Origin: Loxodes magnus
Lineage: Eukaryota; Ciliophora; Karyorelictea; Loxodida; Loxodidae
Assembly (NCBI GenBank): GCA_946699065.1
Contig: CAMPDV010002411.1
Coordinates: forward strand, 1 to 64,000
Direction: 5' to 3'
Length of the DNA: 64,000 nt
This document shows, in pieces, positions 1 to 64,000 of this stretch (within the stretch, counting starts at the first letter, position 1; every line of letters starts with the position of its first letter). The notes beneath the pieces are model-generated. The model had not been told where the DNA came from, did not search any database, and saw nothing but the letters and a program-made list of their open reading frames with translations. A program made the position numbers and the translations under genes.

Positions 1-3000
1 ATTTCTAGATTTTTGCATTGAGAGCAAACTTGAATATTAGAACTTATAAAGGTTACTTTATCAATTAAAGTCTACTATTATTTGAAATTTGCTTGTTTAT
101 TGCTTTATCCTTTAAATAGGAACAAAATACTTAGCTGTTTTTAGCAATTATAGTAAAGAATTAGTAAAATATCTAGCTTCTATTTATAGCAGTCAAGAGT
201 AAGATTGAATAACTCATTCTTATTTGATAAAAAAGCCTATTATAGCACTTTTTTGTGCTTTTAGGTTATAATATAAGGAACACTTAATTAAACCTTTATT
301 GGCTTAAGTAGATTGTAAATATAACCTAGTACTAAAGATTAAAATAATTAAACTAGAGACTGTAAAAAGAAAAATTAGTTGGTTATTTGATTTGAATAGA
401 GGAATAAGAATCATAGTAGGAAATAGCAAACTAATATAAAATGGTGATTCCTTGTGGAAAATTAGGGAAATAAGGTAAACTAAATTAGTTCTATTCTAAA
501 GGCATTTAAAGTCAGCTCACTTTACACATCTTTTAACTAAATATTTTCTAGGTAAAATAAATAAATTATAAGACCTAATGATCATTGATTTGAAAGGTAT
601 TAGTTAAAGAATTATGTTTAGTAGTTGATTATAGAGATATATTATATTACATAGAGGAAGAACCACTTTGAGCTTTAAGAAATGTTATAAGCATATGAAC
701 TAAGATTAGCTTTTAGTAACCTTTACTAGTAAAAAAGGATAAAGCTTAATTTACTTTGGTGATGGTAATATACTATTTCATTTTAATCTGTGCTATAAAG
801 TTAAAGCAGCTCTTAAGTATAGTGCAAATTTCTCTAACTATACACAATTCTAACTCTATATTTTACAAGCAATAGCAAACTACCATCAGTCATCTATTCA
901 ACTATAAAAGCAAAGCATCTAAATCCTTTATTGTTTATTATAAGTACTTTAATCAGAGTGTTTAGAATCCTTCTATTTATTAATAATAAAAGCGTTTAAA
1001 ATAAATAAATTAAGGCTAAATTATTTAATTATAATAAGAAGAGAGAAATTATTCAGCTTAGCTAAAATAAAGTTACATATATCAATAGAGCAAAAGGAAA
1101 TCAAAGTATACTAATTACAGCCAAATTTAAAATATCTATTGGCTTGTAAATAAAACCCCTAGCTTCTCTTTTATACATCCAATTCTAAACTTCTATTTTA
1201 TAAGATAAAATCAATCTAAGAATCTATAAGCTGAGGAAAATCTAGTTAAATACCTTCTTTATATAGTAAGCGTAATGATAAAGACAAGTACTAACTATCT
1301 TTAAATATAAATTTACTAAGTAATTATTAATTAATTAGTTTTATAATGATCTATAGTTTCAGAAAACTAGCAAAATCTATTCCTATATGTCTTAGCACTT
1401 TATTTAAATAACTTAGAATTAATAAGAAACAAAATAAAAATACCAAAAGATAAATAGCAAGGATATTAAACTCTAATCCTATAATTTAGAATCTATGCAA
1501 AACAAAATTAGTTTCAAAAACGAAATTGCAAATAAGGGGGTATAGAAAAATAGTATAAGCATTCATTTCTTTATTCTAGAGTTTTCGACTAGATTTGCAT
1601 ACACTTAATTAGTAGTGTTAACTAGAAGAGTTATAGAAATGTATTAATGTTTAAATAAATGAAGACTTCATTAGACTAAATAAACTTTTATTCTATATTT
1701 TAAGCTGATTATATCATCGTTTTATCTTAAGATAGATAAAATTATTTAAGTGTAAGAAGATTTAAAGATTTGCTTATAAAAGGAATCTAAAAAGAAATCC
1801 CTTTAGTCATAAGATTGAGCGCCAAACAGATAAAAAAACTACTAAATTTAAATGTGGGCAATTAACTAAAATAGATTGGCTTTTCCATACTTCAGTAAAA
1901 TTAATTACTTATAACTTTCTAAATATTAGAATTAAAAATCTTATAAACTTAAAATTTAAGTCTAATAAGCTCTTAACTAGTTTCCCTTTAATTCCAAGGA
2001 AGACTTTAAAATACTTTTGCTAATAGGATAAATTACCTAAGGTTTTTAATTTACTGCTATAAGAAACTAAAGGATTTTTTAAATTGGTTGAAACATAATA
2101 AATATAAAGCATATATAGATATGATAAAATTATACTTAAAAGCTTTAGATATTAATATGCTTTACATTTAACACTAATAATGATTTTAATACAAAGAGAT
2201 TAATAAAGAAACTTTGCATCGATAATCAAATAAAGTAAAGATATTATCAAAATAAAATTGTTGGGATATGCTTTCTTTAAACTAGTCATTCTTCTTTTTA
2301 AATCTATTTTCTTAGTTTTGCAACCAAATAATATAATCATTATCAAATAGACTAAAAAAGAAAAAGCTTTACTTTAGTTTCTTTAATATGCATTACAGGA
2401 GAAAGGCAAGAATATTGACAGATATTAAATATTTGGGCTTATTTATGAAATATCCTTTTGCTTTAGATTTATAGCTTAACATTTCCTTATATTCTGGTTA
2501 TAGTTACTTCTAGCAATCATCATTAAAACTGGACTAAAAAATAATTACTATTTATAAGGGAAAGTACACTGATCATATTGGCATATCTAATTTTTCAATT
2601 ATTATAATTACTTACTTTTTCAATTAAAGCCTGAAATAGTTAGGAGGGATATAAAAGTTCAAAACAGTAAGAGTCATTTAGTTTTATACATCTAGTAAAT
2701 TTTTAACTTATAAAGGTAAATAAATATTAAAAGTCAATTCCTTGTAAAGTCTGAGGAAAACGATCTGAAATAGAAAGTTAAACTAAAACATGAGATTAAA
2801 TATAAAAAAAGCGATTGACTCATGAAGAGAATAATTAGAAGCTAAACTAAAAAGATATATAGAAGTAATGAAGGTCTAGAATAATCAGAAGTGAAGTCTA
2901 AGAAAATTACATTAATATCCTTTATATTATCTTTTATAGCTAAAATTAGACAAAAGTTACTTAAAATGTAATAATAATGCTTGATGCATAAATCATTAAA

Positions 3001-3290
3001 AGTCTACACTAAAAAGGCATGAGATATTTTTAATATTTAATATATATCTTAATTTCATTTAATAAGATTTGGCAATCAATTAGCATAATTAGGTTCAAAA
3101 ATCTTCTTAAAATATCATAATACACAAGTTATGAGTAAGCAGGTATTGATTGTGTATTATAACTCTCTTGATTATCTATTTAATATCTCTGAGTTATAAA
3201 ATATAAACTCTAGAGCTCCATAAATAGAAATAAAAATGACTCAAAGGCAAATACAAAAGGAGATTAATAAATCATTAAAAATATTTGCGT
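1..3290. other. AT-rich stretch, no supported gene
   Basis: No product is recognised here. On the plus strand the frame starting at base 2 contains only about six UGA codons over roughly 850 codons and looks moderately protein-like (for example KFKCGQLTKIDWLFHTSVK near 1.84 kb). A second frame is open for several hundred bases in the same place, so low UGA content may only reflect base composition. Treat it as possible remains of a gene, not as a gene. Confidence 0.2.
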
Positions 3291-3299
3291 TATTCTGAT

Positions 3300-6200
3300 A
3301 ACTGCTCTTCATAAATAGGCGGAGCAGCTTCAGTTTCAGGTTCGGTATTAAAATGCATAAGTTGTTTCTTTGGAAATTATAGAAATAAAGTCATTTACTC
3401 AGATAATAGGTGCTAAATAACATTTTAACTATATTTTTTTTTTATTCTGGAAGACTTGGAAAAAAAGGAGGTATGCAACTTTTAGTTTAACTAAGCAAGG
3501 ATTGGAGGAGCAGTTTATATCAGTTAAGAGTTAGATGGCAAAGCTTAACATACATCTATAACTCAAACTTTAGCTTAAATCATGCAGAAAATGCAGGAGC
3601 TGTTTATTTTGAAAACTAGTATATATATTTTGCTAAATATGGTCCAGATTTAGCTTCAAGAGCTTTTAAGATGCAATTTACTAACAATCAAAGTATAGGC
3701 TTTTATAGCTTAACTATTGACTGTAATTAATTATTCTAGCCGCAAAGATAATTCTAGAATACTTTTTTAAAACTGAAATAGAGTTAGCATCAGGTCAACA
3801 AGTGAATCAATAGCTATATATTTTTGAAGGATAAATTAAATTAGATAGTACTAAATAATTAAACATCTGAAACGACCATTTAACATGCAGGAGACCAATA
3901 GGTTTCTATTACAACCACCAAGTATGTAAAAGTTAATGGAATTTTCACTGTTGATTAACTAATAGTCACTTCCACTCCTGAAACTCATAGTAAACTTAAT
4001 TTAACCACTAATGGTATTGTTATAAACGATGCTATCTCTGATGTAAGCTCTTCACTACTTATTTGACATCAGACTAAGAAATTTTATGTAAGGAAAAGAT
4101 TAGGAATCGTCAGGAAAACGTAAAATTTGTGAAGCAAATAATATTCCTTAGACCTTAATGGAACTGTATGTAAAATGACCTTTTGGGGCTATAAGCTATT
4201 GAGGAGCAGACATGCTTCCTTTATAAGGATATTGACGAACTAATTATACTTCAGCTAATTTTATAGAATGGTTTAGAAAAGAATCATGTCTTGGTACTTA
4301 AATATCAAACATAAGTTACTTATATGATGAGACATAAAGGAAATAAATCAACTGGAAAGGGGAATGTCATGAAGGCTACATAGGAAATCTATGTAATTCT
4401 TGCTTAGTTGGATATGAAAGAAAAGGTAAAAATAAATGCTCAAGATGTCCTGATGAAATTTATAATGAATTAATTCTTGTAATTTTGTGCGCTTTAACTC
4501 TATTAATATCCTGATTCTTAATAAAATCAGCTATTTAAAAAGTGAAAAAGTTAGAGAAGTATCATTCAATCTATTTCAAGATTTTTATAAATTATATTTA
4601 ACTAGCTGTTCTAACTTCTAGCTTTTATTTAAATTGGTCTAAAGAGCTTCTTTAAATATTTAACTTTTAAGAAAATGTGGAAAGCATAACTAGTTCGATT
4701 TTTAGTTTTGATTGCTTTATGTAATCAGATAGAAGAGATAAACGAAGATATATACTACATAATACTCGTCTTTATGGTTTTTTACCTTTTATTGCATTAG
4801 CAGCTTCATCTTTGTTTCGATTGATCGTTTGTTTTGTTAAAGAACTTTGACTCCCATGAGAAACTAATACATCACCACTATCACAGTTATTTTCTTCACG
4901 ATTAATTCTCCGAAATAAAAGAGTTTGTTTGGTATGCTCTCTTGTATCGATATAGATGAAGAGTCATTTGTTTCCTAAGACACGACTATTTAATATTGGA
5001 CTAAGGAATATAAAAATATGCTTATTTTGTGGGAATACCTGGGATTATTATATGAGGTTCAAAGGTTCCACTTATAATACTCATCTATTACGAAAGCAAA
5101 AATTAAAGCTTCATACTTTTTTCTCTAAACAACAAGTTTGGATTCTTTTAAATAGGGTATAGAAAGGAAGCTTGATACTGGGAGTTTGTCATATTTATAG
5201 AAAGCTTTCGATTTCACTAGTTTCAGCGTTTTTTATATAAATGAAGTACAACTGTAAACATTGTCAGTTATGCTAATATTAGGAATAAGTTTTAATCTAT
5301 AGTTAAGATATTAGCTTTTTATAAGCATCTCCTTAAATAACTATGAGAAATGAAGCATTCTAGTATCCACCTTAACTATCTTCTGCGGACTTCTCTCATA
5401 AAACGTTTCTTTTAGTGAATCATAGATTCTAAAATACGGCTTTGCTTTAGTGATTTTTTATTCTAACTCTCATTTCTTCTATATTGATTATCTCAGACGT
5501 TTCTAGTAATTTCCCTAATTATAATGATGGCTTCACATAAGTTCTGACGATTTAATGTCCTTGTGTAAACATAAAGGTAAGATTGCTTAACTTTATCTAA
5601 GAATAAAATAAAAATTAGTTAAGCAAATAAAAGAGAATACTTATAAAGAACCTAGAGAGGCAAAAGGTAGTAATGTTAAAGGTAATATCAGGATAAAGAA
5701 AAACTAACGCTGGTTCTTAAAATAGGAGGCAAAAGAAGGATGGAAATATTTTAATTTCTACTAGAATGGAAGAGCGGTAAGGTATAAATGATGAGAATGA
5801 TCAAATAATGGACTTTTATATATAAAACCTAAAATAGGAAGTAGAATATACCATTTTAAAATAAGAACAAGAAAATTCTGACCTTTAACTATAAAAATCA
5901 TAAAGAGAGCCTAATTTAAATCAAAGGAAAAATGTTTAGATATTTTAGGATTTTAATTAAGAAGATGAAGGAGTTTAAAAAGGTCAAAGCTTGCATTTAA
6001 CGCATTTAATATACCTGCTTAAAAACTAAAATAGGTAAGGAGGCTTTAAAATCCTTTTGTTAGAAATGAGACAAAAAAATTTTAAAGAAAATATATTAAA
6101 AAAGTCTAAAGAAGAAAATATAAAGAGAGGAGAAGTTCAGCTTGTAAGAAATTAAATTACTTTTCGTTTTTTGAAGAGCAAACCGTATCAGAAGTCAAAA

Positions 6201-6552
6201 ACTAATAATCTTAAGATAATGCTTTTGATAGTGCAATCGAAGAAAGAGACTGAATCATCACTATGACAATAAATATTGGCAAGCTAATAATGAGAATAGC
6301 TTACTTTGTTAATTCCTTAAAATATAGTCGAAAAGGAAAATGAAGGTCTTAAATTTCCTTCAATAAAGAAATAAAAAAATCAATCTTCAAAGTTCAAAGC
6401 TTTGCAAAAGAGTTCTTAAGAAAGCTTTAACATTTAAAAATTGAATAAAAGGCAAGGAAGTAGAAAAATAAAAATCTCTTAGCGATATTCAAGAAATTTA
6501 ATTTGACTCATCTGAGGAATTGAAAGATATTACTAAGAGTAAATTGAGCTGA
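3300..6552 (+). pseudogene. Decayed ciliate membrane protein (beta-helix ectodomain, Cys-rich segment, several TM helices)
   Basis: With UAR=Gln the strand reads as a large ciliate surface-protein family. First come glycine-rich parallel-beta-helix-like pieces (GGAVYIS near 3.51 kb, NFSLNHAENAGAVYFEN near 3.57 kb). Then a Cys-rich segment (4353-4470: WKGECHEGYIGNLCNSC, then CSRCPDEIYN), a first TM helix, KKLEKYHSIYFKIFINYIQ, further TM helices, a cytoplasmic stretch ending LNNYEK then SILVSTLTIFCG near 5.35 kb, a last TM helix near 5.5 kb, and a long Lys/Glu/Gln-rich tail ending in UGA at 6550-6552. Domain order matches my memory of abundant Tetrahymena proteins of unknown function. The frame changes at least near 3.57, 4.83 and 5.45 kb, and UGAs at 4.51 and 5.35 kb are not obviously Trp sites, so I call it a pseudogene. 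The start is not resolved. Confidence 0.5.
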
Positions 6553-7827
6553 ATAGATTTTTGATTATGCACTATATTTAATTCAATAATTTAATTAAAA
6601 AATAATTATATAATAAAGCATCTTTTAACTAATTTTAATTTTAGATAATTAAGCTTTAAGGTTATCTACTTGATTATTATTATAGTTCATATTACTTAAT
6701 TGATATAAGCAAGATAATATTTGAGATTAATATTAGAAAGGTATTATGTTAAGAGAATAATAGAAGCATTTTAATTTTGAAAATTATACATTTCATTAGT
6801 ATTATATTTCAATAAACGGATGCCTTTCTTTAAACTCTATAAAGATCAATAATTTAAGTTAGATAATCCTTTTTATTAATTATTTATTAGAATATTTCTA
6901 TTTTTGGCTTATATCTTCAATATCTTCTAATCTTTTTCCGTAAGATTTTAGAATTTCTTTGTTAAAAGCACGAATGCTTCTTTAATAACTTTCAATGCTC
7001 AGGTATAAAAATAATCGCTTTAAGGCTTCTATTTTCATTTTACCTTTCTGAAGAAATTTTTATTTTAGAATGAGGAGTTTTAAAGATTATTATTTGGAAA
7101 AACTTAAAAGGCTTATTTCATTATTTTAATAAAGCTAAAAGTAATTTGCATTATAAAAGAAGCTCTTATAGCTTAGATTAGATGCAGAAGTTACAATTTG
7201 AATATTTTTAAATTAACTAAAAGTTTATACGATTTCTTTAAATCTAAAATCTCTTCTTTCAGATTATAAATTTAACACTTCCCAATTTAAGTTTTCTTAG
7301 CTATTAATACTATTTTACTTTGCTCTTATTCTTTATTTGCTATTCTAATTAAGAGTAAATTGACTGGTTATAAAAGATTTGTATAACTCTTTAGAAATTA
7401 TTAATTTATGCTGCTGTTCTATGTCTTAAATAGATATTTAAACTTAATCTTCATTTAATTTGTTCTATCTTCTAACTGCTAATTTAAATCTTTCTTCTAT
7501 ATACCAGCTTTATATTTATTGTATCTTAGAAATATAGGGTAACTAGATATTAATAACAAGTAGTCTGTTTCTTTTATATCTTTAATAGTTGAGAGACATT
7601 AAATTTCTTGTCCATTTGCTCATACTAGCATTTATAGTTTATATTTTGATAATAAGATAAAAATGATTTCTCAATATAAGGTATAATCATAACTAGATCT
7701 ATAACCTTCTATAGCTTAGACTAACTATATAGTAATAAGTATTTTACTTAATTAAAGAGACTTTAGTTAATTCTAAAATTAATAAATTCTAATTTTTTAA
7801 TTAATATAATTAAAATTAAATATATAA
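6553..7827. other. AT-rich spacer
   Basis: No convincing frame, RNA or repeat seen on either strand. Confidence 0.5.
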
Positions 7828-8861
7828 ATGCTACAACGCTTCAACAAACACTTTTATACCATCTAAAAAGGACACAGAAAGTAACAACCCTCATCTCTAA
7901 CTAACACGTCTTCTTCCTAGAAATAATCTTCTTCTCAAAACCTTCAAGAATAATAGATTCAACTAGGAACTTCTAGGCCAACCTAAAAGATGGGACAAAA
8001 GCGCCAAAAGGCTACCCCGATGACACCAACTGAAGAGGAAGGACTAGAAAGGTGCTGGAGACGCAAGAAGCAGCAGCCGTGCGAGAGTTTGCGATGCCAT
8101 AGTTCCAGGAAGAACAGGCATAAATTTTAGTCGCATTCTCTGACCTGAAGGAGGAAGTAAAGAAGCTACGATTAGAGAATAGAGCTCTAAAAAATCAAGT
8201 TAATGAGCTCAAGGAGAGGAAAGAAAGCCTCTGGGAAGTCTACGATCGAGAGTAAAACACTTTCTTCAGAGAAATGGGATTGCTGAAGCAGAGAACAACT
8301 GTGCTTGAAGAGAACAGCAAGCAGGAACAGTAGTAGGAATTCAAAGTTAGGACAATTCAAGATCCAATGGACATAGAAGAGGCTACTAATTTACCGAGGA
8401 GTCCAGACAAGAAATGAATTAGGAATAAACCAAGATGTTTTGTATGCAAACAAACTGGACATAAATATAGACAATGTTAGAAATTGAAATTAATTAAATA
8501 ATAGTACTGGAATAGAAAATAATAAGAAAAATAATAGTACTAATATTAGGATAAGATTAGACGAGAATTCTGTAAATAATTTTATCCGTCAGGAGGTCAA
8601 ATCTACAAGCCGAAGTGGTACACAATCCAAGGCGACTGAAGAAAGAGTTCTGAAGGGAGCTGGTTCCAGCCAGGTTGTCAAACTGGTCCTGTGAACACGA
8701 GATTGAAAGTCCTCCAAGTTCACTAAACTCCAATTTAAATTTTTTAATTTAGTAATATATATAATTAAAATAATTATAAAGGAACATTGACATTAAAATA
8801 GGTTAAATGTAAGAAGTTTACTCATTTTCTGGGATTTACAACCCATTTCCAAGTAGTCGAT
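7828..8861 (+). mobile_element. LINE-type ORF1 copy A (coiled coil plus CCHC knuckle)
   Basis: ATG at 7828 opens a Ser/Gln-rich N-terminus. After one frame change near 8.04 kb comes a long coiled coil (8049-8340), then the family signature PMDIE at 8367, then a complete CCHC zinc knuckle (CFVCKQTGHKYRQC, 8436-8477). A basic Gln-rich tail follows, with FYPSGGQIYKPKWY near 8580 and an in-frame UGA where Trp fits. The fold is that of LINE ORF1 RNA-binding proteins. No endonuclease or reverse transcriptase follows. The end is uncertain: the last conserved part stops near 8725 and the first later UGA is near 8860. The element 3' end is AT-rich (about 8730-8790). Confidence 0.7.
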
Positions 8862-9535
8862 TTTTATCAATGATAGAACTACTCTACTCTCCAATCTACT
8901 CTTTTCTACTGCTCTAATTCCCGATTAAGTGTCAATTTCTTCTTATATATAATTCTCTAGGGATAGCAGAACATCTTCCTAAAATATTATGATATCTTCT
9001 TTTCTAATCAGTATCTCTCTTCTCAATAAGTTCTACCTATTATAGAAAAATTAGGACTGTTGATAAAGATGTTTTTCGTTTCTGCAAGAAATAGCATTTC
9101 TTCGAAAATAAACTAAGATAATTTATTGAGTGTGCAGGAGCATTATCTTTTTCCAGATCAATTTTATCCTCTATTTCCTTCTTTTGTGTTTGTCATTTTT
9201 TTATTTTCAATTGCATTTTTGCCAATTTTCTTATACTTTTTCATGTCTATCTCCCAGTTCTGTTAGCTTTTATTGCTAAATTTTAGATTGTTTGCTCTTG
9301 TTTTGTGATATGCTTTAAATGGGTATAGATCTCACTTTCAGACAGATATCTTGATTTTTTCTAGTATTATATTTAGTCTCTTCATTAACTTATATGAATA
9401 AATAGCTTTTTTCTATTTTTATCTTTTTTGTATCAACTTCTTCTTTATTAATTTAAATGTAAGTTTTAATATTTTTACATATTTATTATAGTATAAATTA
9501 TTAAATACTTGAGCTTTGAAAAGTTAATTATAGGT
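8862..9535. other. Spacer, possible minus-strand ORF1 remnant
   Basis: Between 9350 and 9150 the minus strand gives a coiled-coil-like run (LTELGDRHEKVQENWQKC) resembling ORF1 proteins, but no zinc knuckle or start can be placed. On the plus strand FRFCKKQHFFEN near 9.08 kb is weakly knuckle-like. Neither is firm. Confidence 0.2.
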
Positions 9536-9539
9536 ATTA

Positions 9540-10345
9540 AGAAAACAGATGTTAATAACTTCTTAAAAAAACTAGAACCTGGGAATGGATTCCTAAAAAG
9601 TTGCCCTTAAATCAAAAGTTCCATCACTGAAGATAACCTAGAAAATAGGCTAAAAATATTATAAACTTGGGAGACTCAACTTTACCACAAAGCAGTAAAT
9701 AGCTATGGCTAGCTGATAAAATGGAGCTGGACCTCCAGAAAAAGTTAAAAAAATAAAGAAAGACAATAAGAGATTTTTGGAAAAACTTGAAATAGTAGAT
9801 GAGAAAGAATAAAGATTCATGACTTAAGAAAGAGATCTTAAGTCATCTGAAATATTTCACAAGAACAGAACAAGCAATCATAAAACTAGCAATAGAAGTA
9901 GAAAGAATTGAGCAAAAATATAGAAAAAATATAATAAATCAACAAAATTGCAGCGTTAAATGGAAATAAAGGAATAGTAAAATAAACCAATGATAATCGA
10001 AGGTTAAAAAACTACAGGTTTAAGCCTAGACGAGAAATGAAAAGATATTACTACCGTAACTCTAAAACGCGAATATAGAAAAAAAGCTAGAAATTTTATA
10101 GCTTTAAATAAGAGTTCTGAAACTACTAGAAGAAGTTGGAGAACAAAAAGAAAAGAAATCATCATATAAAACTAAAAAGAGAAATATATAAGACAACAAA
10201 TTCGGGAAAATGTACAAGAAAATAGGTACCAAGCACTATCTAGGCAAAAGATGCCTCAAGGATAAAATACATATCAAGGAGAAGAGTTTGAGAGATTTTC
10301 AAACTTTAGAATTTACCATCTAGGGCAATCTAGAGGTTGCAGATA
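9540..10345 (+). mobile_element. LINE-type ORF1 copy B, degenerate
   Basis: A coiled-coil-rich frame (about 9.7-9.95 kb) is followed by PMIIEG near 9.99 kb, the counterpart of PMDIE in copy A. Next is a ruined zinc knuckle, YYRNSKTRIQKKS near 10.05 kb, where copy K has YCNSKFHLLRQC; Cys and His ligands are lost. A basic tail runs to about 10.34 kb. Frame changes occur within it. Same orientation as copy A, 0.7 kb downstream, apparently an independent and older insertion. Confidence 0.5.
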
Positions 10346-12000
10346 AGAGATTAAAATATCATCAAAAAATCCAAGTTTTAAATTTTTTATTTATATTAAT
10401 AAGATAAACCAATTTTATATTTGCTTTCATTAAATTTTTCTTTATGATTTTTATATCCAAATTTTAATTTTAAAGTTAAAAATTCAAATAGTAAAAAAAA
10501 AAATTCTATAATTTAAAATTTATTGAAAAATAGAAAGTATAAATACTATTAAAAATATATAAGTGAAGCAAGTAAAAATTAAAGAAAGTATAAGATTAAA
10601 AAATTTTGAAATACAAAAAATTAAAACTTAAAAAGAAAAAAATAAAAATATTTCAATATAAAAAATATTAAAAATAAGTTTTAAGTGAAAAACTTTTAAT
10701 TTAATTTAAAAAAAAGTTTATTTTCAATTATAAAAATTTAACAAAATTATTGAAAGAAAACTAAAATAAAATAAAATCTAAATAAAATGAAGATAAAATA
10801 TTTTAAATCATAAAAATATTAAAATTTTTTTTCGATTAGATTTTAATTTAATAAGAACATTTTTGAAAAATTAATTGGCCTATTCATAAAAGAATTCAAA
10901 ATAATTAAAAGTATTAAATAATATTAGAAAAATACGTTTATCATAAAATGAATTTATATATATTTCTTCTCTGGATTTTTCATTAAATTGAAAAAAAAAC
11001 AATGGTATATATTTTGTTATTTTTCAATAAAATACTTAAAAATAAAGTTTTGAGATATGAAAATGCAAAATAAGAATATTAAATTATTTGGAAATTATAC
11101 TAAAGTGATTTAATTAGATTTATGTATATATGTAACCATTAATCACAGTAAATAAGATTAATTAACCTTAAGAAAAAATGGATTATTTACAAAAACAAAA
11201 TAGAATGATATGAAAGAAATAGATGACGGGCAGGTGTATTTTGATTATTAAACTTTCCCATTCTCTTAAACTATAGTTATTAAACACTTATTCATTAGCA
11301 GCTAATATTTAATATTCTTAGTTTTCCATAAATTAATAGGAACATTATACTTTACTAAGTACTTGTTAAGGAAAATCTAATTGTAAGCATTGATTACTCT
11401 TTTATTATGCATTATTATTAAAAGAGACATAAAATATTATAAAGGTAGCATATATCTATGACAGTAAATACTTATATATTAAATATAAGCATTTTAAATA
11501 AAATATAGCAAAGCATATAAATGAGACATAGAGAATTAATAACTAAATTAGTTTCTGTCTAAACAATAAAAGAATACTAACTTCTATTTTTAGATTTATT
11601 GTCTCATAAATAAAAGAAACTTTGATAATCTGCTATTAATATAAAAAACTAAAAGCAATACTTAATATAAACTTTATAACTAATTTAGGAATTAAATATA
11701 TATATAAATTTAGTATTCTTAGTAAAATATCATTACTACAATATACAGTTACTTAATCATATTATATTATTACTATTACTTAAATTTAATTAATTAAAAT
11801 AGAATATGTTTATTTAAAGAATTATAAGATAAATAAACAAAATTAGAAAATAAGAAAGTTTAAAATAAAATTATTATAAAAGCTTACTAAATGTAACCCC
11901 TAACATTTAGTATTCGAAGAAGAAAAAGTTTTAAGTATGCGACTACATTAAAATAAAATTGAAGAAAGTAACACAAGAACAATAAATTAGGAATCAAATT
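10346..12000. other. Extremely AT-rich spacer
   Basis: Almost pure A/T with homopolymer runs. No gene, RNA or clear repeat seen. Confidence 0.55.
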
Positions 12001-12004
12001 AAAA

Positions 12005-12545
12005 TAATCTAATTATTTGAAGAATGGATCAAAAGCTTACAAAATTAAAAAAAGATAGAAAGAAAATAGAAATATAGCAATTAAAAATTTATTTTGTAAA
12101 TATATAATTTATTAAATTAATTATATCTCTTCTGACTACTTAAAAGTAGATTTAGCACCTGTTCTTGGATAATAAATCCCAACAAAACTAAATAAATGAA
12201 GACTCTATGGATATCAAGAAAGAGTAAAAGTTAGTTTACATTTATAATTAGAGACTTACATTAAGATATTGATTCTGTAAAAGGTTAGTAAATGTGGCAA
12301 AACAGTGCTGATAAATTAAAAATTTAAATAATAGAAAAAAAGACTAGGGAATAAACTGTGTTAAATATCGCTCACGAGAAAGTTAAATTTAAAGAAGAAA
12401 ATTTCATTATGAAATAGTATTGCATGAATCAAAAAGGAAAGCAAATAAGATACAAATTAAGAAAACGATAAAAAGAGCTAGAAGAGAATTAAGCTAAAAA
12501 GAAAGAATAAAAAAATCTATCAACAATTTAGGAATTAACAAGATA
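12005..12545 (+). mobile_element. LINE-type ORF1 copy C, remnant
   Basis: The plus strand reads as a Lys/Glu/Gln coiled coil followed near 12.42 kb by QYCMNQKGKQIRYKL, which aligns with the family zinc knuckle but has lost one Cys, the His and the last Cys. A basic tail (KELEENQAKKKEQ) ends near 12.54 kb. Recognised only by comparison with the better copies in the window. Confidence 0.35.
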
Positions 12546-12599
12546 CATTTCATTAAAAACTGATTAATAAAGCTTTTATATTTTTATTAATTAATGAAA

Positions 12600-13368
12600 T
12601 TTAACCTCTCATTTTATGCTAAAAAGCTGAGAGGGATCTGTCTGAATTATTGCTAAAGGCAAAGCTCCTCTTGGAGTTGCCAGTTTCTTGAATATATTTT
12701 CCCTGTAGAATTATCCATTCGAGTAATATATCTTGACTAGTCTTTTCCATAATTCTCTTTATTTTTTGCTTTGAACTTTTGAACTCTAAACATTGTCTTA
12801 TTAGGTGATTCGTCTATATACAGTAATAATATTTTTTGAGAACCTTTTTTGTCTTGTCTGTTGTTCTTTAGGTTTTTTCCACAGCAAGAACGGAGAGTAT
12901 TGCGATAGGTTCCACGTCCATCTTATCCAGCTGAATCTAAGGTCGAAGTTGGAGTTGAGGTTGTAAATTAGCTGTCACTTGAGGAAACTCCACTTAGGAT
13001 CCTTTCATCTTGGTGATCTCTTCCTTGAGGTAATAGATAACAGTTTAATTTCTTGGAACTCTAATGGCTCTTGGGAGACTTATTCAAGTCTCGCCCGCAT
13101 TTGTGAATTCTCAAACCTTAGAGTTCCAATAACTTACATAGTTTTTCGACGTCGTAAGGGACATCCCATTCTTCGAAGTCAACTTAGTAATAATCTTCCT
13201 CTTGTGTCTTGAAAGATCTGATTTTTTAAGGTGATTAGGTTTGGTTAAGTTTCTATTTTTTAAGGACTTTGTTTTAGATTAGTTCTGCTTCATGGTCGTG
13301 TTTCAAACTTGTGCGGAGGAGTTACTTAATGAGTCCCACCGACTCTTGGCTTCTTTAACTCCTGGCAT
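12600..13368 (-). mobile_element. LINE-type ORF1 copy D
   Basis: Read leftward from ATG at 13368 (MPGVKEAKSRW) or an in-frame ATG at 13293. The N-terminus is Lys/Asn-rich, then a coiled coil (VPYDVEKLCKLLELQ), then YLKEEITKMKGSQVEF, then DKMDVEPIAI, the family signature before the knuckle. The knuckle reads YYYCIQTNHLIRQC near 12.82 kb, with only the first Cys replaced by Tyr. A basic tail continues to about 12.6 kb. At least two frame changes occur between 13.2 and 13.0 kb. GC content is clearly above the flanks. A standard-code frame at 12979-13212 on the plus strand is its shadow. Confidence 0.65.
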
Positions 13369-13399
13369 CTGGAAAGAATATTCTTATTCCTGCTATTTT

Positions 13400-14034
13400 T
13401 AACTGTATATTATTATTAATAAAACTTAACTAAAACTTTGATGATCTTAATAAAGGGGAAATTCTATAATTTATTATTATTATAATTTATTAAATATTAT
13501 ATTAAGAATTACTTTACAATTAATAGCAACAGTATGCTTATCAAGAAATAAAAGTTAAATAAATAGCATTTCCAAATCTTAAATAATACTAAATTAAAAA
13601 ACATAAAAAAATAAAAAAGGAAAATTCTTTAGCAAATAGATCAATTATAATATTTATTCTAGCATAAATTTAGAAAAAAGATTAAATAAATTGAAAATGA
13701 TGAATGATATTAATTAGTATAAATATAGATAAAGTAACTGATTAATTAAAACTTTATTACCTCTGCATACATAAAAAATCCAAATTATTTAAATAATAAA
13801 GCTTCTTAATTCCTTAAGAACAAAAGTCTTCCTTAACTTTGCACCTTAATGATTCTTGACCTTTAATTTTTTAATTAGTTTAAACTATAACAAATATTGA
13901 TTAATTTTAGATAAATTTAATAGATAAATATTATATATTTTTAATTAAACTTATATTGCTTGGTGAACAAAAAATTAGCTATTTAACATATTTTTTTTAA
14001 AAAACTTGTAAAATGTATTAATAATGAGATTTTC
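13400..14034. other. AT-rich spacer between two minus-strand ORF1 elements
   Basis: No frame or RNA supported. Confidence 0.5.
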
Positions 14035-14994
14035 TTAATAATAATAATAATAGATGGAGAAAGTCAAGAAATATTGTTTCCGGTATTTCAACCTCTTATG
14101 GATTAGCGTCTTTTCCTGTTAAAGACGAAAGGGTTTTGCTGGTATTCCGGATAGGTCATCAAAATCAGGATTAGGATCTTCTTAGAATAGGTTTCTCATT
14201 CAAACTTATGTTTCTTGATTCTGTCTTGACGGCTTTTTGTAGAATTTCCCCTAAGGTGTGAAATATATCTTATTGCTTTAGCATCTTTGCCTTCTTTTCC
14301 GTTACTCTTGCTAGTAGAGTCTAGCCCAATATTATTTCTACCTTCTTTGAAATTCCGGACAATTGAGATAAAAGTACCCAGTTGAGCAACATGTGTAGCA
14401 TTTTTTTTTTCTTAGTCTGAGTCTTTTGAGCTGGGGAATTGAGTTTCAAATTTTCGGAGCGATGAGAATTTTCCAGCTCCATCAGGTCTATTTCAACTAT
14501 GGAAGTTTAAGGAAGAGATTGCTACTTTGGCTTCGTTGCCGTTTCATGCATCATATCCATTTTTTTCGTTCGGAAATAGTTTGCTTGGCTGTCCATATCT
14601 ATCTTCAGAGTTGCAAACTCATCTCGAAGTAACTGGATCTCCCGTTCAAATCGAAACTCTATTCTTGCAGAATTTTGCATGTTTTTACTTAATAATTGCT
14701 TTTTCATATTTTTTTCCACCTTGAGATTTTGCACCATTTCTGTTAACTTTAGACTATTATCTAGTCTTTCTCTTGTGATTGCGGGATCTAGAATTTACTT
14801 AACGATTTTTATTATATTAGATTTTGTTTTTTTGACTTTTTGCGGTTGGGGAAGTATCTAGCTAGGTGTAAGGGTTCTTTATTGAAAGGTCTGAAAATTT
14901 CTTGCTACTAGAGTTGGGCTATAGCTTGTTAAGCTCCTTCAATTTTCTTCTCCTTCTTAGGAGAGTTTTTGTGTGTCATTCTTTATCCTTCCAT
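14035..14994 (-). mobile_element. LINE-type ORF1 copy E with (ATT)n tail
   Basis: Start ATG at 14994 on the minus strand (MEGQRMTHKNSPKKEKKIEG). A coiled coil follows at 14740-14520 (IEFRFEREIQLLRDEFATLK), then a complete-looking knuckle near 14.4 kb, CYTCCSTGYFYLNC, with His replaced by Tyr. A long tail ends FDDLSGIPAKPF and then IHKRLKYRKQYFLTF. The element closes at 14035-14053 with a TAA/AAT microsatellite, which is (ATT)n on its own strand. Two frame changes are needed (near 14.74 and 14.43 kb). The unit therefore runs from ORF1 start to 3' tail without any ORF2, as an ORF1-only retroelement would. Confidence 0.7.
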
Positions 14995-14999
14995 TTTTT

Positions 15000-17320
15000 C
15001 TATTCAAATAATGATAATAATATTAATTTTAATTATATTTGCTAGTCTTAGTTTTTATCTTAAAAATTTATGAATATTTTCATCTTAAATTATTTTTACT
15101 GTATCATGAATCTTTCAATACAATATAAATGCTTCTAATTAAATTATTTTTATCAATAAGTTTTTTAGTTATTATTAATAAATATTATAGATTTACTATT
15201 TAAAATGAAATTAATTTCCAAATATTTCTACTAGAAAACTTTAAAATTATAAAATTACTTTTCAAATTGTCTTTAAAGGGTGTTTTCTTATTCGTCTTTT
15301 GTAAAAAAAAGAATATTATTCCTATAAAGAGAAACTAAAATGATGAAATTTTGAACTATATTTTAATGTTTACAATTCGGTAAAAAAGAAAATCCAAATT
15401 ATTAAAAAATTAATTGGTATAATCTTCACTTTGATGTATTTTATTCTTAATTTTAAGATTAAAATTCTTTTAAATTATATTAAGTGTATAGATCTTTTTT
15501 TAAAGTTAATTTAACAAAAATGAGAAGTTAAAATTCTTATTAGTCAAAATTTTAGAAGTTACAAAATTTATTGAAATGCTATTTATCATCAACTGCTAAT
15601 AAAAAGATATATTTAAAATACCGTTTTAACTACAATTTTTTCTCGATGATGAACTTTAAAAAGTTTCTTCGTTCTTAAACTTCATAGAAAATTCCTTAAT
15701 AATGAAGCTATAAAAGAAATAAGTCATAAAGCTAAGAATTTGAAATGTCATTCTTCCAATTGCTGAATTATTACTTACTCTAAGTTCGCTATTTAACTTT
15801 TTTATATTTGATTGAAAACTTCAAAAAGATATTTAGAAAATTATTTTATTTTATTTAAATGCAATTAAAATTATTTTTAATTTTTAATCCTTTAATAAAT
15901 TTAATATTTATTTAATAGTAACTAATATAGTAAAGTTTCGATTTAATTCGAAGTTGTAATAATAAAAATAATAAACTATAAGTTTTCAATTTATATTTTT
16001 GTATACTTTTAAAATAATTATAAAATGCTTTTTATTATAAATATCAAAAAAATTTTTGATGATTTTGACATTTTTTAACTCCGTGTCCATAAATCTTTAT
16101 TGCTTGAATTTTATTAAAAAAATCTTATCTTTTTTTTCCAAAATTTAAGGGTTTGCCTAGTTCTTTTTATAATTAATTTCAGTCGTATATATTCCTTTTT
16201 TTCTATTGTCTTTTTAGGCCATTACATTAAAGCTTTTTATTTTCCTTATACTTTTTTCAAATTATTTTATATTTTGATTACTTTTTTAATCTAATTTTTT
16301 AAGGATAAAAAATTATATAATTTTATGTATAGATTTTTCATCAAAAGTCCTAAATGAATTTTTTCTTTCTTTTATTCTTATAATTAAATGTTTTCTATTT
16401 GCTTTCACCTATATATTTTACCTTGACTGTAAAATAATAAGTTATTCCTTTTACAGCTTAACTATCTGGCTTATTTGTACATTTTGATATTCTTTTTCCT
16501 TAAACTAGATTTTAGATTGGTTAGTCTGGCTTTATTGCTAATTTCATGATTTATTCAATCACATTTTTAAGTTATAAATCTTGAGTCTGTTTCTTCCTAT
16601 TTGCAAGATATTTCATAATTATGTCTTATTGACCTACTTATAGTTCTAGCTAATATTTTCTTACTTTTGTCGAATTAATAGTTTCAAAAAGCTACGATAA
16701 AATTAAAGAAAATAGAATTAGTATAGAAGAAAGCAAAGAATAATATTGTGGCACTTGAATTAGATATCTAAATTAAATTAGAGAATTTAACTTTTTTATC
16801 CTTGTCATTTTTTAATCCTTTTATACAAAACGTTATATCTTAAAAAATAACAGTAATTTAAATATTAAAATTTGACAGAAAGTTAGTTCTTTAATGATCA
16901 TATAATGTTTATTTTAATTTAATATATATTTTTATTAATTTTTAAATAAATTTACTATATTGCAGTTTAATTTATTTTTACTTAAGTTCTTTAGTTATAT
17001 ATACAAATATTTTAATTACTCTCAACCTTAAATTATCTTTAATTTTATTTTTTTAAGTTTGAGTTATATTATATAATTATAGTCTGACTTTATAATTTTT
17101 AATTAAATTTAAAATATTTGCATATAAATTTATTTATTATTTATATAATTTAATTGCTAATTTATTTCCTTATTCATATATTTATTATCTTATTTTTACT
17201 TTTTTAATCTAATTTACATATTTTTTACTATATATTATATCTTTTTCTACTTTTAACTAATTTTTATTATAAAATACCTTATTTCCATTTTTAATTTAGG
17301 TTAATTAAAATAAACTGAAG
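15000..17320. other. AT-rich, T-rich spacer
   Basis: Long poly-T/poly-A rich DNA. No frame with balanced composition, no recognised RNA and no clear repeat. Confidence 0.5.
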
Positions 17321-17329
17321 GGAGATTTT

Positions 17330-20220
17330 TTGCTAAAAGACGTTTCATGTCTATCTATCTTTCGAAGGGATTTTGTGAGGTTTGCTTTTCTTTGCAATAC
17401 TCTTAAAGACTGTATTCTTTTTAAACCCTCCGCTCGGGCGCAGAATGGCCTGTACTCTCTCTTTATTTTCCGTTAATTTCCAGCAATTTTATAAAAATGC
17501 CAACCACTTCCAAAGGGATAAAATAACTTGGATCGGTCCTATAGTTAATATGTTTCTTTAAAGAGCTAATCATTAATATTACTGTAATGACTACATATTG
17601 GCAACTAAACACTTGATATTTATTAATTTAATAATTTCTAGGCCCACTACGATCAACTAATAACGGATCATATTCCTATATCTATGATTTTAGCTTATAA
17701 TGCAACCACAAATATTCCAAAATAGCAGCCATTACTCTATAAGATAGATAAGCTACTTGATCCAATGGACAGATAAAATTACTAAAGTCAGTTTTAAGTA
17801 AATTTTTCTTATTTTTTGACTGTAGATTAAGACAACTTAGACTCATAATATAGTTTCACCACAACTTACTTTAGAATAATATAATGAGCACTATAGGAAA
17901 AGTCATATAAAGTAATAATTACAATAAATTCCCTTAGGATATCATTATGAAATATATAGCTGCGAAAAGAGAAAATTAGGAGTGCAAGAGATTGCTATTT
18001 ATGTAAGAAAGAATCAATAAGCGGTAATAGAAGCTTATTATATATCTAGAAAACTTAGGAATAAATGTATGCAATCTTATTGGAAGTGGAAAAAGCTTCA
18101 GGCTAAAGGCGAATTTCTCAAACTCAATAAAAACATCGAAACAATTTTCTGTTATGCAAAAAAGATTATCAAGCCTAAAATAAGGAACTAAATGAATTTT
18201 AACAAGAAATCTAGGACTCATTTATTGAATTTGAGAAGCTTTTGTGTTATAAAACATAAAAAAATTAAAAGAAACAAATCGAGTTCAGTAAGCGATAAAT
18301 AGAGCTCATTTATAGAGAACCTTAACTTATCAATTGCCCATCTTCTCACTTATAAAATGTTTAACTTTTTCAAATTTAAGAAATTCAAGAAATCATTGAG
18401 TATATTCCAAACGACAAGGCAGCTGGACCAGATGAAATAAAGAGCGAATTTATCAAGTGTGCTGGAGAAGAGATACAATTAATAATGCATTGCTTTATCA
18501 ATAATATGTTAAAATTTTAAAGAATCCCATAAAAACTGAATACTTCCATCATCATCCCTATCTTCAAAGAAGATAGTAAGAATGGTTGAAAAAACAGAGA
18601 ACCAATTTCGCTTATTAATACTATTCTAATGATCTTCTAAAAGGCTTTAACAGAAAGGACTTACAAAATTCTTTAGAACGTAATATCATACTTCCAGCTT
18701 AATTGGGATTCCTCAAAATGAAACAGCTGCATCTAAATATGATCATTGTATCAGATTATTGACCTCTATTAGAGAGGAGGAAAAGGCTAAAAAAGATGTT
18801 TGACACTTTTATTTATGTCTAGAAGATGTTTGACAGCATTGAGAGAAAAACATTTTTTCAACATCTTAGGAGATTAAAACTACAGCTGGAATTGATACTG
18901 GCACTAGAGTTTTTCTACAATAACATTAATTCTTCTTTTCTCATAGATTACCAAGATTATCGCAGACTTCATTATTACAATGAAGTTATGCAAGGAAGAC
19001 ACATGGTCCTGTATTCTCACTCCTATATTATGATATAGTAATCAGACATTTGCAGTAAAAAACACACAACTAAGCAACAATCTACATAATATAAACTTCG
19101 TATGAAGAGCATGGGCAGATGATCTTATACTCATTCCTTGTTTTGCTTAGAGGATGTAATAACTTATAGATTATTGCATCTGAATTTTTAAGTGGATTTT
19201 TCTATAAATAAACACTAGCAAATGTGAAATACTTCAATTTTTTCAAAAAATAAGAGCTAAAAAATTGAATTGAATTTGAAGCTGGAAGGTAAGCGCATCA
19301 AATAGATGAACCAAAGGACTTACCTTGGAGTCCTAATACAAGAAGATGGGCATTTGATCTGCCACTGCAAATAAAGGACTTAAAATTGCTTAGAATCGGT
19401 AAAGAAATGCATTTATACTTTAGTAGTCACAAGAATGTTACTCTCTGACACTTCAAAATACTCTATCGCATGCTTATGCTGCCTAAGACTGAATACAATG
19501 GTGAACTGGTTCCTTGAACTATAATGAGAGGTTTATAGAGTATGAAAGAGAAGATAAACAAAAATATGCATATAATAACGAGGAAGGCTTTAAGTCTCCT
19601 ATTATTATCTTTAATAAGGCTTGCTACATAGACTTTAACTGACTACCATTTGAACATATAATGGCTAAACACTTTTTCCAATTCTATTTTAAAAATACAA
19701 AACGAACCTAGGATTTATCCAGAATCCGATATAGATAGACTCTTTCACTACAATTAAAACTAAAAATCTTAGTATTTTTAGTAATATAAAAGATAATTTA
19801 GTTTTATGGAATTAATAATGACAATTAAATTATGTTTTCTAACTAGCTTTCAATTGAGAAACTTATCAAATAGATTATAAGAAATTAATCCCACTAAGAA
19901 TCAATTATAAGCTATGGAGATATATCCACCGCATAGATATTCAGAGAGCAACTTGAAAGAATTTAGAAATTTTTTGCTATAAATTATACTAAAATTAACA
20001 AGGAATACAGGAAAGAAATAATTTAAATCTTTAAGTTGCTCACTTAATCTTATAAATTTCAATATGATTCATGTCGCAATTTTATCCAGTGAAAACAAGC
20101 TCTATCAATGCAGAAGTAAAGATTCATTTAAGCATATATTCGAATGTGTCTACTATTTGGACTTATTTATAAAATTTTCTGATAAATTTCCTGGAAAAAA
20201 ATTGAAAAAACTAATAACTT
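17330..20220 (+). mobile_element. 5'-truncated LINE: APE endonuclease end plus reverse transcriptase (ORF2), decayed
   Basis: Endonuclease C-terminal motifs appear first: ITWIGPIV at 17.53 kb, NDYILATKHL at 17.59 kb, and TDHIPISM at 17.66 kb, matching the TW, DYI and SDH signatures of APE-type LINE endonucleases. A linker (SYWKWKKLQAKGEFLKLN, 18.07 kb) precedes the reverse transcriptase: DKAAGPDEIKSEFIK (18413), IIIPIFKE (18.55 kb), EPISLINT, KMFDSIERK (18.83 kb), the catalytic RAWADDLILIP (19.11 kb) and TYLGVLIQEDG (19.32 kb). A Cys/His segment, CRSKDSFKHIFEC (20.1 kb), matches the usual C-terminal finger. Several frame changes separate these blocks, so it is not functional. A UGA sits where Trp fits in NG-W-KN before EPISL. 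This is the only ORF2 in the window. Confidence 0.85.
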
Positions 20221-20616
20221 ATGATCAACTCTACATAAACTAACAATTCACTTCTAAAAAATAAATGGATACAGATCTTAAAATTAGAAATTTTCACAGG
20301 GATCTTAAAAAAATGTAAATTGAAGGACAAATCACAAATAAATATTGGAGTCTAAAGAAGAACAACAAGAAAATACAAGAAGTAATGGAGATAAGTTGGA
20401 AGATAAAAGGAATGCTGCTTGAACTTTATGATCATAATTAAAATGAAGTAACAGATTCATATCAATAACTTCATTTCATTAATATTTTTATTTAAGTGAT
20501 TTCTTCTTTACTCCAATTTATGGATATACTACTGATAAGAAAAAACTTCTTACAGCTTTAGTTTTGTGAATAGCCAAATAAAGGTGAGGAAACTTTAATT
20601 TTATTCTAAATTAATA

Positions 20617-21017
20617 AATGGATGTCGGCCACGGTCAGGAAAATTAGTAGACAATCGGTCAGTTTATACTATATTGCGAGTAATCTCGCACAGATACCAC
20701 AGCAGACTAGCTCAGAAGAGACAAATCTAACTTCCCCACGGGCTCTCGCTATCAGTATGAAAGTTTGACTGACGGTTATGCTAATGACAAATTACTAATT
20801 CTTATTTGGACTTTTTTCAAGAAGACTGGAGCAATTTATACAAGATTTAAGAATAAGTTTTAATAAGAAGATTCCCCATTTGAAAAGCTAAAGTGAATCA
20901 TTGAACGAATAGAATGAAAAAGAGAAGCATGAGAACGCTTTTTTTAATATTTAATATTAATACTGAAGTGCCCCAACTAGGTGCTACATGTTCAATAATC
21001 ATCTTAATTTATTTTTT
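20617..21017 (+). mobile_element. SINE-A copy 1 (diverged)
   Basis: Starts AAATGGATGTCGGCC and is alignable over its length to the copies at 44.7, 49.1 and 55.5 kb. Shared blocks are TGCGAGTAATCTCGCA, AGTATGAAAGTTTGACTGACGG, and AATAAGAAGATTCCCCATTTG. The 3' hairpin region is degraded and the ATTT tail is short. It lies between the LINE ORF2 and the kinase fragment. Confidence 0.7.
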
Positions 21018-21019
21018 AT

Positions 21020-21635
21020 GTTATGAAATACTTGGGCACTAAAAAATAGGTTGGAAAAATTAGATGGATGGCTAATGAGTTATTTGGAATGAAGCAGAGA
21101 TATAATATCTTTTCCGACATATATGCTTATAGAGTTGTTTTATGGGAGATAGTGACGAGAAAAATACCTTTTGAGGAAGTAGAGGAAGGAGAGTTACGTA
21201 AAGGGATAAAGAGAGGTGAAAGAGATAAAATACCTGAGAATTGTGACATAGAGGAGATAATAAGGGGGAGTTGAAAATAAGAGGTTGATCAAAGAATGAG
21301 TTTAGAAACGTCATTGTAGAAGTTAGAGAAGATAAAGCAAGAAATGAGAGAGTAGTAGATAATGTAACAAGAAATGAGAGAGTTTGAGATAATAAAGAGT
21401 AATGTGGAGAAATTTGAAGAAGAAGAGTAAAAGGAAGTTGGAACAAATAAAAAAGCGAAAGTATAAGAAAATAGTAATTTTAAATAATTTGTAGAAATTA
21501 AACTTTATTACTAGAAATTAATTGAATTTGCTTATAATTTGCTAGTAGAAAATATATATTAATACCAATGTTAATTTTTAATATTAAAGATAGGTAAAAT
21601 ATTGAATAGATAAACTATTGTTTGATATTAAATAA
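21020..21635 (+). pseudogene. Protein kinase C-lobe fragment with coiled-coil tail
   Basis: One uninterrupted frame: LGTKKQVGKIRWMANELFG (activation loop and APE helix, with APE now ANE), then SDIYAYRVVLWEIVTRKIPF (subdomain IX, invariant Gly replaced by Arg), then IPENCDIEEIIRGS-UGA-KQEVDQRMSLETSLQKLEKI (subdomain XI). The UGA sits exactly at the Trp of the conserved CW motif. A Glu-rich coiled-coil tail follows, and the next UGA is near 21.63 kb. The style resembles TKL/MLK-like kinases common in ciliates. The N-lobe and catalytic loop are absent: the fragment begins right after SINE-A copy 1. The truncation and altered Gly/APE residues argue for a pseudogene. Confidence 0.75.
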
Positions 21636-21639
21636 CTTA

Positions 21640-24235
21640 TAAAATAGTTTAGTTTAAAAAAGCTAAAAAACAAGATTGCAAAAATACAAAAATTTAAAGC
21701 TAGAAATTATTTAGAAAAATAAAAAATTAAATATCTTAAAAAAAACTAAATTTGAACACTCTGTTAAGATATAATATGCATGTAGTTATATATTTATATA
21801 TTTTTATTTTATAACTTACTGATTAACTAGTGCATATGTTTTTTTATCAGTAGCAAGAAATTTTGATTTCATACAAAAAAAGATATTTTTTATATTTTAT
21901 TTTATATCTTTTTTAAGAATTAAATATTAAATGATACATAAGAAATAAAAGACATTTCCAATAAAGTCTAATAAATCTTAGCAGGATGTAGCTAACGATT
22001 TTTATCGTATATAGATGGAAAAAAGAAATTTAATAAGACAAATAGTGACTTTATCAAAGAACTTATGATTTTAATAACACTATGAAATTTTAATATCTGA
22101 ACATTTAATTTTAAGATAGGATAAACTTACTAAAAATTAAGATAAACTTAAAATTCTAGAAATTTTAAGCCAGAACAATCCTTTGAAAAATTAAATTAAA
22201 TAAAAAATAAATCTCAGACAAAAGAGATTAAAATATGATAGTGATATAATATTAACAAAAGTTGTCAGTTTTTATTCTTATTCTATTAATATTGGCAGAT
22301 AAAAAATGCATTCATTTATCAATCATAGTTGCTTATTATAAATTAGACGTCTTAATTTTTTTTCTTCAACATTTAGCATTCAATTATATTTAAAACACTT
22401 CAAATTTAAATTTTTTTTCTAAAGGTTCACCACCATCAATGTAAGTTATTTACATTAACTTGATACGAGTTGAAATAAAGGATCGTACCTAATCATGTAA
22501 TAATCTCTTGCAGCTTATGAGGACTATCTTCAGAGCTTTTGGCTTAATGGGCTTGTTTCAGCTGTCTTTCGGGATTGAAATTTATTAAGTTTAAGATTTT
22601 AAGATTGAGGTCAGAAATTTGAACTGTTTTAACTAAAATTAGATTTTTAGAAAAATAGAAGCTAAATAATAGCTTATTTTTTTGAAAAAAGAAGCCATAT
22701 AAAATAGGCTACATTTTTTGGTTAATACGTTAATCGTGAAAAAGCAGGTTTATTTTAGAAGAAATACTATTATAAAAAACTCATTATTTTAAAAACATAA
22801 ATGTTTTTAGTAAGGTTGGAAATATAAAGGTTGGAAATATACCCGCCGGATTATACCCGCCTTTTTAGAATATAGCTCTCTACCCCCCCCGTGCTCGTCT
22901 AAAAAAATTAGAAAATATTAATTTAAAAAAATAGAATTGATTCTTATTAATGAAAAAAAAAGATTTATTTTTTTAAATTACTTTAATCACGCATATAACT
23001 ATTGACACGCCAATTGTACAAAAAAAATTCACTATATAACTTTTTGTCTTTATTTAAAATTTTATTACTAATCGTAAACTTTAACTTTCTAAATTTTCCT
23101 TTTTTATCTTGAACATTTTTTGTTTGAATTCGACTAGTTTATCAAGTCCTGAAAAAAATACTTATTACTCTCGGAATAAAAAAAATTTAAACTTTAATAA
23201 AATACAAACATAAAAAAAATTAAACTATAAAACTTTATAAATGAAATAGAAAAAATAAAGAAATTAACTAATAAAATAATGAATTAACTTAAAAAAAATG
23301 AAATTATGTACACATATTAAAGATCTACTCTTTTACAAATTTTCTTTTTAAACAAATCTTATTAATAAAAAAAATTAAAATTATTTATTGATAAATTTTA
23401 TTAACGAAATATTTTTATTTTTAATAATACAATTATTTTTTGTAATGAATATGTAACTTTTTAATAATTTTTGAAATTTAAATTACATTTTATAAACAAA
23501 AAAATTTAAAAAAATAACTATTAAAAAAAAATGAAATAACCAAATAATTTAAATCAATAAATGTACTTTCTTAAATAAATTTTTATATAAGTTTTAATTA
23601 ACTTAAAATTTACGTAAATTTTTTTTAAATAGGAATTTTTTTTTAATTTACTAAGATATATAAAATTCTTTAAATTGAAATTACCAAATTAAAATCTTAT
23701 AATTCTACTTAATTGTAAATTAATGTATCGTATATTTTTTATTTAACAATGATAAAACCTTTATAAATAAATTTAATCTTTAAATACTATGATATACCTT
23801 TTTATATTATGATTAATAAAATCTATATTTTCATAAACATATCAACATTACATATATCATTAAACAAACTATCTTATTACTTATATCTTACTACTTCTTT
23901 TTACTCAACAATTTGTTAAGATTAACTTTAATAATTAATCTTAATCGAATATACTAAATTAAATATTTTAAATACTTACTTATAAATTATTTTATTCTAA
24001 TAAACTAATATTACTAATAATATATAAAAAAGAAAATGATTATCTAATAACATTAGAAAATACATACTTAAATGTTAAATTCATATATTTAACATAGATC
24101 TGTCAAATATAAACGTTTATAAATAATAAAAATAAACATGATAGATTATTTTTTAATTCTTAGTTAAGTAGAGTTTTAAAAGTTTTAGAGTTCGTTCTCT
24201 CATTCTCACTTCATCACTACAATATTAAGGCTTAT
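21640..24235. other. AT-rich spacer before the array
   Basis: No gene supported. A 7-bp hairpin (AATGTAA with TTACATT) lies at about 22.44 kb in a slightly more GC-rich patch (22.43-22.60 kb) that I could not identify. A GC-rich repeat patch at 22.81-22.89 kb is listed separately. Confidence 0.5.
22812..22890. repeat. Short GC-rich direct-repeat patch
   Basis: AAGGTTGGAAATAT occurs twice (22812-22825 and 22827-22840), ATACCCGCC twice (22839-22847 and 22853-22861), followed by a run of eight C at 22883-22890. It is an island of GC in nearly pure A/T. Function unknown. Confidence 0.6.
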
Positions 24236-24237
24236 TT

Positions 24238-24436
24238 TTACATCCTGTATTATAATAAGTATTCATTACCCCCTAATAATATTTTCAAATATACTTACAT
24301 TCTGAAATGATAATAAAAAAAAAGTTGCCATCTAAATAAATTAAAACTTGTACGATCTGAAAATAAAAATTAGATTAAAACATGCTTACATACTAAAATA
24401 ACACATTACGATCTATATGAAACATTAAAATTTTAA
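24238..24436 (+). repeat. Degenerate left flank: spaced TTAC-NNNC-T motifs
   Basis: Motifs matching the array's TTAC, three variable bases, C, T pattern recur at 24238, 24266, 24295, 24325 (TTGC), 24350 (GTAC), 24386 and 24406. Spacing is 20-36 bases, averaging about one array period. The DNA between motifs no longer resembles the unit. The simplest reading is old, indel-scarred array. Confidence 0.55.
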
Positions 24437-27400
24437 TTACTTTCTTCAAATTTCACCTTTAAATTTCTCTTACGGTCTTCAAGTTTCACCTTTAAATTTC
24501 AATTACTTTCTTCAAGTTTCACCTTTAAATTTCAATTACTCACTTCAAGTTTCACCTTTATATTTCACTTACCCTCTTCAAATTTCACCTTTATATTTCA
24601 CTTACCCTCTTCAAGTTTCACCTTTAAATTTCAATTACTTTCTTCAAGTTTCACCTTTAAATTTCACTTACTCACTTCAAGTTTCACCTTTAAATTTCAA
24701 TTACATTCTTCAAGTTTAACCTTTAAATTTTACTTACTTTCTTCAAGTTTCACCTTTAAATTTCACTTACAGACTTCAAGTTTCACCTTTAAATTTCAAT
24801 TACTCACTTCAAGTTTCACCTTTATATTTCACTTACGGTCTTCATGTTTAACCTTTAAATTTTACTTACATTCTTCAAGTTTCACCTTTAAATTTCACTT
24901 ACCCTCTTCAAGTTTCACCTTTAAATTTCACTTACCCTCTTCAAATTTAACCTTTATATTTCACTTACCCTCTTCAAGTTTCACCTTTAAATTTCAATTA
25001 CTCACTTCAAGTTTCACCTTTAAATTTCACTTACAGACTTCAAGTTTCACCTTTAAATTTCAATTACTCACTTCAAGTTTCACCTTTATATTTCACTTAC
25101 CCTCTTCAAATTTCACCTTTATATTTCACTTACCCTCTTCAAGTTTCACCTTTAAATTTCAATTACTTTCTTCAAGTTTCACCTTTAAATTTCACTTACT
25201 CACTTCAAGTTTCACCTTTAAATTTCAATTACATTCTTCAAGTTTAACCTTTAAATTTTACTTACTTTCTTCAAGTTTCACCTTTAAATTTCACTTACAG
25301 ACTTCAAGTTTCACCTTTAAATTTCAATTACTCACTTCAAGTTTCACCTTTATATTTCACTTACGGTCTTCATGTTTAACCTTTAAATTTTACTTACATT
25401 CTTCAAGTTTCACCTTTAAATTTCACTTACCCTCTTCAAGTTTCACCTTTAAATTTCAATTACATTCTTCAAGTTTAACCTTTATATTTCACTTACCCTC
25501 TTCAAGTTTCACCTTTAAATTTCAATTACTCACTTCAAGTTTCACCTTTAAATTTCACTTACAGACTTCAAGTTTCACCTTTAAATTTCAATTACATTCT
25601 TCAAGTTTCACCTTTATATTTCACTTACCCTCTTCAAGTTTCACCTTTATATTTCACTTACCCTCTTCAAGTTTCACCTTTAAATTTCAATTACTTTCTT
25701 CAAGTTTCACCTTTAAATTTCAATTACTCACTTCAAGTTTCACCTTTAAATTTCACTTACATTCTTCAAGTTTCACATTTATATTTCACTTACGGTCTTC
25801 ATGTTTCACCTTTAAATTTCAATTACATTCTTCAAGTTTAACCTTTAAATTTCACTTACTCACTTCAAGTTTCACCTTTAAATTTCACTTACAGACTTCA
25901 AGTTTAACCTTTAAATTTTACTTACTTTCTTCAAGTTTCACCTTTAAATTTCACTTACAGACTTCAAGTTTCACCTTTAAATTTCACTTACTTTCTTCAA
26001 ATTTCACCTTTATATTTCACTTACCCTCTTCAAGTTTCACCTTTATATTTCACTTACCCTCTTCAAGTTTCACCTTTAAATTTCAATTACTTTCTTCAAG
26101 TTTCACCTTTAAATTTCAATTACTCACTTCAAGTTTCACCTTTAAATTTCACTTACAGACTTCAAGTTTCACATTTATATTTCACTTACGGTCTTCATGT
26201 TTCACCTTTAAATTTCAATTACATTCTTCAAGTTTAACCTTTAAATTTCACTTACTCACTTCAAGTTTCACCTTTAAATTTCACTTACAGACTTCAAGTT
26301 TCACCTTTAAATTTCAATTACATTCTTCAAGTTTAACCTTTAAATTTCACTTACGGTCTTCATGTTTCACCTTTAAATTTCACTTACCCTCTTCATGTTT
26401 AACCTTTAAATTTTACTTACTTTCTTCAAGTTTCACCTTTAAATTTCTCTTACGGTCTTCAAGTTTCACCTTTAAATTTCAATTACTTTCTTCAAGTTTC
26501 ACCTTTAAATTTCTCTTACGGTCTTCATGTTTCACCTTTAAATTTCAATTACTTTCTTCAAGTTTCACCTTTAAATTTCAATTACTCACTTCAAGTTTCA
26601 CCTTTAAATTTCACTTACATTCTTCAAGTTTCACATTTATATTTCACTTACGGTCTTCATGTTTCACCTTTAAATTTCACTTACTTTCTTCAAGTTTCAC
26701 CTTTAAATTTCACTTACTCCCTTCAAGTTTCACCTTTAAATTTCAATTACTCACTTCAAGTTTCACCTTTAAATTTCACTTACAGACTTCAAGTTTCACC
26801 TTTAAATTTCACTTACGGTCTTCATGTTTCACCTTTAAATTTCACTTACCCTCTTCATGTTTAACCTTTAAATTTTACTTACTTTCTTCAAGTTTCACCT
26901 TTAAATTTCTCTTACGGTCTTCAAGTTTCACCTTTAAATTTCACTTACAGACTTCAAGTTTCACCTTTAAATTTCACTTACGGTCTTCATGTTTCACCTT
27001 TAAATTTCACTTACCCTCTTCATGTTTAACCTTTAAATTTTACTTACTTTCTTCAAGTTTCACCTTTAAATTTCTCTTACGGTCTTCAAGTTTCACCTTT
27101 AAATTTCAATTACTTTCTTCAAGTTTCACCTTTAAATTTCACTTACAGACTTCAAGTTTCACCTTTAAATTTCAATTACATTCTTCAAGTTTAACCTTTA
27201 AATTTCACTTACGGTCTTCATGTTTCACCTTTAAATTTCACTTACCCTCTTCATGTTTAACCTTTAAATTTTACTTACTTTCTTCAAGTTTCACCTTTAA
27301 ATTTCTCTTACGGTTTTCATGTTTCACCTTTAAATTTCAATTACTTTCTTCAAGTTTCACCTTTAAATTTCAATTACTCACTTCAAGTTTCACCTTTAAA

Positions 27401-30400
27401 TTTCACTTACATTCTTCAAGTTTCACATTTATATTTCACTTACGGTCTTCATGTTTCACCTTTAAATTTCAATTACATTCTTCAAGTTTAACCTTTAAAT
27501 TTCACTTACTCCCTTCAAGTTTCACCTTTAAATTTCAATTACTCACTTCAAGTTTCACCTTTAAATTTCAATTACATTCTTCAAGTTTAACCTTTAAATT
27601 TCTCTTACATTCTTCAAGTTTCACCTTTAAATTTCACTTACCCTCTTCATGTTTAACCTTTAAATTTTACTTACTTTCTTCAAATTTCACCTTTATATTT
27701 CACTTACCCTCTTCAAATTTCACCTTTATATTTCACTTACCCTCTTCAAGTTTCACCTTTAAATTTCAATTACTTTCTTCAAGTTTCACCTTTATATTTC
27801 ACTTACCCTCTTCAAGTTTCACCTTTAAATTTCAATTACGGTCTTCATGTTTCACCTTTAAATTTCAATTACATTCTTCAAGTTTAACCTTTATATTTCA
27901 CTTACTTTCTTCAAGTTTCACCTTTAAATTTCTCTTACGGTCTTCAAGTTTCACCTTTAAATTTCAATTACATTCTTCAAGTTTAACCTTTAAATTTCAC
28001 TTACTTTCTTCAAGTTTCACCTTTATATTTCACTTACTCACTTCAAGTTTCACCTTTAAATTTCTCTTACATTCTTCAAGTTTAACCTTTAAATTTCACT
28101 TACCCTCTTCAAATTTCACCTTTAAATTTCACTTACCCTCTTCATGTTTAACCTTTAAATTTCACTTACTTTCTTCAAGTTTCACCTTTAAATTTCTCTT
28201 ACGGTCTTCAAGTTTCACCTTTAAATTTCACTTACTCACTTCAAGTTTCACCTTTAAATTTCACTTACAGACTTCAAGTTTCACCTTTAAATTTCACTTA
28301 CTCCCTTCAAGTTTCACCTTTAAATTTCAATTACTCACTTCAAGTTTCACCTTTAAATTTCAATTACATTCTTCAAGTTTAACCTTTAAATTTCACTTAC
28401 TCCCTTCAAGTTTCACCTTTAAATTTCACTTACTTTCTTCAAATTTCACCTTTATATTTCACTTACCCTCTTCAAATTTCACCTTTAAATTTCAATTACT
28501 TTCTTCAAGTTTCACCTTTAAATTTCAATTACATTCTTCAAGTTTAACCTTTAAATTTCACTTACCCTCTTCAAGTTTCACCTTTAAATTTCAATTACTC
28601 ACTTCAAGTTTCACCTTTAAATTTCAATTACTCACTTCAAGTTTCACCTTTAAATTTCACTTACAGACTTCAAGTTTCACATTTATATTTCACTTACGGT
28701 CTTCATGTTTCACCTTTAAATTTCAATTACATTCTCAAGTTTAACCTTTAAATTTCACTTACTCCCTTCAAGTTTCACCTTTAAATTTCAATTACTCACT
28801 TCAAGTTTCACCTTTAAATTTCACTTACAGACTTCAAGTTTCACCTTTAAATTTCAATTACATTCTTCAAGTTTAACCTTTAAATTTCACTTACTCCCTT
28901 CAAGTTTCACCTTTAAATTTCAATTACATTCTTCAAGTTTAACCTTTAAATTTCACTTACCCTCTTCAAATTTCACCTTTAAATTTCAATTACTTTCTTC
29001 AAGTTTCACCTTTAAATTTCAATTACTCACTTCAAGTTTCACCTTTAAATTTCACTTACTCCCTTCAAGTTTCACCTTTAAATTTCAATTACTCACTTCA
29101 AGTTTCACCTTTAAATTTCAATTACATTCTTCAAGTTTCACCTTTAAATTTCAATTACATTCTTCAAGTTTAACCTTTAAATTTCACTTACTCCCTTCAA
29201 GTTTCACCTTTAAATTTCAATTACAGACTTCAAGTTTCACCTTTAAATTTCACTTACAGACTTCAAGTTTAACCTTTAAATTTCACTTACTCCCTTCAAG
29301 TTTCACCTTTAAATTTCAATTACATTCTTCAAGTTTAACCTTTAAATTTCACTTACCCTCTTCAAATTTCACCTTTAAATTTCAATTACTTTCTTCAAGT
29401 TTCACCTTTAAATTTCAATTACTCACTTCAAGTTTCACCTTTAAATTTCACTTACCCTCTTCATGTTTAACCTTTAAATTTTACTTACTTTCTTCAAGTT
29501 TCACCTTTAAATTTCTCTTACGGTCTTCAAGTTTCACCTTTAAATTTCAATTACTTTCTTCAAGTTTCACCTTTAAATTTCAATTACTCACTTCAAGTTT
29601 CACCTTTAAATTTCACTTACAGACTTCAAGTTTCACCTTTAAATTTCAATTACATTCTTCAAGTTTAACCTTTAAATTTCACTTACTCCCTTCAAGTTTC
29701 ACCTTTATATTTCACTTACCCTCTTCAAGTTTCACCTTTAAATTTCAATTACTCACTTCAAGTTTCACCTTTAAATTTCAATTACTTTCTTCATGTTTCA
29801 CCTTTAAATTTCACTTACCCTCTTCATGTTTAACCTTTAAATTTCACTTACTCCCTTCAAGTTTCACCTTTAAATTTCAATTACTCACTTCAAGTTTCAC
29901 CTTTAAATTTCAATTACATTCTTCAAGTTTCACCTTTAAATTTCACTTACTTTCTTCAAATTTCACCTTTATATTTCACTTACCCTCTTCAAATTTCACC
30001 TTTATATTTCACTTACCCTCTTCAAATTTCACCTTTAAATTTCACTTACTCACTTCAAGTTTCACCTTTAAATTTCAATTACATTCTTCAAGTTTAACCT
30101 TTAAATTTCACTTACCCTCTTCAAGTTTCACCTTTAAATTTCACTTACAGACTTCAAGTTTCACCTTTAAATTTCACTTACTCCCTTCAAGTTTCACCTT
30201 TAAATTTCACTTACTTTCTTCAAGTTTCACCTTTAAATTTCAATTACATTCTTCAAGTTTAACCTTTAAATTTCACTTACGGTCTTCATGTTTCACCTTT
30301 AAATTTCACTTACCCTCTTCAAGTTTCACCTTTAAATTTCATTTACATTCTTCATGTTTCACCTTTAAATTTCAATTACTCACTTCAAGTTTCACCTTTA

Positions 30401-33025
30401 AATTTCACTTACAGACTTCAAGTTTCACCTTTAAATTTCACTTACAGACTTCAAGTTTCACCTTTAAATTTCTCTTACGGTCTTCAAGTTTCACCTTTAT
30501 ATTTCACTTACGGTCTTCATGTTTCACCTTTAAATTTCAATTACTCACTTCAAGTTTCACCTTTAAATTTCAATTACTTTCTTCAAGTTTCACCTTTAAA
30601 TTTCAATTACTCACTTCAAGTTTCACCTTTAAATTTCAATTACATTCTTCAAGTTTCACCTTTAAATTTCAATTACTCACTTCAAGTTTCACCTTTAAAT
30701 TTCAATTACATTCTTCAAGTTTCACCTTTAAATTTCACTTACTTTCTTCAAATTTCACCTTTATATTTCACTTACCCTCTTCAAATTTCACCTTTATATT
30801 TCACTTACCCTCTTCAAGTTTCACCTTTAAATTTCACTTACAGACTTCAAGTTTCACCTTTAAATTTCTCTTACATTCTTCAAGTTTAACCTTTAAATTT
30901 CACTTACCCTCTTCAAGTTTCACCTTTAAATTTCACTTACAGACTTCAAGTTTCACCTTTAAATTTCACTTACTCCCTTCAAGTTTCACCTTTAAATTTC
31001 AATTACTCACTTCAAGTTTCACCTTTAAATTTCACTTACAGACTTCAAGTTTCACCTTTAAATTTCAATTACATTCTTCAAGTTTAACCTTTAAATTTCA
31101 CTTACTCCCTTCAAGTTTCACCTTTATATTTCACTTACCCTCTTCAAGTTTCACCTTTAAATTTCAATTACTCACTTCAAGTTTCACCTTTAAATTTCAA
31201 TTACTTTCTTCATGTTTCACCTTTAAATTTCACTTACCCTCTTCATGTTTAACCTTTAAATTTCACTTACTCCCTTCAAGTTTCACCTTTAAATTTCAAT
31301 TACTCACTTCAAGTTTCACCTTTAAATTTCAATTACATTCTTCAAGTTTCACCTTTAAATTTCACTTACTTTCTTCAAATTTCACCTTTATATTTCACTT
31401 ACCCTCTTCAAATTTCACCTTTATATTTCACTTACCCTCTTCAAATTTCACCTTTAAATTTCACTTACTCACTTCAAGTTTCACCTTTAAATTTCAATTA
31501 CATTCTTCAAGTTTAACCTTTAAATTTCACTTACCCTCTTCAAGTTTCACCTTTAAATTTCACTTACAGACTTCAAGTTTCACCTTTAAATTTCACTTAC
31601 TCCCTTCAAGTTTCACCTTTAAATTTCACTTACTTTCTTCAAGTTTCACCTTTAAATTTCAATTACATTCTTCAAGTTTAACCTTTAAATTTCACTTACG
31701 GTCTTCATGTTTCACCTTTAAATTTCACTTACCCTCTTCAAGTTTCACCTTTAAATTTCATTTACATTCTTCATGTTTCACCTTTAAATTTCAATTACTC
31801 ACTTCAAGTTTCACCTTTAAATTTCACTTACAGACTTCAAGTTTCACCTTTAAATTTCACTTACAGACTTCAAGTTTCACCTTTAAATTTCTCTTACGGT
31901 CTTCAAGTTTCACCTTTATATTTCACTTACGGTCTTCATGTTTCACCTTTAAATTTCAATTACTCACTTCAAGTTTCACCTTTAAATTTCAATTACTTTC
32001 TTCAAGTTTCACCTTTAAATTTCAATTACTCACTTCAAGTTTCACCTTTAAATTTCAATTACATTCTTCAAGTTTCACCTTTAAATTTCAATTACTCACT
32101 TCAAGTTTCACCTTTAAATTTCAATTACATTCTTCAAGTTTCACCTTTAAATTTCACTTACTTTCTTCAAATTTCACCTTTATATTTCACTTACCCTCTT
32201 CAAATTTCACCTTTATATTTCACTTACCCTCTTCAAGTTTCACCTTTAAATTTCACTTACAGACTTCAAGTTTCACCTTTAAATTTCTCTTACATTCTTC
32301 AAGTTTAACCTTTAAATTTCACTTACCCTCTTCAAGTTTCACCTTTAAATTTCACTTACAGACTTCAAGTTTCACCTTTAAATTTCACTTACTCCCTTCA
32401 AGTTTCACCTTTAAATTTCAATTACTCACTTCAAGTTTCACCTTTAAATTTCAATTACATTCTTCAAGTTTAACCTTTAAATTTCACTTACGGTCTTCAT
32501 GTTTCACCTTTAAATTTCACTTACCCTCTTCAAGTTTCACCTTTAAATTTCATTTACATTCTTCATGTTTCACCTTTAAATTTCAATTACTCACTTCAAG
32601 TTTCACCTTTAAATTTCACTTACAGACTTCAAGTTTCACCTTTAAATTTCACTTACAGACTTCAAGTTTCACCTTTAAATTTCTCTAACGGTCTTCAAGT
32701 TTCACCTTTATATTTCACTTACGGTCTTCATGTTTCACCTTTAAATTTCAATTACTCACTTCAAGTTTCACCTTTAAATTTCACTTACAGACTTCAAGTT
32801 TCACCTTTAAATTTCACTTACAGACTTCAAGTTTCACCTTTAAATTTCACTTACTCCCTTCAAGTTTCACCTTTAAATTTCACTTACTTTCTTCAAGTTT
32901 CACCTTTAAATTTCAATTACTTTCTTCATGTTTCACCTTTAAATTTCACTTACGGTCTTCATGTTTCACCTTTAAATTTCAATTACCCTCTTCAAGTTTC
33001 ACCTTTAAATTTCACTTACCCACTT
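24430..33025 (+). repeat. 33-bp tandem array, 260 periods, one variable triplet per unit
   Basis: Each unit is TTCAAGTTTCACC, then TTTAAATTTCAATTAC, then a triplet, then C. The triplet is one of seven words: TTT, GGT, CCT, TCA, AGA, ATT, TCC. Other sites toggle between few states (AAG/ATG/AAA; TTCACC/TTTAACC; TAAATTT/TATATTT; CAATTAC/CACTTAC/CTCTTAC). First and last TTAC lie at 24437 and 33016, a distance of 8579 = 260 x 33 - 1, with the single missing base near 28735. The plus strand is C-rich, G-poor and free of TGA in all frames; the minus strand has TGA in every frame. Multi-unit blocks are duplicated (see separate entry). It could be satellite DNA or part of a giant repeat protein (11-residue unit QVSPLNFTYxL). 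No start codon or expression signal is visible. Confidence 0.95.
29570..32720 (+). repeat. Higher-order duplication inside the array
   Basis: The rare variant CATTTACATTC occurs at 30340, 31759 and 32551. The first two are 1419 bp apart (43 units), and the surrounding order of unit types is identical over about 1.4 kb (from about 29.58 and 31.00 kb). The third lies 792 bp (24 units) further and repeats the same local order. A separate 528-bp (16-unit) duplication starts at 24551 and 25079. The array has grown by copying multi-unit blocks. Confidence 0.85.
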
Positions 33026-33049
33026 ATTTCTCTAATTTTTTAAAAAGAT

Positions 33050-33250
33050 ACTTACAATCTTTTTACAGAATGGTCATTTGAACTTTACATTCTAAAAAAT
33101 ATAAATACTATCTTACAATCTAAAGATTTTATTTAATCCATACTCCCTGTAACATAAAATATTTAAGACTTACATCCTTTAAAAAAAATGGTAATTCTTA
33201 AACTTACCTTGCTCTTAATTTAGATAAAAAAAATTTTACCATCTATAATA
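33050..33250 (+). repeat. Degenerate right flank: spaced TTAC-NNNC-T motifs
   Basis: The motif recurs at 33052, 33085, 33113, 33140 (ATAC), 33170, 33204 (imperfect) and 33236, spaced 27-36 bases, with unrelated DNA between. It mirrors the left flank and fades beyond 33.28 kb. Confidence 0.55.
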
Positions 33251-34375
33251 TTTTTTAAAGGAGAACATTAAATTTGAACTTACTGAATTCCATTTGCAAC
33301 TTCTCACCATTCAAAAAATTGAAACTAGCTACCGTTTAACCGTCATCCAAAGTTAACTTATTCTTAACGATACTCAAACCGCTAGATAGTAACTAAGTTT
33401 ATGATTAAATCTAATGTTTTATTTAATCGATGGTAGTCTCTTATTTTACTTATAACTATACCGTTTTACCATTAGGCGATACAATTATTATTTAGATGTC
33501 CGTTGGTTTTTTCTACTAAGGAATATTTTAAAGTTATGGAGGTTGTTAAGGTTGATCTACTGGTTTTATTTCTTACAGTTAGATCAACTGTGCTTATAAA
33601 GAAGATAACTACTATTACTAAATTTAAACTTAATCACTTAAATTTTATATCTCTTTTTTCAATTAGTTATTTTCCTATGTTACTTTAGTAAAATTAAACT
33701 TGCAAGAGTCTAACTCTTCAAAAACTTTAACCGATATCTGATTGTTCTACTAGATGATCTTTTAGGCATCGGCTACCAATTTTGAAACTTATTGCTCTCT
33801 CTGATGAGATAGATATTCTTACTAAACAAACTACTACTAGTTATTCCCTTATTTGTCCATCAACTACTTTTTAATTTTGAAAAACCTTAACTATTCTTGG
33901 ATTTAGTTTTTCTCCTAAACCAACTATCTTTTTAAGACGATATTCTCCTTAAAAATGTAAAAGCTTACGTGCTTTATCAACTACTAGATGAAAACACTGT
34001 AGACCTTTGCTAATTAAGTTTAAGCTTAACGTAATCTTAATGATTGATTCTCTAACATCGTTATATTTTCTAAGAGGTTCTTTTGTTCAAGACGCTGGAG
34101 TAACTAAGTATCTTCTTGAAGTTTTACTGGATGAACCTTATGAACTTTTTAGCAATTTTAGTCAAAACATTTGATCGCTTAAATTTTCTAAAACTAATCA
34201 TAAGTACAGATTGCACAAATGTTATGCTTACATGGTAGCAACATTGGGATTTTCATCTACCTATCAAAATCTCCTTGACACTAATAACATTTAGCAGTCT
34301 AGGACATTTCAGATTACATTATTAATTTAAGAAAAACTTTTGCTTATAAACAAAATACACGTATGTATAGGTTAA
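33251..34375 (+). other. More balanced, possibly coding region downstream of the array
   Basis: Base composition is less extreme than in the flanks and drops sharply at about 34.37 kb. One plus frame is protein-like, especially its end: SLTSLYFLRGSFVQDAGVTK, then YLLEVLLDEPYELF near 34.1 kb, and YMVATLGFSSTYQNLL near 34.24 kb. It is the same frame as QVSPLNFTYxL at the array's right end. Against this, UGA density is what chance predicts and other frames also look passable. No family recognised. Confidence 0.3.
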
Positions 34376-35560
34376 ATAATAATAATAAATAATAAAGAAA
34401 ATATCTATAATAAAAAAAGTAATTTATTATAATAAAATTATTTTAATTAGAATTACTTTAAATAAACTAATATATTTTTAAATAAACTAAATTTAATAAC
34501 TAGAAAATAATTAATGTTATTATAACTGCAAACTATATAAAAAAGTAATAAAGTATAAACCTTTTATATAAAAATATTAATATTTAAAAATAATTTGTAA
34601 AAAATAGAAATATCTTATAAAAAATATCTACAAATATTTAAAAAATTACTAATCAAGAAATTAAAAAAATATTAGTTTTTAAATATATTAATAATTCTAA
34701 TTCTAAAATATATATTAAAAATATTACAAAAAAAAATTTAAAAGTAATCAATTTAAAAAATTTAAAAATTAAAAAATGTAATCAAATTCTTTAAATAAAC
34801 CAAATTACTTAATTAAAAAATTAATAAGAAATATAATCTAATTAAAAAATTATAAAATTCCTTTATAAACATGATATAAAAAAATTAAAAAAATAATATT
34901 TTTTTATTTTTATTCAAAACTCATAATGAAAAAAAATTTATGAATTAAAAATCAATTTAAAAATATCTCGTAAAAACAAAATAAACAACATATTAGAATT
35001 AAAAAAAATAATATAATATTAAAGATATTTGTTAGAATTAAATAATAATGCTGAATCTAGCAGTAGACAAATTTTATACTTTAATTTACCATTTGGTAAA
35101 ATATTTGTATAAATTTGTATATTGCTTCAAATATATTTTTAAGACTAACAATTAACAAAAATAATTATTACCAGGAATTTTTCTACTCAGACAAATTCCG
35201 AATTCTTTTATAACTTCTCATGTTCAAATGTTAATATAAAACTTTTAGAATATAAAATATTTAGATTTTTCAATATATTCTTAAAAATATTAAAATATTA
35301 ATTTCTTATTTAACCTAAGGTTTTTTAAGTTTTGAATGAAATTTTAAAATAAAAAAAACTCAATGGTAAGATAAAATATATCTATAAACCGTCATTATAG
35401 TAAATTTAAGGGATAATTTTATAGACATAAAATATCGTAAGAAAAATTACAAAATTAGAAACTTTAAGAAAGAAACAACCCTTAATATTGAACGACTTAC
35501 AGGAATTAGAACTAAAAACTATAAAAATTATATTCATTAACAAAGAAAAATAATTAAAAA
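34376..35560. other. Very AT-rich spacer
   Basis: Almost entirely A/T. Nothing supported. Confidence 0.55.
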
Positions 35561-35564
35561 AAAG

Positions 35565-36446
35565 ATGGAGAGTTGGAACAAAGGTTTTCTTATAAAAAAG
35601 ACGATCCATAGCACTTCTGATCATTCTTTCTAGAACTAAAAAACACCAACCAAGATCTAAAAAAAATATAGCCAAATCTCAGAAGAAAAATAACTGCCTT
35701 CCAAAATTCCAAAAAAGAGGCATACATTCGAATAACTAATGAAGTCAGATAAGGAATAACTCGTAGAGATCATTATCGACTACACCGATAAAGTAGAGAA
35801 TCTCGAACACTATGTCATAAACATATAAAAAAACTTACAAGATCATGTCGAAGATGAGAAGCCGCACCCTGAATTTATAACAAAATAGGACATTAATAAT
35901 AGGTATTAAGAAATAGAATGCGATATTGTAAGACTAGATGAACAAATGGGAATAGATTTTCAAAAATATGAAAATGTCTTCTAGCAAATTATAGAAATTA
36001 AATAAAGATTAGCAAAATTAGAGAATTAACAATCCTAAAAAAATCAAGATCAAATGATAATAGAAGAACAGCCCACGACTAAATAAAAGTTCTTCAAAAA
36101 GAAGTGCCACATATGCGGCAGCTAATATCACCTTTGAAGACGATGCAAGGAGAATATGCAAATTAGATAAAAGATTTGAAACGAATTGACTACGTTTTAC
36201 CCATCCTCGGATGGTTAGCTATGACGGAAAAAGATATCTCAAAGACCATTCGGAAAGTTCGGAAGTGAACTTGGGTGGAGACACTGGGGAGTCCGAGATC
36301 CTGTAAAAGGTAATACAGGGGGTTATGGATCTTTTAAGGGAACACTCCATTAGCCTTAAAATTTTTAATTTAATTTAAACAAAGAAAAATCATTTACTAT
36401 CTATACGAAAAATTTTGTTCATATAAAAACTTAATAAATTCGTTGA
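35565..36446 (+). CDS. LINE-type ORF1 copy F, unbroken (coiled coil plus CCHC knuckle)
   Basis: A single frame of 293 codons from ATG 35565 (MESWNKGFLIKKT, preceded by a run of A as in other copies) to UGA 36444-36446. Order: Ser/Lys-rich N-terminus; coiled coil (35739-36040; QLVEIIIDYTDKVENLEHY); QMIIEEQP, the pre-knuckle signature; then CHICGSQYHL-UGA-RRC (CX2CX4HX4C). The C-terminus has FYPSSDGQL, LGWRHWGVRDPV and GGYGSFKGTLH. Three internal UGAs fall where Trp fits: HL-W-RRC (copy H has TGG there), KI-W-NEL, and QL-W-RKK. The likely role is nucleic-acid binding and chaperoning of a LINE-type RNA. A UAG after GTLH (36.35 kb) could instead be the stop in an all-ambiguous code. Confidence 0.75.
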
Positions 36447-37200
36447 AAGATGTTGAAGAAGGATTTTATTAGAAAAAATTTAAATAAATGAAAGAGTTTG
36501 GGAACTAAATAAACTTAGAACAAAGATAAATCTCAATCTTCTCCTAAGTAATGGTTCCATTCGACATCTGGATGGGTAAACATTGTTCGGAAGGCACGCC
36601 TGAAAGATAAGTTCCGTCTTCCATTTCAGATGAAATTACATCTAGCAGAATCTGCCCTCCTATATTAGCACGATAAGGAGCTAGAGGCAGGGCTGGAGAA
36701 AGAGCTGATATGCGCTCTGGTCCACTGTCTCAGTACACCCTCAGGAATTAAGGAAGGCATATCGTAAGATTGGAAAATAGAATATCCAGGTCTTAGCAAA
36801 AGCGAGCTCTTCAACTAAAGCCAGAACGAATTATTATTTATCAAGTCATTGTGCTCTTTCTGCTCCTCACCGCCTTCTTTTCACTAGCCAACCTGATTAT
36901 CTCCCAAATTAGAACTAAGTTAGGGGATGAAACTTTCGTTCATTTGTAAATATTAGATAAATCGAGAGAAATTTGATATTTATTGAACTAACAGTGAGGA
37001 GACTGATCACTCTCTATGACAGAATCTATTATGGGAATAAACTTCCCTTTTGACGTCAAGAACTTATACATGGGCTGTAAGTTAATGAGAATAAGTGCAG
37101 GACTGAAAAAAAATCAGAAGGGGAGAAACCCGACAAAATTGATAAGAAGCGAAACGCACTCTATAGCAAACTAACTAACTCTCTGTATCATAAATAATAA
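36447..37200 (+). CDS. Unrecognised protein frame, GC-richer than flanks
   Basis: Directly after ORF1 copy F and in the same frame, the sequence continues without a frame change as a soluble-looking protein. Blocks include QWFHSTSGWVNIVRKARLKD, FRLPFQMKLHLAESALLYQ, ELEAGLEKELICALVHCLS, WKIEYPGLSKSELFNQ, and KFDIY-W-TNSEETDHSLW. UGAs near 36.89, 36.98 and 37.07 kb fall at plausible Trp sites. GC content is near 43 percent until about 37.19 kb and then collapses, marking the 3' limit. The minus strand also gives readable peptides, so strand is likely but not certain. No family recognised. It may be a host gene or a second ORF of the element. Confidence 0.4.
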
Positions 37201-38055
37201 CATAACATCTTAGTAAGTTGTTAAATCATATCTATTTGCTTTTTTTATCTAGATAAAGTTTTTCTAGTTCTAACGGAAAAAAATTAAAACATTTTAAAAT
37301 ATAGATAAAGTTAAGAAATATATACAGTAATTGAATGTTTATATTTTTTTAAATACCACATAGCTTTGAAAGATTTAATTAGAGTAAATATGAAAAAATA
37401 AAATAATGCATTAATTAAAAATAACAATATATTAGAAATAAATTAAGCTTTAAGATAAAAATAGTTAAATTATTTTAAGCTGATTTAATATAATGTAATT
37501 TTTTAATAATGAGATTAAAAACTTTATTTATTAAAAATTATTTTCTAAATATTAAAAAGTATTTTATGGCTAATAAAGTAAAAGAATTTAAAAAAATAAT
37601 ATATTAAAATTTAATAAAAAAATAAAAAGCTAAGTTGAACAGTTTTAAAACTAAGAGTTTATTTTAAACATAAAGGTCTAACTTATTTTTTAATTATTAT
37701 TTTATAATTTTATAATTTTTAAATTTGTAATTTTTTAGCAGAATATAAATATTTAAAAATAAATAAATGTATTATATTGAAGATTGAAAATTTATATTTC
37801 TTAACTAGAAAAAATACTACAAATAAAATTTTATTAATATGAAATTGGTTTGAATTTATATCAAAATAAAAAAGAAAATCAAATTTAAAATATTAAATCA
37901 TAAAATTATTTTATTCTATGTAAATAAGCAAGCAACGAAAATAAATATTATTTATATTGTAAAATTTTAAAAAAAGTTTCGTAATTTCTAAAATATAAGC
38001 TAGGATTTTTAATTAAGTAATTTATCCTCTCTGTGTATATGTATCTATATTATTT
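37201..38055. other. AT-rich spacer
   Basis: Nothing supported. Confidence 0.5.
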
Positions 38056-38059
38056 TTGT

Positions 38060-39922
38060 TTATTTTTGTTTTTAGTTAGATATAAATTATTTAAAATTAT
38101 TGTTCTAAAAGATAGATATATAATATATTAACTATCTTATTTCTTTCTTTATTTTTCTCTTTTTCAGCTTTGTTTATTTTACTTACAAAGATCTAGGTTT
38201 AATATTTTCAAACGTTATTTTTGCTTAATTTATGATTTAATATTTGATTAAGCTAATATGAGTTTGCGTCTTTAAATACATGGATTTCATATTAAGTGCT
38301 TTTATCTTCTCTATTCATGTTAATTTTCTCTAGAATTTCTTTTTATTCTTAACTTTTCCAAAATTAAATTTCTATATTTTGCTTAAGTTTTCTTATACTT
38401 AATTCTTTTATTCTTATTTTTGCTTTCCTATAACTTTATAATGTTTCGGCATCCTCTGCCTCGTATATTATGTAAATATATTTTATTTGCCATATGACAG
38501 ATCTATCGCTACTTTCTAATAAAATTTTAACTTCTTTATTTTGTCTATTCTTATTCTTCTCCTCTACACTCTTGTACAACTCATTATAACAGTAATCTCT
38601 GAATCTTTTTTAATTTTTTGCTTCGCCACTTTAAGTACTCTATTATTCCAAAATTTTAAAGTGCTATCCTTCATAAAGCACTCTAAATAATTTATCAGAT
38701 AAATATTAAATTTTTATTAAGAAATTAGTCTAATTCATCTGCAAAGCTTTCAGATTGAAATTTACTTGGATCGTCTAAAAAATAATTAGAGAGTAGCTTC
38801 TTTGAGATATTTTATTATTGAGAAAGAGACTTAAGAATTTAGTTCTTAAATCTTTTCTAAAGTCCTTTACTCTATCACTGATAAGTTATTCTCTTACTCA
38901 GAATTGTCTTGCCAACATTCATAAGTAAGACCTGATTAGTCTTATTTACTATTAAAAGTTGAAAAAACACACAAGTTTCTAAAGCCAACTTCAGAGAAAG
39001 AAAAGAAAGTTTCAAAAATCTCTTTAAATAATGTTTATTCAAGGAGTTTTTATAGTCATTATAATCTTTAAATTATATTTAAAAAATATAGCAAGTGCAT
39101 TTGGTTATAGGAATAATTTCTATTTATATGATCTATTTGCTTATCCTCTAGCTAATTTGGTATTCCTTAGTTACATTTATGTTTTAAGACTTCATATTAA
39201 TTTCTTTCTCCTGTCAATTATAGTAATCTGAGTTGAATAAGGTCAATTGATTATATTGGACGAATATCATTTGCTTGCCTAAAATAATTTCTGAATTGTT
39301 CTTTTATCTCTGCTTCCAAGTTACTGCTTTTGACTATTATTTTACGTTTTATTTCTATATCTTCTCTAAAACTTCATGTTCTCCTTTTTTTCCTAGTATT
39401 GAGACTTAAAATCTTTATTATCACCATTTATATGAAAATACTGAATTTTTCTTAAATTATCAGATTTCTTTTTCTCGGTTATATTCTTCCTACTAATCTT
39501 AGTTCTAAAAATTGCTTATATCTTACTGATAGCTATATTAACCTTTAGCAAAGACGAAATCCACTATTAAAAAATAACTTTATACGTTCTTATTAACTGG
39601 TTTTTTTATATAGTTAGGTAGTTAGATTTGGATTAGTTTAATGCTTTATTTTTGTTGTCTATTTCACCATCAGATTAGTTTTAAAAGTATCAAATTCCTC
39701 TTGCTTAGCTGTTAGCACAAAGCTTGATTTATTGAAGTTGTTTACTTTAGATATACTTGCTTTTAAGCAAACTCTGCTGAAGCTAAATAGGATTAAAAAC
39801 TTATCTTTATAATTTACCACCTGAATTATAATTATTTCGAGTTCTTCCCACAAGTTCTTGCTGTATTGGTATTTTTACAAGATTAATTATACTTATTTTG
39901 TAAGTTAATGCTCAGATTTCAT
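38060..39922 (-). CDS. Unrecognised large protein, probably coding, minus strand
   Basis: From a candidate ATG at 39922 (MKSEHQLTKQVQLILQ) one frame runs left for about 1.2 kb with good composition: LWEELEIIIIQVVNYKDKF, then SSNLEAEIKEQFRNYFRQ, LTYECWQDNSEQENNLSVIE, RTLEKIQELNSQVSFSI, and STLKFWNNRVLK near 38.65 kb. After one frame change the downstream part reads RFRDYCYNELYKSVEEKN, IQFWKSQEQKEILEKINMN and DANSYQLNQILNHKL to about 38.1 kb. UGAs are few and mostly sit where Trp is possible. No motif recognised. Upstream of the ATG another frame reads NNYLVPKFHNLSMQISHEI, so the true start may be further right. Plus-strand frames here are shadows. Confidence 0.4.
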
Positions 39923-40750
39923 GACTAATTTGCATACTTAAATTATGGAATTTTGGTACAAGATAGTTGTTTCTATTACTACTAAATAATTACCTTTTTT
40001 TCTATTTTTCGGACTTAAATTCATTGATATCTAAATTATTTTGATATTTATTTATAGTAAATAAGTATTAAATACCTATATGAAGGATAATATTTAGAAA
40101 AACTGAAATAAGATCCCTTATACTTGCATAATTAGAATTAAACTTTTTATCTAAAGAAATTATATTGATTCTAATTATCTTAAAAAGACAGAAAACTAAG
40201 AATAATAATTGAAACTAAAATAAATTAAATTTAAGTTATAGAAGATTAAAACTTAAAGAAATTACAAAGTAATTTAATCTTAAAAAAATTTACGTTTTAA
40301 GTTAGTTTTTTTCAAGATTAAGTGTTTAGGATATGTTTAAGATTTGTTTAAGGTATGTTTAAGAGTTTTAGAATTATTTAAAATAAAAAAATAAAATTTT
40401 TAATAATAAAATTGAAGAAATAAAAGTAAATAATTAATTATTATATTTTAACAAAATTAAAATATGATAAATATTTAATTAAAATATTAAGCTTATTAAA
40501 AAATTAAATTTACTTAAAAATTAAAAAAGCACATCAAACGTAAAAAACTATTTTATGACTCAGAAATAAACTATAAGATGAAATAAAAATAAACATAAAT
40601 AATTAGAATTACTAAAAATGTTATAAAAAGAAAAATAATTAAAATCAAAAAAAGTAATAAAAATAAAATTTATAGTGGATTAAATTGATTGTAATAAAAA
40701 GAAAATTAGTAAAAGTAAAAAAAGATTTATAAAAATGAGAAAAAATAATT
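39923..40750. other. AT-rich spacer with a short tandem repeat
   Basis: At about 40315-40365 a 12-13-base motif like GATATGTTTAAG is repeated about four times imperfectly. The rest is A/T-rich with nothing supported. Confidence 0.5.
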
Positions 40751-40754
40751 AAAA

Positions 40755-41500
40755 ATGGCGGACTTCAGAAAGGAATTTTTTCCTGCTCTTAGGAGCCTGG
40801 TACGTAGAAAAATACAAGGAAAATAAAAATATCCAGAAAGTGACCCAAGCATAAACACCAACATCGTAAGAGAAGTCTAGAAAGTCCGTACTGCCCAAAG
40901 AGGTTTCAGAGCTTAATCCTTCCGGTCAGATGTGTATGTAGCAGTTTATTAAAGTAGCGCTAAACCTCCAGGAAGTTATTAAGAAACTACGAATAGAGAA
41001 CTCAAAGTTATCGGAACAGATTCATCATGGACTTCAAGATTCTTTTGACCTCAGAAGGGATAATCAGGAGTATCTCGATATATTATGGAAATACTAGCAA
41101 GAACAGTTTAGGTAGATGAACTCCCAAGTACAATAGATTTAGGACTAAAATGAATAGATTTAAAATAACTTACAAAGCTAAAAGAGACTCAAAGTTAAAA
41201 AAGCTAATACAGTCAGCGAAAATTAAGAGATATATTATGGAAATTGAAGAAAAAAAGCCACAGAAAATTTAAACTGAGGAAAAAGAATAAAGAAATGATA
41301 TTACTGCAATAGCGAAAGACACTTGCGTCTGAACTGTCTGAAATTCCGAAATTTTTAAAGATAATATTGAATCTAATAACAAAAGAAGAGGGAGCAATTT
41401 TATTGTAGCAAGAATGAGTAGATTTACAGAAAACCTAGGATTACAAGATTCCAAAAGTAATTGGACCAAAGAGAGGACTACACGACCTTAGCAATCAAGA
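40755..41500 (+). mobile_element. LINE-type ORF1 copy G, degenerate 3' half
   Basis: ATG 40755 after an A-run opens MADFRKEFFPALRSLVRRK, then KYPESDPSINTNIVREVQK, which aligns with copy A (GYPDDTNWRGRTRKVLE). After a frame change near 40.9 kb comes the coiled coil VALNLQEVIKKLRIENSKL, then QEQFRQMNSQVQQIQDQNEQ (about 41.1 kb). The knuckle region near 41.3 kb is not convincing. A minus-strand element (SINE-B copy 1) starts at its 3' end. Confidence 0.6.
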
Positions 41501-41569
41501 AATCTAAACTTTCAAACTTATTTTATACGGCAGTGATTTACCGCTTTTGGACAGTTTTAAATTAAAAAT

Positions 41570-41975
41570 TAGTTTAGAGAGTGCGGAGCACTTCGATAGT
41601 GCACAGATCTTTTACTGTTTAATATTGATAAAAATAAAAACTTCTTGCGATCCTCAGGTTAATTACATATTGAATCGTAGAGTAAAAAAAAGTTGAGAGA
41701 GACAAAAATCCATTATAGATATTCTGTTTCTCCAACCTCTGATGAAAAATATTTTGAAAGAAAAAACACCTTGAGTCAAGTTATTGAAAGGAGAACACCA
41801 TTACCGAGAACTAATAAAAATGTTTCCAAAGTCCAACCCAATCAGAGGAAGACAACAGTAGATTATGTGTACTACCTTTCTCCATTCTATGATGAAGATG
41901 TCCCTTTCCTCTTCACCCTCAAATTTAGTATGATTTCCAAATTAAATTATATAATAAATAAAAATGAGGAAAATA
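41570..41975 (-). mobile_element. SINE-B copy 1
   Basis: The 3' hairpin, read on the minus strand, lies at about 41576-41613 and matches the hairpins at 46.27, 49.6 and 54.06 kb. The body extends right to about 41.97 kb and ends with an AT-rich stretch shared with the copy at 49.9 kb. Read on the plus strand, the body contains a tandem pair about 150 bases apart: SVSPTSDEKYFE at 41.72 kb and YLSPFYDEDVPFLF at 41.87 kb. A standard-code frame of 95 codons (41693-41980) covers both. It is unclear whether the repeat is a peptide or just DNA. Confidence 0.6.
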
Positions 41976-42034
41976 AATAATTGACAAATTGTATTTATTA
42001 GATAGATTGATATATAGAATTAATGATTAAAAAG

Positions 42035-42320
42035 ATGGCAGGAGTTTAGGCTGATCGTCTAATAAAAATTTTTGCTTTATGAATAAGGTCAAGCTCCGAT
42101 CCAGTCAACGAGAAGGTCTTTGGCTAGAGTCAATTCCTATAAGCGAATAAAAAATTTTTGGCTATCACCTCTTGCGAAGACTTGAAGTCTGTTGGCTCAT
42201 AGTTATGGAACTCCCTACCAAAGTTTATTGGATTAAGCAAAAGGATATCAATATCATGTGCCTAAAGAGAGTGCTATGTATTTTTTATCTGGGAAGAAGT
42301 TTTTAGTCACTAGAAACATA
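42035..42320 (+). other. GC-richer fragment starting ATGGCAGGAG, paralogous to 52973-53265
   Basis: Begins AAAAAGATGGCAGGAG, like the ORF1 element starts. Its nucleotides align with the fragment at 53.0 kb: GAAGACTTGAAGTCTG then TTGGCTCATAG, against GGAGCTTGAAGCCTG then GCTGCTCATAG. A plus reading gives TWSLLAHSYG, against AWSLAAHSDR in the other copy, with UGA at the Trp. Frame is broken relative to that copy. Identity unknown. Confidence 0.45.
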
Positions 42321-42860
42321 TTAAGTTAATCTAATTTAAATTGATATTTAAACATTTGGTGTTCTTGGAGGATTTTCAACATCTTTCCTGATATCTCCCG
42401 TGTTGCTTTTGATATAAAAAATAAACTTAAATGTTCTATGTTTTCACTCATTGCCTTTCATGCAAATCTTGAAATCTCCCGTTTTTCTATCTGTACTTAT
42501 TTTATTTTTTCTTGTAATTTTATTTAAAATAGCACATAACTATTTTTCTATCTTTTTAATTTCATTATCTGCTATGTCTTCTTTTTTCTTGTTTCTATCT
42601 TTGTTATTTCCATAATTCATATTTGAAGATAATAAATTACTTACATCTTCTTTATAATTTTTTTAATTAAAATAATAGGTTTTCTTGTTTATTCTTTTTG
42701 AATTTGATGATTGTATCTTATTTTCCTTTAATATCATCATATGCTTCCTTGTTCTTTATAATCATTTTAATGTTGCATTTTGCATTAACTTTCTATTATT
42801 TCTTTTATTTTTCTGATTAGTCCCTTTTCCTCTTATTATTATTTTTATGACTTGAAATGA
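42321..42860 (-). other. Possible minus-strand protein fragment, unrecognised
   Basis: Read leftward: MIIKNKEAYDDIKGKQDT, then after a frame change KEDVSNLLSSNMNYGNN, then ISTDRKTGDFKICMKGN, W (UGA), KHRTFKFIFYIKSNTGDI and RKDVENPPRTPNV to about 42.3 kb. Composition (Gly, Asp, Arg, Pro) is better than random A-rich DNA gives. No family recognised. Confidence 0.3.
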
Positions 42861-42889
42861 ATACCTTTTAAGTACAGTAGATCGAAGCC

Positions 42890-43380
42890 CAGAGCTAGCA
42901 GTTTGAAAACATTTTGCAAAGTCAAAAGAGTCTCCAAAGCTTGTAGATTCTATCAGAATAGAATTTCAATTCCGATAAGATAAAAATAGAAAAGAATTCC
43001 AAGCCGGATCAATAAAAAGGACCTAAGATAAGGAAACTACGCTACTACTGCAAAAGTAAATATCATCTGTGGAAGAACTATGGATAATTCGGAAAAGTAA
43101 AGGAAAATTCATGGAAAAAGCAAGTTATACGATAGATAAAAAAAGGAAAAACCAAATCTGACGTAGAGAGAATGGAAAAGTTTATAGATTGAAAATGGAA
43201 CTTGAATTTAAAATATTGGGAAGAACGACAAACGAATGAAATGACAAAAGATGGAAGACAAGAAATAAAAGACTCGCGAGTTCTAGAGCTCGTTAAAAAC
43301 TAGGCTCAAAATTAAAAACTTCTTTTAAGCAGTGACTGTCTGGATCCGCTAAACAATTTATTTAATAATTTAATAATTTA
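42890..43380 (+). mobile_element. LINE-type ORF1 copy H, 5'-truncated
   Basis: One uninterrupted frame from about 42.91 kb: SLQILSEQNFNSDKIKIEK, then KGPKIRKLRYYCKSKYHLWKN, where the knuckle has Arg for the first Cys and Tyr for the last, then EKFID-W(UGA)-KWNLNLKYW, and a tail SRVLELVKNQAQNQKLLL. It ends in an A/T microsatellite (about 43350-43375). Its HLWKN supports Trp at the UGA in copy F. The N-terminal coiled coil is missing. Confidence 0.6.
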
Positions 43381-44030
43381 AATAGAAACTTGTACTTAAA
43401 ATGAAACAAATGCTAAAATACCTGGCTTTGGTAGCTGGTCTTCGAACAATGAAATATTGAGCTAGTTATTTTTAACTGAAGCAATTTCTGATACAATTTC
43501 TTGTGGAAATCTAATAAGTATTACTTAGCAGTAGCTTGATCTTTCTAGGAGTTATAAAATCTTAATATTATAATTTTGAACTGTAAAATACATATAATAT
43601 ATTTAATATTTAATGAATTTAACTGATTAAGGATTAAGGATGTGGGGATAAACGAAAGTTAGATTCAAAAGCAAGAAAATCAGAATTTTAGATCTAAAAA
43701 TAAAAAGTTATTAATCCTAAACATTTAGCAAAGAAGTATAAGTTTAGAAGTGATATGATTATTTAGTTTTTTTATCTCTGAAAAAATTTAAATAACTCTT
43801 TCATGCTTTCTTACTTCCAAAAGCGGAATATGAATTCGAAGTTAATTTCGTGAATAATTCTTCGAGGAATTATAGTAAAAAATTTAAGAGTAAGATAGAT
43901 AAAAAAGCAAGACATGCAGTGTAAAGTTAAAATTAAACATTTTAGGAACTCATTTGTAAATTTAAATAATTTATCCTTTTTATATTTTTAAAACAAGAGG
44001 AAAAAAAGGGAAATTTCTTGTCATCAGTCT
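43381..44030. other. AT-rich spacer
   Basis: Nothing supported. Confidence 0.45.
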
Positions 44031-44034
44031 CTTC

Positions 44035-44715
44035 TTAAAAGGTTTCATCTTAATCAAGCAACAAATATTAAAAAATACTTTAAGAACTCAGAGTCATGAA
44101 AAAGAAAATTTTAACTTATTAAGACAAGTATAAGAACTAGAAAATAAAATAAAATTTCTGATGATCAATGTCTAAGATAAAAAAATTGGAAATAAACAAG
44201 AAGAAAATGCTAAAATAGAATAATTAGAAACTAAATTCAATCAATTCGAAGAATTGAATGAAAGCATACTCCTATCAAAGCTTTCGATGAAAGATCCAAT
44301 AGACTTAGAATAGCATATCCCAACAACTTATATTCCCTAACGGTAAATTATGATATGTTGATATTGCAAGAGACCTAGATATAAAGTAAGAAACTACTTC
44401 CAATTTAGACTTAAGGAAAAGAGAATCATAGAAAATCACTGGGAAAATATTTTCAGAATCTACTCCAATTTTGAAGGAAAACTTTATAGAAAGAAAATAC
44501 TCTAACTAATTAGAAAAGCTCCGCATATTTAACATGCAGTTATGAATTGACCTATCGGAAACTATTAGCAAAAACAAATTAAAAATCATGAGGACTTATG
44601 ATAGACTTGATCCAGACAAATTGTAAGTTTCTTTTTATTAACAAAAAACTATTAATTCGTGGAAAACCAAATAAAGATGACTCCACGTTAATCAATTATT
44701 ATTATAATTATACTA
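44035..44715 (+). mobile_element. LINE-type ORF1 copy J with (ATT)n tail
   Basis: One frame from about 44.1 kb: coiled coil NFNLLRQVQELENKIKFLM, then AKIEQLETKFNQFEELNES, the signature MKDPIDLEQ at 44.29 kb, and a degraded knuckle C-UGA(W)-YCKRPRYKVRNY at 44.36 kb. A tail follows whose end, ELTYRKLLAKTNQKS and then RGKPNKDDSTLIN, is alignable with the end of copy I. It closes with ATTATTATTATAATTAT at about 44.69 kb. SINE-A copy 2 follows after some 15 bases. Confidence 0.6.
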
Positions 44716-44728
44716 TTATATATATAAA

Positions 44729-45155
44729 ATGGATGTCGGCCGCGTCAGACAAATTAGTAGGTAATCTGGTGCAGTGTATACTGCATTGCGAGTAATCTCG
44801 CACTAGATGCCACCACGGGGAAGGGTGGATAAGCTCTGTTGAGACATACCTAACTTACCCCGAGGGTTCTCTCTAGAAGTATGAAAGTTTGACTGACGGG
44901 CCTTCTAATTACCAACTTAAAAACTAATTCTTATTTGGAATTTATTCAAGAAGACTGAAGCATTTGATTCAAGATTTAATAATAAATTTTAATAAGAAGA
45001 TTCCCCATTTGGAGAAGCTAATATGATTCGTCGGACCTCTAGAATTTAGCAAGAATCATGAGAACATTTTTTTAATGTTAAATATTAATATTAGAAGAGC
45101 TGCGCGTCAATGGAGTGCTACGCTCTTTATAATCATTTTTATTTATTTATTTATA
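44729..45155 (+). mobile_element. SINE-A copy 2 (best reference copy)
   Basis: Starts AAAATGGATGTCGGCC. The head (44729-44905) looks like a folded RNA. A closing stem pairs GGCCGCGTCAG (44738-44748) with CTGACGGGCC (44893-44902). Inside are perfect hairpins TGCAGT-GTAT-ACTGCA (44770-44785) and TGCGAG-TAAT-CTCGCA (44787-44802), and a CCACC/GGTGG stem (44810-44828). The AT-rich body carries GAAGATTCCCCATTTGGAGA. The 3' end is a hairpin (GAGCTGCGC paired with the ACGCTC side, 45096-45128), then TATAATC and an ATTT repeat. No tRNA or 5S fold is recognised; GTTTGACTG is only weakly like a B box. Confidence 0.75.
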
Positions 45156-45840
45156 TCGCTAAAAATATTTAAAATTTTATATTAAATTAAACTTAGAAGC
45201 TTAAGAAGAATGTAATAAGGATATAAGATTCCTTTTCGAAAAATCAAATAAACTCATAACTTTTTCTAATAATATCAAATATAATTTAAATAAAGATATG
45301 ACCACATAAAGCACTCTGAGATATGTATTTGCTGTATCTTTGGATTCTACTTACATATATAGAACCTTGAAGTTTTACAATATGTTATTAAGAATTCCAA
45401 GATGAAGAAATTATGATATATTAAACTCTTAACCTATAATTAGAACTATATAAATCATAGTTTTCCTATTAGATACAACTTTAGCAGATTGATTAAAGGA
45501 TTAAATGCTTTAATTTAAAGCTACTTCAAAGAAGAATTTAAATTCTATAACATGGTGATAAATAAATGAAATAACGGAATAATATCTTAAACACTTGACT
45601 AGGATTGTAAACGAATAAAAGTACTGCAAAAGGTTACTAAATCAAAGCTAGTGAGTTGGGAGATTTAAAAGAAGTATTAATTATCTATGTGAAATATAGC
45701 AAAAATGTATTAAATAAAATTAATTTTTAGATAATTAATTGAAAATTATATAATTATATCTTAATATATTAAAACAAAAATGGAAAAGTTATCACATAAA
45801 CTAAATACTATAATATATATATTTTATTTTAAAATAATTG
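45156..45840. other. AT-rich spacer
   Basis: Nothing supported. Confidence 0.5.
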
Positions 45841-45844
45841 TTCG

Positions 45845-46340
45845 AAGGTGAGCAACAAGGGACATCTTCATCAGAGGTTGGGGAAACCAAGTACCCTTAA
45901 TCGACTTTATGTCTTCCTCTGCTTTGGCTTGGCTCGAGACATCTGCTAATTCAACGTTCGGCACTGGCTTACTTTAGTTCTTAATTCGGGAAATAAAAGG
46001 AAATTATTTTTGCGAGTTTCATCAGAGGTGGGGAATTTAAGTACCCATAATTGACACATGTCGTCCTCTGCTTTGGTGATGCAATGAGAAGCAATCCTGC
46101 CATGTCCTTGAACCTCCAACAAGTATTAAAGATTACGAGTATTCTGAAATTATATCAGTATTGAAAATTTTTATTAGGATGAATAATTATACCAGTATTG
46201 AACAAGGTTTATCAGTATCTGATAATTTTATCAGTAAGAAACATTCTTGTCAGTATGAAACATTTTTTAAAGAGCTGCGCACCAACGAGAGTGCTACACG
46301 CTCTATAATCAAATTTATTTATTTATTTATAAGTAATAAT
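45845..46340 (+). mobile_element. SINE-B copy 2
   Basis: Two related blocks about 153 bases apart (45865-45935 and 46018-46085) share CATCAGAGG, AAGTACCC and TCCTCTGCTTTGG. Their reverse complement reads GYLVSPTSDEDVP, like the pair in copy 1. A less conserved stretch rich in ATCAGTAT-like motifs (46150-46260) follows, then the 3' hairpin at 46272-46304 (GAGCTGCGCACC loop AGTGCTACACGCTC), TATAATC and an ATTT tail. The hairpin and tail match SINE-A while the body does not. Confidence 0.65.
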
Positions 46341-48230
46341 TTTAAATTATATGTACTTGAATAAATTTATAAAAAAGCATTAGATAAAGAAATTCTCTTT
46401 ATCAAAGTAAAGAAGTCAATAATTTAAAATTTAATTTCATATTTTTAATGTATTATTTTGTTAATATACGAGTAAATTTCAACTGAGAAAACATTAGACT
46501 AGCTTTTCTAATAAAGTATATATCTAAATAACTTTCTGTATTATTTAGATTTGATTATAAAATATTTAAACGTAATCACTTACGATTTGTAGAGCTTTTA
46601 ACAGCAACTCCTTAATATTTATTTTAGGTTTTCAAGAAAAATATATAAAAAATTTATTCTCTATAGCAGGTAAATAAATTAGCATTACATTTTATTTTTA
46701 AAAGTTTCAAATTAATAAGGAGCTTAAAATTCGTAAAGTAGAAAGTAAAAAAATGTAAAAATACAATTTAAGATATTTTGATAAAATACACATTTAATAT
46801 AATGTGAAAATAAGCTGTATTAGTAAAATTATGATAAGAAAATTACAAATTATATTATTATTTTTATATTAATTTTCTAGCTTTAAATCACAGAATTTCA
46901 AGTTAGATTGATAAAAAAAGGCAAAGTGAAAATAGTTTCTATATGCTAAAGGAATGAAATTCTAATTATGAAGAAATATTTTAAAGAACTAAATCATTAA
47001 TCATTAAAATAAAAGTTGTCTTTCAACTTTATCAAATTATATCTCTTTTTCTTGAAAAGAACTTGTAACCCCTTGAGTCCAATATCTTCCTTTTGTAAAT
47101 TAACTAAGGTGTAATCCAAAGCATGATCAATTTATTTAATATCTTCTAATTTCTTTTTTCTCAGTTTCTCAAATTAGGCGCATTTAAGAAAGCAGATAGT
47201 TCAGTTCCAACACTCTTTTTCAGTTTTTTTACTTATTTATTTTCTGCTTTTTCAGAGAGTAATTAGTTAATACTGAAAATATAATTAATTACAAAAAAAT
47301 GAAAATATGTGAAAAAATAAAAAATAAATGAATGAACAAAAAGATATAAATAACTGATTATTTCTAATAATATAGATAATAATAAGATAAAGTTAAAAAT
47401 ATAAAATTGTATTTATATTAAAGGAAATTGAAAATAAGTTAAATTAGTTATATAAGAAAGCTTTATAAAATAATTATATTAATTATATAAAAGCATTGCT
47501 GTTATAATATTATGATAGAGTATTATTGTAAAACTATTAGTATAGCTGTAGATCTTATTTCTAATTTATGGTTGCTTTTTTGCTTTTGAAATAGTTGGAA
47601 AAATAATCACATTGAGATAAAAATAGTGATTCAATAAAGAATTGGCATTTTATCTTTATTGATGAAAAATAAACTTAGAAATAGATTATATCGTGAAATA
47701 ACTTAATAATTTATAAGTTTTGATTTTATTATAGAATTTGAATTAACCTACTAGATATAGGTTTAAGCATAACTAGTAAATATTATATATTAATATAAAT
47801 AATATACTTAATTAAATTTTTGAATATAGCGTATTTAAAAATTTATTATTATATCTTTACTTAGAAAATAAAAAATAGATATTTGAAAATTATTAAAATT
47901 GAATTATTATGAATAAACATTTTATAGAAGAATCTTTATTATTTTAATTATCTAAAGTTTAAATAATAATATCAAGCATTTTAAAGCTTTAGTCTAATTA
48001 ATTTTAAATCTCTAAGTATTTTTATTCCTTGAATAAAGTATTTTTTGTAAAATGTAAAAGTAATTTTTAATTTATTTTTCTATAAAATCTTTTTACATGA
48101 AACGTTTCATAAGGTTTAAATAAAAAATATCTAAGCTATTTTAATAAGTATTATTAAACTAAAAAGTTAATTAATTTAATTAATATAAATATTACCCTTC
48201 CTTTACTTTTAGATTCTTATTTATTATATA
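46341..48230. other. AT-rich spacer with a possible minus-strand protein remnant
   Basis: Between 47275 and 47000 the minus strand reads KKLKKSVGTELSAFLNAP and, after a frame change, LEDIKQIDHALDYTLVNLQ and KEDIGLKGLQVLFKKKR, ending in UGA. It has balanced composition in very AT-rich surroundings but no recognised family. The remainder holds nothing supported. Confidence 0.35.
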
Positions 48231-48237
48231 TAAAAAA

Positions 48238-49455
48238 ATGGCTTTCAAGAAATAAGAATTGCATGTGTAAACTTCTAACAATCAAAAAGACTTAAAAAAT
48301 GATTTCTATATCTTCAAACTGGATAATTAGAAATTAACAAAAGAAATTGAAGATATAAATTAAATAACTTAAAATCTTATGCTAACTATTAACAAATTAG
48401 TCAACTAATAGTGGGTAAATTAAGAAAATGACTTATAGCCTCAGATATAATAGATGGAAAAATAATTTAACACATAAAAAGGAATTTAAGATAAACTTTA
48501 GATCAGATAATTAATTAACTGGAACGTAAAAACATAAATTAACTAAATAACCCAGAATCAAGAGCGAAACAGAGCGTGTCCCTAGACTTTGTATACTAAA
48601 AGAGAAAGCTAAAATGCAGATTTTGCAAAAAATAGAGACACATGATAAAAAACTGCTACAAATTTTAGTAGTAATATGATATAAATAAAATAAATAAATA
48701 AAAATGATTATAGAGCGCGTAGCATCTCATTGGTGCGCAGTTCTTTCAATATTAATGTTTAATATTAAGAAAATGTTCTCATGCTTCTTGTTAAAATTCT
48801 AGAGGTCCGATGAATCATACCAACTTCTCCAAATGGGGAATCTTCTTATTAAAATTTATTCTTAAATCTTGAGTCAAATGCTTTAGTCTTCTTGATTAAA
48901 GTCCAAATAAGAATTAGTTTTTAAGTCGGTAATTAGAAAGTCCGTCAGTCAAACTTTCATACTGCTAGAGAGAATCCTCGGGGTAAGTTAGGTATGTCTC
49001 AACGGAGCTTATCCACCCTTCCCCGTGGTGGCATCTAGTGCGAGATTAATCGCAATGCAGTATACACTGCACCAGATTACCTACTAATTTGTCTGACGCG
49101 GCCGACATCCATTTTATAATATATCTAATAAAAGAAAAATAAATCTACAGTCTATTTAATATTTATTGAACGCCAGAAGGAAGACTTTATCAGAAAAAAA
49201 TATTTTAACCATACGTGGAAGCACCAAAGATAACAGATACAACGAGAAAATTTGAGAGATGATAATTTGGCTTTCATTATAACCAATTAACAAGAGAAGA
49301 AAGCAAGTAAATAATAAGAATTTATGATCCAGAAAAACCAGAAGGATTTGATTATGAAACTTATTAAGAATTTGAAACTTTCGAAAACTTTAAATTAGTG
49401 ACAAACCGAACAAAGGTGACATCACTTTAATATACATTATTATTATTAAAATATT
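48238..49455 (+). mobile_element. LINE-type ORF1 copy I, split by SINE-A copy 3
   Basis: ATG 48238 after an A-run: MAFKKQELHVQTSNNQ, then a long Gln/Asn-rich coiled coil (48290-48560). After one frame change near 48.6 kb comes a complete CCHC knuckle, CRFCKKQRHMIKNC (48613-48654). A minus-strand SINE-A (48682-49112) interrupts. The C-terminal part resumes at about 49.2 kb: FER-UGA(W)-QFGFHYNQLTREESK, YDPEKPEGFDYETYQEF and ETFENFKLVTNRTKVTSLQ. The element ends in ATTATTATTATTAAAATAT at about 49.43 kb. The nested arrangement dates the SINE insertion after the ORF1 element. Confidence 0.75.
48682..49112 (-). mobile_element. SINE-A copy 3, inserted in ORF1 copy I
   Basis: Nearly identical in plan to copy 2, on the minus strand: the AAATAAAT tail at 48682, GAGCGCGTAGC hairpin at about 48712, and GGCCGACATCCAT 5' end at 49112. 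Inner hairpin TGCAGTATACACTGCA is kept. The second hairpin has one loop change (GAGATTAATCGC). It appears among the youngest copies by eye. Confidence 0.8.
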
Positions 49456-49564
49456 GGGAATTTTAATTTTTTTAATTTATGAAATTTAATTAAATATGGC
49501 TAATTAGATATTTTAATAGCTAAATATAAATTTTTTACACATTTTAATAAGTCTTATAAATAAA

Positions 49565-49975
49565 TATTAAATAAATAAATAAATCCGATTATAGAGCGCG
49601 TAGCACTCTCGTTGGTGAGCAGCTCTTTAAATTAATTTTATTTAATTTCAAATTTTTTTTAAAGGTCTCTCTTTTCTCTCTTTCCTTGTTTCCTCTTCCT
49701 GCGGTAAATCCCTGTAATTTTTCTTTCCAAAGCATAGGGATGCAATATGCGATTACGGGTAAATTTCCCAATCTATGATGAAGAAAGTTTCCTCCTGGCA
49801 TTCAGAGTTCTCCAGCTTGTCACATCTTCCTTCTCTTGTTATTGGTCTCTCTTCTTACGATTTATCCTCCGTCCGCTCTCATTTTTTTGTTGCCTTGCTG
49901 GGCCTCCAAGCAGCATCCGAAAGAGAGGGCTTTACACCCTATTTAAACTAAATTATATAATAAAAAGCATAATTT
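49565..49975 (-). mobile_element. SINE-B copy 3
   Basis: AAATAAATAAAT tail and hairpin (49593-49624) on the left, body to about 49.97 kb. The body holds one SPTSDED-type block (read on plus: NFPIYDEESFLL at 49.77 kb) and a T/C-rich segment, and ends CACCCTATTTAAACTAAAT, shared with copies 1 and 5. Standard-code frames here (49589-49801 minus, 49747-49992 plus) lie within this element. Confidence 0.6.
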
Positions 49976-50448
49976 TATTCTTATATTTCTAATTTTTTAA
50001 GAATGATGTATATTTTTTCCGATTATATTTCTATAAGTATAATTTAATTTGATTTTTTTTCTATGTAGTAGAAGTGAAAATAAAATTTTTACGAAAACAT
50101 CAAACATTTAACTTTAAGAAAATATAACTATTTTAAATGAAGAAATATTCATAAGAGATCCCATAATTTTACAATTATAATCTAAGAAAAAATTAAATTT
50201 AATTAAATAATAATGGAACATCAGCATTAATTTATATTAATGAAAGTGATAGATATAATTAACTAATTTTGCGAAAATATTTGAAGAAATAAATTTTACA
50301 AACAAATTAATGGAATAAATGAAGACAGAATAAAGAAAATATATATATAAAAAGTTTTAAGTGGACAATATGAAGATTTCAAATTTTCTATTTATTGTTT
50401 AATCATTCTATTTTAATTTTATCTTCTTTTAATATTTAGTTATATAAA
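49976..50448. other. AT-rich spacer
   Basis: Nothing supported. Confidence 0.5.
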
Positions 50449-50450
50449 AA

Positions 50451-50640
50451 ATGGACAATTAATCATTGGAAAATCTAATAGGTAATTTGATACAGTGTAT
50501 ACTATATAAAGAGTTATCTCGTATAGATGCAAACATAAATTGGAACAATAAGCTCTTAGAAGATAAGCCTAACTTATTCGAAGGTTTTCTCTAGCTGTAT
50601 GAAAGACTGTCAGATGATTCGGTATAAATATTGAAAACTT
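50451..50640 (+). mobile_element. SINE-A copy 5, old head-only fragment
   Basis: Starts AAAATGGACAATTAATC and keeps ACAGTGTATACTAT, GAGTTATCTCGTATAGATGC, TTCTCTAGCTGTATGAAAG and GACTGTCAGATGA in the order of the SINE-A head. The hairpin stems are partly lost and the 3' half is missing, so it is an ancient copy. Confidence 0.5.
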
Positions 50641-52968
50641 AAGTCCAAGTCCAAGTCCGAGAGTTTTTGCGCCTTCACATCCTGTAGCTTTATTATTTGC
50701 AAGCTAAGATATAATTTTTTTAATTTCAAATCACGTAAAAAGAGGCATATTTTATAAATGACTTAATTTCTAATTTAAGATAAAAGATTTATTTCTAAAT
50801 ATTCCCTCTATTTTTCTATTTGATATCTAGAAGTTTAATATAATTTTCTTTACTAGAGCAAAGTTCTTCACCTTTGATCAGTTCTTACCATGAAAACACG
50901 ATATGCTTTAAAATTTTAAGCATGTTCACACAATAATTTGAAGCAACTATTTTACAAGTATTGCTGAAGTATCACAGATATTGAAGGATATTACTATAAC
51001 ATATCATTAGTTGAGACATTCCAAGAGCTAATATCATCTAAGATGAGCTTCATGTTTATGGGCAGAATTAATGAACCAAATTTTACTGAAAATTTTTAAG
51101 CTCAGATCCATGGATCGAAATATTTTAATGCATAATGAAATAGAAGCTCTGAAGAAAGAAATAGAGTAGGAAAGCATATTTTTAAGAATTTCAAGAAAAC
51201 TAAAGAATACGAATGCAGAAGGACGTTTTAAAAATGATGGGAAAGATTATCCAGAATACAAAAATTAACAAATATAATAATGAAATAAAATAAAAGTCAT
51301 TTTAAGTTAAATTAATAAATGAAGTTAAATGCTTTGTACAATGAGACGTTGCAATTTTATTTACTATATCTTTTTTTTCTCTTTTCTCTCTTTCACTTTT
51401 ATCTTTCTTATTTTATCTTTTTTATAATTACTTCTATATTTTAATTAAAATAACTAAAGTAGATAATGAAACTAATTTTTGCTCAATAATAAAGATGCCA
51501 AATTTTGTAATCGATGGTCAAATAGATAATAGCCTATTAAGTATTAATTCCTATTAGATAAGTATATCTTGATCTGTAGTGTCTGATTGATTTTTATGCA
51601 ATAAGCTCAAATATGCTTAGCGATAATAATAAAGATTAAGAACGTGCAAAAGAGAATGTTGCTAAAGACAGGAAGAGTTAAAATGATCCTATATTTTTAA
51701 ATCTTAAAGCAGAAGAAATCACGAAATCACATACATAAAAAATTAAAAATTATGAACTAATTAAACTCTGAAAATCTAGTAAAAATTTAATAAAACAAAA
51801 ATCAATTAGAATCAATAAATATCAATTTTGAAACTTAAATAAATCGTGAAAAATACTATACTAAAAAAATCAAACATAAATAGAATATAATAAAAAGTAA
51901 AAAAATCTGAAAAAAATCCATTTTGCATTAAAAAACTTAAAAATCAAATTAATTGTGTTTTTAGTTTGTTAAAAATGGTTATAAAGTAGAATAAAAAGAT
52001 ATTTAAGGAAATATGAAAATTTCAAAAAAGAAAAAAAGTTGAAGAAAAGAGAAAAATGAATTGAAGAAAGATAAAAATGAGCAATCAATCTGTTTTTTAA
52101 TTTGCTAAAAGGTATAAATTTAGAAGAGAAAAATATGCTAAAAATTATGCTAAATTTAAATAAGGAAAATATGAAAAAATAGTTTAAAAAAAATTTGAAA
52201 AGAGCTTATTAAGAAAATCAATATGCTATATAATTTGTTAAAAAGTCAAAAAAATAAGAGAAAAAAAATTAATTTATAAGGATAAAATCTAATCAAAGAA
52301 TTGAGAATATCAAAAACATGAGCAAAAGAGTTTAGAAAATAAACTAAATAAATCATTTAATATTTTTTGATAGTAGATAGGTATAAATTAAGAAGAGAAA
52401 ATGAATTAATAGAAGAAAATTTTAAATAAGAAAAACATGAAGAAAAGTATAAAAAAGAGTTAGAAAGTATGTTATAAGAACGTTTATGCATGGTTTTGAG
52501 TAATCAAATTTAATAAATTTGGAAAAAGTAAAAGAAATATTTTAATTATTTTTATATTATTTGCTAAATTCATTTTTAATAAAATATCTGAAATTAGTTA
52601 ATTATCATAAACAAACTATTCTATAAATTTATTAATTGGATGAAAAAATATCTATATCTCATAAAATAAAAAAAAGGAAATATTTTAATGCTTATATAGA
52701 AAGAAACTTTGAGAGAAAATAATAGCTAAGCAAAAATATAAAATGATAAATAAAATTAGTATAGAAAAAGATGATTTAATTATATTAGATAGGAAATTAT
52801 TTGAAAATATTATAAGCTTTAGTTATTAAATGCTTATTCATAAACAGCAAAAATAAATTTAATAGTATTGGAATATAAACTATTTTAATTTCTATTAGCA
52901 AATATAAAATTTAAAAACATTTCATTATTTTAAAGTAAAGATAAGCATTTTAATTTATTTATAATTGA
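50641..52968. other. AT-rich spacer with a possible plus-strand protein remnant
   Basis: At 50.93-51.25 kb one plus frame reads NLKQLFYKYC, W (UGA), SITDIEGYYYNISLVETF, QELISSKMSFMFMGRINEPN and FTENFQAQIHGSKYF, with balanced composition but no recognised family. The rest (51.3-52.97 kb) is A-rich with nothing supported. Confidence 0.35.
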
Positions 52969-52972
52969 AAAG

Positions 52973-53265
52973 ATGGCGGGAGCTGAGAATGACCTTCGTG
53001 ACAACACTTTCTGGTTTTATGGCTAGGGACAAGTTCCTTTCCTGTCGCTGAAAAAGTCCCTGGTCAGAGTCATTTTCTGAAGGGAACACTGTCTTTGAGA
53101 TTATCCGCTCTTGGTAGGAGCTTGAAGCCTGGCTGCTCATAGCGATCGAGCTCTCTTGAAGCTGTACCTGGAGTACAATTGGATACCCTCGTTATTCCAT
53201 AAAAAGAGAGCGTCGGGTCGTGCAATCGAAAAGGAGTTTCTGGTCCGAAAACTCTTTTAGTTGAA
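52973..53265 (+). other. GC-rich open fragment starting ATGGCGGGAG
   Basis: From ATG 52973 one plus frame of about 97 codons runs unbroken until A/T-rich DNA: MAGAENDLRDNTFWFYGQG, then SLKKSLVRVIF-W-REHCL-W-DYP, LLVGA-W-SLAAHSDRALLK and LYLEYNWIPSLFHKKRASG. Three UGAs fall where Trp is plausible. A minus-strand standard frame (52955-53140) competes. Paralogous to 42035-42320. Both begin like element 5' ends, suggesting the 5' part of an unrecognised retroelement. No function assigned. Confidence 0.4.
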
Positions 53266-54030
53266 ATTAATTAATTAATTTAAAAATTAAAGATATAAAA
53301 ATATTAAATCTATAAAGTTTATTAAATTATTAAGCACATACAAAACTTATATATTCCTAAAATCAGAAATCAATCTTTTTAAATTAAGCATTTATCTAAA
53401 TAAAAAATGTTCAAACAAATCTAAAAGCAATCAAAACCTTATTCTTTGCATTATACAAAGATAAGGCAACTTAACCTCTTTAAAGTTTTGAAATCCTAAT
53501 AATCGAGATTTAATTTATGTATTAATAATAGATCATCTTTCTATCTATGAAATCAACGAGACTTAGAAAATATTTATAAAACTTAAAAATACTTAAAAAA
53601 TTAATTTTTTAGAAATAAAAAAGATATAAACTTTTTAATTCTTAAAAAAATCATTTAGAAAACAATATAAAACAATATAAAATAACATATAAGTAGAAAA
53701 ACATTTAAATATACTTCAGAACCAAATCGAAATTAAAAAATATTGTTTCCAGAAAGAAAGTAATAAAAGCAAAAAAGAAATTGGATTTATAAATAAAGCA
53801 AACTTAAAATTTAAGTTTAAAAAATAATTAAAAAATAGGATATTAAAATAAATAAAAAATATTGACTTTAAATATAAAACATATAATTTTGAATAAAATA
53901 ATAGTGAAAAGTAAATTAAAAGAAAATTCTTAAAAAATTAAGTTAGATTTAATCTCTTAAATTTATAAAAAATCCTAAACACAAATTATAGTTGAAAAAT
54001 TTAGTATATGGAAAATAAAAATGAGCATAA
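53266..54030. other. AT-rich spacer
   Basis: Nothing supported. Confidence 0.5.
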
Positions 54031-54031
54031 A

Positions 54032-54180
54032 TAATAAATAAATAAATTTGATTATAGAGCGCGTAGCCACCTAGGTACATAGCTCTTTCCATATTTCAAT
54101 ATGTTTCTGCTTCTTCAAGTAAGCCTTCAGGTAATAGAAACTCTTCTCTTATTAGTTACATATCTTCATTATTTTCCTCT
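54032..54180 (-). mobile_element. SINE-B copy 4, 5'-truncated
   Basis: ATAAATAAATAAAT tail and hairpin GAGCGCGTAGCC (54057-54086) on the minus strand, followed by about 90 bases of less AT-rich body. Identified by the shared 3' end only. Confidence 0.5.
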
Positions 54181-55470
54181 ACATTATGCTAATTTTTTTA
54201 TTTAAAAATTAAGTTTTTAACTTGCTTTTTTAATATTTTTTTACTTAGTTTTATTTATTAATGGTTGTTTAAAGACGATTTAGTTTTTTTCTTTTTATAT
54301 TATAAGTATATTACTATTTTTTAATAAGGAATTTATTTAAATTATTTCTAAATTTTTTTTCTTACATTTATTAATATTTTTTGTAATTGTTTTAGATTTT
54401 ATTTGGTTCAGAGATATTTTTATTCTAGATTCATTTTTAACTTTTATTTTTCTTTTAAAAATTTGAAAACCATCAAAAATTTATTCTTTTATTTGCTTTT
54501 TTAGGACGAATTATAAATATTTTGCCTTTTTTAAGATAGGAAAAAGTTTTTATAAAGTTACTTTTCAATTTTTTCTTTCTTATACATTTCTTTCAGATCT
54601 TTTTATTATAGTTTTTTTTATTTTTCATTTAAATTTTCTTTCACCATTTTATTTTTATTGTGAAATTAAAAAATCTTTACAAAATTTTAGAACTTTTAAT
54701 TTCTTTTTACTTTTTACAAGGTTATATTTTTTGACATGATATATTACTTTATTCTTTTCTTTTTAATATTTAACTCTGAACAATCTCTCAACTAGATTTC
54801 GATTGAATATTTTTGATTAATCATATAAGTTAATTTAATTAAGACTATTTTATTTTTTTTTTTTTAATCATTAGAGGTTTTTTATTTAAAAAATTTTAAT
54901 GGGAAACTATTTTTATAAATCTTCTAATTTTGAAATATTTTATATTTAATATAATTTTATTTTAAGATTCAAAATAATAATTTATAATTTAGTCTTTCAT
55001 TTTTTTCAAGCAAACTAAAATTTAAGATTTTTTATTAACTTTTTTCTTAAACATTTTTTTAAAAGCTTTTTAATTAAATTTTTTCATTAGATGACAATTT
55101 TTAGTTTATGCGAATTTCTTATATCTTTTAAAAAAAATGTATTAAATTTTTTGAATGTAAAACTAACAGAATATTCTGAAATGTCTTTAAGTTAAAAACA
55201 TTAATTATTAAATTTTTCAAAAATAAATTTTTAAAGTTCTTTTTTAATATCCTTTCTATATTTATTTTATAATTGTGTTTATTATTTTATAGTTGTATTT
55301 ATAAAAAATGTTTATTTTTTTCCAAAAATCATAGGTAGTATATATCTTTAAGCGGAAAGGGTAATTTTAATTTTTAATTATTTAATATATTTATTCTAAT
55401 CTATCTATTCTTCATCTTACAATTTTCCTATCTATTTTTTAAGAAATATACAATGAAATATTATATAATA
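54181..55470. other. T-rich spacer
   Basis: Long poly-T tracts. Nothing supported on either strand. Confidence 0.5.
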
Positions 55471-55474
55471 TAAA

Positions 55475-55895
55475 ATGGATATCGGCCGCATCAGATAAAT
55501 TAGTAGGTAATCTGGTGCGGTGTATAATGCATTGCGAGTAATTTGTACTAGAGGCCATCACTGGGAAGGGTGGATAAGCTACGTAGAGATATGCCTAACT
55601 TTCTCCGAGGATTCTCTCTAGCAGTATAAAAGTTTGAGTAACGGGCTTTCTAATTACCGACTTAATAATTAATTCTTATTTGGACCTTATTCAAGAAGAC
55701 TTAAACATTTGACTCAATATTTAAGAATAATTTTTAATAAGAAGATTCCCCATTTGGAGAAGCTAACATGACTCATTGGACTTCTAGAATTTTAGCAAGA
55801 AACATGATAATATTTTTCTTATTATTAAATATTAATATTGAAAGAGCTACGCGCCAATGAGGTGCTACGCGCTCTATAATTATTATTATTTAAAA
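55475..55895 (+). mobile_element. SINE-A copy 4
   Basis: Starts AAAATGGATATCGGCCGC. Keeps ATTGCGAGTAATTTG, GGGAAGGGTGGATAAGCTACG, GAAGATTCCCCATTTGGAGA and the 3' hairpin GAGCTACGCGCCAATGAGG with TGCTACGCGCTCTATAAT. The tail is ATTATTATT, not ATTT. The closing stem is weakened (GTAACGGGC). Confidence 0.75.
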
Positions 55896-56720
55896 GAAAA
55901 ATTCTTCAATAAATAATTTAATTTATATTTAGAAATTTCTTTAACATTTTTAAAAAAACTATTTTCATTTTTTATTTAATTATCCAAAAATATATTATAC
56001 TATAAATTACTTATAAAATAACATTTTTTTTTCAAAAATCTTAACTTCAAATATTTCATTTGGAGTTTTTTAAATTAATAAATGAAAAAATGATTTCAAA
56101 AAGAAGCTTAAATTCATTTTTAGAAATTAAAATTTATAAAATTGAATTTTGAAGAAAAGTTCTAAAATAATAACTAAAGCTAAAAAATAAAAAAAATAGA
56201 TAGTTGATAATTAAAAAAATCTAATGATATCAAATTTTAAGAATTTATAAAATACCAACCTGAAAATAATTAGGTTATCCTCCATAGTCTCTTATAAAAT
56301 AAAAAAGATAAGAAGAAAAACCTAAAATTTTTACAAAGTTTACTACCTTTCATATGTTTTCTAAAATTAATCGAAATTCTTTATTTCAAAAACTAAAAAA
56401 TTTTAGCATATTCCCCTTTATACTAAATGCATTATATCAATTTAATTCACATTAAATTATTTTTCATATAGTTGGAAATAACATCCATTAAATAAGTCAA
56501 TCTATTTCACTTTCATATACCTAAATTTTTAATAATAAGCAGTAGGAAAGACTTTTATATTAAATAATAGCATGCACACAAATGAGATATTATTAACTAT
56601 ATAAAACTTAAAAGATTTTTATATTTATAAAGTCTTTACTTTATAAATACTTACATGAATTTACTTAATTTTATCAATTATCTTCTTAAATTGTAAAAAT
56701 TTATAAGTCTTAAATATATT
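55896..56720. other. AT-rich spacer downstream of the WD40 gene
   Basis: Nothing supported apart from the 3' flank of the WD40 gene. Confidence 0.5.
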
Positions 56721-56727
56721 TGCTTGC

Positions 56728-57785
56728 TCAGTTAGCAATCTTCCACTTTCTAACTGTCTTGTCATTAGCTCCAGATACTAACCACTTGTTATCTCTACTC
56801 AAAGCCACAGTATTTACTTTATCTGTATGACCTTATAAAGTACATACGCACTCACCCTATGAGAAATTCCATATCTTAATAAGTTTAGCTTGATTTCCTG
56901 ATATTATGAACTTATTATCCTTACTTATTAACACTCTACCATAAAGATTTTCTGGTATAGTTCTTATGCATTATCCTGTCTAGAAATTCCATATCTTAAA
57001 TGATTTATCACCAGATCCAGATACTATAAAGTTATTATCATTTGATAACACTACAGATTATACAAAATCTGAATGACCAGTCAAAGTTCTTATACAGTTT
57101 CCAGTCTGAAAATCCCAAACCTTAATAGTTCTATCTGAAGATGCCGATACGATCCATTTCAAGCCACTTTTTATTGCTATTTAATTAACTCAATTCGTAT
57201 GTCCATTCAAAGTTCTCATGCAGATTCCAGTACAGAAATCCCAAATCTTTATCGTGCTATCTGCACTTCCAGATATAATTCATTTCTGGTCAATTGTTAT
57301 TGCTACCGATAAAATTTAACCCTTATGTCCAGTCAAAGTTTTTATAAAGTTTCCAGTCTGGAAATCCCAAATTTTTATCGTTTTGTCTCCACTTCCCGAT
57401 ACAATTCATTTCTGGTCATTTGTTATTGCTATCGATCTAATGTAATCCGTATGTCCATTCAAAGTTCTCGAACATGTTCCAGTCTGGAAATCCCAAATTT
57501 TTATCGTTTCATCGTCAGACGCTGAAATTATTCATTTCTAGTCTTTAGTTATTATTACTGAGTTAACTGCGTAAGAATGTCCGGCCAAAGTTTAGTCTAA
57601 AATATTAAAGAATTACTTTTAGATTAGTCGTATATAATTTTATTTTCAACTTTTAAAAAGCTCAAGTTTGGCAGGATTTCGTATTTAAAAAGAAGAAAAG
57701 GTATTCTGCCTAGGGAAATATTTCTTTGTCTTAGAATTTTTCTTAAAAAGATACTTTTAACAAATTGTGCTTCTTTATTTTCCAT
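56728..57785 (-). CDS. Seven-blade WD40 repeat protein, apparently intact, with a 20-nt intron
   Basis: Start ATG at 57785 (MENKEAQFVKSIFLRKILRQ). Exon 1 runs to 57617. A 20-nt intron GTAATTCTTTAATATTTTAG (57616-57597) restores phase exactly into the WD40 frame. Seven repeats follow: LAGHSYAV to ETIKIWDFQ; NGHTDYI to KTIKIWDFQ; TGHKGQI to STIKIWDFC; NGHTN-W-V to RTIKVWDFQ; TGHSDFV to KSFKIWNFQ; a weaker ENLYGRV to LIKIWNFS; QGHTDKV to KTVRKWKIAN. UGA at 56730-56728 ends the protein (about 345 residues, one full beta-propeller). Four internal UGAs lie where the repeats place Trp: three in DQK-W-I and one in HTN-W-V. The equivalent KW positions in repeats 4 and 7 use TGG. Expected role is a protein-interaction scaffold; exact partner unknown. 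Confidence 0.85.
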
Positions 57786-57789
57786 TTTT

Positions 57790-58535
57790 ATTTTATAAAT
57801 TATTTTAATAATTACTCAATTAAAACAATCCATCTTATGAAAATACTTCTCATTACTTAAATTAAACACTATTATATTTAAATTATTTATTAGAATCTTG
57901 GATATAGGTACTTTAATATTAAAACATCATTTAAAAAATTTATTTTTTACTTTCGATTAGACTAATATTATTTAAAATAGTTTAGTTTAAATAAGTTTTG
58001 CAATTTTTAATTTTTTTGATTTTAAATTATTTTATCAAAAGTGATATGCAATAGTTTATATCCTTATTATAGTAACTTTGCCTTGCTTTTATTAATTATA
58101 GCTTATTTGAGTTTTAATCTAAATTTTTTAATAAAAAACTCCATTTCTTTTATAAACCCTTTTTATAATAATAATAAGTAAAATGTTAGATTAGAATACT
58201 TTTAAAATTGCTGCTATTAACTATTGTTTTTCCCTTGAATTTAATCATTAATTAAATACTATAACCTCCCATCATTTTAAATAAAAAACCGCTTTCTTCT
58301 TAGCATTTTTTAACTAACTCTTTGAAAGGCGAACAGACTGCTCCATTTTTTTAATTTATTTAATGAATTATAAAATAATAAACTACTTTTGTAATAATTA
58401 AATAAGAGATTAGTTAAATAATAAATTTAAATTAATTAGTAATAAGAAAGTGGATAGTTAAATAATAGCTTCTAAAATAAGGAAATAAATACTGTGTTTA
58501 AACTATTTTTATAGTTTTTTTACTTACTATAGTTA
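57790..58535. other. AT-rich upstream region of the WD40 gene
   Basis: Divergent interval between the WD40 gene and ORF1 copy K. No promoter motif recognised. Confidence 0.45.
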
Positions 58536-58536
58536 C

Positions 58537-59310
58537 GATGAAGGAACTCATGAAAAAGCAGCAATAAGATTAAAAATCAAGTTCTTCATCTGAAGGAAAA
58601 ATAATGGTTGGATTAGTAGAGATGAACGAATCCAAAACCGAAAGCAATCTAAATATTCAAATTTAACTTGAATCTATGAAAGCTCTCATTTCAAGGTATG
58701 AAGAAACAATCTTTAATCAAGGGGAAAAATTAGAGAACTCATGAATAACATAGATGATCAAGATAATGAATTAACGATACTTAGACGTCAACTAATCAAG
58801 AATAACCTAGTTACTGAATAATAACTCTATGAATAATCTCAATCGAACTTCAAGCAAGAATAAAATATGATTATAGAAAACGTATCTCCTTAAAAGTAAG
58901 ATCAAGAAAAACAATATGAAATTATCGACTTAACTTTGTTGAAGAGAATTGATAAACTAGAAAAAAAAGTTTTTCTTAAATAATCTTAGAAATAGTATAA
59001 ACCTTGCTGCTACTGCAACTCTAAATTTCACTTACTACGACAATGCCTAGAATGAAAATAACTTAAACTAAAAGAAGAATAGAGAACATGAAGGGCCCTT
59101 AATCAACTATTTATAACATAGACTGGAGTATATAGGTAAAAATTGTTCGTTAGAAAAGATGAAAATTCTCTGTGGTAACCATCCACATGCACAAAAGGTC
59201 GTGGTATACATCCACGTATAAAAAAATGTCAGCATGTACCTGGTTGAAAGCCCAGGGAAAGCAAAACATTTAAAATTCTTAGTTTACATTATTATTATTA
59301 TTTTATAATT
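58537..59310 (+). mobile_element. LINE-type ORF1 copy K with (ATT)n tail
   Basis: ATG 58537: MKELMKKQQQDQKSSSSEG, then EMNESKTESNLNIQIQLESM, one frame change near 58.74 kb, then coiled coil LMNNIDDQDNELTILRRQL and NMIIENVSPQKQ (signature). The CCHC knuckle is complete: CYCNSKFHLLRQC preceded by another Cys (58.99-59.05 kb). The tail has LE-UGA(W)-KQLKLKEEQ. The region 59.15-59.27 kb contains a near-repeat, GGTAACCATCCACATG and GGTATACATCCACGTA. The end is ATTATTATTATTATT at about 59.29 kb. No ORF2 follows. Confidence 0.7.
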
Positions 59311-59548
59311 AATACTTAATATAAGTATTTGGTTATTGCAAACTAATAAATTAAATTAAATTGAAGAAAGGAAATAAATAAGAGTGTCATACAGTGAAAT
59401 GCTTATTTTAACTCTAATTCTAGTTTAAAACTTTTTATTTATATCAAATAAGCTTTACTAGGTTTAAATAAGACTATAAGTAACTTCGCATAACTATTAG
59501 CAAAATTTATAGTCTAAATGTGAGCTTTTATTTAAATTGGGGAAGAAA
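59311..59548. other. AT-rich spacer
   Basis: Nothing supported. Confidence 0.45.
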
Positions 59549-59549
59549 A

Positions 59550-59885
59550 ATAGAAAAGATAAGAAGCGCGTAGCGCCTCAATGGTGATTAGATCATTAAT
59601 AAAGTTTTTAAAGTTAAAGAATTTATTTGCTGAAATCTTCCATAGTGCTAGAATTCCCTTACGAATCTTGTCTTATAAAGGGATGTTATTTGAATTGTTC
59701 CCTAAGAGATTTTAGCATCTGGAACATTTCATCATTAACGCTACTTAATACCTCTATAGTCTTGTCTTCTCTTGGCTTCTACCAGGATTCTTCTGTTCTT
59801 CGCTTATGGGGTACTTCCTGGTACCAGAATTTAAGTCAAATCAGTTGGCGGATTGCTCCTCCCTATTTAAAATAAAATTGAATAA
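59550..59885 (-). mobile_element. SINE-B copy 5
   Basis: Minus-strand hairpin GAAGCGCGTAGCGCC near 59562-59595, then a body to about 59.88 kb ending CCCTATTTAAAATAAAAT, as in copies 1 and 3. The ATTT tail is lost. The body includes TTCTACCAGGATTCTTC and GGTACTTCCTGGTACCAG, the latter a partial palindrome. A standard-code 82-codon frame (59627-59875 plus) lies within it and has no recognised homology. Confidence 0.5.
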
Positions 59886-59959
59886 AGCATTAAGAAATTT
59901 TTGAACTTAGCTAAACTTTGTATTTGGTAAAAACATGTAAAAGTTACTAAGAAACAAAA

Positions 59960-60720
59960 ACTTGTAAGGTTGAATATTTCATAATTAAGAGCTATTTAGT
60001 AATAAATAGACAAGGGAAAAGCTATTAGCAGTATAAAAAGAATTTTAAATAAGAAAAAGCAGCTTCTATAATCAAAAGAAGCTATTACAAACGATTTAGA
60101 GTCATACTTAAATATAGCTAATATCAATCTTCAAGTCTTTATTGATAAGTTTAGGATAAAAGCCTATAATCTATTGGCTTGTAATAATAGTATTAGAGTA
60201 AAAATAAAAAGGAGAAGGTTATCGAAACTAAGTTCTAAAATTGAAGAGTAAGTATATGATTAACATAATGATATAATAGATAAATTTAGATTAGAGATGT
60301 AATTTTTTATTGTTATGAAATGAGGGTAATAAAAATACTGCTGATTTAACATGAGATTTATTAAAGCTATTTTGTCAAATTTACGTAATAGAAATACAAT
60401 AAATATTGTTAGATTATAAGCCATAAAGCTTTTAATTTTAAATAATGATAAATTATTAGCTAGTTTGTTATTATTTATTTGTTCGTTCTTGAATCCCTAT
60501 CATTCACAAATATTTGAGTATGCATATAATATAGTATGAATTAATATTAGCTCTACTAATTAATTTATAAAGGTAGTAAATAAGAGTTCTACAAAACAAA
60601 TATCTTTGAAAACTATGATGACTTTTGCCTTGAAATTTACTTGATTCGCTAGTTTATTCTTAACTAGATATAAAATATAACTTCCTTTTTCTTTAATCAA
60701 TTTCTATTCTTCATTATCAT
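59960..60720 (+). pseudogene. Importin-alpha-like fragment (IBB-like and ARM-like segments)
   Basis: One plus frame reads KEAITNDLESYLNIANINLQ, VFIDKFRIKAYN, then RVKIKRRRLSKLSSKIEEQV, similar in pattern to the importin-beta-binding domain of importin alpha (FKNKA..., RRRR..., V..RK.K). Helical ARM-like segments follow: MRFIKAILSNLRNRNTINIV, RLQAIKLLILNNDKLLASLL, then IFEYAYNIV-W-INISSTNQF, where UGA replaces the Trp usual in the importin alpha repeat A-W-LTNIAS. Three UGAs in all, two or three at Trp-like sites. No start ATG is evident and the match fades after about 60.7 kb. The assignment rests on pattern only. Confidence 0.4.
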
Positions 60721-61428
60721 GAAATTTAGTTAGTTTTATTTTATTTTTATTCTTTTTATAGCTTGAAAATTTAATTTTTATTTCATTTCTAACTAAAGAA
60801 AAATATAGCAAATCTATAACCATTATTTGTTATTAAATTATAATAATCATATTAATTAATTTTCCCTTATTTTTATACTTTTTATTCTAATTTTATAGTT
60901 TTAATTCCTTTTTTATCCTTTTCTAAGAAATTTTCTATTGAAAAATAATGATGATATTGAATGCACCTAGAAACAAATATTGCAAATCTCTCTAATCAAC
61001 TTTATGATTCTAATTATCTTACAATTTTTAAATTAATTTCCTTTTATCTTGCCAAATGTTTACTACTACATCTTTTATATTTCCTTGATATTTTTAACGC
61101 TTTTTTTATTATCAAACTATTAATCTATTATTTTGGCATTTGGTAACTAAATAGCCTTTCAAATTGATAAAATTATAATTTTAATATTTTCTTAATTTTT
61201 GGTTGATTGACAAATTTTTAAATTAACCAAAATAGTTATTTAATTACTATAGGTTTCCTAAAGAATTGTGCTCTTTTCTATTTAAATTTAGCTAAATGTT
61301 TATTTATTCTATTTATAGTAAATTCATTACATTTGAGATTTTATTATTGCTTCAATGCTTAATTTTGATATTTTAAATAGCTTTTGTTGTTAAGTTTAAG
61401 AATTAAGATTTGAGATTCTTCTTTAAGT
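60721..61428. other. AT-rich spacer
   Basis: A 61-codon standard frame (60961-61146, plus) begins MHLETNIANLSNQLYDSN and could be a further ARM-like piece, but this is weak. Otherwise nothing. Confidence 0.35.
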
Positions 61429-61429
61429 A

Positions 61430-61762
61430 TCCCTGATTTATTATAAAACCAAAAAAGGGTTTTAGTTTGGATATTAAACTAGGGAAATAACTTTAGTTCT
61501 TATATATGAAGGATTTATGATATTATTAAAAAAGGAAGATGTTAGCAAAAAAGGCTTTTAGCTCACCTTCCTAATAGTAGGGAGAAAGACAGAAACGTCA
61601 ATTCTAAAGCACAAATTTTTTTAAGCAAATTTTGAAAAATTAGCATGCAAAAATCTCGATTGAGGAACTCCTAAAGAAGTGGAAAATCGGTGAAGTCTAG
61701 TAAAGAACTGCGCGGCATCGAAAATGCTAAGCGCTCTATAATCCAATTCATTTATTTGCTTA
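61430..61762 (+). mobile_element. SINE-B-type copy 6 (3' hairpin only certain)
   Basis: Hairpin GAACTGCGCGGCATCG and AATGCTAAGCGCTC at 61705-61737, then TATAATC and an ATTT-like tail. The upstream 250 bases are less AT-rich but not alignable by eye to other copies; the left boundary is a guess. Confidence 0.4.
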
Positions 61763-61764
61763 AT

Positions 61765-62458
61765 TAGCTAGAAAAAAATTGATATACAAATTTAAAATAT
61801 AAGCAATTAGAAGATCTAAACAGAAACCACGAATAACTTATAAAATTTAAAGTTTTACTCCATTTTAGAAAATAACAATGGAATTTAAATGAGACTGAAA
61901 CATCAAAGCAAATATAAGCTTAAGAGTAGTTTATCTAAAAAGGAGTTAAGTAATTTAAATATCAGAATCTTTTGTATAAAATAAAAATAGATTAATTTAT
62001 GAAATTATTGCTAAAAAAATATGAAGGGGATACAAAAAAACATAATAAGGATAATTGATAAAGCACTTACTTTTTAAGAACTTTAAATGAGAAAAAAAGT
62101 AAAAATATTTTTTTATTTTAAATTATGTGGAAAAGTTATATGGTTTAAACGTATAGATCAAATCAGAAAAGGCATCTCCTAAGGAAAATTTGTATTTAAT
62201 CATAGTTTTTTATTTTAATTTATCACTTTTATGCGTAATTATTATTTGATTAATTTCTAGATAAAAGCAATAAAATGGTTAATTTTTAGGTATAGTTTTC
62301 TTATGAAAAAATGAATCCCCAGCAGAAGCAGTTGATACAAGTGCATGAACTAAAGGTACTAGAGTAATTAAATTAACTAAAATATCTTACTAAAAGTAAA
62401 TAAAGCAAATAAAGCGAGTAAAAACCGGTAGAGAGATAAAGATGAGATAAATCGAGTA
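61765..62458. other. Spacer with a short frame before the rRNA fragment
   Basis: ATG 62311 after an A-run opens MNPQQKQLIQVHELKVLEQL and a Lys/Gln/Ser run for about 45 codons into the rRNA fragment. It might be the 5' end of another element. Upstream is AT-rich with nothing supported. Confidence 0.3.
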
Positions 62459-62459
62459 A

Positions 62460-63566
62460 CCATGAGAGAGTTTCAACAGACTGTAAGGAGAGCTTACTCT
62501 CATGTGTACACCCCAGGTCAATATTTATTGGTCTACAAAGGAACTATCCTATCTAATTTTTTGTGATGAGTCGACCTTATTCTGTTAACAGAAATGAGGA
62601 GAACTTGGGGATATGAAAAATATTGTTTTCATAAGTAGATAGAAGGCGTCGCTCTCAGATTAGATTCTGATTTAGAGGCCGTTCAATCATAATCTATGCA
62701 GATGATAGTGTTGCCACACGGGCTGTTCAATCAATGGAGATACCAGAAATCTGGGAAAAAGGTGCCTCTCGAACTGAGTTGGACTTCTGATGCGATGCAG
62801 TGATCAGTAGAGTAAAACTAACCTGTCTCATGACGGTCTAAATCCAGTTTACGTTTCCTTTTGACGAGTGAACAAAATGACGCTTGGTGAATTCTGTTTC
62901 ACAGTGATAGGAAGAGCTGACATCGAAGAATTGAAAAGCAACGTCGATATAAACGCTTGGCTGCCACAAGCCAGTTATTCCTGTGGTGATTTTTTGGTAC
63001 CTCTGGCTTAAAACTCGTAAAAGGCAAAGGATCGATAGGCCATGGTTTCCCAAATCCTGACACTGAGAGGTTGAATGAAGCCAGCTTTTCCCTTTTGGTC
63101 TGTGAGCGGTTTCTGTTCGCTCTGAGCTAGCCGTGGACACCTATATTATCTTTTAACAGATGTGTCACTCTAGTCAAATTCTCAACCTGGTGATTTCTCC
63201 CACCCAGTTACATTGCTAGAAAATCACTGTATGACAGAATAAGTAAAGCGAAATTAAGAGTAGTGATATTTCAAGATCGCAGCCTCCCACTTATTCTACG
63301 CCTCCTACGCCACTCTACGCGCCAGACTAGAGTCAAACTCAACAGGGTCTTCATTCCCTTTTGATCATGCCATGCCGTTCCATTGGATGTGGCTTCGCTA
63401 AGTAGTAGCTGGACAGTAGGAATCTCGTTAATCCTTTCATGCACATCACTAATTAGATGACAAGTTATTTGGCTCCTTAAGAGAATCATAGTTACTCCAG
63501 CCGTTTATCCGCGCTTCGTTGAATCTTATCTCCTTGACATTCAAAGCACTAGTCAGAAAATCCATT
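62460..63566 (-). rRNA. Cytosolic LSU (28S-type) rRNA 3' segment, degenerate copy
   Basis: The minus strand reads through conserved nuclear LSU rRNA in order: GTGCTTTGAATGTCAAGG, TCATCTAATTAGTGATG, ATTAACGAGATTCCTACTG, GAAGACCCTGTTGAG then TTTGACTCTAGTCTGG, AATAACTGGCTTGTGGC, TTCGATGTCAGCTCTTCC, GAATTCACCAAGCG, GAGACAGGTTAGTTTTAC and GAACGGCCTCTAAATCAGAATC. It covers roughly domains V-VI. Invariant sites are altered: the AAGGTAGC segment has lost a T (63471-63481), GGGATAAC reads AGGAATAAC (62964-62982), and the sarcin-ricin loop reads AGTTCGAGAGGCACC (62761-62776), not AGTACGAGAGG. It starts abruptly at 63566, with no upstream LSU. These point to a pseudogene. Overlapping standard-code frames are spurious. 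Confidence 0.85.
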
Positions 63567-63569
63567 GTT

Positions 63570-63592
63570 TTATCATATCATATCATATCACA
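63570..63592. repeat. ATATC microsatellite at the rRNA fragment border
   Basis: Four ATATC-type repeats sit immediately outside the 5' edge of the LSU fragment. Confidence 0.7.
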
Positions 63593-63599
63593 TTAACAT

Positions 63600-64000
63600 T
63601 GCTTTATTAGATAGAGATTTTTCACAAACTTTTCAAATTCTTTTTATTTAAGTACTTTTCTAAAACATGAAGCCTAATTTTTCAAACAATTAATTTGCAC
63701 ACTTTTAAAACTTTAGATCCTTATAGATAATTTTAATTAATATATTTTGATCAATATCATTTATTTATAAAATAAAATTCTAATTCCATTTATGGGTAAT
63801 TTACATAATCAGCTTAACTTCGTTCTTATACTTTTAAAACGAAATTTTTTTAACCAATAATGTTAGGTATCTTTATTCTTGTATATGATTCTTAATTTCT
63901 TAGGATATAATCTTTCTATCTTTAGATTTTTTTTATCTTGATTTTTCTTTTTGTTCTACTATTTCTTTTAGTATTTCAGCTTGAAGTTGTGAAATATTTT
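63600..64000. other. AT-rich end of window
   Basis: Nothing supported. Confidence 0.5.

What the first reader, a model, noticed from the sequence alone, without database searches (positions are those of the whole stretch)
24430..33025. 8.6-kb array of 33-bp units with one hypervariable triplet drawn from seven words
260 periods are kept in register with one 1-bp indel, while variation is confined to a few two- or three-state sites plus a triplet that takes TTT, GGT, CCT, TCA, AGA, ATT or TCC. In the frame where TAC precedes the triplet, every variable site falls inside a codon and the triplet is exactly one residue (QVSPLNFTYxL; x = F, G, P, S, R, I). A repeat protein with one switching residue per 11 aa, or a combinatorial DNA binding array, would be new. 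A homogenised satellite is the conservative view.
Basis: partly seen in the sequence, partly recalled or inferred. Interest (0 to 1): 0.85.

Follow-up and report, generated by a model that had tools for sequence, protein, structure and literature searches.

The report
Gene tail of one-codon exons
What looks like an 8.6-kb satellite DNA is probably the end of a ciliate gene in which about 260 consecutive codons are each a separate three-letter exon between nearly identical 30-letter introns, an extreme gene structure that would change how such repeats are read.

Summary
The array is real: 260 units of 33 bp, one 1-bp indel, and a triplet limited to seven words plus one TGG. On the minus strand each unit reads AG|NNN|GTAAGTGAAATTTAAAGGTGAAACTTGAAG|NNN|GTAA: a 30-nt intron-like segment (GTAA...AG) and a 3-nt exon, the variable triplet. 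Upstream on that strand is a RING/helix/ubiquitin-like gene, in a genome with TAA/TAG=Q and TGA=W (karyorelict-type). A splice donor follows its ubiquitin-like domain within a few residues. Both flanks continue the grammar with unrelated introns of 17-41 nt and exons in multiples of 3. AG-N3-G[TC]A[AC] occurs 12 times in 483 bp; every other spacing from 0 to 21 occurs 0-1 times. Splicing 276 introns in the phase inherited from exon 1 gives an open 282-aa tail with no TGA until a double TGA stop; unspliced, each minus frame has 232-262 TGAs. Best explanation: an extreme micro-exon gene, one codon per exon, whose exon-intron unit became a tandem array. There is no transcript evidence, codon-phase tests are inconclusive, and a coiled-coil tail is not supported. 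No listed paper in nine searches described it.

The parts
33284..34319 (-). Exon 1: RING-like finger, long predicted helices, ubiquitin-like domain (345 codons and one base, code 27); ends in phase 1 at donor ...GAATTCA|GTAAGTTC
   Evidence: Pfam ubiquitin E 6.4e-5 to 8.5e-5 and zf-RING_UBOX 0.003-0.004, both below Pfam's gathering scores; phmmer to ubiquitin, e.g. 5x3m residues 1-69 = P0001 283-351 of 354; single-sequence model with strand-strand-helix-strand-strand at residues 275-336, low confidence
33023..33283 (-). Upstream flank: 8 introns (41,26,31,27,24,25,30,24 nt) and micro-exons ATG, AGCAAG, GAT, GGA, ATT, AAT, ATT, and AGAAATAAG joined to TGG (an alternative acceptor would leave TGG alone; both are multiples of 3)
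   Evidence: chain of 5 units against at most 3 in 5000 dinucleotide shuffles
24441..33022 (-). Tandem array: 260 units of 3-nt exon + 30-nt intron (one 29-nt intron in the unit starting at 28765), then the word AAA
   Evidence: Over the 259 full-length units: donor GT 259 of 259, GTAA 258 of 259, acceptor AG 258 of 259
24217..24440 (-). Downstream flank: 8 introns (28,17,33,22,27,26,25,25 nt; one GC-AG) and micro-exons ATC, TAT, ATC, ATG, AAT, GGG, GAT
   Evidence: chain of 7 units (8 with the last array word) against at most 3 in 5000 shuffles
24206..24216 (-). Start of the predicted terminal exon, TG ATG AAG TGA; first in-frame TGA at 24208-24206, second two codons later
   Evidence: peptide ends ...GLMK*E*
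27315..27347 (-). Unit whose acceptor is AA instead of AG (skipping the following ACC would keep the frame)
32660..32692 (-). Unit with donor GTTAG instead of GTAAG

Best explanation
The array is the 3' part of a minus-strand protein gene of a ciliate with a karyorelict-type code. Exon 1 encodes a RING/helix/ubiquitin-like protein. Its C-terminal tail of 282 residues is encoded mainly by 275 predicted micro-exons, 273 of them one codon (3 nt) long, interrupted in phase 1 by 276 predicted spliceosomal introns. In 260 of these the intron is a nearly identical 30-mer, so exon plus intron forms a 33-bp tandem unit. The hypervariable triplets are the exons. Because introns split codons after the first base, each residue is set by two neighbouring words, so seven words can spell 15 amino acids. 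The array grew by unequal exchange of whole units, each adding one codon and one intron. A skipped 3-nt exon never breaks the frame. Shown from sequence: the grammar, the flank statistics, the open phase, the upstream gene. Inferred: actual splicing, its order (probably stepwise, each removed intron joining the next donor to a growing upstream exon), growth by unequal exchange, translation and function of the tail.
For: (1) AG-N_k-G[TC]A[AC] in the two flanks (483 bp), minus strand: k=3 gives 12; each other k from 0 to 21 gives 0 or 1; plus strand 0 at all k; the rest of the window gives 0.26 (minus) and 0.37 (plus) per 483 bp at k=3. (2) Chains of such units: 5 and 7 against at most 3 in 5000 shuffles per flank, and at most 2 elsewhere outside the array or at k=2,4,5,6,7. 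(3) Interiors of the 16 flank introns are not detectably related to the array intron (combined p 0.57). Their lengths mod 3 are 6/6/4, while the 15 flank exons of my parse are all multiples of 3. Flank exon GC is 0.30 (exon 1: 0.29), intron interior GC 0.13; T is 57% of the ten bases before AG. (4) Exon 1's ubiquitin match ends at residue 351 of 354, just before the first donor. (5) In the phase inherited from exon 1 the tail has no TGA for 282 codons, then TGA-GAA-TGA; the other two phases of the same spliced stretch hold 46 and 2 TGAs. TGA codons in the 259 full-length units (the 32-bp unit left out): unspliced minus frames 262/259/232 of 2849, 17-nt-intron parse 173-175 of 1381, 30-nt parse 44/0/0 of 259. 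(6) The WD40 gene in this window has a 20-nt phase-1 GTAAT...TTTTAG intron, set by frame continuity. (7) The hypervariable stretch coincides exactly with the space between AG and GTAA. (8) The seven words give 15 amino acids in the inherited phase, and all 15 occur in the array.
Against: No transcript or protein data. Array introns lack a pyrimidine tract and end GAAG. In 254 of 259 units an internal AG|GT would allow a nested 17-nt intron. Flank introns average 26.9 nt (7 of 16 are 25 nt or less) and array introns 30 nt, whereas 93% of Loxodes magnus introns are 25 nt or less and 3n lengths are depleted there. Codon-usage phase tests disagree: an exon-1 model favours the inherited phase in the array (0.156 per codon against -0.661 and -0.134), a WD40 model disfavours it (-0.431 against 0.003 and -0.015), the pooled model prefers another phase (0.097 against -0.013 for the inherited one), and flank results are mixed. 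Absence of TGA in the inherited phase is weak alone: no array word starts with GA, and one other phase is also free of TGA within the array. The tail has no heptad periodicity: power at 3.4-3.7 residues was reached or exceeded by 5000 of 5000 word shuffles for the full array and by 4999 of 5000 after removing one duplicate, perhaps because of the 12/24-unit repeats. No Pfam family matches the tail at E 0.01. Two of the rare unit variants hit splice signals (AA acceptor, GTTAG donor). The flank parse was first read by eye and then tested.
Confidence: 0.75

Rival explanations
1. A non-coding satellite that expanded downstream of the RING/ubiquitin-like gene. The AG-N3-GTAAG motif is a conserved protein-binding box or shared ancestry, and the flanks are decayed units.
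For: High homogeneity, higher-order repeats, a recent 43-unit duplication; karyorelict Loxodes genomes are rich in tandem repeats (231 of 706 Mb in the MAC assembly).
Against: Flank unit interiors show no detectable homology to the array (p 0.57) yet keep 3-nt spacing, with T-rich acceptors and intron lengths free mod 3. Decay would not create splice-like ends, nor place the first donor just after the ubiquitin-like domain.
Confidence: 0.12
2. The microexon chain is transcribed and spliced but untranslated (3'UTR or a spliced host RNA), or works as recursive splice sites that remove one long intron.
For: The open exon-1 phase is weakly diagnostic; codon-phase tests are inconclusive; any number of 3-nt exons could be skipped.
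Against: The two flank exons that are not 3 nt (6 and 9+3 nt) are also multiples of 3; phase-1 reading is open to a tandem TGA stop in the terminal exon.
Confidence: 0.09
3. Unspliced 11-residue repeat protein.
For: All three plus frames are open in code 6 (2886-3032 aa); the unit is 33 bp.
Confidence: 0.02
4. The 30-bp segments are internally eliminated DNA sequences of a ciliate germline genome, not introns.
For: Ciliate origin; short spacers inside a gene.
Against: Boundaries are GT/GC...AG with T-rich 3' ends in the flanks, not TA repeats (the TA rule is recalled); no canonical germline-limited IESs were found in Loxodes magnus (abstract).
Confidence: 0.02

Closest known systems
Micro-exon genes (MEGs) of schistosomes and tapeworms
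   Same: Runs of short exons divisible by three, so exons can be skipped without frame loss; hard to find by RNA-seq mapping (PMC7653826, PMC5825161, passages seen)
   Different: MEG coding regions are given as about 80% short exons of 6-36 bp, nearly always in secreted or membrane-anchored proteins; here a predicted run of 275 exons, 273 of them 3 nt, in a RING/ubiquitin-like protein, with introns that are nearly identical tandem repeats
3-nt and 1-nt microexons of animals and plants (Ncam, TnT, APC11, VPS55)
   Same: Exons of a codon or less between splice sites (PMC8042270, PMC8831610, passages seen)
   Different: Isolated exons or pairs in the passages seen, not arrays
Introner elements (Amoebophrya and others)
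   Same: Many near-identical introns (PMC7789003, passages seen)
   Different: Spread over their genomes, with inverted and direct repeats and often non-canonical ends; here tandem in one gene, with GT-AG ends
Ordinary short introns of Loxodes magnus
   Same: Very short introns in a genome using code 27 (PMC11441545, passages seen)
   Different: There mean 19.3 nt, mode 17; the word microexon does not occur in the main text

Membership tests
Micro-exon gene (working definition in PMC7653826) | At least 7 exons; exons under 70 nt and divisible by three make up at least half; at least 4 in a row | tested here: met
   In the predicted gene model 275 of 277 exons are 3n micro-exons in one run; the exons are predicted, not observed
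Micro-exon gene | Exons supported by transcripts; alternative skipping makes protein variants | not testable with these tools
   no RNA data at hand
Micro-exon gene | Secreted or membrane-anchored product (PMC5825161) | tested here: inconclusive
   Pfam gives weak RING-like and ubiquitin-like matches, which suggest an intracellular protein; no signal-peptide program was run
Spliceosomal introns | GT/GC...AG ends, lower GC than exons, T-rich 3' end in the flank introns | tested here: met
   All 16 flank introns of the parse have such ends (by construction of the parse); interior GC 0.13 against exon GC 0.30; T 57% in the ten bases before AG
Spliceosomal introns | Pyrimidine-rich acceptor in the 260 array introns | tested here: not met
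   array introns end ...AAA[C/T][T/A]TGAAG
Spliceosomal introns | Removed from the transcript | not testable with these tools
   no RNA data at hand
Introner elements | Copies dispersed at other loci | tested here: inconclusive
   All 62 exact matches to the main unit in the window lie in the array; 0 matches to a 24-base core in viral contigs; whole genome not held
Karyorelict-type nuclear code (table 27) | TAA and TAG = Q, TGA = W in genes and stop at the end | tested here: met
   57 TAA/TAG codons inside the RING/ubiquitin-like ORF; TGA and TGG alternate at the same position of WD40 repeats, WD40 match E 2.7e-55 when TGA is read as W; the stop role of TGA is inferred; table 28 (Condylostoma) not excluded

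The most novel reading that the evidence does not exclude
A satellite-like tandem array can itself be protein-coding through splicing: a gene segment in which nearly every codon is its own exon, lengthened one residue at a time by adding 33-bp intron+codon units, with each residue spelled across two neighbouring units so that seven triplet words give 15 amino acids, and with a potentially very large set of in-frame isoforms. Part of the tandem-repeat DNA of such ciliates may be unrecognised genes of this kind.
Probability: 0.55. Interest if true: 0.93.

Novelty: new variant of a known kind. Interest (0 to 1): 0.85.

Why it matters
If confirmed, one gene would hold about 276 introns in about 0.85 kb of tail coding sequence, far denser than any case in the paper passages seen here. 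It would test how a spliceosome handles hundreds of 3-nt exons with no room for exon recognition, show tandem amplification of an intron+codon unit as a route of intron gain and protein growth, and warn that arrays masked as satellites may be genes that read mappers cannot see.

Tried and rejected
Coiled-coil tail: the spliced peptide looked coil-like, but hydrophobic periodicity at 3.4-3.7 residues was lower than in shuffles; withdrawn. Codon-usage phase test: inconclusive. 17-nt nested introns with 16-nt exons: 173-175 TGA per frame; rejected as the main parse. Plus-strand repeat protein: rejected. A scan of viral contigs for a 24-base core of the unit gave 0. Whole-genome search: no genome held. 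No tRNA found by ARAGORN with the bacterial code. One search listed many GC-rich segments outside the array; Pfam was run on six stretches covering only part of them, plus strand, three frames each (18 translations), and gave only the kinase fragment and a weak DUF7630 match. One search scanned the RING and WD40 genes in wrong frames and found 0 families; repeated in the right frames. Rival confidences were lowered in the second draft so that they sum to 1 with the best explanation; the best explanation's own figure is unchanged.

Literature searches: none of the listed titles and abstract starts describes an array of single-codon exons or tandem identical introns in a protein gene. Several lists were capped (10 of 199, 10 of 1225, 15 of 102, 15 of 18, 12 of 13, 12 of 15), and the library is open-licence PMC, so this is not proof of absence.
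Full report
The array. TRF finds a 33-bp tandem repeat at 24428-33019 with 260.4 copies. Reading the minus strand and cutting at the variable triplet gives 260 units, 259 of 33 bp and one of 32 bp, plus a last word. The triplet takes seven words (AGG, AAT, TGA, AAA, TCT, ACC, GGA) and one TGG at the upstream edge. The other 30 positions are nearly constant: over the 259 full-length units, mean entropy is 0.13 bits against 1.54 bits in the triplet. Between units at the seven lags tested (12 to 67), words differ at 0.48-0.63 of sites and the 30-mers at 0.045-0.059. Words are partly tied to the 30-mer that follows (1.30 bits shared, shuffled maximum 0.48), as expected if a few founder units were amplified. 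One block of 44 identical units recurs at lag 43.

The plus frame with TAC before the triplet is not open in the standard code: 24 TAA codons before the indel and 17 after. The long standard-code ORFs lie in a neighbouring frame. All three plus frames are open in code 6, a consequence of the repeat's composition.

The organism. No ORF of 150 aa or more exists under table 11 with common starts. A WD40 gene at 56.7-57.8 kb (minus) gives a strong match (E 2.7e-55) with TAA/TAG as glutamine and TGA as tryptophan, and TGA and TGG alternate at the same position of its repeats. That is the karyorelict code (table 27); table 28 is not excluded. The genome is not held and the species is unknown. In Loxodes magnus introns have mean 19.3 nt and mode 17, and tandem repeats cover 231 of 706 Mb of the MAC assembly (PMC11441545, passages).

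The gene. Upstream on the minus strand, 33284-34319 encodes a RING-like finger (Pfam 0.003-0.004), a helical stretch and a ubiquitin-like domain (Pfam 6.4e-5 to 8.5e-5); all are below Pfam's gathering scores, but the latter matches ubiquitin chains in the PDB (for example residues 1-69 of 5x3m to residues 283-351 of 354). A single-sequence model of low confidence (mean pLDDT 57.4; about 40-57 in this domain) shows two long helices and the strand-strand-helix-strand-strand order of a ubiquitin-like fold ending at residue 336 of 345. The exon ends ...GAATTCA|GTAAGTTC, a few residues after the domain match.

The grammar. From there the minus strand reads intron, tiny exon, intron, tiny exon: 8 introns of 24-41 nt before the array, 260 introns of 30 nt (one of 29) in it, and 8 of 17-33 nt after it. 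Exons are ATG, AGCAAG, GAT, GGA, ATT, AAT, ATT, AGAAATAAG+TGG (or TGG alone by an alternative acceptor), the array words, then ATC, TAT, ATC, ATG, AAT, GGG, GAT and a terminal exon. I first read this parse by eye, then tested it. Counting AG-N_k-G[TC]A[AC] in the two flanks (483 bp) for k=0-21 on both strands gave 12 at k=3 on the minus strand, 0 or 1 at every other k, and 0 on the plus strand. Chains of consecutive units reach 5 and 7, against at most 3 in 5000 shuffles each and at most 2 elsewhere outside the array or at k=2,4,5,6,7. The 16 flank introns are not detectably similar to the array 30-mer beyond their ends (combined p 0.57), have lengths 6/6/4 mod 3, interior GC 0.13 and T-rich 3' ends, while the 15 flank exons of the parse are all multiples of 3 with GC 0.30.

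The spliced product. Joined in the phase inherited from exon 1 (phase 1 throughout) the tail is 282 residues, rich in K, L, Q and E, without TGA until ...MK-TGA-E-TGA in the terminal exon. From the end of exon 1 to that first stop, the other two phases carry 46 and 2 TGAs. In the 259 full-length units (the 32-bp unit left out), unspliced minus-strand frames carry 232-262 TGAs, a 17-nt-intron parse 173-175 per frame, and the 30-nt parse 44, 0 and 0. The seven words give 15 amino acids in this phase, all used in the array. Tandem stops in ciliates are the subject of PMC6879139 (listing and start of abstract only).

Results against. There is no transcript. Codon-usage tests of phase disagree between training genes. 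The tail lacks heptad periodicity, against my first impression, and matches no Pfam family at E 0.01. Array introns lack a pyrimidine tract, contain an internal AG|GT in 254 of 259 units, and are longer than most Loxodes magnus introns. One unit has lost its AG and one has a changed donor. Absence of TGA in the inherited phase is weak evidence alone, since no array word starts with GA and another phase is also clear within the array.

Mechanism. The most likely reading is an extreme micro-exon gene in which each array exon is one codon long and codons are split 1+2 by phase-1 introns, so that neighbouring words together spell each residue. With no room for exon recognition, introns would have to be recognised one by one, probably stepwise, each removal joining the growing upstream exon to the next GTAAG. 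Loss or skipping of any 3-nt exon keeps the frame, which would make unit gain and loss tolerable and allow the array to expand. Splicing, translation and function are inferred.

Comparison. By the working definition of PMC7653826 the predicted model is a micro-exon gene, but exon size, run length and near-identical tandem introns set it apart from the described MEGs (6-36 bp exons, mostly secreted or membrane products; PMC5825161). Introners share repeated introns but are spread over genomes (PMC7789003). None of the papers listed in nine searches describes this architecture (several lists were capped).

Noticed in passing
56728-57785, minus strand: WD40 gene with TGA = W inside the repeats, a 20-nt phase-1 intron GTAATTCTTTAATATTTTAG starting at 57616, and a likely TGA stop at 56730-56728 after ...RKWKIAN; the start at MENKEA (57785) is a guess
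   Followed up: partly
20599-21024; 44714-45154; 48681-49133 (minus); 55459-55892: Dispersed repeat of about 430 bp, four copies, 71-92% identical; one copy abuts the truncated kinase domain
   Followed up: partly
20825-21520, plus strand: C-terminal part of a tyrosine-kinase-like domain (E 7e-15, profile positions 158-257 of 258) without its N-lobe, next to a dispersed repeat copy; possibly disrupted
   Followed up: no
62449-63724, minus strand: Partial eukaryotic LSU rRNA (model positions 1890-3399 of 3401); could name the species
   Followed up: no
7833-8913, 35603-37200, 40770-42399: GC-rich stretches with no Pfam match on the plus strand (minus strand not scanned); nature unknown
   Followed up: no
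24441-33022, minus strand: The main-form 30-nt intron carries TGA in all three frames, so a retained intron would meet a stop in any frame if TGA is read as stop; may be chance
   Followed up: partly
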